Source: Theionarchaea archaeon
Lineage (GTDB): Archaea; Methanobacteriota_B; Thermococci; Methanofastidiosales; SZ-28-30
Reading direction: 5' to 3'
Length of the DNA: 42,215 bases
Assembly (NCBI GenBank): GCA_018992685.1
Contig: JACVGT010000004.1
Coordinates: 1 to 42,215 of the forward strand
Shown: piece by piece, positions 1 through 42,215 of the stretch
Layout: every line of letters starts with the position of its first letter
Position numbering within the stretch: position 1 is the stretch's first letter
Notes under the pieces: generated by a model
What the model was told of the DNA's origin: nothing
Seen by the model: only the letters and a program-made list of their open reading frames with translations
Database searches by the model: none
Program-made: the position numbers and the translations under genes

Positions 1-395
1 GTCTGACGAACACGGGTAGGAGATGGTACGGCCTCATGGGCTCTGTGATCTTTCTGAATTAAGGGTCAGTACGGTACCCTACACAGCGTGGAGAAACGAA
101 CCAGGCTCACTGACCCTATGCTGAATTCTTCAACTGTATTCCAGAAAATACTTCGATGAGAGATTCAGTCAACCGACTTACTCTGTGCCATATCCTCCAC
201 CCCCTGGAGTTTGTATCTTGATAATGTGGTGCAGAGATTTCGCCAGTGAACCCAGACAGATTGCTGCTTTAAAGCAACCAAATCTTCTTATGAATTGACA
301 ACAATAGAAATGGAGAACACGGCCGAATAAACCGTGCAGTAGGGGATGAATGTCTATAGCGAGGACATATGCCATTGCTGCATGAGGTGGCACGA
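1..395. other. Upstream intergenic region with a 9-bp inverted repeat
   Basis: No convincing gene is visible in the first 395 bases. The clearest structure is an inverted repeat, AGGGTCAGT at 62-70 and ACTGACCCT at 109-117, with a 38-nt loop. It could be a terminator or regulatory hairpin for something to the left, or chance. I looked for a tRNA (T-loop GGTTCGAATCC) on both strands and did not find one. No clear TATA box was found for the following gene. Confidence 0.4.
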
Positions 396-770
396 ATGGT
401 TACAAAATCAAAGGTTGAAACCCTGGCCGCTATCCTGAAGGATCTGGAAGCTACTACTCCCGATATTGAGGCATCTGCTGTCGTATCAGTAGATGGGTTG
501 ATGATAGCTTCTGCATTACCTCGAGATGTTGAAGAAGACAGAGTAGCTGCGATGTCGGCTGCGATGCTATCTCTGGGAGAGAGGACAGCAAAGGAACTGG
601 CAAGGGGTGGACTATCAGAAGTGTATGTCAAAGGAACGAATGGATACGTCGTCCTCATGGCTTCAGGTGAAAGTGCAGTCCTGACTGCATTGGTCAGAGA
701 GGATGCAAAATTGGGTCTGGTCTTTCTGGATATGAAGAGGAAAGCAGAAGAAGTAGCCAGGCTGGTGTAG
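396..770 (+). CDS. Roadblock/LC7 domain protein (MglB-like)
   Basis: A 124-residue protein that is essentially one Roadblock/LC7 domain. The pattern is typical: an N-terminal helix, then EASAVVSVDGLMIASALP, a helix AAMSAAMLSLGERTAKEL, a central strand with GYVVLMASGE, and a hydrophobic LGLVFLDM segment before the last helix. In prokaryotes such domains dimerise and often act with small GTPases or as scaffolds. No GTPase is next to it here. I chose ATG 396 because GAGGTGG lies about 5 nt upstream; an in-frame ATG at 369 has no ribosome binding site. It is followed 23 nt later by a V4R protein, so the two are probably co-transcribed and may form one sensing module. The family call is firm; the role is unknown. 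Confidence 0.82.
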   Translation: MVTKSKVETLAAILKDLEATTPDIEASAVVSVDGLMIASALPRDVEEDRVAAMSAAMLSLGERTAKELARGGLSEVYVKGTNGYVVLMASGESAVLTALVREDAKLGLVFLDMKRKAEEVARLV

Positions 771-793
771 CAGACAGGAGAAGGTGAATCACT

Positions 794-1420
794 ATGTGTG
801 AACAGATCAAAATTGCCAATGGTGTCATGAAAGCTTCGCTTGAAGGAATCCAGGATATAGTGGGGGAGAATGGGTTGAAATCGATTTTGAACTATGGGCA
901 CCTGGAAAAATACACGAGTACGCTCCCGCCTCAAAATGATGAGCTTGAGATTCCTTTAGAGGACCTTCAGGGCTTGTACTCGTCTCTCAGAGAGCTTTTT
1001 GGTGATAAGGGTGCAGATGGGATTCGGCTACGTGTGGGAAAGGAGAACGCACGGAGAGCTCTTGAAAATCGTCCCTTCATGGCCAAATCAATCAAGATGG
1101 CCACTCGCCTTATTCCAGAAAACAAGAAGATAGGTCTGGCCCTCCAGAAGTTTTCAGAGGATTTCCAAAAAAACGTCCCCTCCAGATCAGGCGCTGTGAA
1201 GGTTGAACTGCGCGAAGAGGATGATTGCTTTCTGCTGATCAATGGCGCCAATTTTGAAAGCGAAGACGTCAGCTCTAATACGCCCGTGTGCAAGATCACT
1301 TTAGGAATACTTCAGTATGTGGTGGAATGGATTTCTGGCAATCCACATGAAGTAAAAGAGATTGAATGCAGGGCAGCTGGTGGTTCTGCTGACGTTTTCA
1401 GGATCTCAAAGGCTCACTGA
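794..1420 (+). CDS. V4R-domain-like protein
   Basis: 208 residues, ATG start with GGAGAAGGTGA just upstream. The C-terminal half has the architecture of V4R (4-vinyl-reductase) small-molecule-binding domains, ending in VKEIECRAAGGSADVFRIS. A typical V4R end has a second cysteine after the G, giving a metal-binding Cys pair. Here that position is not cysteine, so metal binding may be lost. The N-terminal half (IVGENGLKSILNYGHLEKY) matches a paralog on the minus strand at 7381-7998 (IGENGLHVFLKRADLEEY), which keeps the cysteines. It lies right behind the Roadblock gene, suggesting a ligand-sensing partner. No enzyme activity can be inferred. Confidence 0.62.
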   Translation: MCEQIKIANGVMKASLEGIQDIVGENGLKSILNYGHLEKYTSTLPPQNDELEIPLEDLQGLYSSLRELFGDKGADGIRLRVGKENARRALENRPFMAKSIKMATRLIPENKKIGLALQKFSEDFQKNVPSRSGAVKVELREEDDCFLLINGANFESEDVSSNTPVCKITLGILQYVVEWISGNPHEVKEIECRAAGGSADVFRISKAH

Positions 1421-1717
1421 GAGAGAAAAGAACTATTCAATGGACGTTGTGTGGAGGGATTCCTCCACTTCACCTCCTGTAGAGGATAGGTAGTGGAAAG
1501 GACCTCCTGCATGCACATGTTACTGCAGAAATGGTAGGGATAAAAGGTACGATAGGACCTTACAGAGGTCTCTTGGATTACTGCTGCCCTGAGAGGGACT
1601 ACATGTGACTCTCTACAGAGATACAGACAGCGACCTTCAGAGTCATATGCCCATGGACAGCAACCTTAAATAGTAACTACCTCTAATAGAGTCATCATAT
1701 CTTGTGAGGTACAGATC
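1421..1717. other. Intergenic region, mostly featureless
   Basis: About 300 bases between the V4R gene and the preQ0 operon. The only element I can support is the TATA-like box near its right end (listed separately). No small ORF with a ribosome binding site was seen. Confidence 0.5.
1664..1673 (+). promoter_or_regulatory. TATA box of the preQ0/archaeosine operon
   Basis: CCTTAAATAG, about 50 nt before the queD start. Transcription would begin near 1694, leaving a short leader that contains TGAGGT (1704-1709). Inferred from the archaeal consensus; no start-site data. Confidence 0.5.
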
Positions 1718-2074
1718 ATGATAATGAGACTGAGCAGAGAATTCACCTTCGATGCTGCCCACAGCCTACCGGACTATCCTGGCAAGTGTGCACACGTCCA
1801 TGGCCACACCTACACTCTCATCGTCACAGTAGAAGGAGAACTGGATCAGTCTGGCATGGTTATTGATTTTTTCAAGATACGAGAAATCGTTGAGGATGTG
1901 CTGGCTCCCCTGGATCATCATTATCTCAATGACTTCTATCAGCAACCAACAGTAGAAATGGTCGCCCGTGACCTTTCAGAAAAGATCGAGAAAGCCCTTC
2001 AGAACACCAGTGTGAGTCTTTACAGTGTCAAGTTGTATGAAGGAACAAAATCTGCGGTTGAGGTTTTTGTATGA
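1718..2074 (+). CDS. queD: 6-carboxytetrahydropterin synthase QueD
   Basis: A 118-residue single-domain protein of the PTPS/QueD family. It converts 7,8-dihydroneopterin triphosphate to 6-carboxy-5,6,7,8-tetrahydropterin, the first dedicated step to preQ0. The zinc histidines are H15 (FDAAHSL) and H28/H30 in CAHVHGH, with the catalytic cysteine C24 directly before them; the conserved LYEG motif is near the C-terminus. Length is normal for the family. ATG 1718 is preceded by TGAGGT; ATG 1724 is an alternative. The stop overlaps the start of queE (ATGA), so this is the first gene of a tight four-gene operon. In an archaeon the product most likely feeds archaeosine in tRNA rather than queuosine. 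Confidence 0.93.
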   Translation: MIMRLSREFTFDAAHSLPDYPGKCAHVHGHTYTLIVTVEGELDQSGMVIDFFKIREIVEDVLAPLDHHYLNDFYQQPTVEMVARDLSEKIEKALQNTSVSLYSVKLYEGTKSAVEVFV

Positions 2075-2715
2075 GCCTGGAAGTATCAGAAATATTCTTC
2101 TCTCTCAACGGAGAAGGACTCCTGATGGGAGTACCTACCCTCTTTGTTAGGTTATCCGGGTGCAATCTCCGGTGCACTTGGTGTGACACAACATATGCCT
2201 GGGATCCAGGCCGGTCCCTGTCTGTTGACCAGATAAAGAACCAGGTTCTGGAAAAGGACAATGGACACTGCCAGTGGGCATTACTCACCGGAGGAGAACC
2301 CTTGATTCAGGATGTCCGTCCTCTCGTTGATGCCCTGAAGCCCCACTACAAGATAGCCATTGAGACCAATGGTTCTCTGTACCGGGAGGTTCTGCACGAC
2401 ATGGATTTCATCAGTGCAGACATAAAGCCACCTAGCAGTGGAAACCCCACGACAGAGTATGGAACCCTCACCAAAATCATTGATGCTATCACCGAAAGAA
2501 GTGGCCAGCTCAAGGCAATCATTGCCAGCAGGGAGGATTATGCCTTCATCCGTGCCCTCACCCGAGAATGTGATATTACTGTCCCATTGGTGCTCCAGCC
2601 TTGCTGGGGCTCTGTGACCTATGACTTCTTGTGTAATCTTTACCTTGAATCTCCACTGCCTGTAGAGTCAATTCGTATTCTTACCCAGCTTCACAAAATA
2701 GGCAATATCAAATAA
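2071..2715 (+). CDS. queE: 7-carboxy-7-deazaguanine synthase QueE (radical SAM)
   Basis: 214 residues. A radical SAM enzyme that contracts the ring of 6-carboxytetrahydropterin to form 7-carboxy-7-deazaguanine (CDG). The N-terminus has the QueE signature SLNGEGLLMGVPTLFVRLSG leading into the cluster motif C31-NLR-C35-TW-C38. The GGEP motif (LLTGGEPL) and an IETNGS segment follow, as in the family. The minimal length without SPASM or extra domains is normal. It overlaps queD by 4 nt and is followed 8 nt later by the cyclohydrolase gene. Confidence 0.94.
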   Translation: MSLEVSEIFFSLNGEGLLMGVPTLFVRLSGCNLRCTWCDTTYAWDPGRSLSVDQIKNQVLEKDNGHCQWALLTGGEPLIQDVRPLVDALKPHYKIAIETNGSLYREVLHDMDFISADIKPPSSGNPTTEYGTLTKIIDAITERSGQLKAIIASREDYAFIRALTRECDITVPLVLQPCWGSVTYDFLCNLYLESPLPVESIRILTQLHKIGNIK

Positions 2716-2723
2716 GTGATTCC

Positions 2724-3518
2724 ATGAAAGATACTCAAGATTTGCTCCCTGAGCATCCCATAACTCTTGAAAAGGTAGGGATTGTCAACCTGAAGACTCT
2801 CATAAGAATCGATCGCCACGGTCGGGAATTCAGACACATTCCCACCATTACTATCCACGTAGATTTAGATGAGCAGAGGAAAGGCATCCACATGAGCCGG
2901 CTCATCGAGAGTGTGACAGAACTGCTGGAAGAAGAAGTGGCAGAAAAACACCGCTCTCTGGAAGAAATTGGGAAAGATATCCTTGAAAAACTGAAATTAA
3001 AACACAAGTTTCAGAAATCAGGAATAACTATCGATTCTGAACTTCCTATTTACCAGAAGACTCCTGCCAGCAAGAAGGATACCATAGAAATCCATGGTAT
3101 CACCGTTGAGGTCTTGCATGATGGAGATGCATGGTCAAAGATACTGACTGTATCCGTCACTGGCAATACGGCATGTCCTCATGCCCTGTCCATGAACTCT
3201 GGGAAGACTCACATACAGAGAGCGCGGGGGATTTTACGTGTTGAAACGGACTTTGGCAGTGAGATACCTTTGGAAGACATGGTGGAAGTGGTGGAGAAGT
3301 CCTTTTCCTCGAGAGTGTACACACTTCTCAAGAGTGATGATGAATCATTTGTTGTATCCAGGATGTATGAGAATCCCCTTTTTGTTGAGGATGTGTGTAG
3401 AAATATGCTGGCTTTATCCAGGGATCGGTTTCTCGGCTGCACGATTCATGCCACCTGCATCAGTCATGAGAGTATTCACCGGCATGACGTGTACGCAGAG
3501 GGCAGGGTGGTCACGTGA
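2724..3518 (+). CDS. mptA: GTP cyclohydrolase, MptA/FolE2 family (type IB)
   Basis: 264 residues, COG1469-type cyclohydrolase. It opens GTP to give a dihydroneopterin phosphate, here probably the supplier for QueD and possibly also for methanopterin-type pterins. Family marks include RIDRHGREFRHIPTITIHVD, the GIHMSRL segment (GMSR in relatives), the TGNTACPHA motif carrying C151, and KTHIQRARG with H163. Archaeal MptA proteins make the cyclic phosphate while bacterial FolE2 makes the triphosphate; the sequence alone does not settle which product forms. The first residues show no signal peptide. The stop overlaps the queC GTG start (GTGA). Position within the que operon supports the assignment. 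Confidence 0.85.
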   Translation: MKDTQDLLPEHPITLEKVGIVNLKTLIRIDRHGREFRHIPTITIHVDLDEQRKGIHMSRLIESVTELLEEEVAEKHRSLEEIGKDILEKLKLKHKFQKSGITIDSELPIYQKTPASKKDTIEIHGITVEVLHDGDAWSKILTVSVTGNTACPHALSMNSGKTHIQRARGILRVETDFGSEIPLEDMVEVVEKSFSSRVYTLLKSDDESFVVSRMYENPLFVEDVCRNMLALSRDRFLGCTIHATCISHESIHRHDVYAEGRVVT

Positions 3519-4180
3519 ATCATAGGACAGCTGTGGTCCTCCTCAGTGGAGGGATGGATTCTGCAGTGTGTGCATCTATCGCTCAGAACGAGGGGTTTAC
3601 ACTCTATGTGCTGCATGTGGGGTATGGACAGAGAACCAGCAAAAAAGAGAGAGAATGCGCAGAAGAACTGGCATCCTTCTATGACGCTCTGGACTTTAGG
3701 GTGATTCCACTGGATTTCTTGAAGGAGATCGGGGAAAGCGGGCTCACAGATGAGAGCATCACCCTCCCCGTGGAGGAGACAGAAGGAATACCTCCCAGCT
3801 ATGTCCCTTTCAGAAATTCTATTATCTTGTCACTGGCTACCGCATGGGCAGAAGTCGTGGGGGCGGAAGCCATATTCTACGGAGCGAATTTCATTGATTT
3901 TTCAGGCTATCCTGATTGCAGACCACAGTATTTTGAAGCATTTCAGAAGTTGATTGAAGCAGGCACCAAAGATGACACTGTCATTGTGCTGAGGACTCCC
4001 CTGGCTTCTCTGAGCAAGGCTGACATTGTAAAGAAAGGGCTTGAATTGGGTACACCTTTCGAATCTACCTGGAGCTGTTACACAGAAAATGAGAAAGCGT
4101 GTGGAGTGTGCGATTCGTGTCGGCTGCGATTAAAGGGATTCCGTGAGAACGGTGTCACAGATCCCATCTCATACAGGTAA
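3515..4180 (+). CDS. queC: 7-cyano-7-deazaguanine (preQ0) synthase QueC
   Basis: 221 residues. An ATP-dependent PP-loop enzyme that turns CDG plus ammonia into preQ0. The P-loop SGGMDS is at residues 11-16, and the zinc site C188-x7-C196-x2-C199-x2-C202 is near the C-terminus. YVPFRNSIILSLATAWAE and FIDFSGYPDCR are typical QueC segments. The start is GTG 3515 overlapping the previous stop; there is no better start. It closes the set QueD-QueE-MptA-QueC, the complete GTP-to-preQ0 route. The archaeosine transglycosylase and amidotransferase are not in this window. Confidence 0.94.
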   Translation: MNHRTAVVLLSGGMDSAVCASIAQNEGFTLYVLHVGYGQRTSKKERECAEELASFYDALDFRVIPLDFLKEIGESGLTDESITLPVEETEGIPPSYVPFRNSIILSLATAWAEVVGAEAIFYGANFIDFSGYPDCRPQYFEAFQKLIEAGTKDDTVIVLRTPLASLSKADIVKKGLELGTPFESTWSCYTENEKACGVCDSCRLRLKGFRENGVTDPISYR

Positions 4181-4227
4181 CTGGAGCGGCTGAAAGGTGA
4201 CAAAAAAATTAACGTACTGGACTGCCA

Positions 4228-4686
4228 TCATGAGATTTCTACGAGTATTTCTCCCCTTTCTACACTGCTGCCTGCTGAAACATGAACTTTCTCGACTGTT
4301 CCTTCCTTGGGTGCCCTCAATTCATTTTCCATTTTCATGGCTTCCAGAACGCACACTACATCTCCTTCTTTGATTGACTCTCCTTCCTTTACTGCTACAG
4401 AAACAATCTTTCCCGGCATCATTGCTGAAATAGCTCCTTGGGCAGCTTTTGTCTTCTTTTCTGGCTGCTTCTTCTCCTCTTCCAGCCTGAAGGAATGAGG
4501 AATTCCATTGATGACCACCTGCTCTTTCTGCATGTCCACTGTGTAGGGTATTCCGTCAACATCAATGGAGTTCTCTTTCTCCTGCACTGTATGTTCTTTT
4601 CCATTGACTCTTACGCTACTCCCTTCTATTTCTACTGAGTAGCGAACATCATCCATGACCACGTGGAACTTCACCAAGGAGACCAC
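4228..4686 (-). CDS. Biotin carboxyl carrier protein
   Basis: About 152 residues. The C-terminal third is a biotinyl domain with EAMKMEN; the biotinylated lysine is about K118. A Lys/Glu/Gln-rich linker (EEEKKQPEKKTKAAQG) precedes it. The N-terminal half contains repeated short strands (VRVNGKEHTVQ, SIDVDGIPYTVD, VVINGIPHSFR) that probably dock onto the carboxyltransferase. The start is uncertain: GTG 4686 overlaps the upstream gene and has AGAGGTGG almost abutting it, while a TTG or GTG a few codons later has better spacing. It overlaps the upstream carboxyltransferase gene, so the two proteins are surely made together as subunits of one biotin enzyme. Confidence 0.88.
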   Translation of the reverse strand: MVSLVKFHVVMDDVRYSVEIEGSSVRVNGKEHTVQEKENSIDVDGIPYTVDMQKEQVVINGIPHSFRLEEEKKQPEKKTKAAQGAISAMMPGKIVSVAVKEGESIKEGDVVCVLEAMKMENELRAPKEGTVEKVHVSAGSSVERGEILVEIS

Positions 4687-6143
4687 CCACCTCTTGGTCT
4701 GAAAGCCATTTTCCAGGGAGATGCATACGTGGGACTTTCAATGCGCTCAGGCTTCTTTTTCATGGCCAGTATATATGCCAGAGCGGCTACGGCATCTTCC
4801 AAGCCTCCCCCCTTGGCTCTCCATTCGAAATACTCCTTGGCAACCTGAGGAAATAATGCATAGGACAGGACATCTTCCTCTGATCTGGCCAGATCACCAA
4901 TTTCCTCTCTTGCCTTTTCAAACCCAGGCTCAAGCAGATCCGCGGGACGACACGTAATGGGTTCTTCTTCTCCAATGACGAGCCGTTTGACTGTCTTGTC
5001 AATCTGTCCCGGGGGCCGACCATAGAACCCCTTGACGTACTGCTTGACTTCATTGGGAATCATTTTGTACCTCTCACCCAGAACCACATTCAGTGTGGCC
5101 TGAGTACCCACGATCTGACTGGAAGGAGTGACCAGCGGAGGGTATCCCAGTTCCTTTCTTACTCTGGGAACTTCCTGTATTACGTCCTCAAATCGGTCCT
5201 CCGCATTCTGCTCTCTGAGCTGGGACACTAGGTTTGACAACATCCCTCCAGGAATCTGGTAGGTGAGAACTCTTATGTCAACACCATGGAGCCCGCTTTC
5301 GAATGCACTGTATCTTTTACGAATATCAGCAAAATACAGTGCAATGTCAGCCAAAGTCCTCAGGTCAAGTCCTGTCTTCCTTGGAGATTCATCCAGTGAG
5401 GCTACCAGGCTCTCAGTGGGAGGCTGGGAAGTTTGGGACGCCAGAGAGGATATCGCAGTATCAATCACATCTACGCCAGCTTCTGCAGCTTTCAGACAGG
5501 CGCTGGAGGCCATTCCTGAGGTAGCATGAGTATGAAACTGTACAGGCACTGACAGAGCAGCTTTCAACTCGGTCACCAACTCATATGCTTGATATGGCGA
5601 TATGAGCCCACTCATGTCTTTTATGCACACAGAATCTGCCCCCATTTCTTCCAGTTTCACTCCCTTTTTCACAAAACCATCAATAGAGTCCAGAGGACTT
5701 AACGTATAACAAAAGGAAGCCTGGACGTGGCCTCCCTCACGGTTCACTATTTTCATGGCGAATTCCATGTTCCTGAAATCATTCAAAGCATCAAAGATGC
5801 GGAATATGTCTATACCATTTTCCTTGGCCCTGATAATGAACTTCTCCACAATGTCGTCAGGATAGTGCTTGTATCCAACGATATTCTGTCCCCTCAAAAG
5901 CATCTGCAGGGGAGTCTTTGGAAGTGCTTCTCTCAATTGTCGGAGTCTTTCCCATGGGTCTTCTTTCAAGTACCTCAGACAGCTATCAAAGGTGGCACCC
6001 CCCCAGACTTCTAGCGAATGATACCCGACAGTATCTAGCTTCTCAGCTATCGGCAACATATCCTCTGTTCGCATTCTGGTAGCCAGTAAGGACTGATGAG
6101 CGTCACGCAAGCAGGTTTCTGTTATTTTGACTGGTTGGGTCAT
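4671..6143 (-). CDS. Carboxyltransferase subunit (pyruvate carboxylase B / oxaloacetate decarboxylase alpha)
   Basis: 490 residues. The N-terminal TIM barrel starts ITETCLRDAHQSLLATRMRTEDML, with LEVWGGATFD, LLRGQNIVGYKHYPDD, the metal-site lysine in CIKDMSG and the histidines of FHTHATSGMA; the C-terminal part is the PycB/OadA post-barrel region. It transfers CO2 between biotin and pyruvate/oxaloacetate. No biotin carboxylase (PycA) and no sodium-pump beta subunit are nearby, so carboxylase versus decarboxylase cannot be told from context. In archaea the pair PycA/PycB with a separate or fused biotin domain is usual. A TATA box about 30 nt upstream and the lack of a ribosome binding site suggest a nearly leaderless mRNA. 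Confidence 0.88.
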   Translation of the reverse strand: MTQPVKITETCLRDAHQSLLATRMRTEDMLPIAEKLDTVGYHSLEVWGGATFDSCLRYLKEDPWERLRQLREALPKTPLQMLLRGQNIVGYKHYPDDIVEKFIIRAKENGIDIFRIFDALNDFRNMEFAMKIVNREGGHVQASFCYTLSPLDSIDGFVKKGVKLEEMGADSVCIKDMSGLISPYQAYELVTELKAALSVPVQFHTHATSGMASSACLKAAEAGVDVIDTAISSLASQTSQPPTESLVASLDESPRKTGLDLRTLADIALYFADIRKRYSAFESGLHGVDIRVLTYQIPGGMLSNLVSQLREQNAEDRFEDVIQEVPRVRKELGYPPLVTPSSQIVGTQATLNVVLGERYKMIPNEVKQYVKGFYGRPPGQIDKTVKRLVIGEEEPITCRPADLLEPGFEKAREEIGDLARSEEDVLSYALFPQVAKEYFEWRAKGGGLEDAVAALAYILAMKKKPERIESPTYASPWKMAFRPRGGWSPW

Positions 6144-6167
6144 ACGCTTTGTGGAATGTCCCTACCC

Positions 6168-6178
6168 TTAAATATATT
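6168..6178 (-). promoter_or_regulatory. TATA box of the carboxyltransferase operon
   Basis: On the minus strand the sequence reads AATATATTTAAGG, about 30 nt before the ATG at 6143. The spacing implies a leader of only a few bases, matching the absence of a ribosome binding site. Confidence 0.55.
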
Positions 6179-6471
6179 GGCGTCAATCCAGAAAGAAGAT
6201 TGGATTGTGCGTACTGCACTACCCACATGAATCAAAAGTAGTCAAGACATGGGTTATGCCTTTTACCGGCAACTCCTGCCCACACTGACCGACACAAAGA
6301 ATAGGTATTCATCTCTTGAGACTGCGGTGGTATTGTGAAAGAAATTGCTTTGGCACCAGGCTCAGTACCAGCGTTGTGACCGCACTCTTTTTACGAAACC
6401 TTCACTACGTACCTTCATTGAAACAAGACTTGGAAAGAGATGCTCAGAAAAGATCCTCGGATCAGAGAGAA

Positions 6472-6483
6472 AGCATTTAAGGG
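6472..6483 (+). promoter_or_regulatory. TATA-like box of the AlkD-like gene
   Basis: AGCATTTAAGGG, about 35 nt before ATG 6513. It would give a leader of roughly 10 nt that includes GAGGAT. Confidence 0.45.
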
Positions 6484-6512
6484 AACCGTAACACTGGTGG
6501 TTGAGGATTAGC

Positions 6513-7256
6513 ATGATACTCGACGACTTGCATAAAGGGATTGTGGCCCAGCTGGAGAAGAGAGCTGACCCTGTGGCGGCATCCAGAAATACTGAGAGAG
6601 CTGAGCGATTCAATATCAATCACAAATACTATGGACTCACTGGAGACGTACTGAGAGATCTCATCGCGCAGCATGAGGGTCAATTCAGCAGATTGGAATT
6701 GACAGAACGATTTCATCTGGTACAGATGTTGTACAGTTCTGGGATGGCTGAACAGGTTGCCTTTGGAGATACCATCTTGGTCAACAGTCTGAATGAGATA
6801 GAGCCCTCGCACTTTGAGTACCTAGACGAGATTACGGATTGCCTTAGCAATTGGGGAGATACTGACTGGTTTGCCAGCCGGATTACCCAACCACTTCTTC
6901 TGAAATTCCCTAGAGAGACTCTATCATTTCTGAGGAGCCTCAACGATTCTGGCAACATGTGGAAACGAAGGCTGAGTGTTGTCACGTTCACAAGAAAGAT
7001 TGGGGAGAGCGGAGAATTCACTGAAGAAGCGCTGGGACTATGCAATAATCTGATCTGGAACACAGAGGATCTGGTTCGAAAAGGAGTCGGCTGGGCACTG
7101 AAGGATACAATGCGGGGGGACAAGAACAGAGTCCTGGGCTATGTGAGATCTTTGAGGGAAAAAGGTGTCTCTTCTGTGATCACGTTATATGCAATACGAG
7201 ACCTGAAGGGTGAAGAACGAAAAGAGATTCTAGCTGTAAAACAGAAAAAGGTTTAA
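6513..7256 (+). CDS. DNA alkylation repair protein, AlkD family
   Basis: 247 residues built of helical HEAT-like repeats. AlkD-type DNA glycosylases remove bulky or charged alkylated bases (N3/N7-alkylpurines) without base flipping. Visible family marks are FNINHKYYGLTGDVLRDLI (relatives: YFGVKTPDLRKI), SNWGDTDWFASRI, the WKRRLSVVTF motif and VGWALKDTMRGD near the C-terminus, which correspond to the aromatic/acidic cleft region of AlkD. ATG 6513 is chosen because GAGGAT lies 4-5 nt upstream and fits the promoter; an upstream TTG at 6501 is possible. It stands alone, convergent with the following V4R gene. Confidence 0.8.
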   Translation: MILDDLHKGIVAQLEKRADPVAASRNTERAERFNINHKYYGLTGDVLRDLIAQHEGQFSRLELTERFHLVQMLYSSGMAEQVAFGDTILVNSLNEIEPSHFEYLDEITDCLSNWGDTDWFASRITQPLLLKFPRETLSFLRSLNDSGNMWKRRLSVVTFTRKIGESGEFTEEALGLCNNLIWNTEDLVRKGVGWALKDTMRGDKNRVLGYVRSLREKGVSSVITLYAIRDLKGEERKEILAVKQKKV

Positions 7257-7380
7257 GAGACGAATTCAGAAAAGAATCCTGCAAGGAACAGTTAGCGAAA
7301 TGAACAGGTGTATAACAACAAATACTCAAGAACCATCACACTTGAAAGTCTTCTCGATTCAAGGAAACAGCCCTCTTAGG

Positions 7381-7998
7381 TTAGGACTGCCCCCCGTTCT
7401 TGGCGATGGCAAACCTGCAGGAAGGGTGACCCTGTGCCATACACTCCACTTCCTTGACTTCATGTTCTTTCCCTGTAATCCATGTCATCATACTGGTCCA
7501 GAACCCCACCGGCGGCCAGCAGATACAATTGTCAGAATGTAGATTACCACAGTAAAAGCAATCCTGTATCTCCACATAGAAATTGTTCTCATCCTCTGTC
7601 ATGAGATGTGGCACACTGTACAGGTTCTCAGATTCCTTGAGTACCCGTTTCAAGATGAACCTTGTCTTCCCTTCTTCACCCATAAAGGTCGTAACCAACC
7701 CCGCAAGTCCAAATAATGTGGGCTTGGTTCTGAGCGCATACTCGAACGTCAACTTCCCGCAGCGCAGTAACAGGGGTTTGGCAGCCTTTTCCCCAAATAA
7801 TTCAATGATTAGTTCAATACCTTTCTTAAACTTGCTCATTTCAAGAGAGGGTGAATCGTCATCGGGGAGTTCATTCTCAATATACTCTTCAAGGTCAGCG
7901 CGTTTTAGAAACACGTGAAGTCCGTTTTCACCAATATGTTCTTCCACACTTTTGAACACGATGCGAGCCAGCGAAGATGGTATTCTATGTTCCTCCAC
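7381..7998 (-). CDS. V4R-domain protein
   Basis: 205 residues with an apparent GTG start (7998) and GGTGAG upstream. The C-terminal half is a V4R domain with its cysteines intact: CFYCGNLHSDNCIC in the middle and VECMAQGHPSCRFAI at the end, a likely metal/ligand site. The N-terminal half matches that of the V4R protein at 794-1420 (SVEEHIGENGLHVF versus GIQDIVGENGLKSI). V4R domains bind small hydrophobic ligands or take part in regulation. No DNA-binding part is visible. It is monocistronic, with its own TATA box giving a short leader. Confidence 0.72.
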   Translation of the reverse strand: MEEHRIPSSLARIVFKSVEEHIGENGLHVFLKRADLEEYIENELPDDDSPSLEMSKFKKGIELIIELFGEKAAKPLLLRCGKLTFEYALRTKPTLFGLAGLVTTFMGEEGKTRFILKRVLKESENLYSVPHLMTEDENNFYVEIQDCFYCGNLHSDNCICWPPVGFWTSMMTWITGKEHEVKEVECMAQGHPSCRFAIAKNGGQS

Positions 7999-8027
7999 AT
8001 ACTCACCGGTCTCTTGAGAATGTACAT

Positions 8028-8038
8028 GTATATAAACT
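8028..8038 (-). promoter_or_regulatory. TATA box of the V4R gene
   Basis: The minus strand reads AAGTTTATATACATG across this site, about 35 nt before GTG 7998; the implied leader is around 10 nt. Confidence 0.55.
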
Positions 8039-8190
8039 TTATTGACTCTAGACTGTACATTTTTTCTTTTTTTAATGAAATCTTTGGGAATGGAGCAGCA
8101 CTTTCAATTTGGCAGCTTCAATTGCCACTACCTGTGCATTCTACCTGGAATACCCACATAATGTTAGAGTTTAAACAATAGTTGTGGAGA

Positions 8191-8455
8191 GATTTCCCCT
8201 TCCCGGACACGTATCAGTCAGAGCTGAGAAAATCATGTCACGTAGTCTTTGGTGTTCTTTAAAAAAATCACTATCACACGATTTATCACGACGCGCTATC
8301 TGCCGCATATTCACTCGAATCACGAAAACTCCTCAAACCATTCCAGCAAAAAAAGGCAGGGGTGCTCCCTTCAGAACTCAAATCAGGTGGAGAGAACATA
8401 CCAGACGAACCACATGATTTGGATTTTCCTTAGGTAGGAGGCATAAGGAACACCC
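8191..8455. repeat. Possible degenerate repeat element, copy 1
   Basis: Begins with GATTTCCCCTTCC (8191-8203) and ends with AGGAGGCATAAGG followed by AACACCC (8436-8455). Both end motifs recur in the same order at 8569-8704. The interior of the two copies differs in length and sequence, so only the ends are supported as repeats. Confidence 0.35.
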
Positions 8456-8568
8456 CTAGTTATAACTCACCTATATCCTTATAAGCTTTTCTGACTAATC
8501 ATTAACTTTAACTAACATGTATAACCGAAAGCTTTATATAGTATTGATTATCAATAATGATTAGATGG

Positions 8569-8730
8569 GATTTCCCCTTCCGCCATATTCTTTCCTCCTA
8601 TGAGTCTGCTTTTAGCACAAAACACGATCCGGGGTAATCCCATTAATACCTTTTGAGGTAGGAGAGAAATGCGGGGTCGAGTAAGGAGGCATAAGGGATC
8701 ACCCAAACGGGAAGGAGGGATCTTCCCTCC
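8569..8730. repeat. Possible degenerate repeat element, copy 2, with end hairpin
   Basis: Begins GATTTCCCCTTCC (8569-8581); AGGAGGCATAAGG recurs at 8684-8696. The right edge carries a perfect 7-bp hairpin, GGAGGGA-TCT-TCCCTCC (8714-8730). CGGGAAGGAGGGATC at the right resembles the reverse complement of the left end of copy 1 (12 of 15), as in a MITE-like element. The hairpin could also serve the end of the minus-strand peptidase gene. Confidence 0.35.
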
Positions 8731-8755
8731 TCTTCCCCAGAATAGGTGCTTTTTT

Positions 8756-9769
8756 CTAAGGTGAAGGAGAGATTCTCTTGAAGTATTCAGTATAGATTTT
8801 TTCTGCTTTCTTGACCTGGTCAATATTCACGTATTCGTTCTTCTGGTGGGCCATTTCCTGTTCTCCAGGGCCGAAAATGACAACGGGGGCAGGAGGTGAG
8901 AATTTGATGGCCTCAGTGGCGAAGTAGCAGGTGCATGCTCCTGAAGCCAGTTCTAGAAGGATTTGAATCTCTTTTCTGGCACTATCAATAGAGATGGGAG
9001 GAAGATCGTACTTCACTGTTAAAGGCAACTCTGTCAGGATTTCCATGTTCTGGATTACATCCTCTTTTTTCATGGTAGGGGGGTACCTGACATCGAATTG
9101 GACCGTGCAGGTGTCTGCAGTGACGTTAATTTGTGAGCCACCTTCTATCAATCCGACATTGATGGTCATTCCTTCTTTTTGTGTGTAGGGAGTAACGGAA
9201 TTGAGGTGCTTCACCATGGAAAGTATAGCGTTATCACCTATCCAGGGCATACTCCCATGGGAGGGTTTTCCTTTGACTGTACCTTCGAGCCAGAGAACTC
9301 CCTTTTCTCCCGTTCCTACCTTAAGGCCTGTGGGCTCACCCACCAGAACAATGGGAGCTTTTCTTAGAGCGTCTGTTCTGGCCAGGTCTTCAGCTCCTTT
9401 CATTCCTATTTCTTCGTCTGTTGTAAAGGCTATACTGAAAGGGACATCATCTCTGAGTGTTTCAGCAGTTGCAATCATGGCGGCGCATCCTGATTTCATG
9501 TCAGTGCTTCCTCTGCCGTAAAGGTTACCATTGATGATCTGCCCCTGTTCATAGTCCCACTCGCCCATAACGACCGTATCCAGATGACCAGAGAAAACAG
9601 GGCCTCCAGCACCGAATTCAGCCAGAATTGCCGGTTTCTGTTCTGGACCGCATTGTGTGATGTGAGCACCAAGATCAGTGAGCATATCTGTGACATGAGA
9701 AATGATAGGTCTCCCGTCAGTGTGGCTTTCAATAGCGATGAGCTCCTTGAGTACATTAACGACATCCAT
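8756..9769 (-). CDS. M20 family metallopeptidase (ArgE/DapE/LysK-like)
   Basis: 337 residues. A two-zinc amidohydrolase or peptidase of the M20 family. Metal and catalytic motifs: SGHLDTV (H62, D64), GRGSTDMKSG (bridging D90), TTDEEIG (E119/E120) and GEPTGL; the dimerisation domain contains KGKPSHGSMPWIGDNAI; the last ligand region is MAHQKNEYV. Likely substrates are N-acylated amino acids (acetylornithine, succinyl-diaminopimelate or acetyl-lysine), or short peptides. The neighbours do not point to an amino acid pathway, so the substrate is open. Leaderless transcription is suggested by a TATA box about 25 nt before ATG 9769. Confidence 0.85.
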   Translation of the reverse strand: MDVVNVLKELIAIESHTDGRPIISHVTDMLTDLGAHITQCGPEQKPAILAEFGAGGPVFSGHLDTVVMGEWDYEQGQIINGNLYGRGSTDMKSGCAAMIATAETLRDDVPFSIAFTTDEEIGMKGAEDLARTDALRKAPIVLVGEPTGLKVGTGEKGVLWLEGTVKGKPSHGSMPWIGDNAILSMVKHLNSVTPYTQKEGMTINVGLIEGGSQINVTADTCTVQFDVRYPPTMKKEDVIQNMEILTELPLTVKYDLPPISIDSARKEIQILLELASGACTCYFATEAIKFSPPAPVVIFGPGEQEMAHQKNEYVNIDQVKKAEKIYTEYFKRISPSP

Positions 9770-9789
9770 AGGGCATACACTGATCTATA

Positions 9790-9800
9790 GAATATATGTC
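9790..9800 (-). promoter_or_regulatory. TATA box of the M20 peptidase gene
   Basis: Minus strand reads GACATATATTC. Distance to ATG 9769 is about 25 nt, as expected for a leaderless transcript. Confidence 0.5.
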
Positions 9801-9867
9801 TTTTTCCATCTACCCAAGGGGAAGGTCCACCTGATGACCACACTCTCTCTGAAGAGTCTGAATAGGA

Positions 9868-10365
9868 TTAATGCTCGATCTTGTCATGGAGCAGCTTCTC
9901 GAATGCTGCAGCATCCTCGGGTGAAAAGGCTTTCTGGGATATGACAGTGAATGTTATAGCCGAGAAAGAGAGGAGATAGTAGCCTGAAACAACTCTGGAA
10001 GCGATAACGCCGTTCCACTTCATTTTGCTCAGGCCACGTTCTGTCTCCATGGAAATGTCACCATCATCGAAAGTGTACGAAGTAGGAAGAAAGAACGAAG
10101 AATTCTTGGAAGTATAGGCAAGATACACGGCACTCACAACGACAGTGAGTGTATGGAACAGCATCAGGCTCCAGATAACAAGAAGAAGGCACAAAGGGGC
10201 ATCTGTGACACGGAAGAGGTACGTTGCTATCACTAACATAGTCAGGGCGAAAGGAGTCCCCCAGGACTTGAAGGCTAGGATCAGGTTGATTTTCATATAT
10301 GCTGGTTTTGTCAATACGCTTTTTACTGTAATAGGCAGATCATGAGATGTCCGAATTTGATCCAT
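9868..10365 (-). CDS. YcxB-like two-TM membrane protein
   Basis: 165 residues. Two membrane segments are seen at about residues 38-54 (TPFALTMLVIATYLF) and 58-84 (LCLLLVIWSLMLFHTLTVVVSAVYLAY). The soluble C-terminal part, TFDDGDISMETERGLSKMKWNGV and FTVISQKAFSPEDAAAFEKLL, fits the YcxB-like C-terminal domain (PH-like fold) found in small membrane proteins of unknown role. The start ATG 10365 has no ribosome binding site; a CCTTAAGAG box about 27 nt upstream on the minus strand would make it leaderless. No functional partner is apparent. Confidence 0.65.
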   Translation of the reverse strand: MDQIRTSHDLPITVKSVLTKPAYMKINLILAFKSWGTPFALTMLVIATYLFRVTDAPLCLLLVIWSLMLFHTLTVVVSAVYLAYTSKNSSFFLPTSYTFDDGDISMETERGLSKMKWNGVIASRVVSGYYLLSFSAITFTVISQKAFSPEDAAAFEKLLHDKIEH

Positions 10366-10603
10366 GCCTTTGTTCGTACGTACCTCTCTTAAGGCTATGT
10401 CTTATTTCCTCGATATGGCAGCATATGTGGACATAATTTCAGGGCATGGGAAGAAGATGTACTCAGGGATTTCTGAGAGCGGTGGAAGAATATCTATTAG
10501 AAGAAAACGGAAATGTCAAGAATTCTTATATTTGAGCAGCAATACTCTTTATAATAACAAATAGGCAATGGGAGACAGATCAGGTGCCAGCCCTGGGTGC
10601 AAC

Positions 10604-10614
10604 CTTTTAAAAGG
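10604..10614 (+). promoter_or_regulatory. TATA-like box of the MFS gene
   Basis: CCTTTTAAAAGGG lies about 26 nt before ATG 10634, which would make the transcript leaderless and picks that ATG over the upstream one at 10568. A second TATA-like block (CTTTATAATAAC, about 10546-10557) lies further up. Confidence 0.45.
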
Positions 10615-10633
10615 GCACTTGATATTACTCCCC

Positions 10634-11812
10634 ATGCTGGATGAACTGCGCAGCTTCAGCAGAAATGCTGCACTGTTTCTCGTTTCAGTAAGCATATCTT
10701 CTGTAGGTACAGGTATATTCTACCTGGTATTCAATATCTATGTTACTGAAGGCCTCCATTATTCAGAATACTTTCTGGGGGTGCTCTTATCTGCCAGTTC
10801 TATCTCTGCAGCAGTGTTCTCGCTTCCCGGGGGCATCCTGGGAGACAGGGTTGGAAGGAAACGCTGCATAATCTTAGGGACAGCTATTGTGGCACTGTCC
10901 ATGGGCGGATTAATTCGGTTCACCTCACAGACTGTTCTGGTGGCAATGAATGCCCTCCTGGGATTTGGAAGCACTCTGAACTATGTGTCATTTGCTCCTT
11001 TCATGATGGAAAATGCGACCCAGAAGGGACGAGTGCATTTATTCAGTGTCCAGGCTGCCCTGAACATATTGGGGTATACCCTGGGTGCATATCTGGGCGG
11101 GACGTTCCCTTCCCTGCTCAACGGTGACCAGACAGGTGCTCTAAGGACTACCCTTTTGATAGGGATGCTCCTGTGTTGCACAGCAGTCTTTCCGCTCCTG
11201 ATGTTACAGGAGGAGAGGAAGAGAACCATGTTTTCCACGAGAATTGTGGTCAGCCGGGCCTTGTTGAAGCGATTCCTCATAACTAATGTACTCATCGGGT
11301 TTGGCGCAGGGCTCATCGTTCCTTTCTTCAACATCTTCTTCAGGGTGAGAATGCAGGCTAGCATGGAGGTAATTGGACTCATTTTTGCCATTGGCAATGT
11401 CACTATGGGCATAGCCACATTTGTCGCCGCTCCTCTGGCATCAAGGTGGGGAAAGGTTCGTTCAATCGTTTTGACAGAGCTGGGGTCACTGCCTTTCCTG
11501 TTGATGATTGCATATTCTCCCCGGCTCGAACTGGTCACCGTGGGATTCATTGCCCGAGGGGCTCTTATGAACATGGGAAATCCTATCAGTTCTGCTTTCT
11601 TAATGGAGAATATGAAGGAGGAAGAGAGAGCGACTGCCAATGGGATTGTCATGGCTGGATGGAACGGGTCCTGGGCTGTTTCGAACGTTGCAGCAGGCAA
11701 CCTCATGAGTCGGGGTATGTACGAACTGCCTTTTCTGATAACCAGTGCGCTGTACACCATTTCCAGTGTATTGTACTATGTGTTCTTCAGATCACTTGAA
11801 AAAACTCACTAG
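10634..11812 (+). CDS. MFS transporter
   Basis: 392 residues with about 12 membrane segments. The signature between helices 2 and 3 is GGILGDRVGRKRCIILG, and the second half repeats the pattern less clearly (APLASRWGKVRSIVLTELG). This is a proton-coupled exporter or importer of unknown substrate. ATG 10634 is chosen over 10568 because the residues added by the earlier start are not hydrophobic or conserved-looking and the TATA box fits. It stands alone. Its product differs from the MFS protein at 34529 in the peptide locus. Confidence 0.85.
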   Translation: MLDELRSFSRNAALFLVSVSISSVGTGIFYLVFNIYVTEGLHYSEYFLGVLLSASSISAAVFSLPGGILGDRVGRKRCIILGTAIVALSMGGLIRFTSQTVLVAMNALLGFGSTLNYVSFAPFMMENATQKGRVHLFSVQAALNILGYTLGAYLGGTFPSLLNGDQTGALRTTLLIGMLLCCTAVFPLLMLQEERKRTMFSTRIVVSRALLKRFLITNVLIGFGAGLIVPFFNIFFRVRMQASMEVIGLIFAIGNVTMGIATFVAAPLASRWGKVRSIVLTELGSLPFLLMIAYSPRLELVTVGFIARGALMNMGNPISSAFLMENMKEEERATANGIVMAGWNGSWAVSNVAAGNLMSRGMYELPFLITSALYTISSVLYYVFFRSLEKTH

Positions 11813-11973
11813 GCAGGCCTCCTGCAGATCTCGAGGCAGATTCCATGGGTGAATTTTTCGATCCCCATTGTGATTCATAGGTGGGTCTGCAAAAATATTG
11901 GATGGCTTAGAGTACTTCAATAATGGATATGCAAGATGATCACGCGGTCAGAAAGTAGCATGGTGAGAGCAAA

Positions 11974-11983
11974 GGTTATAAGA
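11974..11983 (+). promoter_or_regulatory. TATA box of the exported TPR protein gene
   Basis: GGTTATAAGA, about 40 nt before ATG 12020; transcription start near 12004 leaves a short leader containing GAGGTGA (12008-12014). Confidence 0.5.
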
Positions 11984-12019
11984 TTGGAATCCAACACAAT
12001 GGTAACAGAGGTGAACTAA

Positions 12020-13372
12020 ATGAAGACTCTGATTGGTATGATCCTGGGCGTACTCATTATTGGGAATATATGGTTCTATCCTCTTGTGGCCACTGGAGAA
12101 AGATTTGAGGACAGCTATTATGTATGGAACTTCGATATTGATCAATCCGGAATGGTTCACGTGGAAGTGGAATTTCACATTTTTGCAGTCCCTTTCAGGA
12201 TGACGACATGGGAACTAAGCTACGATAGAAAATGGGGAGACAAAATGACAAATATCGAGGCACAAGAAAAGACTGGTGAGGATATAAAGGTAGAAATGAA
12301 GCAATACAGTGAGACAGTTCAGTATTCTTACCGATTCAGACCGAAAAGCGCAGGTGAAGACATAGAATTCACTGTCGAATATGATCTGGAAGACGGTCTC
12401 ATCGAGATTGTGGACGAGGTTTCATATTTTGAGTTCTGGTGGACATCTGGAGAAAATTTCATGCACTTTCTTACCGATGTCTATCTGCCTGCTGGCAGTG
12501 AAGTGCTGTTCATCAGTGAGCTGGAGCCCCAAGAGGTAAGCGGGAGGACCAAACCCATAGTTCACTTTGAGGGGAAGACAAAAGGCATGGGAGTACGAAA
12601 TGGGATTGGAGTAGCGTTCTCTGAAGTGGGTAAATCGAATTTGGAGGAAGGTGATGGGGCCTACAATGCCGAAGAGTATGTAGAAGCCAGGTCGTATTAT
12701 GAGGAAGCCCTGGCCTTTTATGAGGGTATAAATCCTTTTTATGGTATGGGGAGCGATGAGTACTTTGGAGAGTTATCAGAAGAGTTTGATGTACTGATAC
12801 AGCCCACGTACATGGGATTTTCCTCTGTGTCTGCCTACACACAGGTCTTGGAAAACCTCAGGGATAAGATAGAAATGTGCCAGGAAAAGGCGGAAGAGAA
12901 AACAAGAGAGGCAGATACGCTGTTTTCTGAAGGCAAGGCCTTGTTTGAAGAAAAGAAGTATGAGGGAGCCCTGGAGACCTTTCAGAAAGCCCAGGAATTA
13001 TATCGTTCTCAGGGGGAGAGCGAGAAGGCGGAATTATGTCAGCAATACAGTGACATGTGTTCTGGATTTATTGAGGAGCAAAGGAAGAGGGAGGAGGCCA
13101 ACAGGCTACTTGGGGAAGGGATTGCCTACTCTGAGCAGGGAGATTGTGGATTGGCCGTGGAGAAGTTAGAACAGGCTTTGTCTCTGTATGAGGAATTAGG
13201 TGATGAGGAGAAAGCGCAGGAATGTACGGACAGAATACAATCTTGTGAAGGCCAGGAAGAGGAGGAATCTGAAGACGGTGGATTCTGCTTGGGGAGTACG
13301 TTCATTCTGCTTGGGTTAGGACTACTCATGTTCAGTAAGAAGCGGACACAGGGCAGATCTGCTCACGACTAG
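12020..13372 (+). CDS. Exported TPR protein with C-terminal membrane anchor
   Basis: 450 residues. An N-terminal hydrophobic segment (residues 3-24, LIGMILGVLIIGNIWFYPLV) is a signal peptide or anchor. Residues about 35-205 form a beta-rich domain I do not recognise. About 210-420 contain TPR-like helical pairs (YNAEEYVEARSYYEEALAFY, LFEEKKYEGALETFQKAQELY, AYSEQGDCGLAVEKLEQALSLY). An acidic stretch EEEESEDGG is followed by FCLGSTFILLGLGLLMFSKKR, a C-terminal membrane anchor with basic stop-transfer. The likely location is the outer face of the membrane. The DNA of its last 36 codons is repeated at 23355-23462. It lies just upstream of the first peptide-maturation locus; a link is not shown. 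Confidence 0.72.
   Translation: MKTLIGMILGVLIIGNIWFYPLVATGERFEDSYYVWNFDIDQSGMVHVEVEFHIFAVPFRMTTWELSYDRKWGDKMTNIEAQEKTGEDIKVEMKQYSETVQYSYRFRPKSAGEDIEFTVEYDLEDGLIEIVDEVSYFEFWWTSGENFMHFLTDVYLPAGSEVLFISELEPQEVSGRTKPIVHFEGKTKGMGVRNGIGVAFSEVGKSNLEEGDGAYNAEEYVEARSYYEEALAFYEGINPFYGMGSDEYFGELSEEFDVLIQPTYMGFSSVSAYTQVLENLRDKIEMCQEKAEEKTREADTLFSEGKALFEEKKYEGALETFQKAQELYRSQGESEKAELCQQYSDMCSGFIEEQRKREEANRLLGEGIAYSEQGDCGLAVEKLEQALSLYEELGDEEKAQECTDRIQSCEGQEEEESEDGGFCLGSTFILLGLGLLMFSKKRTQGRSAHD
13228..13335 (+). repeat. Direct repeat, left copy (3' end of TPR gene)
   Basis: This 108-bp segment, coding DRIQSCEGQEEEESEDGG and the membrane anchor, aligns with 23355-23462 with 99 of 108 identical bases by my hand count and no gaps. 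The two copies bracket the whole first peptide-maturation locus in the same orientation. Confidence 0.9.
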
Positions 13373-13400
13373 AGAGGAACCTTCATACTGGCACGCAGAT

Positions 13401-13415
13401 GGGCTTTTTTCTGCC
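13401..13415 (+). terminator. Probable terminator of TPR gene
   Basis: GGGC-TTTTTTCT-GCCC: a short stem whose loop is a run of six T. Thirty bases after the stop codon. T-rich stretches terminate archaeal RNA polymerase, so this is plausible. Confidence 0.4.
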
Positions 13416-13864
13416 CCGTGCTTTCCGAACACCTCGATAGGGCATTGATACTCTGCACCAAGAGAGTGACAGGACAGGAAAACAGGCGCCTAACGGTTTC
13501 GGGAGTTCTACAGAATTCTCTTGCATTTTTGAGATTAGCTACGAGTTGCCTCTTTATGGCTCGGTTTCGCCAATCGCACGGATCCTTCTGATTTTTGCAC
13601 ATGGAAGCTGCAAGAAATCAAATGGATCTACATGAGGGGAGTTCGTCCTATTTCTTCTTGTGCACCTCTCTTTCTTGGAAATGGCTCGAATGTGGAGTTT
13701 GGCCTGATATATATGCAGGTTTGGACTGTGAGGAGTCTGATTTCTCAAGAAGAATGAAATGACTGTAAACTGTGCACCCATGGATAGTGGAATTGCTTTC
13801 CCTTCGTTGAAAAATCATCCAGACAGAGAATCGTGCAATACCACAAGAAAAAGATTAGCAAACA

Positions 13865-13874
13865 TTTATAAATA
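13865..13874 (+). promoter_or_regulatory. TATA box of Cys-rich precursor gene
   Basis: TTTATAAATA followed by CTGG. Expected start near 13895, giving a leader of about 65 nt. The 11-mer TTATAAATACT is shared with the promoter of the second precursor at 29214-29224. Confidence 0.65.
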
Positions 13875-13961
13875 CTGGAACGATACAGATGGTGCTACTC
13901 AGAGATATTCCATCGATGAGGAAATACTGAATTGGCATAAACCACCAAGGAGGTGTTGTAC

Positions 13962-14156
13962 ATGAGAATGGAATCGTTGAATGAACCAAACCTTTTGGGA
14001 ATTGAATCAGTGGACACGCCCGGATGGGATGGCATAGCTGTGGAAGACATTTCTTCGCCCTCGGCAACACCCGTTATGGTAAATCCAACGGGAAAATGTG
14101 GGGGCTGTGCGTGCGGATGCTTCGTTGTCAATTGCATGGGCCTTTCCGCATGCTGA
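13962..14156 (+). CDS. RiPP precursor peptide with Cys-rich core
   Basis: 64 residues, ATG start with a strong AAGGAGGTG (13947-13955) six bases upstream. Residues 1-45 are a polar, acidic leader (LLGIESVDTPGWDGIAVEDI), free of cysteine. The last 19 residues are CGGCACGCFVVNCMGLSAC: six cysteines (46, 49, 51, 53, 58, 64), glycine-rich, ending in Cys. This is the make-up of sactipeptide/ranthipeptide precursors, where SPASM radical SAM enzymes build thioether bridges from Cys sulfur to backbone or side-chain carbons. Four radical SAM genes, one with RRE domains, follow directly from 46 nt downstream. It is not the bacterial SCIFF peptide by sequence. The number and place of links are unknown. 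A metal-binding peptide is the main alternative. Confidence 0.82.
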   Translation: MRMESLNEPNLLGIESVDTPGWDGIAVEDISSPSATPVMVNPTGKCGGCACGCFVVNCMGLSAC

Positions 14157-14202
14157 GGCGACTCCAGGATTTCTGCAACACTGCCGATAGGAGGGCTAAA
14201 AA

Positions 14203-15567
14203 GTGCACCAATCGCGACTTAACACACTCGTGAAGGTAGGTGCGGACGAGTATCTACTTTTTAATCAAGTGACGGGAAATCTTGCCCTTGTCGACAAGGA
14301 AGTTGTTGACTTCCTTGAAATCCCGGACAATGAGGGCAATCCCGTTTCTTTTCTTTTGAAAGAGAAGGGGTTTCTCATTGAAGATGACATCGTTGAGGAT
14401 GCAGACTACTTGTGTTCTGTTCCCAAGGAGAAAGGGGAATCTCTCTTGAGGCATATCATCGTTGTCACGTATCAATGCAATCTGAGATGCTCGTACTGCT
14501 ACCAGGATGATGTGCTTTCCACACATCCTGCTGGATGGGAAACACGGGTATTGACAAGGCACCTGGTAGACGACCTGTACGACGCGATACTCTCTGCAGA
14601 GAACATCCTGTCGCACACAGGAAGCCACATTGTACTGTATGGTGGTGAGCCTTTTCTATTTCAAAACAGAGAAATTGTGGAATACATATTGAAGAAAGGA
14701 AAGGACCTTGGTTACACATTTAGAGCGATAACCAACGGAACACAGGTGGAAGCATTTGTTGACATGTTCAGAGAATATGATGTACATTCTCTTTCCATAA
14801 CACTGGATGGTCCGAAAGATATTCATGATTCTCGTCGATCAAAAGCGAATGGTAAAGGTACATTTGATGATATTATAGCCAACATTGAGATTTTGCTGAA
14901 AAATGATATTCATACTAGAATTCGAACCAATATCGATGAACAGAACCTGAAACACCTGCCACAGCTCTTGAGATTCTTTGAAGAAAGAGAATGGGATGAT
15001 AATCCATATATTGACCTCTTGTTCGCCTTTACCAGGCAGAGGAATCAAAAAGAGGTGCAGAATATTCCACAGAGTTTTTCTGAATTCCTTGCACTTCTCG
15101 AGCGTATGGATGTTGGCAAAGACCCGTGGCTGCGAGATGTGATCCTGGATCTCCTCTCAGGAACCACGCTGGCGAAGGCTATCCTTGGAAGATCACAACC
15201 ATCTAAATCCACCTCCTGGCAGTGTCCAGCAGTTGGACATGACCTGGCATATGATCCATATGGAAACATCTACGTGTGCCAACAAGTTCTTGGAAATGAG
15301 GTTCACAGTGTGGGACGGTATTCTCCCACATTTGAGTTGACCAAGAACTTTGGACAGTGGCAAGACAGGACTCTTGTTAATTTACCACGGTGTCTGGAAT
15401 GTGAATATGCATCACTCTGTGGTGGTGGATGTCCTATTTCGGCATTCAACACGTCCGGGACAATAATGGAGCCCTCACAGTCCCAGTGCAAGAGTGTGGA
15501 AGCCTACGTACATGAAGTCATTCCGCAACTTTACAGGATGGTTAAGAGAGGGTTCTTCCATGAGTAA
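14203..15567 (+). CDS. Radical SAM/SPASM peptide maturase 1
   Basis: 454 residues; GTG start with AGGAGGG six bases upstream. An N-terminal domain (about 10-65, DEYLLFNQVTGNLALVDKEVVDFLE ... LKEKGFL by pattern) has the look of an RRE-type leader-binding module. The radical SAM motif is C92-NLR-C96-SY-C99, followed by YGGEPF. The C-terminal SPASM region starts with WQCPAVGHDLAYDPYGNIYVC and continues with C397, C400, C406, C410 (LCGGGC) and C429, enough for two auxiliary Fe-S clusters. Such enzymes oxidise peptide side chains or form thioether or C-C links. First maturase behind the Cys-rich precursor; it overlaps the next gene by 8 nt. Confidence 0.9.
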   Translation: MHQSRLNTLVKVGADEYLLFNQVTGNLALVDKEVVDFLEIPDNEGNPVSFLLKEKGFLIEDDIVEDADYLCSVPKEKGESLLRHIIVVTYQCNLRCSYCYQDDVLSTHPAGWETRVLTRHLVDDLYDAILSAENILSHTGSHIVLYGGEPFLFQNREIVEYILKKGKDLGYTFRAITNGTQVEAFVDMFREYDVHSLSITLDGPKDIHDSRRSKANGKGTFDDIIANIEILLKNDIHTRIRTNIDEQNLKHLPQLLRFFEEREWDDNPYIDLLFAFTRQRNQKEVQNIPQSFSEFLALLERMDVGKDPWLRDVILDLLSGTTLAKAILGRSQPSKSTSWQCPAVGHDLAYDPYGNIYVCQQVLGNEVHSVGRYSPTFELTKNFGQWQDRTLVNLPRCLECEYASLCGGGCPISAFNTSGTIMEPSQSQCKSVEAYVHEVIPQLYRMVKRGFFHE

Positions 15568-16975
15568 GATGAGACCTAGCTTCTACAATGTGTCTGTCAA
15601 AGTTGATGAAGACGAGTATTTATTGATGAACCCTCTCTCAGGTTCAGTAGATGTTGTTGATAAGGACGTCATAGATTTCCTAGAATCTTTCAAAGACACT
15701 TTTCAGCGTGCAGAAGCCAAGCAAGACGTCACTCAAACCTTGAGAGCGAGGAACTACCTGACTCAGAACGATAAGGAAGAAGAAATTGAAATGATGTCCA
15801 GGAAGTGCAGAAATCTCAACCGCATCAAAAGACTCTATTCTCATCATTTCACTGTAACGTATGACTGCAATATGAGATGTGCCTATTGTTTTGAGAATCC
15901 AGTAAGACCCAGAGAAAGAACGTGCAGCAGGATACTCAGCAATAAGCAAGTGGACAAGATTTTCGACATCATTGTGAAGCTCGATTCTGATATTGAGAGG
16001 GATACTGGTGGAATCCTCTGTTTGTGGGGAGGAGAACCCTTCATGCCTGAGACAGAGGACATAGTCAGATACATCTTCAGGAAGGGAGCAGAATTGGGAT
16101 ACAAGTTTGGCTACATCAACACGAATGGGCTGGCACTCACGGAGTTTGTTGAACTGCTGGAGGAATACAAGGTTCCTCTCATCAAAGTGACGCTTGATGG
16201 TCCCCCTGACATCCATGACAGGAGAAGAAAAACAGTTGATGGCTCCGGGACCTTTGACAGAATCGTTAAAGGCATAGAAGCTCTGAGCACAACAGGGGTG
16301 AAGGTAGGTCTAAGGACCAATATTGATTCCACAAATCTAGACCATCTTCCAGCTCTCCTGGATTTTTACGAGTCTCAGGGATGGCACAAAGACTCACATT
16401 TCTCATTTGCCCTAATGCCCACATATAGTGCATGGTGGGGAGATAGAGAGCTGAGCTGGAGGGAATGCATCCAGAAAGTTGAGGCCATGACAGAAAACCA
16501 TCCGCTGATGAGTATTTTTGAGACAAAATGGGAAACCAGAATTTTTGGATACCCCCGACCTTATGTGAAGGATATCGTCTTTGGGGGGGAGTGTATTCTA
16601 CCCAATTCCCACTATTGTAACGGATTCATGGTGAATATGTTATATGATCCATACGGGGACATCTATACCTGTCTGAAACTTTCTGGTGAGCCCGAACATA
16701 AAGTAGGAGTGTACATGCCTGAGTTTCAACTGAACAAGAACTACAGGTTGTGGCAGGAACGATCAGTTTTCAACATTCCAAAATGCAGGAACTGCAGCTA
16801 TTCGCCACTGTGCCGGGGCGGAAGTGCGTATCGGGCTTATTTGAAGACAGGAGACCTCACGGAACCCCACTGTGATACATTCAAGGACTTTCTTGAAGTC
16901 TTTGTGCCCCAGCTCTACAGACAATTCAAAGAGAGACGTTCTCAAGGATCCCAGGGGGGTAAAGATGAAACCTAG
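15560..16975 (+). CDS. Radical SAM/SPASM peptide maturase 2 (altered SPASM)
   Basis: 471 residues. ATG 15560 overlaps the previous stop; ATG 15569 (MRPSFYNV) is equally possible and is the position equivalent to the start of its duplicate. Motif C103-NMR-C107-AY-C110, then WGGEPF. The SPASM region has CNGFMVNMLYDPYGDIYTC, C409, C412, C418 and C438, but where maturase 1 and 3 have LCGGGC this one reads LCRGGS: a cysteine is replaced by Ser422 (AGT at 16823-16825). One auxiliary cluster may therefore have an open site or be ligated otherwise. It is a close tandem paralog of maturase 3: the two share 20 identical bases at the 5' end. A specialised role on the same peptide is likely. Confidence 0.9.
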   Translation: MSKMRPSFYNVSVKVDEDEYLLMNPLSGSVDVVDKDVIDFLESFKDTFQRAEAKQDVTQTLRARNYLTQNDKEEEIEMMSRKCRNLNRIKRLYSHHFTVTYDCNMRCAYCFENPVRPRERTCSRILSNKQVDKIFDIIVKLDSDIERDTGGILCLWGGEPFMPETEDIVRYIFRKGAELGYKFGYINTNGLALTEFVELLEEYKVPLIKVTLDGPPDIHDRRRKTVDGSGTFDRIVKGIEALSTTGVKVGLRTNIDSTNLDHLPALLDFYESQGWHKDSHFSFALMPTYSAWWGDRELSWRECIQKVEAMTENHPLMSIFETKWETRIFGYPRPYVKDIVFGGECILPNSHYCNGFMVNMLYDPYGDIYTCLKLSGEPEHKVGVYMPEFQLNKNYRLWQERSVFNIPKCRNCSYSPLCRGGSAYRAYLKTGDLTEPHCDTFKDFLEVFVPQLYRQFKERRSQGSQGGKDET

Positions 16976-18347
16976 CTTCTACAATGTGTCAATGAGGGTT
17001 GATGAAGACAAGTACTTGTTGATGAATCCTCTTTTCGGGTCCCTGGACGAGGTCGACAAGGAAGTAATCGAGTTCTTGGATTCATGGGAGGAAACTAGGG
17101 ACATATATGATTCAAGAATAATGGAGCATCTGATAAAGAGGGGATATCTGACAGAAAGGTCCGATGATGAAGAGATGGCCCTAATGCAGAAGAAGTGCTG
17201 TGAGATCCATGAACGCTACAGGCATTGTAAGCATGCCATAATTGTGACCTACGACTGCAACATGAATTGCGCATATTGTTTTGAGAGTGGAGCGTGGAGT
17301 AGAGGACTAGCCTGGAGAAAGAAAGTCATCTCCAAGGAGCAGGTGATGAGAATTTTTGATTTAATTGGTGAGCTGAATTCAGAATTCCCCCACATCCGGG
17401 AAGAAAAAGTGTCACTTTATGGAGGAGAACCCTTGATGGCTGGGAACATGGGGATCATTGAATTCATTTTAGAAAAGGGAACAGAAGCAGGATATAGATT
17501 TGATGTAAACACCAACGGGCTTGACCTTAAGGAATTTGCGCCTCTTTTGGTGCATTATGGGCTTTCTCCCGTAAGGACTACCATAGATGGCCCCCCTGAA
17601 ATCCATGACAAGAGGAGAACTAATGGGAAAAAAGGGACTTTTCATGATATTGTTGAGGGAATTGAAGCGATTCAAGATAGTAAGATTGAGATTGGGATCA
17701 GAGTGAATGTTGACTTGGATACTATAAAATATCTGCCCGAGCTCGCTCATTTTATCCAGGAGAAAGGATGGTTTGATCATCCTCGTATGCGTTTCGCTCT
17801 GTGCGCAATTGTTGGCTGTGTCGGGAAGGACATTGCTGTACCATCGCTTAGCCGCATTATCAAGGAAGTCATTCACCTGTCTCAGGAGCACCCTCTTGTC
17901 CGCCGCTTTAGAGCAGACTGGGAAGGAACTGTGAGGGGCGTTCCAGAACCCAACCTCATTCGTGTCATGATGAACGGTGTTCCCCTGGTCCCTCGTTCTG
18001 TGTACTGTGAGGCCCATATTGGCCTGATGGGTTACGACCCGCATGGAGACGTTTACTCTTGCCCCCGATTTGTTGGACACCCTGAGCAAAAGATTGGCAC
18101 ATATATACCTCTGCTGAAGTTTACCGAGAACTATGAACGCTGGCAAAACAGATCGATTTTCACAATGCCAAAATGTACAGCGTGCAACAATTCTCCACTC
18201 TGTGGAGGTGGCTGTGCGCACAAGGCATTTCTGGAAACAGGTGACATAACAAATCCTTCGTGTAAAGCTTTTAACGCATTTACTAAACATTGTTTGCCAT
18301 ATGTGTACAAGAGATGGAAGGGACGGCAGCCAACTAATAGTGTTTGA
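16965..18347 (+). CDS. Radical SAM/SPASM peptide maturase 3
   Basis: 460 residues; ATG 16965 with AGGGGGGT four bases upstream, overlapping maturase 2 by 11 nt. The N-terminal module (SFYNVSMRVDEDKYLLMNP, EVDKEVIEFLDSW, LIKRGYL) is the same as in maturase 2. Radical SAM cysteines C98, C102, C105 (CNMNCAYC), then YGGEPL. The SPASM region is complete: CEAHIGLMGYDPHGDVYSC, CTACNNSPLCGGGC and a last cysteine in NPSCKAF. Like its neighbours it probably modifies the Cys-rich peptide. Similarity to maturase 2 at both DNA and protein level shows duplication within the operon; the retained cysteines suggest it keeps the ancestral activity. Confidence 0.9.
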   Translation: MKPSFYNVSMRVDEDKYLLMNPLFGSLDEVDKEVIEFLDSWEETRDIYDSRIMEHLIKRGYLTERSDDEEMALMQKKCCEIHERYRHCKHAIIVTYDCNMNCAYCFESGAWSRGLAWRKKVISKEQVMRIFDLIGELNSEFPHIREEKVSLYGGEPLMAGNMGIIEFILEKGTEAGYRFDVNTNGLDLKEFAPLLVHYGLSPVRTTIDGPPEIHDKRRTNGKKGTFHDIVEGIEAIQDSKIEIGIRVNVDLDTIKYLPELAHFIQEKGWFDHPRMRFALCAIVGCVGKDIAVPSLSRIIKEVIHLSQEHPLVRRFRADWEGTVRGVPEPNLIRVMMNGVPLVPRSVYCEAHIGLMGYDPHGDVYSCPRFVGHPEQKIGTYIPLLKFTENYERWQNRSIFTMPKCTACNNSPLCGGGCAHKAFLETGDITNPSCKAFNAFTKHCLPYVYKRWKGRQPTNSV

Positions 18348-18363
18348 AGACGTATTGAGAGTG

Positions 18364-20151
18364 ATGATCATGAACGAAACCCACATGTACATAAGGTGGA
18401 GTGAAGATTCCATCTGGGACGAACGTGATGGCAGGGTACTCATCTGTCGCTTACCAGAACTTGATTTTGCGGCTGATTTAAGGATAGGAAAGAATCTCAT
18501 ATGGCTCAATCGTGAAGGATCTCGTGTGTGGAACCTTTGTGATGGGACCCGTACTCTGGAGGGAATAATCTCCCTGCTTCTTGATGCTCATACTGTGGAA
18601 CACGCTGTTCTGGAAAAGGATGTCACAGACCTTGTTCACACCCTGTACCACAGAGGTCTTATCGAATTCAGAGAAGAAAAAGCATCCCCTCCTCACATGC
18701 AGTCCATAGACCGAGGACCTCTGGCGTGGAGCGAAAGCGTTGTGTGGAATGACATGGATGAGGAGGTTGGAATCCTGAACTGCAAAGACGGTAGCATGAT
18801 TGTCTTGGGGTCTTCAGAACGTGAACTGTGGAGAATGTGTGATGGAACTCGCACCGCGAAGGATATTATCGCTGGAATAAAAAGTGAGAAAAACCTGGCG
18901 GAAAACTACGCAATGCTGCTGGCAAGAATCCTCCACAAGCTGGGATTTTTGGTTATTGGACCGAGCGGCGAAGGTATGCAGGAAGCGAGTAGCAAATGGA
19001 GAAAAACGAAGACGGGGAAATACGCTTCGGAACAGGATGCTTCTTCTAGTCATAATCACTTTCTGGTGCAGTATCACATTACGGGGAAATGCAATTTGGG
19101 ATGCCGCCACTGTTACGAAGATGAAAGAATAAAAAAAGAGATTTCCACACGAGATACGATAGCAGTAATTGACAAGTGTTTCGAGACCTTGAATGCTTGG
19201 GGATATGTGGTTCATCTCATTCTCAGTGGGGGGGAACCGCTACTCAGGAATGACTTTTGGGAGATTATGGATCATGCACAGTCTTGTTACAGCCGCAGGT
19301 ACCCCAACACAGTGTCTCTCATGAGCAATGGCACATTACTGGATGAAAGAATAGCGGCGCGGTTATCTGACTACACCGCTTTTGGAGGAGTTCAGATCAG
19401 TCTGGATGGAACAAAAAAAGAAACACACGACAAAATCCGAGGAGAGGGGAGCTTCCAGAAAGCATTGAGAGCTCTAGCCTATTTGAGAGAGAAAAAGATT
19501 GTAACCTCGATTCACTTTGTCGTCCATAGGAAGAACTATGAAGATGCATTTGAGATAGCAGATTTGGCCAGACACTTAAACGTCAACCTCTGTGTTACGA
19601 GACTCGTCCCCTGCGGCAGAGGAAAAGAGATGGAATCCTTCATGTTAACACCACAAGAAGTGTTCGCGTTGTTCAGAAAGTTGAGCCACGACGAAGACGT
19701 TTTATCTGAAGCACGAGCTCGGCACGAGACCTCAACCTCTATTTCACGGTTTCGATGCGACTGGCCAGTCACCTATGCGGGACATGACCGAAAGACTGAT
19801 GAGCTCCGTTATCCATTTACGAAAAACGGTGGGAAGTGCCAGATTGGGAGAGGGCTTCTCACCATTATGCAGGATGGAACAGTCTATCCCTGCAGAAGAT
19901 TGCCCGTTCCTGTTGGAAATCTGCTGGAAGAGAAGTTCCCCGAAATCTGGAATAATGTTTTTTTCTGGAAAATGAGAAGAAAGAATCGTTATATGAAAGG
20001 AAAATGTGCAGAATGTGAATTCAACTGTGATGCGAGCCTTGATTTCTCATGCAGTGGAGGAGCTTCGTGTATTTCACATGGATTTTATGGTGACCCTTTC
20101 CACCCTGATCCTGGATGCCTGTACAACCCGGAGAAAGGCTCATTTGAATAG
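18364..20151 (+). CDS. Radical SAM/SPASM protein with two PqqD-like (RRE) domains
   Basis: 595 residues. Two PqqD-like units come first: about 8-100 (ICRLPELDFAADLRIGKN, NREGSRVWNLCDGTRTLEGI, LYHRGLIEF) and about 115-205 (GILNCKDGSMIVL, SERELWRMCDGTRTAKDI, LHKLGFLVI). PqqD-like folds bind RiPP leader peptides. A Ser/Lys-rich linker leads to the radical SAM domain with C243-NLG-C247-RH-C250 and LSGGEPL. The C-terminal part carries CQIGRGLLTIMQDGTVYPC, CAECEFNC and later cysteines of a SPASM-type region. ATG 18364 or 18370 is the probable start; reading can extend to 18301 but would overlap further into maturase 3. It ends the operon and may recruit the peptide for the whole set. Confidence 0.88.
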   Translation: MIMNETHMYIRWSEDSIWDERDGRVLICRLPELDFAADLRIGKNLIWLNREGSRVWNLCDGTRTLEGIISLLLDAHTVEHAVLEKDVTDLVHTLYHRGLIEFREEKASPPHMQSIDRGPLAWSESVVWNDMDEEVGILNCKDGSMIVLGSSERELWRMCDGTRTAKDIIAGIKSEKNLAENYAMLLARILHKLGFLVIGPSGEGMQEASSKWRKTKTGKYASEQDASSSHNHFLVQYHITGKCNLGCRHCYEDERIKKEISTRDTIAVIDKCFETLNAWGYVVHLILSGGEPLLRNDFWEIMDHAQSCYSRRYPNTVSLMSNGTLLDERIAARLSDYTAFGGVQISLDGTKKETHDKIRGEGSFQKALRALAYLREKKIVTSIHFVVHRKNYEDAFEIADLARHLNVNLCVTRLVPCGRGKEMESFMLTPQEVFALFRKLSHDEDVLSEARARHETSTSISRFRCDWPVTYAGHDRKTDELRYPFTKNGGKCQIGRGLLTIMQDGTVYPCRRLPVPVGNLLEEKFPEIWNNVFFWKMRRKNRYMKGKCAECEFNCDASLDFSCSGGASCISHGFYGDPFHPDPGCLYNPEKGSFE

Positions 20152-20288
20152 CACGTACCGCTTGATACATCCATACAGATCAAGGAGTGGGCAGAACTGG
20201 CTGCTCCCTGATATAAGAGACCCGGGCAGTTAACCTGAACAGATGTGCATGACAAGAACGCCTCCCTCTACCTGGGCCTGACGCATTT

Positions 20289-21290
20289 TCAGGTCATCAT
20301 TTCATCTTTCCGGCTTTGGCAGGTCTGATTCTCACAGTATGCAAGCTCTTTCTCATAGACTATATCCTCTCTCAAGGTCTCAAACCCTAGTGAGCCATAG
20401 AGATCGAGCGCTTGAGGATTCTCTGCATCGACATTAAGGTGTATGGTTGCTATACCTTCCTGCGAAAGCCACTTCACGGCATGGGATATCAGAGCTCTGC
20501 CAATACCTTTTCCGCGGTACAATTTAGTGACACCGAGTAAGCGCACCATTCCTGTCTTCGTGTTATTTTCTCCATTTCTTGGAGGCTGTACACCGTACGC
20601 ACAAAAACCAATAGTCTTGAAACCATCTTTGGCAAAAGTGACTCTAGCTGATCCTGTGCTGGTATCCCTGGATCTGGCGAGTTGCTGTACTGTCATGGGG
20701 GAGAAATTGTAGTGCTCCGAAAAGGCGTCGTTGTAGGTCTCCACAAAGATCGTTAGCTCCTCATCAGTGACTTCCTGGATCATTTTATGTTCCAAGTAAA
20801 TGCTATCCGGGGGCCGATAGACATGTGGTTCCCCGTTCTTCTTCCATATCATCATGTATCCATGTCGAACATCTTTGAAGCCAAACTCTCGGGCGAGATC
20901 ATGTCTCCACCCCTTTGTGCCCATGCAGTACTGCTGAACAGTGTGTACTCTTTTTGAGACGAGATATTCCAGCGAAAGCAGCATCATGTGCTGCTCTATT
21001 CCTTTGCCTCTATGCTCTGGGACTACTTCCACACCTGCCCACGCATTGTTCAGTCCCATGTCTATGTGGGATTCATGGACATCTCCTCCCCCATATCCCA
21101 CTGCTTTGTTGTCTATTTCAGCCAGCCAATGGCTCTCTGGATCGTAATCTGTTTCTTCCAGGACGTGAAGGCAGAACTCCTGGGCAGTGACCTGCCTCTG
21201 CCGTGGGAAGTCCGCATTGGAGCGATTCAGAATATCGACAATAGCTGCTGCGTCGGCTTTGGTAGGATGTCGATACTCGATGTATGACAT
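20289..21290 (-). CDS. Tandem GNAT acetyltransferase
   Basis: 333 residues with two GNAT domains. The first (about 1-150) has VEVVPEHRGKGIEQHMMLLSL; the second (about 180-325) has LLGVTKLYRGKGIGRALISHAVKWL and the closing NPQALDLYGSLGFE. Both carry the R-G-K-G acetyl-CoA loop, the second being the better preserved. The layout resembles MshD-like double GNATs. It runs towards the end of the maturase operon and shares its promoter region with the B12 radical SAM gene at 21397, so it may acetylate the peptide or protect the producer, but that is only inference. ATG 21290; no ribosome binding site is visible. Confidence 0.82.
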   Translation of the reverse strand: MSYIEYRHPTKADAAAIVDILNRSNADFPRQRQVTAQEFCLHVLEETDYDPESHWLAEIDNKAVGYGGGDVHESHIDMGLNNAWAGVEVVPEHRGKGIEQHMMLLSLEYLVSKRVHTVQQYCMGTKGWRHDLAREFGFKDVRHGYMMIWKKNGEPHVYRPPDSIYLEHKMIQEVTDEELTIFVETYNDAFSEHYNFSPMTVQQLARSRDTSTGSARVTFAKDGFKTIGFCAYGVQPPRNGENNTKTGMVRLLGVTKLYRGKGIGRALISHAVKWLSQEGIATIHLNVDAENPQALDLYGSLGFETLREDIVYEKELAYCENQTCQSRKDEMMT

Positions 21291-21357
21291 GCATTGCAGA
21301 GAATAACACAGGTAATAAGCATTTCGGTGGGGCTGTGTAGCTCTTTTTGCCAGAAAT

Positions 21358-21367
21358 CTTTATAAGC
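21358..21367 (+). promoter_or_regulatory. TATA box of the B12 radical SAM gene
   Basis: CTTTATAAGC, about 36 nt before ATG 21397. The short leader contains GTGAGGA at 21384-21390. Confidence 0.6.
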
Positions 21368-21396
21368 ACAGCACGTAAGGGAAGTGAGGATTCTCA

Positions 21397-23286
21397 ATGA
21401 TGCTGCACTGTACACCGCCGTATTTATGGTATGTTCCGAATCCAGCAATAGGTTATCTAAAAGGATTTCTTGAAGCAAAAGGTATACAAGTAAGAAATAT
21501 CTATTGGAATCTGATCCTATATCCAGAAATTATGAAGTATGAAGAAAGAAGGAGGAATCCATTTACAGAGTTTAATGAATATAGTATGAGGAGAAACCTC
21601 AGGTCAGTGTCCCTGGAACTCGACTTCTATGAGATGGCTTCCTTGTATATCTGTAAACACTTGCTCACTCAGGTCAAAGGATGTCCTAAAGAAACACCGC
21701 TTGATAGGTTCTTTTCGTCAATTGCTTCCAAGGACGAGATCACTCAGTTAGTAAGGTCAGTCAGGGAGAGGATTGACAGTTATATTCTGGAGAACAATCT
21801 CAATGAGGCACATATTGCGGGATTCACCATGAAGTCTGATCAGTGGATGATGAGTTCATACATATTCTCCCGATTGAAAGAGATGAACCCAGACACTATC
21901 ATTGTCATCGGAGGGCTTGCCAATGAATCCCGGGCACGAGCATTCATGCAGGTTTTCAGCGATGTTGATTTTGCCATATGGGGAGAAGGTGAATATCCCC
22001 TGGTCCAGCTGATCACAACACTGGAAGAGGGTACAGCCCTGGAAAAGGTTCCACAGCTAATCTACAGAGACGGTGCAACCATCCAGTCTTCTGGAAAGAA
22101 AGCTGAATGTGTTGACCTGGATTCGCATCCTTTTGCGGATCATTCAGATTACTTCGATGCACTGAAAGCTCTCTCCCAGATCACAAGGATTCAGTGCACT
22201 GTTTCCATTCCCATTTGGGGAAGCAGGTCCTGTCCGTGGAACAAGTGCAGGTTCTGTGTCCTGAGCGAGGAGTACTCTTATCGTGCTAGGTCTCCGGAAA
22301 ATATTGTGGAAGAGGTACGGTTCCAGGTTGAAAAACACGATGTCAGTGCATTCTATTTTCTGGATAATGAACTTCCTGGAAACAAGAGAAGATTCAGGAC
22401 TCTCTTGAAACTTCTGGTGGCACTGTCAGCAGATCAGACTTCTCATTATGCCTTCTGTGGTGAGGTATCTCCCGTTTTTATAGATCCTGAAACAGCACAC
22501 TGCCTGCATGATGCGTCATTTAGCTCAGTTCAGATAGGGTTCGAGGCTGTGGCAGATTCTCTCCTGGAAAAAGTAGAAAAACGACATCGGTTTGCCCATA
22601 ACATTCAAGCTCTGAAGCTTGGCCGCCAGCATAACCTGAATCTTATTAGTCTCAATGTCTTGAGGGGAATTCCCACCGAGTCACCTGAAGATGTTCTAGA
22701 AAGCTGCGAAAATCTCGATTTTCTGAGATTTCTTCTTACTACGTATCCACTTATTCCCATTTCGCTTCTCTTATGTAAAGGGTCTACCTTCTATGAGGAA
22801 ATGTCGAAGGCCGAAAGAGAAGCCTGGAAATTGAATCGAAGCTACTTGGAAATTGCTTCAACAGGTCTTATTCCTCAGTCTGAGAGGTTCGAGTTCTTCG
22901 GCTTTTTCAGAGAATCCCATCATGAGCTATGGAACGATTTCGAAAAGAAAATGGAATCTTATATAAAAGAGAACCGTTCTTATACATGGACTGAATATGA
23001 GAATTGCTCTCTTGTCGAGGAGAAAGGCCCTGAATTTCACAGATACGTTCTAGATCGAGATGAAACTGATATACTCGTTTTCTGTGATCTGATCAAGCCA
23101 TTTAATAGGCTGGAAGAGGAATTTGACTATTTGGGTAAGACCCGTCTGATTGAGATATTAAGTCGGTTGAAAGAGGCTGGGCTGCTGTACTATGACAAAG
23201 ATATGCATACTATCATCTCTATACTTGAGACCTACAGAAGGGAGACTGTTTCTTCGAATTCATCCCCAGATAGTTATGATACATGA
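21397..23286 (+). CDS. B12-binding radical SAM enzyme, RiPP-maturase-like
   Basis: 629 residues. The N-terminal cobalamin-binding-like domain spans about 1-225 (IAGFTMKSDQWMMSSYIF, TIIVIGGLANES, FAIWGEGEYPLVQLI). The radical SAM motif is unusual: C279-PWNK-C284-RF-C287, i.e. CX4CX2C instead of CX3CX2C. RARSPENIVEEV and FYFLDNELPG follow. The C-terminal 55 residues (ILVFCDLIKPFNRLEEEF, RLIEILSRLKEAGLLYYD) look like a winged-helix or RRE-type module. Order and motifs recall the family annotated as RiPP maturation radical SAM proteins, where the cysteine spacing is also widened. C-methylation of a peptide is the likely chemistry. It probably belongs to peptide locus 1. Confidence 0.75.
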   Translation: MMLHCTPPYLWYVPNPAIGYLKGFLEAKGIQVRNIYWNLILYPEIMKYEERRRNPFTEFNEYSMRRNLRSVSLELDFYEMASLYICKHLLTQVKGCPKETPLDRFFSSIASKDEITQLVRSVRERIDSYILENNLNEAHIAGFTMKSDQWMMSSYIFSRLKEMNPDTIIVIGGLANESRARAFMQVFSDVDFAIWGEGEYPLVQLITTLEEGTALEKVPQLIYRDGATIQSSGKKAECVDLDSHPFADHSDYFDALKALSQITRIQCTVSIPIWGSRSCPWNKCRFCVLSEEYSYRARSPENIVEEVRFQVEKHDVSAFYFLDNELPGNKRRFRTLLKLLVALSADQTSHYAFCGEVSPVFIDPETAHCLHDASFSSVQIGFEAVADSLLEKVEKRHRFAHNIQALKLGRQHNLNLISLNVLRGIPTESPEDVLESCENLDFLRFLLTTYPLIPISLLLCKGSTFYEEMSKAEREAWKLNRSYLEIASTGLIPQSERFEFFGFFRESHHELWNDFEKKMESYIKENRSYTWTEYENCSLVEEKGPEFHRYVLDRDETDILVFCDLIKPFNRLEEEFDYLGKTRLIEILSRLKEAGLLYYDKDMHTIISILETYRRETVSSNSSPDSYDT

Positions 23287-23475
23287 GGGCTTGTCCACAC
23301 CCAACAGAATGCAGTACTTTCTTTTGTCCCATATGCTGGATTTGCTGAGTGTAAGGACAGAATACAATCTTGTGAAAGCCAGGAAGAGGAGGAATCTGAA
23401 GAAGGCGGATTCTGCTTAGGGAGTTTTCTCATTCTGCTTGGGTTAGGATTACTCATGTTCAGAAGAAGGGGGTGA
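23287..23475 (+). pseudogene. Remnant of a TPR-protein paralog (C-terminal anchor)
   Basis: From about 23347 to the TGA at 23473-23475 the frame reads ECKDRIQSCESQEEEESEEGG and then FCLGSFLILLGLGLLMFRRRG, nearly the same as the C-terminus of the TPR protein at 12020-13372. There is no start codon or upstream part of the gene, so it is a decayed or recombined fragment. It lies in the same frame as the B12 radical SAM gene, directly after that gene's TGA (23284-23286), so read-through would add a membrane anchor to the enzyme. I treat that as coincidence. Confidence 0.75.
23355..23462 (+). repeat. Direct repeat, right copy
   Basis: Matches 13228-13335 in 99 of 108 bases without gaps. Differences include third-codon-position changes and a four-base patch, so the copies are diverged, not an assembly artefact. 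Confidence 0.9.
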
Positions 23476-23621
23476 CATCGAGATCTCCTTGAGTTACACA
23501 GGGATTTCTCCTTTCAGTGAGGAGACGCATCTAGCTGGAGAGACACGTCATTCAGGAAAGGGATGGCGGATTTGGTTCTCGTGAAGAGAACTGCGTACTT
23601 ATGATATATTCTTGTGCATAG

Positions 23622-23631
23622 GTTTATAAAG
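23622..23631 (+). promoter_or_regulatory. TATA box of the kinase operon
   Basis: GTTTATAAAG, 25 nt before ATG 23651, consistent with a leaderless mRNA; no ribosome binding site precedes the ATG. Confidence 0.6.
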
Positions 23632-23650
23632 CAGTAATTTCTGTTGATAT

Positions 23651-25891
23651 ATGGACGACAATGGATCAGGGTTGGAAGGAACTAGCGAAGCAGGCGAATT
23701 CGAGTTCTTAGAGGGCATACCTGCAGGTGCCTATGAGGTCGATAAGGAAGGGAATTTCTTGTACTGCAATCAGGAGGCAGCCCACCTGCTTGGATATGAT
23801 TCTGCAGAAGAGTTATCACAAAAGAATATCTATGATCTCTATTTTGATAGAAATGACCGAGAACGGGTATTAGAAAGGACGAGAACCCTTGGAGGTCGGA
23901 TGAAAAGTTACATCCGGTGGAAGCGGAAGAACGGATCTGAAGTGGTGGTCAATGATTTTGCTGAGTTTGTCTGCAACAAAAGGGGTGAAGAATCCGGAAT
24001 TCGTGGCATCTTCGTCGAGGCCACATATGAGCGGTTGTTTGATGATCTTAATGCAGGAATATACCGGGTGGGCCCCGATAACAAGACTATCGAGCTGGTC
24101 AACAAGGCAGTTGCCAGAATCTTTGGATTCAACTCGCCCGAAGAAATGAGAGGATATGACATCTCAAAACTCTACAGATATCCAAAGGATTATCGGGAAT
24201 TCATGGAGTATCTTGAGAAAAATCAGAAAGTAGAGAATTATCCCCTGGAGATGAAAAGAACAGACGGAGAGCCTGTCATTATATCAGTGAGTTGTCACGT
24301 ACTGCAAAATAAACAGGGAGAGATCGTTGGAAGAGAAGGTACATTTACGGATGTCACAGAGCAGCAGAGATATAGAGAATTGCTGGAAATACCATTGGGA
24401 GTCTACGAGGCCAAAATAAAGGATGGCAAGCCGATTATCATCTTCTGTAACGAGAAATTCATTGAGATGTTTGGCTATTCGTCGGAAAAGGAGTTGATTG
24501 GCAGGAATATTCATGAACTGTATGCTAACGAAAAGGACGTTGAACAGTTCGAAAAAGCTTTGAAGGAAGCTGACGAAGAGAACAAGCCTCTCGACTATTT
24601 ACTGAAGGTAAAAAGGAAAGCAAGTCAAAAGGAAGGGGGAGAAAGAGAGGAATTTTGGATCAAGATATATTGCTATCCAAGAGAAGATGAAGAAGGAAAT
24701 ATTATTGGCAGAATAGGAACTGCCATGGATGTTACCGATAGAATGGAACTGGAGAGGATTATCGAAACAAGAAAGGACATACAGAGGTTCATTCACGGAT
24801 TCATTGCGCCAATGATGAGCATTCATGCCACAAGCCAGGTTGTGGCCAGGGAAGTTGAACGTGGAATTGGCATCAGATATGGTCTTGAAGACATGGTGAG
24901 ACTTCAACGGAAAAAACGTAACACGATGCATCTTTTTGATGAGATGAGGACTACATCTGAGGCTCTGGCAGAAAAAATTGGAAACCTCATTACACTGGGT
25001 CGACTTGAACCGGCATTTGATGAAAGACACATCCATGAATTGACGAACATAAAGAACAGTGTGGAAAGAGAAATCACAGACATTGTGCGAAGGATCATTG
25101 AAGTGAGAAAACTACACAAGGATACTTACAGCAAATTGAACGACGTTCTTGCATTCATCAGAACTGAAAGAAGAATTGAAAATAGCAGAGAACTTTCAGA
25201 TCTAATCAAGTTGTGTTTCATTGATCTCGACGAATTAGATAGTACCTACTTACTGTATTTAACGCAGAGCATCCTGAATAAATCCAAAATTGCCTATCAT
25301 GACGTAGAAGGGCTTCGTCAGCTTATGATGAGGGTTGGGGACGAACACATCGAACAGCTCTTCGAATTCCAGCCTACAAACCTCTTAGATATGGTTGAAG
25401 ATACAATTGATATGTATCGGATTGATGCATCCCTTAAAGGCATTTTAATTCGTTCTCCCCGAGGGAAGATACCAGAGGTCGACGTTTCTCGGAGTCACCT
25501 GGAAAGAATGCTCTCGTATGTCATCCAGAATGCAGTAAAATACTCTTTCAAGAGGGATGGCTATATTCATGTTGATTTCAGGGTGGGAGGGGATTCTGTC
25601 CAAATCGATGTAGAAGATTATGGAGTTGGTATTCTTCACGAAGAAATCGAATCCGGCAAAATCTTCGAATACGGATATAGGGGAAAATTCTCCCGTGATC
25701 GTAACAGGACCGGATCAGGCATTGGACTTTCTGAAGCCAAGAGGATTTCTGAGGCCCACGGTGGACATATCAAAGTAGAAAGCGCGCCTGTGGGCGATCA
25801 TGGAGAGGTCATAACTCACAACACACCTCATAAGACGACAATTTCCATATTTCTGCCGATAAGGCAAGAAAAGGGTGATTTGAATGGTTAG
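23651..25891 (+). CDS. Triple-PAS sensor histidine kinase
   Basis: 746 residues, no membrane segment, so cytoplasmic. Three PAS domains in a row: about 18-125 (IPAGAYEVDKEGNFLYCNQEA), about 130-240 (LNAGIYRVGPDNKTIELVNKA) and about 245-375 (IPLGVYEAKIKDGKPIIIFCN). The proposed phospho-acceptor is H382 in RFIHGFIAPMMSI, an H-box variant. A long helical region follows, then the ATPase domain about 580-740 with the N-box VIQNAVKYS, DYGVGI and GSGIGLSEAKRI. It overlaps the response regulator gene by 8 nt. Signals sensed are unknown; soluble PAS domains suggest redox, haem, flavin or small-ligand sensing. It lies between the two peptide loci. Confidence 0.88.
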   Translation: MDDNGSGLEGTSEAGEFEFLEGIPAGAYEVDKEGNFLYCNQEAAHLLGYDSAEELSQKNIYDLYFDRNDRERVLERTRTLGGRMKSYIRWKRKNGSEVVVNDFAEFVCNKRGEESGIRGIFVEATYERLFDDLNAGIYRVGPDNKTIELVNKAVARIFGFNSPEEMRGYDISKLYRYPKDYREFMEYLEKNQKVENYPLEMKRTDGEPVIISVSCHVLQNKQGEIVGREGTFTDVTEQQRYRELLEIPLGVYEAKIKDGKPIIIFCNEKFIEMFGYSSEKELIGRNIHELYANEKDVEQFEKALKEADEENKPLDYLLKVKRKASQKEGGEREEFWIKIYCYPREDEEGNIIGRIGTAMDVTDRMELERIIETRKDIQRFIHGFIAPMMSIHATSQVVAREVERGIGIRYGLEDMVRLQRKKRNTMHLFDEMRTTSEALAEKIGNLITLGRLEPAFDERHIHELTNIKNSVEREITDIVRRIIEVRKLHKDTYSKLNDVLAFIRTERRIENSRELSDLIKLCFIDLDELDSTYLLYLTQSILNKSKIAYHDVEGLRQLMMRVGDEHIEQLFEFQPTNLLDMVEDTIDMYRIDASLKGILIRSPRGKIPEVDVSRSHLERMLSYVIQNAVKYSFKRDGYIHVDFRVGGDSVQIDVEDYGVGILHEEIESGKIFEYGYRGKFSRDRNRTGSGIGLSEAKRISEAHGGHIKVESAPVGDHGEVITHNTPHKTTISIFLPIRQEKGDLNG

Positions 25892-26288
25892 AATCCTGTG
25901 GATTGAGGATGAAGGAAATACTGATCTGATTCAGTATAAGCAGCCCCTGGTAGAGAAGGGACATGTAATAGATGTTGCTGAGACAGCCAAGGAAGCTTTC
26001 GACACAATGGATTGTATGAAATACGATCTCTACATTGTCGATCTGCTTCTGCCCCAGGAGGATGCGTTCGAAGAACACATTGAGCTCCCTGGTGTGGAAA
26101 TATTGAAGAAGATGATCCATCATTACAGGATAGACGCCAGCAAGATCGTTGTCTTCACCGTGGTCAATGATGAGGAGGTGCACAGGGACATTCGGCAGCT
26201 CGGTATCGGCCGAATTATCGTAAAGAGGTTGCAGGACATTGATTTTCTGAAAGTGGAAATCGACAAGATGATCGGAGGAGAGGGGTAA
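25884..26288 (+). CDS. Single-domain response regulator
   Basis: 134 residues consisting only of a receiver domain. The acidic pocket E8-D9-E10, the phospho-acceptor D53 in LYIVDLLLP, the VVFTVVND strand and the conserved lysine in IIVKRLQ are present. There is no output domain, so it must signal through protein contacts, perhaps to the membrane protein encoded immediately after it. ATG 25884 overlaps the kinase stop, so the pair is co-translated. Confidence 0.9.
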   Translation: MVRILWIEDEGNTDLIQYKQPLVEKGHVIDVAETAKEAFDTMDCMKYDLYIVDLLLPQEDAFEEHIELPGVEILKKMIHHYRIDASKIVVFTVVNDEEVHRDIRQLGIGRIIVKRLQDIDFLKVEIDKMIGGEG

Positions 26289-26289
26289 T

Positions 26290-27666
26290 GTGGTAGTCAA
26301 GAGGTGGAATGCAACAATCTTTTTCTTCATTGTTCTTACCATAGGCCTTGTTATTGTGACAATGTTCAAGTGGGACGGGAGAATCCCGTACCAGACTGAT
26401 TTGATACTCATCGGGTTTATTGGATCGCTCGCCACTATATCGGCTCTCATTTTCACGATTCCTCTCTTTTTCAGAAGTTCACGAGAAGGAACCATCTACC
26501 CCGGGACAGACGAAAACCTGGTTATTTGTTACTTGTTGATGTTCATACTGGGCATTTTTTCAAGTCTTCTTACGCTCTTCATTGAAAAGAATACGGGGGT
26601 TTTTGTAGGTTTTTTGGGCAGGGACTTTGAGCTAGGATTATTCTTTTTCAAGTTGAGTGTGGTCATCTTTTTGATCTGTCTTGTCTGGCTAGTTCCCTAC
26701 CTTTTCATATTCCTCAGGAGAGATTCGTTGAAAGTGATAGCTCATCTCAGGAATTCCATTCTTGACAAGGTGAGTCATGTCTCCCAGAGGGATGCGAGAA
26801 GGACAGAAGAGGCCATAAAGAAAGAGATTAACCGGTTAGAAAGGGTCATACTGCAGGTACTGAGCAGTCACAACTACATAGCACTGGACTATGGTATTTC
26901 GAGTCTCATGGACATAACGGGCACGATCATCGGGAAACCCAGAAAGCGTAGTAGATTCATGAGGATTCTTGAAAAAGCTTTGAGAGAGTCTCCCGCAAAC
27001 AATACAGTCGGGAATACCCTTCTAAAAGAGATCATGAGATCATTTCGTGATGTGAGCATTGCTTGTATTGAATGCAGGTCTGATGAGTATTCGCGGCGAA
27101 TTGGAAAGTACATGAAGGAAGTCATTATGGACGGACTGAGAACGAGACAGAATCTTGAATATCCAAACCTCGTATTGAATATTGAACGACTGGGAGCTCA
27201 AGCTGCGAGGAACAACCTTGAAGAGACCACAGATGAAATCCTCAACAGTCTCGGTCAAATAGGTGATCAGAGCATTACAGTCGATTTGCTTCGTTCTCCA
27301 ATTAAGGCTGTTCTTAAGGGTCTTCAAGAGATCGCAATCGTGTGTACAGAGGAGAAAATGGTCTGTCAATGTGCTACAGCGAGAACCCGGATTCTGGGAA
27401 TTGCGCGACGAGGGGGCGCACCCATACAAGAGGAAGCATTGAGACGGTTCTGGGTGGTGACTGCCTTCATGTACAGGAATATTCCGGAAATTACAGAAGC
27501 CAGCTACGGGCTGGAGACTATGTTGGGAAGAGAATTTGGCAGTCTGTTTTTTGAACAGCTTAACGAGTCACTCGAAATGCTTCATAGGGAAAGCGAATGG
27601 GTAAGAAAACGAATAGTCAGGGTGTTCATGAACTCAGCAGAATTCTCCACGATTCGTGCAGAGTAG
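26290..27666 (+). CDS. Membrane protein of unknown function in kinase operon
   Basis: 458 residues; GTG start with GGAGGAGAGGGG just upstream and one base after the regulator's stop. Four hydrophobic segments lie in the first 145 residues (8-26, 37-61, 78-101, 114-147). The remaining about 310 residues are a cytoplasmic helical region (ARRTEEAIKKEINRLERVIL and repeated helix pairs) without a motif I recognise. The layout is reminiscent of DUF2254-type membrane proteins but I would not assign it. Operon position makes it the likely target or partner of the regulator that lacks an output domain. Confidence 0.7.
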   Translation: MVVKRWNATIFFFIVLTIGLVIVTMFKWDGRIPYQTDLILIGFIGSLATISALIFTIPLFFRSSREGTIYPGTDENLVICYLLMFILGIFSSLLTLFIEKNTGVFVGFLGRDFELGLFFFKLSVVIFLICLVWLVPYLFIFLRRDSLKVIAHLRNSILDKVSHVSQRDARRTEEAIKKEINRLERVILQVLSSHNYIALDYGISSLMDITGTIIGKPRKRSRFMRILEKALRESPANNTVGNTLLKEIMRSFRDVSIACIECRSDEYSRRIGKYMKEVIMDGLRTRQNLEYPNLVLNIERLGAQAARNNLEETTDEILNSLGQIGDQSITVDLLRSPIKAVLKGLQEIAIVCTEEKMVCQCATARTRILGIARRGGAPIQEEALRRFWVVTAFMYRNIPEITEASYGLETMLGREFGSLFFEQLNESLEMLHRESEWVRKRIVRVFMNSAEFSTIRAE

Positions 27667-27804
27667 CTGAAGGAATCTGAATCGTGTGTGGGGTGCTGCA
27701 CTGAATTGTGTGATTACAACACCTACGTGGTCGGTTGATGAAAACCTGGACTACTCTCTTCTGCTCAGGCCCTCCCCGTGATGATCTCTATCGTTGTCCA
27801 AACA

Positions 27805-27813
27805 TTTTTATAG
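27805..27813 (+). promoter_or_regulatory. TATA box of second GNAT gene
   Basis: ATTTTTATAG, about 25 nt before ATG 27834. This spacing selects ATG 27834 (leaderless) over the ATG at 27735, which lies upstream of the promoter. Confidence 0.55.
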
Positions 27814-27833
27814 ACATCAGAACTGGGAAAACC

Positions 27834-28754
27834 ATGGACATAGAATATACATATCAGTGGAAGGAGGACTGCATGTCCCTTTTCAATCATCTCATCACTT
27901 CTGCTGAAGAGAAATTCGAGTTTGCTGAATGGTGGAGACTACGAAAGGAGTCGTTGGTGAATGGGGACATCGGGATAATAATGGCCAGCAGGGAGGGGAC
28001 TCCAGCAGGATTCATAACATATCTTGTTCAAGATGGTATTGGGAAACTTGAGGCGTGTCATGTTCTTGACGTACCTGAAAGGCAGGACATAGCTGTGGGG
28101 CTCCTTGAGCGAGGGATTGGACTCTTGAGGAAGCGAGACGATCTTATGGGTATTTCAGGTGAATTGTATTACATTGCAGGATCAATAGATCCCCTTGCTG
28201 AATACCTGAGAAAAGAAGGCGCCACTGTGTATATTCGCGTTGGCATGATCAGAGCACTTGATGATACGATACCTGTGCATGTGCTGCCCAAAGGGTACTC
28301 GCTACGAGAGTGGACATTCAATGACATACCTGAAGTAGCAGCGTTTTTTTGCCAGGCATTTGAGGATAGCATCGATCTGGTCTTCTGGGAGCACTTTGAC
28401 CACTTGGAAAAGGCTATCACTTATATTGAGAACGTTGCCAGCAGCACTGTATGGTCTCATGTACCCTTGACGAACGCGAGCATCTCCTATAATGGTCAGA
28501 TGTGCGCAGCAACATTGTGCGGTGTACCTGAGAAGAACAAAGGAGCAATCTACCTGGGTGTAATCCGTGAACACAGAAGAAAAAGATTAGGCAGCTTCTT
28601 GCTGGCGCAAGCACTCACAGCATTTAAGAATGCTTCTTTCAAGACAGTTGGCCTTGAAGTGACCCATCGCAATACGGCAGCATACCAGTTTTTCAGAAAC
28701 CACGGGTTCAGAGACAGTCATCGTCTTATCGGCTACACGTTTTTTTCACGATAG
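27834..28754 (+). CDS. GNAT acetyltransferase (two-domain)
   Basis: 306 residues. The second half is a clear GNAT domain: YSLREWTFNDIPEVAAFF at its start, GAIYLGVIREHRRKRLGSFLLAQAL as the acetyl-CoA loop, and NTAAYQFFRNHGFRD at its end. The first half (DIGIIMASREGTPAGFITYLV, LLERGIGLLRKRDDLMGI) looks like a degenerate GNAT fold without a clean R/Q-x-x-G-x-G/A loop. Same two-domain plan as the gene at 20289-21290, but not close in sequence. Substrate unknown. It lies just upstream of the second peptide locus, transcribed in the same direction but from its own promoter. Confidence 0.8.
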   Translation: MDIEYTYQWKEDCMSLFNHLITSAEEKFEFAEWWRLRKESLVNGDIGIIMASREGTPAGFITYLVQDGIGKLEACHVLDVPERQDIAVGLLERGIGLLRKRDDLMGISGELYYIAGSIDPLAEYLRKEGATVYIRVGMIRALDDTIPVHVLPKGYSLREWTFNDIPEVAAFFCQAFEDSIDLVFWEHFDHLEKAITYIENVASSTVWSHVPLTNASISYNGQMCAATLCGVPEKNKGAIYLGVIREHRRKRLGSFLLAQALTAFKNASFKTVGLEVTHRNTAAYQFFRNHGFRDSHRLIGYTFFSR

Positions 28755-29011
28755 GTTCTATTTCACATCACTTTGTCTTAAATCCTGCAGAGAAATAGGA
28801 AGCATCTACGGTTGTGGACTAAAGGGCATGTGGGGGTTCTACTGACCCAGACGTTCTCTTCATTCCGCAATGCAAGAATTGGAACAGGTGGCTTTAGGAA
28901 CATATCCCCGAACAGGATGATGTACTTTTCTTTTAATTTATATAGGTAGTGGGATATTTAAAGACTTTTTTCATATGCATTCTCACCTGAAATTACGACC
29001 CACTCTTGAGA

Positions 29012-29080
29012 ATGATTTTAGAAGATGAACTGGATTCATTCAAAGGATATCTTGACCGAATTGTTCCAAATTTCTCTTAG
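29012..29080 (+). CDS. Possible 22-residue peptide
   Basis: ATG 29012 to TAG 29080 encodes a short acidic peptide beginning MILEDELDSF. A TATA-like box lies about 55 nt upstream, but the ribosome binding site is poor (CTTGAG). It could be a decayed or alternative precursor for the downstream locus, or chance. Low confidence. Confidence 0.18.
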   Translation: MILEDELDSFKGYLDRIVPNFS

Positions 29081-29212
29081 ATAGTGTGAAAGCTCAGTAT
29101 TCTGTCAGTATGAGCAATTAGAATACTTGCATGTGAAACCAGTTTTCTTTTGAATTAGAAATAATAAACATAAATATCTAAAAAGACATTAATTCATCAA
29201 AAGAGGGAAAAG

Positions 29213-29222
29213 CTTATAAATA
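29213..29222 (+). promoter_or_regulatory. TATA box of second precursor gene
   Basis: CTTATAAATA preceded by the purine-rich GGGAAAAG (possible BRE). Start expected near 29243, leader about 47 nt. Shares TTATAAATACT with the promoter of the first precursor. Confidence 0.7.
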
Positions 29223-29290
29223 CTTAGGGTAATTCTAACAACGGAATCTAGGTCAGATTCTGTAGCACAAAATCAACGGAGGTGAAACCA

Positions 29291-29377
29291 ATGTATGCAA
29301 AACCCATGCTGGAAGAGATTACTGTTAGGATTACAGCTGACAAGTGGCTCATTAGTCTGCCTGCTTTACCCTACTAA
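29291..29377 (+). CDS. Short PqqA-like RiPP precursor peptide
   Basis: 28 residues. The ribosome binding site GGAGGTGA (29278-29285) sits 5 nt before the ATG, the strongest in this part of the window. The peptide starts MYAKPMLEEITVRI and ends DKWLISLPALPY. The M-x-x-K-P-x-[L/F] opening is like PqqA and other leaders read by PqqD-type RREs; the end with a C-terminal Tyr brings the mycofactocin precursor (ending Val-Tyr) to mind, though the sequences are otherwise unlike. Downstream genes supply a SPASM enzyme, a stand-alone PqqD, two B12 radical SAM enzymes, a protease and an exporter. Likely modified residues are W, L, P and Y of the last ten. It is an inference from context and signals. Confidence 0.75.
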   Translation: MYAKPMLEEITVRITADKWLISLPALPY

Positions 29378-29393
29378 GCCAACCAACGCTGTA

Positions 29394-29420
29394 TTTCTTT
29401 ACTTTCTATTTTTTTTATTT
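29394..29420 (+). terminator. T-rich partial terminator after precursor 2
   Basis: An eight-T run (29409-29416) inside a pyrimidine-rich stretch starts about 17-30 nt after the precursor stop. Archaeal RNA polymerase stops at such tracts. No promoter of its own was seen before the next gene, so this may act as a valve that gives more precursor than enzyme. Confidence 0.5.
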
Positions 29421-29473
29421 CCAATTAAAGAAATCTCTCTTAATCAGAATTCCTTGGATACTGGACGAGCCAG

Positions 29474-30613
29474 ATGAATGTACAGATGGCAGAAGAAAGT
29501 GGTGCAATGAACAAAGGTGGACTTAGTTTTGCGGACTGGGATGTCACCCCGCACTGTAACCTCAATTGCAGACACTGCTATGCAACATCTCTGTACAGAG
29601 GAAACCAGACAGAGCTGTCCACAGAGGAAATGATGTGCATTCTGGAGAATCTCTGTCGTCTGCCTGTTGCAAATATTGGGATGTTTGGAGGAGAACCTCT
29701 GCTCCGAAAAGACCTTGTACAGATAGTGCAGCAATGTGCCCATAAGAATTCGAATCCATATATCATAACCAATGGACTCCTTCTCACTCAGGACCGATTG
29801 GAATCGTTAATAGAAGCAGGACTCAAAGGCGTTGCAGTGAGTATTGACGGGGCCTCCGAAGAGACCTATTCATATATTCGTCGGGGAAGTGACTTTGGCG
29901 TGGTGACTCGGAATGTGTCAGTCATCAACACATATTCTCTTGAATCACTCGTGATGGACGTGGTCGTTTCAAAGATCAATGCCCACGAGATTGCAGCACT
30001 CATTGGGATGGCCAAGAACTTGGGGTTCACCCGGGTTATACTGGAAATGCTATCTTATCAGGGAAATGCAGCTACAATGGAACGCAGTGTTATCCTTTCT
30101 CCTCTGGAATTCATTCATCTCGCCGAGACTGTCGTTGAAACCCTTATTCAGCTTGACATGAGTTGTGAATTCGTTACCATGTTGTTCGCCATGCCCCCCT
30201 TGATTGACTACTTGAATGATAAGTATGATACTCATCTGCCAAGAGAGCCAAAGAAATGCGCCGCTACAATTTCAACTATATTCATCCGCGCTGACGGGAC
30301 TGCTTATCCCTGCAAAGGTGCAATCCCGGACATGACTCTCAAGGATCACGATGTATATGTCAGTCACGGCAGCAGTCTCCTCGAGAACAGTATTATCGAA
30401 ATCCTGGGCTCTGAGGATTTTGAGCGATTGTTTTATATGCAATCTCCAAATATGATAGCAGAATATCTCCCGAAATGCAGTGATTGTGATTTCTTCCCCA
30501 AAATATGCGTACCATGTCCGATTGCTGCCATGGACCCAGGGAAGGAATTTGCAGAGATCTGCGAGGACTATCCTGTAGGGAGGATTTGTGAAGAGATAAG
30601 GTGTATGAGGTGA
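29474..30613 (+). CDS. Radical SAM/SPASM maturase of peptide locus 2
   Basis: 379 residues. Radical SAM motif C28-NLN-C32-RH-C35 near the N-terminus, then MFGGEPLLRKDL, ITNGLLLT and AVSIDGASEETYSYIR, typical of PqqE/MftC-like SPASM enzymes. The C-terminal region has KKCAATISTIFIRADGTAYPC followed by CSDCDFFPKICVPC and ICEDY, sufficient for auxiliary clusters. There is no built-in RRE, which fits the separate PqqD-like gene 6 nt downstream. The start is uncertain: ATG 29474, 29486 and 29507 are all possible and none has a strong ribosome binding site. Predicted to act on the 28-residue precursor encoded just upstream. Confidence 0.88.
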   Translation: MNVQMAEESGAMNKGGLSFADWDVTPHCNLNCRHCYATSLYRGNQTELSTEEMMCILENLCRLPVANIGMFGGEPLLRKDLVQIVQQCAHKNSNPYIITNGLLLTQDRLESLIEAGLKGVAVSIDGASEETYSYIRRGSDFGVVTRNVSVINTYSLESLVMDVVVSKINAHEIAALIGMAKNLGFTRVILEMLSYQGNAATMERSVILSPLEFIHLAETVVETLIQLDMSCEFVTMLFAMPPLIDYLNDKYDTHLPREPKKCAATISTIFIRADGTAYPCKGAIPDMTLKDHDVYVSHGSSLLENSIIEILGSEDFERLFYMQSPNMIAEYLPKCSDCDFFPKICVPCPIAAMDPGKEFAEICEDYPVGRICEEIRCMR

Positions 30614-30619
30614 AAAGAA

Positions 30620-30895
30620 ATGGAAGATACAGCTAGACCAAAAAAGGTTCCACACGTCCGGCCGCGTGAACAGGGGGACGATCTGGCCCTCTTTAATGTG
30701 ATGACTGCCCAGTACTTTGTGGTCAACGAAGTTGGACGTGAGATCTGGAACCTCTGTACAGGCGAGCTTACTGTCAAAGAGATTGCGCAGGAAATTCACA
30801 CCAGAATAGAGGGTGCTCCTTCATTTGAAGAAGTCCTGACTGACGCCAAGGAACTGATTGAGGATTTGAAGAACAACAATCTGGTGACAGTCTAA
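30620..30895 (+). CDS. PqqD-like RiPP recognition element (stand-alone)
   Basis: 91 residues, the usual size of PqqD. Pattern: DDLALFNVMTAQYFVVNEVGREIW (beta strands and first helix), then LCTGELTVKEIAQEI and the winged-helix end LIEDLKNNNLVTV. PqqD proteins hold the precursor leader for the radical SAM enzyme. ATG 30620 has GAGGTGAA five bases upstream, 6 nt after the maturase stop. Position between a SPASM enzyme and B12 radical SAM enzymes makes it the shared peptide carrier of the operon. Confidence 0.9.
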   Translation: MEDTARPKKVPHVRPREQGDDLALFNVMTAQYFVVNEVGREIWNLCTGELTVKEIAQEIHTRIEGAPSFEEVLTDAKELIEDLKNNNLVTV

Positions 30896-30916
30896 CCAAA
30901 GAAGGAGGAGATCTGA

Positions 30917-32254
30917 ATGACAGACATTACCCTCGTAAATGCAGTGATCGGTGCAAGCAGAGGGCAGCTGGGCATTGGCCTGCTGTATATAGTTGCATCT
31001 CTGGAAGAAGCAGGGTATTCCGTGGAGTTCACGGACTACCAAAATGAGGATGTGAAGAGAAAAGCAGATCCAAAGGTGCTTGCGCAGTTTATGAAATCTT
31101 CTGCATCAGTTATCGGTATTAGTGTTTTCTGCAATGCACTGCCCTCCGTGATAAAGGCTGTGAACCTCCTGAAAGAGAGACAGGACGTAACAGTTATCCT
31201 CGGGGGACCTGCTGCCTCTGTGAGTACAGAACGAATCCTTGAACTCTCTGAGGTTGACATCGCAGTCATTGGTGAAGGCGAAAGGGCTATTGTGGAGATC
31301 ATGGAGGCTCTGGATACGGGCAGGTCCCTCGATTCAGTAAGGGGCATCTGCTACAGAGACAACGGCCACGTTGTAACCACACCGGAGCGAGAACGAATTG
31401 CCGATCTGGATTCCGTCCCCTTTCCGGCTTATCACCACATCGATTTTGGAGAATACAGGAGGGAGGCGAATCTGATAACCGCCAGGGGATGCCCCTTCCG
31501 GTGTACCTTCTGTGTCAAATCTATTTGGAAAAGCAGGAAAACATTTCGTTCTATTGAGAATGTTATAGAGGAATTACTGCAAATCGAAGGGAGTATTGAC
31601 AGGATCAATTTATCTGATGACACCTTCGTTCTTGAAAGGGAGAGAGTACAGGAATTCTGCGAACACCTCAAGAAAGAAGGCATTGACAAGGACTGGTCTT
31701 GCACGGGCAGAGTCGGCATGTTGCCGGATTCGCTCATGGAATCCATGCACCGCGCGGGATGCGATACCATGTTTCTAGGAATAGAATCAGGGTCGAGCTC
31801 TATCCTCAAGAAGATAAAAAAGGATTTTACCCCGGAAGAGGCAAGGAGAGATATTGCGCGGGCGAGACAGCACTTCGACAGGATTTACACGTCCTACATG
31901 TGGGGATTTCCTGAAGAGTCTCTGGATGATTTCTATGATACCATGATGTTTCAGATGGAAGATGTCCAGATTCCAGGAGTCCAGCCAGTCATGACCCTCG
32001 TGACGCCATTTCAGTCCACGACACTGTACAGTGAATATTCCCACACCATCAAATTCATGACAGACAACACATATAATGGGTCCACATTACCACCACCTGA
32101 AAGGCTGAGAGGCTATCCTGAACTAGAGGATCTGGTAAGGAAGAATCCAGATGTGTTCAGCTCATTCTATTATTACGAGAATGAAGGATTTGAGGAAAAA
32201 TGCACACTAGTTGACAAGATAAGGGAAAGAGAGAAGAGTGAGGGATCTGCATGA
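30917..32254 (+). CDS. B12-binding radical SAM enzyme A of peptide locus 2
   Basis: 445 residues. N-terminal cobalamin-binding Rossmann-like domain, about 1-150: GIGLLYIVASLEEAGYSVEFTDYQ, VIGISVFCNALPSVIKAV, TVILGGPAAS, IAVIGEGERAIVEIM. The DxHxxG base-off histidine motif is absent. The linker IADLDSVPFPAYHHI leads to the radical SAM domain with C192-PFR-C196-TF-C199 and FRSIENVIEELL. This is the B12-dependent methylase/rearrangement group (P-methylase, BchE and relatives). In a RiPP operon it would C-methylate or otherwise alter unactivated carbons. ATG 30917 has AAGGAGGAGAT; its stop overlaps the next gene as ATGA. Confidence 0.87.
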   Translation: MTDITLVNAVIGASRGQLGIGLLYIVASLEEAGYSVEFTDYQNEDVKRKADPKVLAQFMKSSASVIGISVFCNALPSVIKAVNLLKERQDVTVILGGPAASVSTERILELSEVDIAVIGEGERAIVEIMEALDTGRSLDSVRGICYRDNGHVVTTPERERIADLDSVPFPAYHHIDFGEYRREANLITARGCPFRCTFCVKSIWKSRKTFRSIENVIEELLQIEGSIDRINLSDDTFVLERERVQEFCEHLKKEGIDKDWSCTGRVGMLPDSLMESMHRAGCDTMFLGIESGSSSILKKIKKDFTPEEARRDIARARQHFDRIYTSYMWGFPEESLDDFYDTMMFQMEDVQIPGVQPVMTLVTPFQSTTLYSEYSHTIKFMTDNTYNGSTLPPPERLRGYPELEDLVRKNPDVFSSFYYYENEGFEEKCTLVDKIREREKSEGSA

Positions 32255-33651
32255 GCGATATACTGATTGTAAACTCGGGATTTGGTGAATATAGACCGGG
32301 TCTTCCCATAGGCCCCTTGGAGATAGTCTCTGTTCTGGAAGAGAATGGATTCTCGGTGGATTTCAAAGACTATCAACTTCATGACCCCACACACCACCCG
32401 GACCCGGATGAATTCTACTCCTTCATGAATCCCACATCAGACATTGTGGGTATCAGCGTCATCTGCAATGCACTGCCAACAGTCCTGGGTGCTGTGGAAA
32501 AGCTGAAAGAAGAGCATCCGGATACGCTGGTGATTTTGGGAGGACCTGCTGCCACCGATGTGGGAGGAAGGATCTTGGAGTGCTATCCTGTTGATGTCAT
32601 CGTCATGGGAGAAGGCGAATACACGACGGTGGAATTGGTGGAAGCCCTGCAAGAGGGGACTCCGCTGGATCAGATCAAGGGCATCGTCTACAGGGAGGAT
32701 GGCCGAGTCATAATCAACCCGCTGCGGGAAAGAATCAAGAACCTGGATTCCCTACCGTTCCCTGCGTATCATCATGTCAACTTTGCTGACTATCAGAAGC
32801 TGGCCTGCATTATGAGTGCACGTGGATGCCCTTACGATTGTGGGTTCTGCAGTGCGCATTCCATCTGGCAGCGTCACATGGAGTACAGATCAGTGGAAAA
32901 CATAGTTGAGGAAGTCCTGCAGGTGGCGGACGATTCCATCATGCTCGGATTCCTCGATGACACGTTTGTCATACAGAAAAAACGCGCTATGGATATTATA
33001 GATGCAATCCGCGCTGAAGGTGTGGACCTCCCCTATACATGCAATGGAAAAATAACGTTAATGGATGATGAACTCCTGATGAAACTCTCTGAAACAGGAT
33101 GTTTCCAGCTCTTCTATGGTGTCGAGTCCGGATCCAATAGAGTCCTTCAGATGCTGCATAAAGGACACACGATAGAACAGGCACGAGAGGTTATACGAAA
33201 GACCGTGACCTACAACTTTGAACGGGTACGTACCTCGTACATCTGGGGGTTTCCCTTTGCGACCCTTGAGGAGTTTTATGACACACTGATGTCCATGGGA
33301 GAGGACATTCGCCTCAAGAAGGCAGTTACCCAGATGTCACTTCTCTCTCCATTGCCGAGTTCGCCAATTTTCCAGGGGCACAGCCACCTCCTGAACTTTG
33401 ACGCCACAATTCAGTCCAGAGCCGGTGGTCTCCCGATCAAACAGTCGTTAAAGAACTATCCTCGTGTCATTGAAATGATCAAGGAACATCCGCATGTTTT
33501 TTCGAGTTTCTATTATTATGATCATCCAGAATTCAGAAAGAAACTGGAGACAATTTCCAAGATAGACTGGAAGATCTGGGAAGTTGAGAGTGAGGAGGAA
33601 CTCCTTAAAAAGAAACAGAATCCTGAGGCAAGAGGGGGATCAGAGGAATGA
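32251..33651 (+). CDS. B12-binding radical SAM enzyme B of peptide locus 2
   Basis: 466 residues, paralog of the gene before it. Cobalamin domain: LPIGPLEIVSVLEENGFSVDF, VGISVICNALPTVLGAVEKL, VILGGPAATDVG, VIVMGEGEYTTVELV. Radical SAM motif C193-PYD-C197-GF-C200 followed by SAHSIWQRHMEYRSVENIVEEVL. The DAH/N-terminal base-off motif is again missing. It ends in a lysine/glutamate-rich tail and overlaps the membrane protease gene (ATGA). Two adjacent, non-identical B12 enzymes suggest two methylations or two different carbon targets on the peptide. Confidence 0.87.
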   Translation: MSDILIVNSGFGEYRPGLPIGPLEIVSVLEENGFSVDFKDYQLHDPTHHPDPDEFYSFMNPTSDIVGISVICNALPTVLGAVEKLKEEHPDTLVILGGPAATDVGGRILECYPVDVIVMGEGEYTTVELVEALQEGTPLDQIKGIVYREDGRVIINPLRERIKNLDSLPFPAYHHVNFADYQKLACIMSARGCPYDCGFCSAHSIWQRHMEYRSVENIVEEVLQVADDSIMLGFLDDTFVIQKKRAMDIIDAIRAEGVDLPYTCNGKITLMDDELLMKLSETGCFQLFYGVESGSNRVLQMLHKGHTIEQAREVIRKTVTYNFERVRTSYIWGFPFATLEEFYDTLMSMGEDIRLKKAVTQMSLLSPLPSSPIFQGHSHLLNFDATIQSRAGGLPIKQSLKNYPRVIEMIKEHPHVFSSFYYYDHPEFRKKLETISKIDWKIWEVESEEELLKKKQNPEARGGSEE

Positions 33652-34526
33652 GATACTCAGCAGAAAAGTATCCCCTCCAGGTCCGGATAATGACGCTCGT
33701 GGCCTCCGTTCTTTCTCATCCCATCTGTGGTAAGGTAACAGGAGTGCTTCTGATGGCTATCCCTCTCAGCGTCATACTCTTTCAAATTGCATCCTCTTTC
33801 TCAATACCCCGCATGTCCACTGTGTTGCTGGTGATACCCCTGACCTACGGTGGTCTTTTTCTGGCGGCATTCCTCCATGAGATGGGACATGTTGCTGTCC
33901 TGCGATCTCTGGGGTGCAGGACAAGAACACAGGTCCTGTACAACTACCACAATCCCCTGCTCCTCTTCAACATGCGTACAGAAATGACAGAAGATCATCC
34001 CATACATTCCTCCACAATCTTTCTACTGAAACGAGGACTTTCAGGTATCTCGGTGAATATTTTGCTGAATGTAGTGTTTCTTGCACTGTCTATTCACTAC
34101 CATAATGTATTCTTTGGTTATCTTGCGTTTCTTCAGGGATTTGGCTCTCAAGGGGCTACGTCTCTGTCTCCCACCACAGGAGATTCAGACGTACGCACAC
34201 TGGTCACTGCAATCGAAGTCCGTGATGAACTGACCGCCACTTTAGAGGAGAAGGATGATCTTGTTTTGGATATTAAGGTAGGGATATTTCTTAGAAACGT
34301 GATCGAGACTACCTACTGGATTCTGGTTGAAGGATTGGACATTTCACATGCAGAACACAAGAATTTTTTGGCATTTGACGTACCGGGTGGCATTATGTTC
34401 TTACTGCGCTGTCTTGAGCAGGATTCTCTCACTCTTACTATACATGGAACCTCTTCAAGGGACATAACCATATATACGAGGGGAGGCAGAATTCTCTCAA
34501 TTCCTGCCAGTTCAAAGGAGGTGTAG
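33648..34526 (+). CDS. M50-type membrane metalloprotease
   Basis: 292 residues. Several membrane segments (about 33-50, 58-78, 132-150, 152-170). The zinc motif HEMGH is at residues 77-81 (H77, E78, H81) inside the second segment, as in site-2 proteases; TTGDSDVR at about 181-188 may supply the third ligand Asp. The C-terminal 90 residues (EEKDDLVLDIKVGIFLRN, ITIYTRGGRIL) form a soluble domain I do not recognise. Encoded between the B12 enzymes and the exporter, it is the best candidate for removing the leader from the modified peptide at the membrane. Start ATG overlaps the previous stop. Confidence 0.8.
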   Translation: MRYSAEKYPLQVRIMTLVASVLSHPICGKVTGVLLMAIPLSVILFQIASSFSIPRMSTVLLVIPLTYGGLFLAAFLHEMGHVAVLRSLGCRTRTQVLYNYHNPLLLFNMRTEMTEDHPIHSSTIFLLKRGLSGISVNILLNVVFLALSIHYHNVFFGYLAFLQGFGSQGATSLSPTTGDSDVRTLVTAIEVRDELTATLEEKDDLVLDIKVGIFLRNVIETTYWILVEGLDISHAEHKNFLAFDVPGGIMFLLRCLEQDSLTLTIHGTSSRDITIYTRGGRILSIPASSKEV

Positions 34527-34528
34527 TT

Positions 34529-35773
34529 GTGACTACTAAAGTAGAAAATCCAAACCAAAAAGGAACAGAAGAGAAGAAGAAATCCACGATCCTCAGGGAC
34601 AAGAATTTCTTATTGCTATGGGCTGGGCAAGGAGTATCTCAGGCAGGAGATTGGATTTATCTCCTTGCTATGGTTTCTTTTGTTATTGCCCTGACAGGCT
34701 CCGCTGCAGTAACGGGGACCGTCTTGATGGTGATGGTGATCCCACAGATTTTCTTGGGTCCGATAGCAGGAAGCTATGCTGATAGGTGGAGCCGCAAGAA
34801 ACTCATTGTGTGGATGGATGCAGTGAGAGGAGTGGTTACCCTGTATCTTGGATGGCTCGTGGTGAATGATAGCTTGACACTTCCTGTTCTCTACGTGGGG
34901 ACAGCTATCATGTCAGTGGCTCAAGTTTTCTTCAACCCTGCATTGAGGGCATCTATTCCAACTATTGTTCCCGAAGACGAATTGAATCGTGCAAACAGCC
35001 TGATAGGAATGACATCGAAGATTTCTGGCGTCATAGGACCCGCAGTTGGTGGTGTTCTGGTGATAACCCTGGGCATTCCTTTGGCTTTCATTATCAACGG
35101 GCTATCGTTTTTGTTCTCTGCTTTTTCAGAGTCTTTCATCACAATACCCCTGGTCAGACGCGAAGGCCCGGAAAAGCATATCCTGGCGGACATGAGGGAA
35201 GGGTTCCAATTCATCAAAGAAAAAAAGGCCATTCTGGGTATTATCATAATCCTGGGAGCAATGACGTTCTTTGCAGCACCCCTGGTGATCGTTTTCAAGA
35301 TTCTATCTCAGACCTACTATCACATGGGTGATATAGGATACGGATTTCTGATTAGCGCAGATTCCCTGGGTATTCTGGTGTCAACGTTCATCCTTGCTGT
35401 CAAACCGACGATAGAAAACAAATCCAGAGTTCTCATCTTGTTCCCCATTGTGGCTGGGTTGACGTTGCTGGGAATTGGCACAGTGATAAACTTCTACTTT
35501 GCCGTGGCTCTCATGGCTATTCAGGGAATTATCAGCGGATTTGGTGAGATCGTCATAATCACTCTTCTTCAAACGCTGACTCCGAATGAAAAACGTGGCA
35601 AGGTGTTTGGCGTCTATGTTACGATGACCATGGCACTGGTTCCCATATCCTATGCTATCCTGGGTGCTCTCATTGACATGACATCTGTCCTCACCATGCT
35701 ACTCATCTCGGGGAGTGCGCTCATTATTGGAGGAATTTGTATCTCCTTCGTCCCGGGTATCAGAGAACTTTAG
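34529..35773 (+). CDS. MFS exporter of peptide locus 2
   Basis: 414 residues, about 12 membrane segments. Opens with ILRDKNFLLLWAGQGVSQAGDWIYLLAM and has GSYADRWSRKKLIVWMDAVRG between helices 2 and 3, the form of the EntS-like MFS_3 group that exports siderophores and other natural products. Helix 5 region reads GPAVGGVLVITLG. The GTG start at 34529 has AAAGGAGGTG upstream, inside the end of the protease gene. As the last gene of the operon it is the likely exporter of the finished product, or of a resistance substrate. Confidence 0.88.
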   Translation: MTTKVENPNQKGTEEKKKSTILRDKNFLLLWAGQGVSQAGDWIYLLAMVSFVIALTGSAAVTGTVLMVMVIPQIFLGPIAGSYADRWSRKKLIVWMDAVRGVVTLYLGWLVVNDSLTLPVLYVGTAIMSVAQVFFNPALRASIPTIVPEDELNRANSLIGMTSKISGVIGPAVGGVLVITLGIPLAFIINGLSFLFSAFSESFITIPLVRREGPEKHILADMREGFQFIKEKKAILGIIIILGAMTFFAAPLVIVFKILSQTYYHMGDIGYGFLISADSLGILVSTFILAVKPTIENKSRVLILFPIVAGLTLLGIGTVINFYFAVALMAIQGIISGFGEIVIITLLQTLTPNEKRGKVFGVYVTMTMALVPISYAILGALIDMTSVLTMLLISGSALIIGGICISFVPGIREL

Positions 35774-35792
35774 GAGAAATCTTTCGACTTCA

Positions 35793-35807
35793 TTTTTCCT
35801 CTTTTTT
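35793..35807 (+). terminator. T-rich terminator of peptide operon 2
   Basis: Two T runs (35793-35797 and 35802-35807) in a C/T-rich stretch about 25 nt after the exporter stop. Confidence 0.4.
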
Positions 35808-35913
35808 ACTTCGTGGAGATTATGAGCGTGCACAGCAGGGCTTTGTGAGAAGACGTGGGCTGCCACCTGGTATCCATCAACCTGCTGCTGGATTCAAGCA
35901 AGGAATCGGAAAA

Positions 35914-37266
35914 TCAGGATTCTTGGGCTCTTAACATATTCTGCTCCATGTTCTTGAACAGTTCCAGTTTCTGTTGGAGCAAATCGTGAGAAAAGTAGTA
36001 GAAGGATGGGAAGAGTTCAGGATATTTCTTGACCAGTGCAACCACTTCGGAGTATTGAAGGAGTTTTTCCCTGCCCAGCAGAAATCCGAGCCGATGGGCA
36101 ATTTCAGGGTCATTGGGAAATTTGATGTGGGCCTTGTATTCCATGTAGATGGTGGACTTTGGCAAGGGGGAAAGCAAAGCGAGCCGAGGTTTCACATGAG
36201 GCATGTTGGCTTGTTGAAAGACGGCCATCAGTGTGTCGTAGAAATCTTCAAGCGTCTCAAAGGGGTATCCCCAGATATACGATGTCTCCACATCTGTGTA
36301 GTGCGTCGTCTTCTCTATGACTCTTGAAGCTTCCTCAATTGTGAATTTTTTGTTGACCTTTTTCAAAACATTATTGGAGCCAGATTCTATTCCATACAAT
36401 ATCTCCCTGCACCCATTCTTGCCCATGACTTCCAGCAATTCCGGAGTCATCAAATTAATTCTTCCGTAACAGGTCCATGGAATGTCTATACGTTCTTCAT
36501 GAAGCTGTTCTGCAAAGTGAACAACTCGTTTCGGGTCAATCACGAAGGTATCATCATAGATGAACATGTTCTTGACTTTCTTTTCTTTCAGGATCTGGAG
36601 TTCTCCAATGACATTTCCCACACTTCTTTGAGTTATCTCTCTTTCCCACACAGAATGAGCGCTGCAAAAAGTACACCGATAGGGACATCCGCGGATCGTC
36701 ATCACCCCACCAACATAGTCGTAATCTCTGAATTCGATTTTGTCATATGCTGGGAACGGCAGGGAGTCAAGGTCTTGGATGCGCCTCCTCCGTGGAGTAA
36801 GGATAGTGTGATCATGCTCTCTATATGCAATGCCATCGATTTTCTCAAGGCTCCTGCCTGTGTCAAGGGCCTGCATTACGTCCAGTATTGTCTCCTCTCC
36901 TTCACCCACGACAACAATGTCTACAGGAAAGTGCTCCAGTATCTCTACAGGAATATCTGTAGGACCAGGTCCTCCCAGGATGATGATCTTATCTGGATGT
37001 TCGTTCTTCAGTTGCGCGACTGCTCCAAGCGTGGTAGGCAAGTCACTGCTAATGGCACTTATTCCTACGATTCTTTCAGGGACCTCTATGAACCCATGGA
37101 ACGTGTCAAAACCGAGTTTCTTCTGGGCTTGGTACGTCTGGTAGTCCTTGAATCGAACACTGTATCCATTAGCCTCAAGGACAGCAGTAATGAGCAGGGG
37201 GCCCACGGGAATGGCACCCTGACTGTGCTCGACCTGTGACGCATTGATGATGCTTATGTCACTCAT
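35914..37266 (-). CDS. B12-binding radical SAM enzyme C, convergent to peptide locus 2
   Basis: 450 residues, start ATG 37266 with GGAGGAG upstream (an upstream reading extension to 37407 lacks a ribosome binding site and would cross the promoter). Cobalamin domain: IPVGPLLITAVLEANGYSVRFKDYQ, VGISAISSDLPTTLGAVAQL, IIILGGPGPTDIP, IVVVGEGEETILDVM. Radical SAM motif C194-PYR-C198-TF-C201, then SAHSVWEREITQRSVGNVI. It is closest by eye to enzyme B of the operon (shared SAHS[IV]W stretch and FAYD/YHH linker). It has its own promoter. Its proximity suggests a third tailoring step or paralog from the same duplication series. Confidence 0.85.
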   Translation of the reverse strand: MSDISIINASQVEHSQGAIPVGPLLITAVLEANGYSVRFKDYQTYQAQKKLGFDTFHGFIEVPERIVGISAISSDLPTTLGAVAQLKNEHPDKIIILGGPGPTDIPVEILEHFPVDIVVVGEGEETILDVMQALDTGRSLEKIDGIAYREHDHTILTPRRRRIQDLDSLPFPAYDKIEFRDYDYVGGVMTIRGCPYRCTFCSAHSVWEREITQRSVGNVIGELQILKEKKVKNMFIYDDTFVIDPKRVVHFAEQLHEERIDIPWTCYGRINLMTPELLEVMGKNGCREILYGIESGSNNVLKKVNKKFTIEEASRVIEKTTHYTDVETSYIWGYPFETLEDFYDTLMAVFQQANMPHVKPRLALLSPLPKSTIYMEYKAHIKFPNDPEIAHRLGFLLGREKLLQYSEVVALVKKYPELFPSFYYFSHDLLQQKLELFKNMEQNMLRAQES

Positions 37267-37354
37267 AATGTTCTCCTCCGTCTTTGTTATTCGGGTAGCT
37301 GTGAGGGGAGCCTGAACAAGGTAAATCCTCTCTCTGTGGTATTTTGCTGTAAGC

Positions 37355-37365
37355 CTTTTAAGTTT
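37355..37365 (-). promoter_or_regulatory. TATA box of B12 radical SAM C gene
   Basis: Minus strand reads AAAAACTTAAAAGGC. Start expected near 37332, leaving a leader of about 65 nt with a GGAGGAG ribosome binding site. Confidence 0.45.
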
Positions 37366-37736
37366 TTGCTCACGTACTATTCCCATCAAGAATATGGAAA
37401 TAGTCAACTGAGTCCTTCAGGAAATCTTAATGTATGTTACATGAAGAGCGACTTTGGTTACAGAGTGAAACAGAACGAAAGAAGGTATGATGGTAGGATT
37501 TCTTTCTCTACAATCTCAGCAATTCTAATATCTTCCAGTTGAAACTATTAGAAAGTGATCCTTTGTCCAGAACAGGAAGAAAATACACTGTGGGAAAAGA
37601 AATCTGAGGATTCTCTATCCCCTTAGGAAAAATCAAGCTGTGAAAATGTACATAATGCATCAAAAAGAACGCAGCATCCGCCCCACAGTTCTGGAGCAAT
37701 ATTCGTGGACTCTTCTCAAGGGTAAAACGGTGGAAA

Positions 37737-37750
37737 ACCTTATATATAGA
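37737..37750 (+). promoter_or_regulatory. TATA box of the subtilase gene
   Basis: CCTTATATATAGA. Start expected near 37772. A second TATA-like TTATATAAAAAG (37795-37806) lies nearer the gene. Confidence 0.5.
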
Positions 37751-37765
37751 AGGGAGTATCTTGAG

Positions 37766-37798
37766 TAAGAACTTACATCATAAATATGCAAGTTCTTA
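37766..37798 (+). promoter_or_regulatory. 9-bp inverted repeat in the subtilase leader
   Basis: TAAGAACTT (37766-37774) and AAGTTCTTA (37790-37798), 15 bases apart. Located between the predicted start and the ribosome binding site, it may be a repressor operator or an RNA hairpin controlling protease expression. Confidence 0.5.
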
Positions 37799-37824
37799 TA
37801 TAAAAAGTTAAGGAGGTGAAAATA

Positions 37825-39384
37825 ATGAGGATAAGTCGAAAGGTTTTATTTCTAGCCACGCTACTCTTACTGCTTTTTTCCTTCGCTGCAGCTGGCCAAG
37901 GATCCCGGAAAATAACTCTTCATGTACAGACAATGGGATACAAGGGAAGAGATCTTCTGGTAGTACAGGCTGAAATCACGGGGGAAGACCACGACTCATT
38001 CTTGGTGACCATCAGCAGAGACACCTTGTGCAAGATAGAAAAGGAGATCAACATTGAGAGATTGCCTGTTGTGAGAGTCAGTGAAACCACAGTGAAGGTT
38101 CCCAAGGATTACCTTGTTGAGATCAGCCCATCTGAATTTGTGGCTACGGTCCCCAATGATGTGGCCAGAATCAGGTGGAACCTCAGAGACAGAATGATCA
38201 ACACAAGCCCTGATGAAAAACTGCGTGTCATTGTCATGTTCAAAAATGGAAAGAATGTTTCGTTGCTCAGGAAATATGGTACTATTGTCTATGAATTTGC
38301 CAGTGGATTGGGAGCTACCGTCGATATCCCTGCTTCTCGCGTCAATTTGCTCTCTGAAGACCGTGCAGTGCTTTTCCTGGAAGATGATTTTGACGTACAG
38401 GTCATGTTGTCACAGAGCGTACCCTTGATTAATGCAGACGATGTATGGAACATGGGTTATGATGGCTCAGGTGTCAAGATCTGCCTCATCGATACGGGCA
38501 TTGATCCTAACCATTGTGATTTTCCCAGTGGAAAAATCATAGCCTGGAGAGATGTTGTGAACTCCAGCACGACCCCCTACGATGACCATGGTCACGGTAC
38601 ACATGTTGCGTCCATTGCTGCGGGAGAGACCTCGCCAAAGGGTGTGGCGCCTGGGGCTTCTCTCATGTGCTTCAAGGCAGTGAATTCCAGCGGATCATCT
38701 ACTGCAACCCAGGTCATTCAAGGTGTTGACTGGGGCGTGTACAATGGAGCTGATATCGAGAGCCTTTCCATTGCCACGTCCACAGGCTGCAATGATGGGA
38801 CCAGTTCGATGTCTCAGGAGTGCAACTGGGCCGTTGACCAAGGTGTCGTGCTGGTGGTGGCTGTTGGAAACGGCGGAAACGTGTGTACTATCGGTATACC
38901 TGGAGATGCGGAAAAGGTTATTACAGTGAGTGCCTGTGACAATTCTAAGAATCTGGCATCTTTCTGTTCAAGAGGGCCAACCTGTGATGACAGGGCTAAA
39001 CCAGATGTCGTGGCACCCGGAGTATCTGTGTATGCTGCTGATGCTGGAACGTCCTGCAGTAACGTTGCCATGTCTGGAACGTCCATGTCGACGCCTCATG
39101 TTTCAGGGATTGTTGCTCTCATGCTTGATGCACGACCTGGCTTGACCCCTCTGCAGGTCAAGAACGTACTGGGATTCACTGCAACAGACATGGGAACTGA
39201 AGGAAAGGATCTCAGCTGGGGCTGGGGTATCGTTGATGCATACAATGCTGTGAATCAGGCGCTTTACAACCCGAATGTAACTCCTCCAGCCCGTACTGAA
39301 TGGTGTGCTGGCTGCTGCGGGTGTCTAGGAACGGTGTTGATCGTATTCATGGTTCTCGTGGGAAGTGCAGTCACACTACGTTAG
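37825..39384 (+). CDS. Secreted, membrane-anchored subtilisin-like protease
   Basis: 519 residues. ATG 37825 has AAGGAGGTGA five bases upstream. Signal peptide at 5-25 (RKVLFLATLLLLLFSFAAAG). A propeptide-like region (about 60-200) is followed by the S8 catalytic domain: D223 in CLIDTGID, H257 in GHGTHVAS, the oxyanion Asn region AVGNGGN, and S420 in SGTSMSTPHVSG. The C-terminus has a Cys cluster WCAGCCGC and then a membrane segment GTVLIVFMVLVGSAV, so the enzyme is probably tethered outside the cell. It may be a general protease; a role in cutting the peptide product of the neighbouring locus is possible but only suggested by nearness. Confidence 0.9.
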   Translation: MRISRKVLFLATLLLLLFSFAAAGQGSRKITLHVQTMGYKGRDLLVVQAEITGEDHDSFLVTISRDTLCKIEKEINIERLPVVRVSETTVKVPKDYLVEISPSEFVATVPNDVARIRWNLRDRMINTSPDEKLRVIVMFKNGKNVSLLRKYGTIVYEFASGLGATVDIPASRVNLLSEDRAVLFLEDDFDVQVMLSQSVPLINADDVWNMGYDGSGVKICLIDTGIDPNHCDFPSGKIIAWRDVVNSSTTPYDDHGHGTHVASIAAGETSPKGVAPGASLMCFKAVNSSGSSTATQVIQGVDWGVYNGADIESLSIATSTGCNDGTSSMSQECNWAVDQGVVLVVAVGNGGNVCTIGIPGDAEKVITVSACDNSKNLASFCSRGPTCDDRAKPDVVAPGVSVYAADAGTSCSNVAMSGTSMSTPHVSGIVALMLDARPGLTPLQVKNVLGFTATDMGTEGKDLSWGWGIVDAYNAVNQALYNPNVTPPARTEWCAGCCGCLGTVLIVFMVLVGSAVTLR

Positions 39385-39398
39385 AACTCTATTCTTTC

Positions 39399-39425
39399 TT
39401 TTTTTTGATTGGGCTATTTTTTCTT
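39399..39425 (+). terminator. T-rich terminator of the subtilase gene
   Basis: An eight-T run (39399-39406) and a second one (39417-39422), 15-40 nt after the stop. Confidence 0.5.
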
Positions 39426-39535
39426 TCTTCTAGCACAGATGGTCATGTAAGAAAGAATGGGAAAGGAGAAATCGCCAATCCCAAGAGATTACTGACAGGA
39501 AGATCATATTGTGCCAAAAAAATAAAAAAATGAGA

Positions 39536-40714
39536 TTAGAGAGCTTTCTCAACAATCTCCACAATGTCTGCCATCTTCATCCTGGAGTTGATGGATTTGA
39601 TGGCAGTGTCAATGTTCTGGTAGCAAAATGGACAGGCAGAAACCAGGGTGTCTACTCCGGTGGATTCGGCCTCCTTTACTCGTTCGGCTGCCGACTCCGT
39701 GGCCCAGTCTAGGAATGCTGTCCTCACACCACCACCAGCACCACAGCACCAGGAATCAACGCCGTGTCTCTTCATTTCCACCAGTTCTACGCCGGGGATT
39801 GCCTTCAACACATTGCGGGGCGCATCTACTACTTCATTGTGTTTTCCTAGGTGACAGGGGTCATGGTAAGTTACCCGTAGGTTAACCTCTTTGGTAAATT
39901 CCAGACTGCCTTCCTTGATCAACCGATCCAGATACTGGACGGTGTGCAAGACTTCTGGCTTCAACTCCGAAATTTCAGGGTAGTCCTGGGAAATGGTCTT
40001 GAAGCATCCCGCACATGAGGTGACAATGGTACTCACTCCCAGATCATTGAAGGATTTAATGTTATCCTGTGCCAATGCCAGGCCAAAGTCACGTTCACCC
40101 ATCCTCAACAGCGTAGATCCACAGCAGCGTTCATCCTTTCCCAGAATGCCGAATTTGGTCCCCGCTTTGCTGAAGATTCTTGATGTGTTCTCTGCCAGTA
40201 TTTTGAGATTGGGATCATATGAGGCGGTACACCCCACATAGTACAGGACATCCCCGCCTTTCTTGATGTCAGGCACTTCCACATCGAGTTTCTTCGCCCA
40301 TCGGGCGCGTCCAGATCTGGGCTGCTGCCAGGGGTTATCATAATTCTTGATTGAGGTAACCAGTGGCTTGTGAGCGGGGAGACTTCCCAACCCTTTCTCC
40401 ACCAATCGGGCTCGCATGGCTTCATAGATATCCACAGTGGGTATGTCATTTTCACACTGCACCTTGCAGTTCCCGCAACAGGAGCACTTGTACAGAATAT
40501 CTGCCAGCTCTTGATCAGGTTCCAGGTTCCCATCCAGGTATGCCCTGATAATTTGCATTCTTCCTGAGCCGTAGAAGGCTTCCCACTCAAACTTCTTACC
40601 GGCAGGGCATCCTTCTGGGAATCCCTTCTCCGGTTCGTCCGTCCAGGTTGACTGGCAGAACTTACAGTGGATGCAGGTGTACACGAAGGGGGCGAAATCT
40701 TCAATTTGCTTCAT
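39536..40714 (-). CDS. Fe-S oxidoreductase subunit (GlcF/HdrD/LutA-like)
   Basis: 392 residues. Two ferredoxin-type sites: C14-IH-C17-KF-C20 with C36 in EGCPAG, and C77-x2-C80-x2-C83-x3-C87 (CSCCGNCKVQC). The C-terminal part holds two CCG domains, each ending in CCG (RCCGSTLLR, SWCCGAGGGVR), with SCAGCFKT and SACPFCYQN. Such subunits pass electrons from a flavin oxidase to quinone, heterodisulfide or other acceptors. The ATG overlaps the stop of the flavin subunit gene (ATGA), so both form one complex. The acceptor is not revealed by context. Confidence 0.88.
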   Translation of the reverse strand: MKQIEDFAPFVYTCIHCKFCQSTWTDEPEKGFPEGCPAGKKFEWEAFYGSGRMQIIRAYLDGNLEPDQELADILYKCSCCGNCKVQCENDIPTVDIYEAMRARLVEKGLGSLPAHKPLVTSIKNYDNPWQQPRSGRARWAKKLDVEVPDIKKGGDVLYYVGCTASYDPNLKILAENTSRIFSKAGTKFGILGKDERCCGSTLLRMGERDFGLALAQDNIKSFNDLGVSTIVTSCAGCFKTISQDYPEISELKPEVLHTVQYLDRLIKEGSLEFTKEVNLRVTYHDPCHLGKHNEVVDAPRNVLKAIPGVELVEMKRHGVDSWCCGAGGGVRTAFLDWATESAAERVKEAESTGVDTLVSACPFCYQNIDTAIKSINSRMKMADIVEIVEKAL

Positions 40715-42210
40715 GGGTATCCCTCCAGGAAATTCATGTCGAGACTCCCCGGGTGCATGATACCGTTGGGATCAAGCAGTTTCTTGAACCGCACCAGCAT
40801 GTTGTAATATTCGGGTGCCCTCTCATACATCATGGGGGCGTGAACAAATTTTCTGGGGCGGTAATTCAGCCATCCTTTGTCCAGGAATATCTCAGAGGTA
40901 GCCTTGTCAAACTCGTTCACCGCCTTCACTGATTCCGGGTCCTGAGCGCTGTAGCAGACAATGGGCATGCCAATGCAGTCTCTGCCATTCTTGATAGATG
41001 CCACCCAGTAGATGGGGTCGAACCCATATGCGGGCATCTCTTTCTCGCATATCTGACAGAATTCAGCTGTGTCTTTCCAGGGCAGGTACCAGGTGATGAA
41101 CAGGAATCCTCCGCCCTTTTCACCTGTCCTCTCATAGGACGCATAGGGGATGGCAATCTTATTGGGTTTCTTCAGCCGGGTTGCCTTTGCTTTGGGATGG
41201 ATGGGCAGTATCTCAGCTTTGGCTCCCTTGGCCTGCCATTCTTCTACAATTGCCTTTATAGTCTGTTTCTGTTCTTGCAGTTCTGCTTCGGTTTTTGCCC
41301 AGATTTCAAAGTTCATCATGTAATTGGGAACGTAGTACTTTTTCTGTCTCCAGGCGTTGATGTCCAGCAACCCCTGTTTTTCAAGTTCTTCTCTCTGTCT
41401 GACACCAGGTACCAGCCACCAGGGACCGCCCTGAACCATGACACCGATTTCCTGTTTCAATATGTCAAGTGAGATGTCCTGCAGTTCCTGAGCTGTTTCG
41501 AATCCTAGGAGTTCCAGATCAATATACGACATGTGGGGAACAATCTGCGTGGCCAGTTTGGTTATGACCCCCATAGTTCCCTGGGCGCCCAGGAATAGCC
41601 CTGTCATGTCAGGCCCGATGCCCCACCGGTAGAAAGGCTTGGCCCCGGGAAGGGCCCACGACCCTGTCTTCAGGACCTCTCCTGTGGGCAAAACAACCTC
41701 TAGCCCAAGACACAAATCTGCCTGTGGTCCATACTTGCTGGTGACAACAGAGAATCCTCTGTCCAGCGTATTTCCTACCACACTTCCTTCAGAAGGGGCT
41801 CCATCAGGTATGGGAGGTACCCACTCAGGATACTTCTCTCTGAAGTATCCCCAGATCTGGCCATTGGTGACACCGGGCTCCACCACCATGTATCGGGAGT
41901 CAGTGTCCACCTCGATGATCTTATTCATTCTGGACAGATCAAGCAATATCCCCCCAGGAACAGTGGGGGTTGCGGTACCGCCGCTGAGCCCTTTTGACTG
42001 GGGAGTTACGGGTATCTTATGTTCATTAGCATATTTGAGGATTTCTTGAATTTCTTCTACAGACTGCGGTCGAACAACGACATCTGCGGTCTCAGAATCA
42101 ATATCCATAATAGATTTTGCAATATAACTGATTCTAATAGGTTTTGAAGTGGTCACAAAGTTCTCTCCTACCAAGGTTTTCAGTACATTGACGTGCTTTT
42201 CCTCTATCAT
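40711..42210 (-). CDS. FAD-binding oxidase (VAO/GlcD-like)
   Basis: 499 residues, complete within the window. PCMH-type FAD domain: ADVVVRPQSVEEIQEILKYANEH, VTPQSKGLSGGTATPTVPGGILLDLSRMNKI, PPIPDGAPSEGSVVGN, and FLGAQGTMGVITKLATQ. The C-terminal half with CIGMPIVCYSAQDPES and HPGSLDMNFLEGY at the end fits the vanillyl-alcohol-oxidase or glycolate/lactate oxidase group. The substrate is not certain: 2-hydroxy acids (lactate, glycolate) are usual for a GlcD/GlcF pair; the PFYRWGIGPDMTGLF segment recalls aryl-alcohol/cresol enzymes. The start at 42210 is five bases from the window edge, so an upstream start or promoter cannot be judged. Confidence 0.85.
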   Translation of the reverse strand: MIEEKHVNVLKTLVGENFVTTSKPIRISYIAKSIMDIDSETADVVVRPQSVEEIQEILKYANEHKIPVTPQSKGLSGGTATPTVPGGILLDLSRMNKIIEVDTDSRYMVVEPGVTNGQIWGYFREKYPEWVPPIPDGAPSEGSVVGNTLDRGFSVVTSKYGPQADLCLGLEVVLPTGEVLKTGSWALPGAKPFYRWGIGPDMTGLFLGAQGTMGVITKLATQIVPHMSYIDLELLGFETAQELQDISLDILKQEIGVMVQGGPWWLVPGVRQREELEKQGLLDINAWRQKKYYVPNYMMNFEIWAKTEAELQEQKQTIKAIVEEWQAKGAKAEILPIHPKAKATRLKKPNKIAIPYASYERTGEKGGGFLFITWYLPWKDTAEFCQICEKEMPAYGFDPIYWVASIKNGRDCIGMPIVCYSAQDPESVKAVNEFDKATSEIFLDKGWLNYRPRKFVHAPMMYERAPEYYNMLVRFKKLLDPNGIMHPGSLDMNFLEGYP

Positions 42211-42215
42211 AAATC

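What the first reader, a model, noticed from the sequence alone, without database searches (positions are those of the whole stretch)
29291..35773. Second RiPP operon with a new gene combination (mini-precursor, SPASM, PqqD, two B12 radical SAM, M50 protease, MFS)
Seen: seven genes in tight order, several with ATGA overlaps. Known: PQQ and mycofactocin systems start from a tiny peptide bound by PqqD and altered by a SPASM enzyme. Here two B12 radical SAM enzymes, an S2P-like protease and an EntS-like exporter are added. Inference: it makes a heavily modified, exported small peptide or a peptide-derived cofactor not described so far.
Basis: partly seen in the sequence, partly recalled or inferred. 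Interest (0 to 1): 0.92.

Follow-up and report, generated by a model that had tools for sequence, protein, structure and literature searches.

The report
Archaeal peptide-modifying radical SAM operon
An uncultured sediment archaeon carries a real, evolutionarily conserved set of genes that makes a 28-residue peptide, probably remodels it with radical and vitamin-B12 chemistry, cuts it and exports a piece, in a gene combination that we did not find described.

Summary
The operon is real. The window is contig C10 of an archaeal genome whose only congeneric relative is a Theionarchaea MAG. Seven genes run in tight order at 29291-35773, with two ATGA overlaps. The 28-aa ORF (MYAKPMLEEITVRITADKWLISLPALPY) is a genuine gene: in the sister species it is 26/28 identical, 12 of 15 base differences fall at third codon positions (dN 0.04, dS 1.6), and promoter, Shine-Dalgarno site and a T-rich block after it are conserved. 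SPASM, PqqD, B12 radical SAM and MFS calls hold; the protease call is weak (HEMGH in a membrane region; Pfam M50 E=0.14). No relative of the SPASM enzyme (E<=1e-35) or protease (E<=1e-3) was found in 113 other genomes of the phylum. It is a PqqD/SPASM RiPP-type pathway but fails NCBIfam cut-offs for PqqE, mycofactocin, ApyD and others; the peptide has no cysteine, so sacti/ranthipeptide thioethers are excluded. Most likely the C-terminal LPALPY end is modified, clipped and exported; product and steps are inferred. New variant of a known kind.

The parts
29208..29223 (+). BRE/TATA-like archaeal promoter element AAAAGCTTATAAATAC
   Evidence: identical in the sister species within a conserved non-coding stretch; reading it as a promoter is inference
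29241..29263 (+). inverted repeat / hairpin in the presumed 5' leader (GGAATC...GATTCT)
   Evidence: kept in the sister with one A-U to G-U type change; fold energies only mildly better than shuffles (z -1.7 and -1.3), so weak
29291..29377 (+). precursor peptide gene, 28 aa, MYAKPMLEEITVRITADKWLISLPALPY, with GGAGGTGA ribosome-binding site
   Evidence: 26/28 aa identical in the sister, 12 of 15 differences at codon position 3, dN 0.039, dS 1.62; no second copy in either genome
29398..29420 (+). T-rich block TTTACTTTCTATTTTTTTTATTT just after the precursor, candidate partial terminator
   Evidence: 23 of 23 bases identical in the sister while the spacer downstream has drifted; function inferred
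29507..30613 (+). radical SAM/SPASM enzyme (long form from 29474); CxxxCxxC plus seven further conserved SPASM cysteines
   Evidence: Pfam Radical_SAM 2.3e-23, SPASM 1.4e-5; 81% identical ortholog; conserved Cys 28, 32, 35, 262, 280, 335, 338, 345, 348, 363
30620..30895 (+). stand-alone PqqD-type RiPP recognition element, 91 aa
   Evidence: Pfam PqqD 9.8e-12; 84% identical ortholog
30917..32254 (+). cobalamin-binding radical SAM enzyme a
   Evidence: Pfam B12-binding 6.5e-18, Radical_SAM 3.6e-20; best NCBIfam model ApyD 168 bits, cut-off 750
32251..33651 (+). cobalamin-binding radical SAM enzyme b
   Evidence: Pfam B12-binding 7.5e-12, Radical_SAM 4.8e-20; ApyD 173 bits, cut-off 750
33648..34526 (+). 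membrane protein with HEMGH motif, probable M50-like protease
   Evidence: HEMGH at residues 77-81 conserved in the sister, directly after a hydrophobic segment at 58-76; Pfam M50 E 0.14 and daptide_HExxH E 0.0069, both below cut-off; model unusable, pLDDT 39.5
34529..35773 (+). MFS exporter, EntS/macrolide-efflux type
   Evidence: MFS_1 5.8e-33, MFS_3 4.4e-28; TIGR00900 3.6e-70, EntS 1.6e-37, both below their cut-offs
   Evidence: 41-44% identical to the other two, ortholog at the same place in the sister; Pfam B12-binding 1.7e-12

Best explanation
This is a RiPP-type pathway of an uncultured Theionarchaea-related archaeon. A short transcript makes much of the 28-aa precursor, and part of the polymerases read on into the enzyme genes (inferred from the conserved promoter and T-rich block). 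PqqD binds the peptide and presents it to the SPASM enzyme, which makes a radical change in the C-terminal part (a C-C cross-link, or oxidation/decarboxylation of the terminal Tyr; inferred from PqqE and MftC). Two or three paralogous B12 radical SAM enzymes then add carbon, most simply by methylating unactivated carbons near the C-terminus (inferred from ApyD and TmoD). The HExxH membrane protein releases a small C-terminal fragment and the MFS protein exports it. Shown: the conserved precursor, the gene set, its conserved order and the enzymes' metal-binding motifs. Inferred: all chemistry, the cleavage site, export and biological role.
For: Precursor under strong purifying selection and found only at this operon in the two genomes. 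Full synteny in the sister contig, JACVGW010000101.1. Domain calls. A stand-alone PqqD next to a SPASM enzyme and a tiny peptide is the arrangement of PQQ; PqqD is the trans recognition element there (PMC8326336). The B12 enzymes score best or nearly so against the RiPP enzyme ApyD, a Tyr C-beta methylase acting next to the C-terminus (PMC10635010). A B12 radical SAM enzyme plus a membrane M50 protease that clips the modified C-terminal residue from a carrier peptide is known from the pearlin cluster tmo (PMC9303977; PMC10885120). EntS- and Mef-like MFS proteins export small molecules, which suits a small fragment (plus general knowledge). The genus holds 15 and 17 PqqD-domain loci against at most 4 in any other genome of the phylum, so peptide-modifying systems are plentiful in this lineage.
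Against: Only two species carry it, so the leader/core boundary cannot be placed. The protease assignment is weak and its model unusable. B12 radical SAM enzymes do many reactions, and B12+PqqD also occurs in this genus without a precursor in another cluster (C18), so some of these enzymes might act on something other than the peptide. No product has been observed.
Confidence: 0.72

Rival explanations
1. The product is an intracellular peptide-derived redox cofactor like PQQ or mycofactocin, made from the terminal Tyr (with Pro or the Leu/Val before it); the MFS protein has a housekeeping or self-protection role.
For: C-terminal Tyr conserved, stand-alone PqqD plus SPASM, peptide of PqqA/MftA size, position 26 an aliphatic residue (L/V) in both species. 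Mycofactocin is built from the C-terminal Val-Tyr by one SPASM enzyme (PMC8326336).
Against: PqqE and mycofactocin rSAM models are missed by far (104 vs 381 and 86 vs 265 bits); the precursor matches no NCBIfam model; neither cluster has B12 enzymes (general knowledge); an exporter in the operon speaks for secretion. Dedicated cofactor-using dehydrogenases were not searched for.
Confidence: 0.2
2. The peptide is a carrier in the pearlin manner: a single C-terminal residue is remodelled and clipped off and the scaffold is re-used.
For: Carrier peptide + B12 radical SAM + membrane M50-type protease is the tmo logic; a nearly invariant peptide suits a scaffold.
Against: No PEARL-type (PF04738) gene was detected in either genome, although the control did not ring, so this is inconclusive; no MNIO gene in the cluster.
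Confidence: 0.25
3. The mature product is a longer secreted modified peptide (bacteriocin or signal), with the protease and exporter as in epipeptides.
For: Epipeptides combine a radical SAM enzyme with an M50 intramembrane protease thought to cleave and export.
Against: Peptide only 28 aa with little room for leader plus core; MFS rather than ABC exporter; no immunity gene recognised.
Confidence: 0.3
4. The small ORF is a coincidence and the enzymes act on a non-peptide substrate.
For: A PqqD+B12 radical SAM cluster without precursor exists in the same genomes (C18/C49).
Against: Third-position bias, dN/dS about 0.02 and a different stop codon (TAA/TAG) in the two species; strong ribosome-binding site; unique to this operon.
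Confidence: 0.03

Closest known systems
PQQ biosynthesis (PqqA-PqqD-PqqE)
   Same: tiny precursor, stand-alone PqqD, SPASM radical SAM enzyme
   Different: PqqE and PqqD equivalog models below cut-off; no precursor model match; no PqqB/PqqC in the operon; B12 enzymes, HExxH membrane protein and MFS added
Mycofactocin (MftA-MftB-MftC...)
   Same: short precursor ending in Tyr, PqqD-like protein, SPASM enzyme
   Different: rSAM model 86 of 265 bits; no MftA match; no MftD/E/F in the operon; B12 enzymes present
Aminopyruvatide (ApyD)
   Same: B12 enzymes a, b and c all score best to ApyD, which makes beta-methyltyrosine near the C-terminus
   Different: scores 168-177 against a cut-off of 750; no MNIO, P450 or methyltransferase; ApyD carries its own RRE
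Pearlins, 3-thiahomoleucine cluster tmo
   Same: carrier peptide, B12 radical SAM enzyme, membrane M50 protease releasing the C-terminal residue
   Different: no PEARL ligase detected (inconclusive), no MNIO; SPASM, PqqD and MFS added
Epipeptides (EpeX/EpeE/EpeP)
   Same: radical SAM enzyme with M50-type membrane protease
   Different: longer precursor with a 32-aa leader; no PqqD, no B12 enzymes, ABC exporter (general knowledge)
Ranthipeptides and sactipeptides, the rSAM RiPP classes reported for archaea (PMC12144867)
   Same: SPASM enzyme with a PqqD-type element
   Different: precursor has no cysteine, so no thioether is possible

Membership tests
RiPP pathway (general) | a genetically encoded, conserved precursor peptide beside the modifying enzymes | tested here: met
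RiPP pathway (general) | recognition element (RRE/PqqD) | tested here: met
   Pfam PqqD 9.8e-12
RiPP pathway (general) | enzymes shown to modify the peptide | not testable with these tools
   needs expression and mass spectrometry
PQQ biosynthesis | PqqE equivalog (TIGR02109) | tested here: not met
   103.8 of 381.35 bits
PQQ biosynthesis | PqqA precursor model | tested here: not met
   no NCBIfam match up to E 10
Mycofactocin | MftC equivalog (TIGR03962) | tested here: not met
   85.5 of 265 bits
Mycofactocin | MftA precursor model | tested here: not met
   no NCBIfam match up to E 10
Aminopyruvatide | ApyD equivalog (NF050148) | tested here: not met
   168, 173 and 177 of 750 bits
Aminopyruvatide | class-defining MNIO enzyme in the cluster | tested here: not met
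   no MNIO domain among the genes of the locus
Pearlins | PEARL ligase (Lant_dehydr_N, PF04738) | tested here: inconclusive
   no match in either genome, but the control genomes did not ring either
Pearlins | membrane M50 protease acting on the C-terminus | tested here: inconclusive
   HEMGH motif present, family scores below cut-off
Sactipeptides / ranthipeptides | cysteine in the core for a thioether | tested here: not met
   no Cys in either precursor
M50 (S2P-like) protease | Pfam Peptidase_M50 above gathering score | tested here: not met
   12.0 of 27.2 bits
M50 (S2P-like) protease | HExxH motif in or beside a transmembrane segment | tested here: met
   HEMGH at residues 77-81 next to a hydrophobic segment 58-76, conserved in the sister
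Cobalamin-dependent radical SAM enzymes | B12-binding plus radical SAM domains with CxxxCxxC | tested here: met

The most novel reading that the evidence does not exclude
The first archaeal pathway in which a small, exported molecule or cofactor is built on the C-terminal residues (LPA[L/V]PY) of a 28-residue carrier peptide by a SPASM enzyme and up to three B12 radical SAM enzymes and then clipped off by a membrane metalloprotease: pearlin-like logic without a PEARL ligase, mycofactocin-like start without mycofactocin enzymes.
Probability: 0.35. Interest if true: 0.8.

Novelty: new variant of a known kind. Interest (0 to 1): 0.58.

Why it matters
Few archaeal RiPP products are known; the scarcity of identified ones is stated in PMC12144867. 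This locus gives a compact, complete and testable set of genes with unusually dense radical chemistry per residue: one SPASM and up to three B12 radical SAM enzymes for 28 residues without cysteine. The lineage as a whole holds 15-17 PqqD-domain loci per genome, far above its relatives, so it is a promising place to look for new peptide chemistry or a new peptide-derived cofactor.

Tried and rejected
Chance small ORF: rejected by codon-position bias and dN/dS. Sactipeptide/ranthipeptide: rejected, no Cys. PQQ, mycofactocin and ApyD membership: rejected by curated cut-offs. AlphaFold model of the HExxH protein from a two-sequence alignment: pLDDT 39.5, not used for any fold search. PDB profile search with the same protein: only chance hits. 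The two cross-phylum scans of genome contigs for the SPASM enzyme found only the sister contig, but used few peptide patterns. Precursor-like peptides elsewhere in the phylum: only chance-level matches, best E 0.08 with an internal stop. The C18/C49 cluster with PqqD and several B12 enzymes was examined as a possible second copy and rejected: PqqD follows the promoter directly, without a precursor. The GNAT gene upstream and the S8 protease downstream were considered as parts and rejected: the first is absent from the sister, the second has only 53-62% identical relatives.
Full report
OBSERVATION. The ORF list and the sequence confirm seven genes on the + strand at 29291-35773. Gaps are 129, 6, 21, -4, -4 and 2 bases. 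The first is a 28-codon ORF after GGAGGTGA. Pfam names the next four genes Radical_SAM+SPASM, PqqD, and B12-binding+Radical_SAM twice, and the last one MFS. The sixth protein of the operon (33648-34526) has no Pfam family at E<=1e-3.

ORGANISM. The window is G000:C10, all 42215 bases of that contig, in a 3.03-Mb genome of 45 contigs, 91% complete. Its only held congener (G001) has the matching contig C73, 8170 bases. NCBI places that class in the archaeal Methanobacteriota.

THE PRECURSOR IS REAL. The sister contig carries MYAKPRLEEITVRITADKWLISLPAVPY against MYAKPMLEEITVRITADKWLISLPALPY. Of 15 base differences 12 are at third positions; dN 0.039, dS 1.62, the lowest dN of any gene in the locus (0.054-0.184 for the others). 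The other frames are broken. The peptide occurs once per genome and nowhere else in the phylum beyond chance. The promoter-like AAAAGCTTATAAATAC, the hairpin in the leader and a 23-base T-rich block right after the ORF are conserved too. That the T-rich block lowers transcription into the enzyme genes, so that more peptide than enzyme is made, is inference.

EXTENT OF THE LOCUS. The sister has the same order and also a third B12 radical SAM gene, convergent downstream (window 35914-37266). The paralogs in the locus are 41-44% identical to enzyme a, while orthologs are 81-90% identical. A more distant paralog (37-39%) lies at G001:C59; the other B12 radical SAM proteins of the two genomes that were compared are 26-33% identical. 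Beyond, conservation stops: the GNAT gene at 27735 is absent from the sister, and the S8 protease at 37816 has only more distant relatives.

DISTRIBUTION. With the SPASM alignment (E<=1e-35) and the HExxH-protein alignment (E<=1e-3), only these two genomes of 115 in the phylum match. Two scans of the cross-phylum genome set found only the sister, with limited sensitivity. PqqD domains number 15 and 17 in the two genomes and at most 4 in any other listed genome of the phylum, so this lineage is rich in such systems.

WHAT THE PARTS SAY. The SPASM enzyme keeps the CxxxCxxC and seven further cysteines (262, 280, 335, 338, 345, 348, 363) that fit two auxiliary clusters. The B12 enzymes keep CxxxCxxC and a cobalamin domain; their best curated match is ApyD, far below its cut-off. 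ApyD puts a methyl group on C-beta of a Tyr beside the C-terminus of its peptide (PMC10635010). The HExxH protein has HEMGH next to a hydrophobic segment and is the fastest-evolving part (72% identity). Family scores are weak (M50 E 0.14, daptide protease E 0.0069) and the model failed, so 'M50-like protease' is probable, not shown.

MECHANISM. PqqD presents the peptide to the SPASM enzyme, as PqqD does for PqqE (PMC8326336). The B12 enzymes add carbon, as TmoD and ApyD do. A membrane M50 enzyme cuts off the modified end, as TmoG and TglG do (PMC9303977, PMC10885120). The MFS protein exports a small product. Only the genes, their conservation and their motifs are shown; the chemistry is inferred. 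Lack of cysteine excludes thioether peptides.

NOVELTY. No named family takes it: PqqE, MftC, ApyD and precursor models fail. A survey of archaeal RiPPs lists YcaO-related RiPPs, ranthipeptides, sactipeptides, lanthipeptides and lasso peptides; neither of two such papers mentions Theionarchaea in its main text (PMC12144867, PMC10105419). None of the papers listed by the combined search mentions Theionarchaea together with RiPP terms. It is a new variant of a known kind. The product could be a new cofactor or a pearlin-like small molecule, which is open.

Noticed in passing
window 13962-14156 and 14203-20151: The first RiPP-type cluster in the window: a 64-aa Cys-rich candidate precursor (ending KCGGCACGCFVVNCMGLSAC, preceded by GGAGGTG) before four SPASM-type radical SAM genes in a row, the last with a PqqD domain.
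   Followed up: partly
G000 and G001, whole genomes: 15 and 17 PqqD-domain loci per genome against at most 4 in other listed genomes of the phylum, with about 25 places similar to the SPASM enzyme in G000: a RiPP-rich archaeal genus.
   Followed up: partly
L063 (G000:C18:27000-41000) and L066 (G001:C49:20000-34000): A conserved cluster of PqqD plus several B12 radical SAM genes without a precursor, beside what reads like a PIG-L-type deacetylase gene (not tested) and an MFS gene, suggesting PqqD use outside RiPPs.
   Followed up: partly
L074 (G000:C3:80000-92000, 4593-9456) and L064 (G000:C17:6000-20000, 6199-9630): Further SPASM + PqqD + B12 radical SAM gene groups with different order, so the combination recurs in this genome.
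   Followed up: no
window 37816-39384: Subtilase-like S8 protease gene with at least six paralogs of 53-59% identity in the same genome: a lineage-specific expansion of secreted proteases.
   Followed up: no
window 23651-27666: Multi-PAS sensor-kinase-like gene, a response-regulator gene overlapping it by 8 bases and a membrane protein of no known family form a likely signalling unit just upstream.
   Followed up: no
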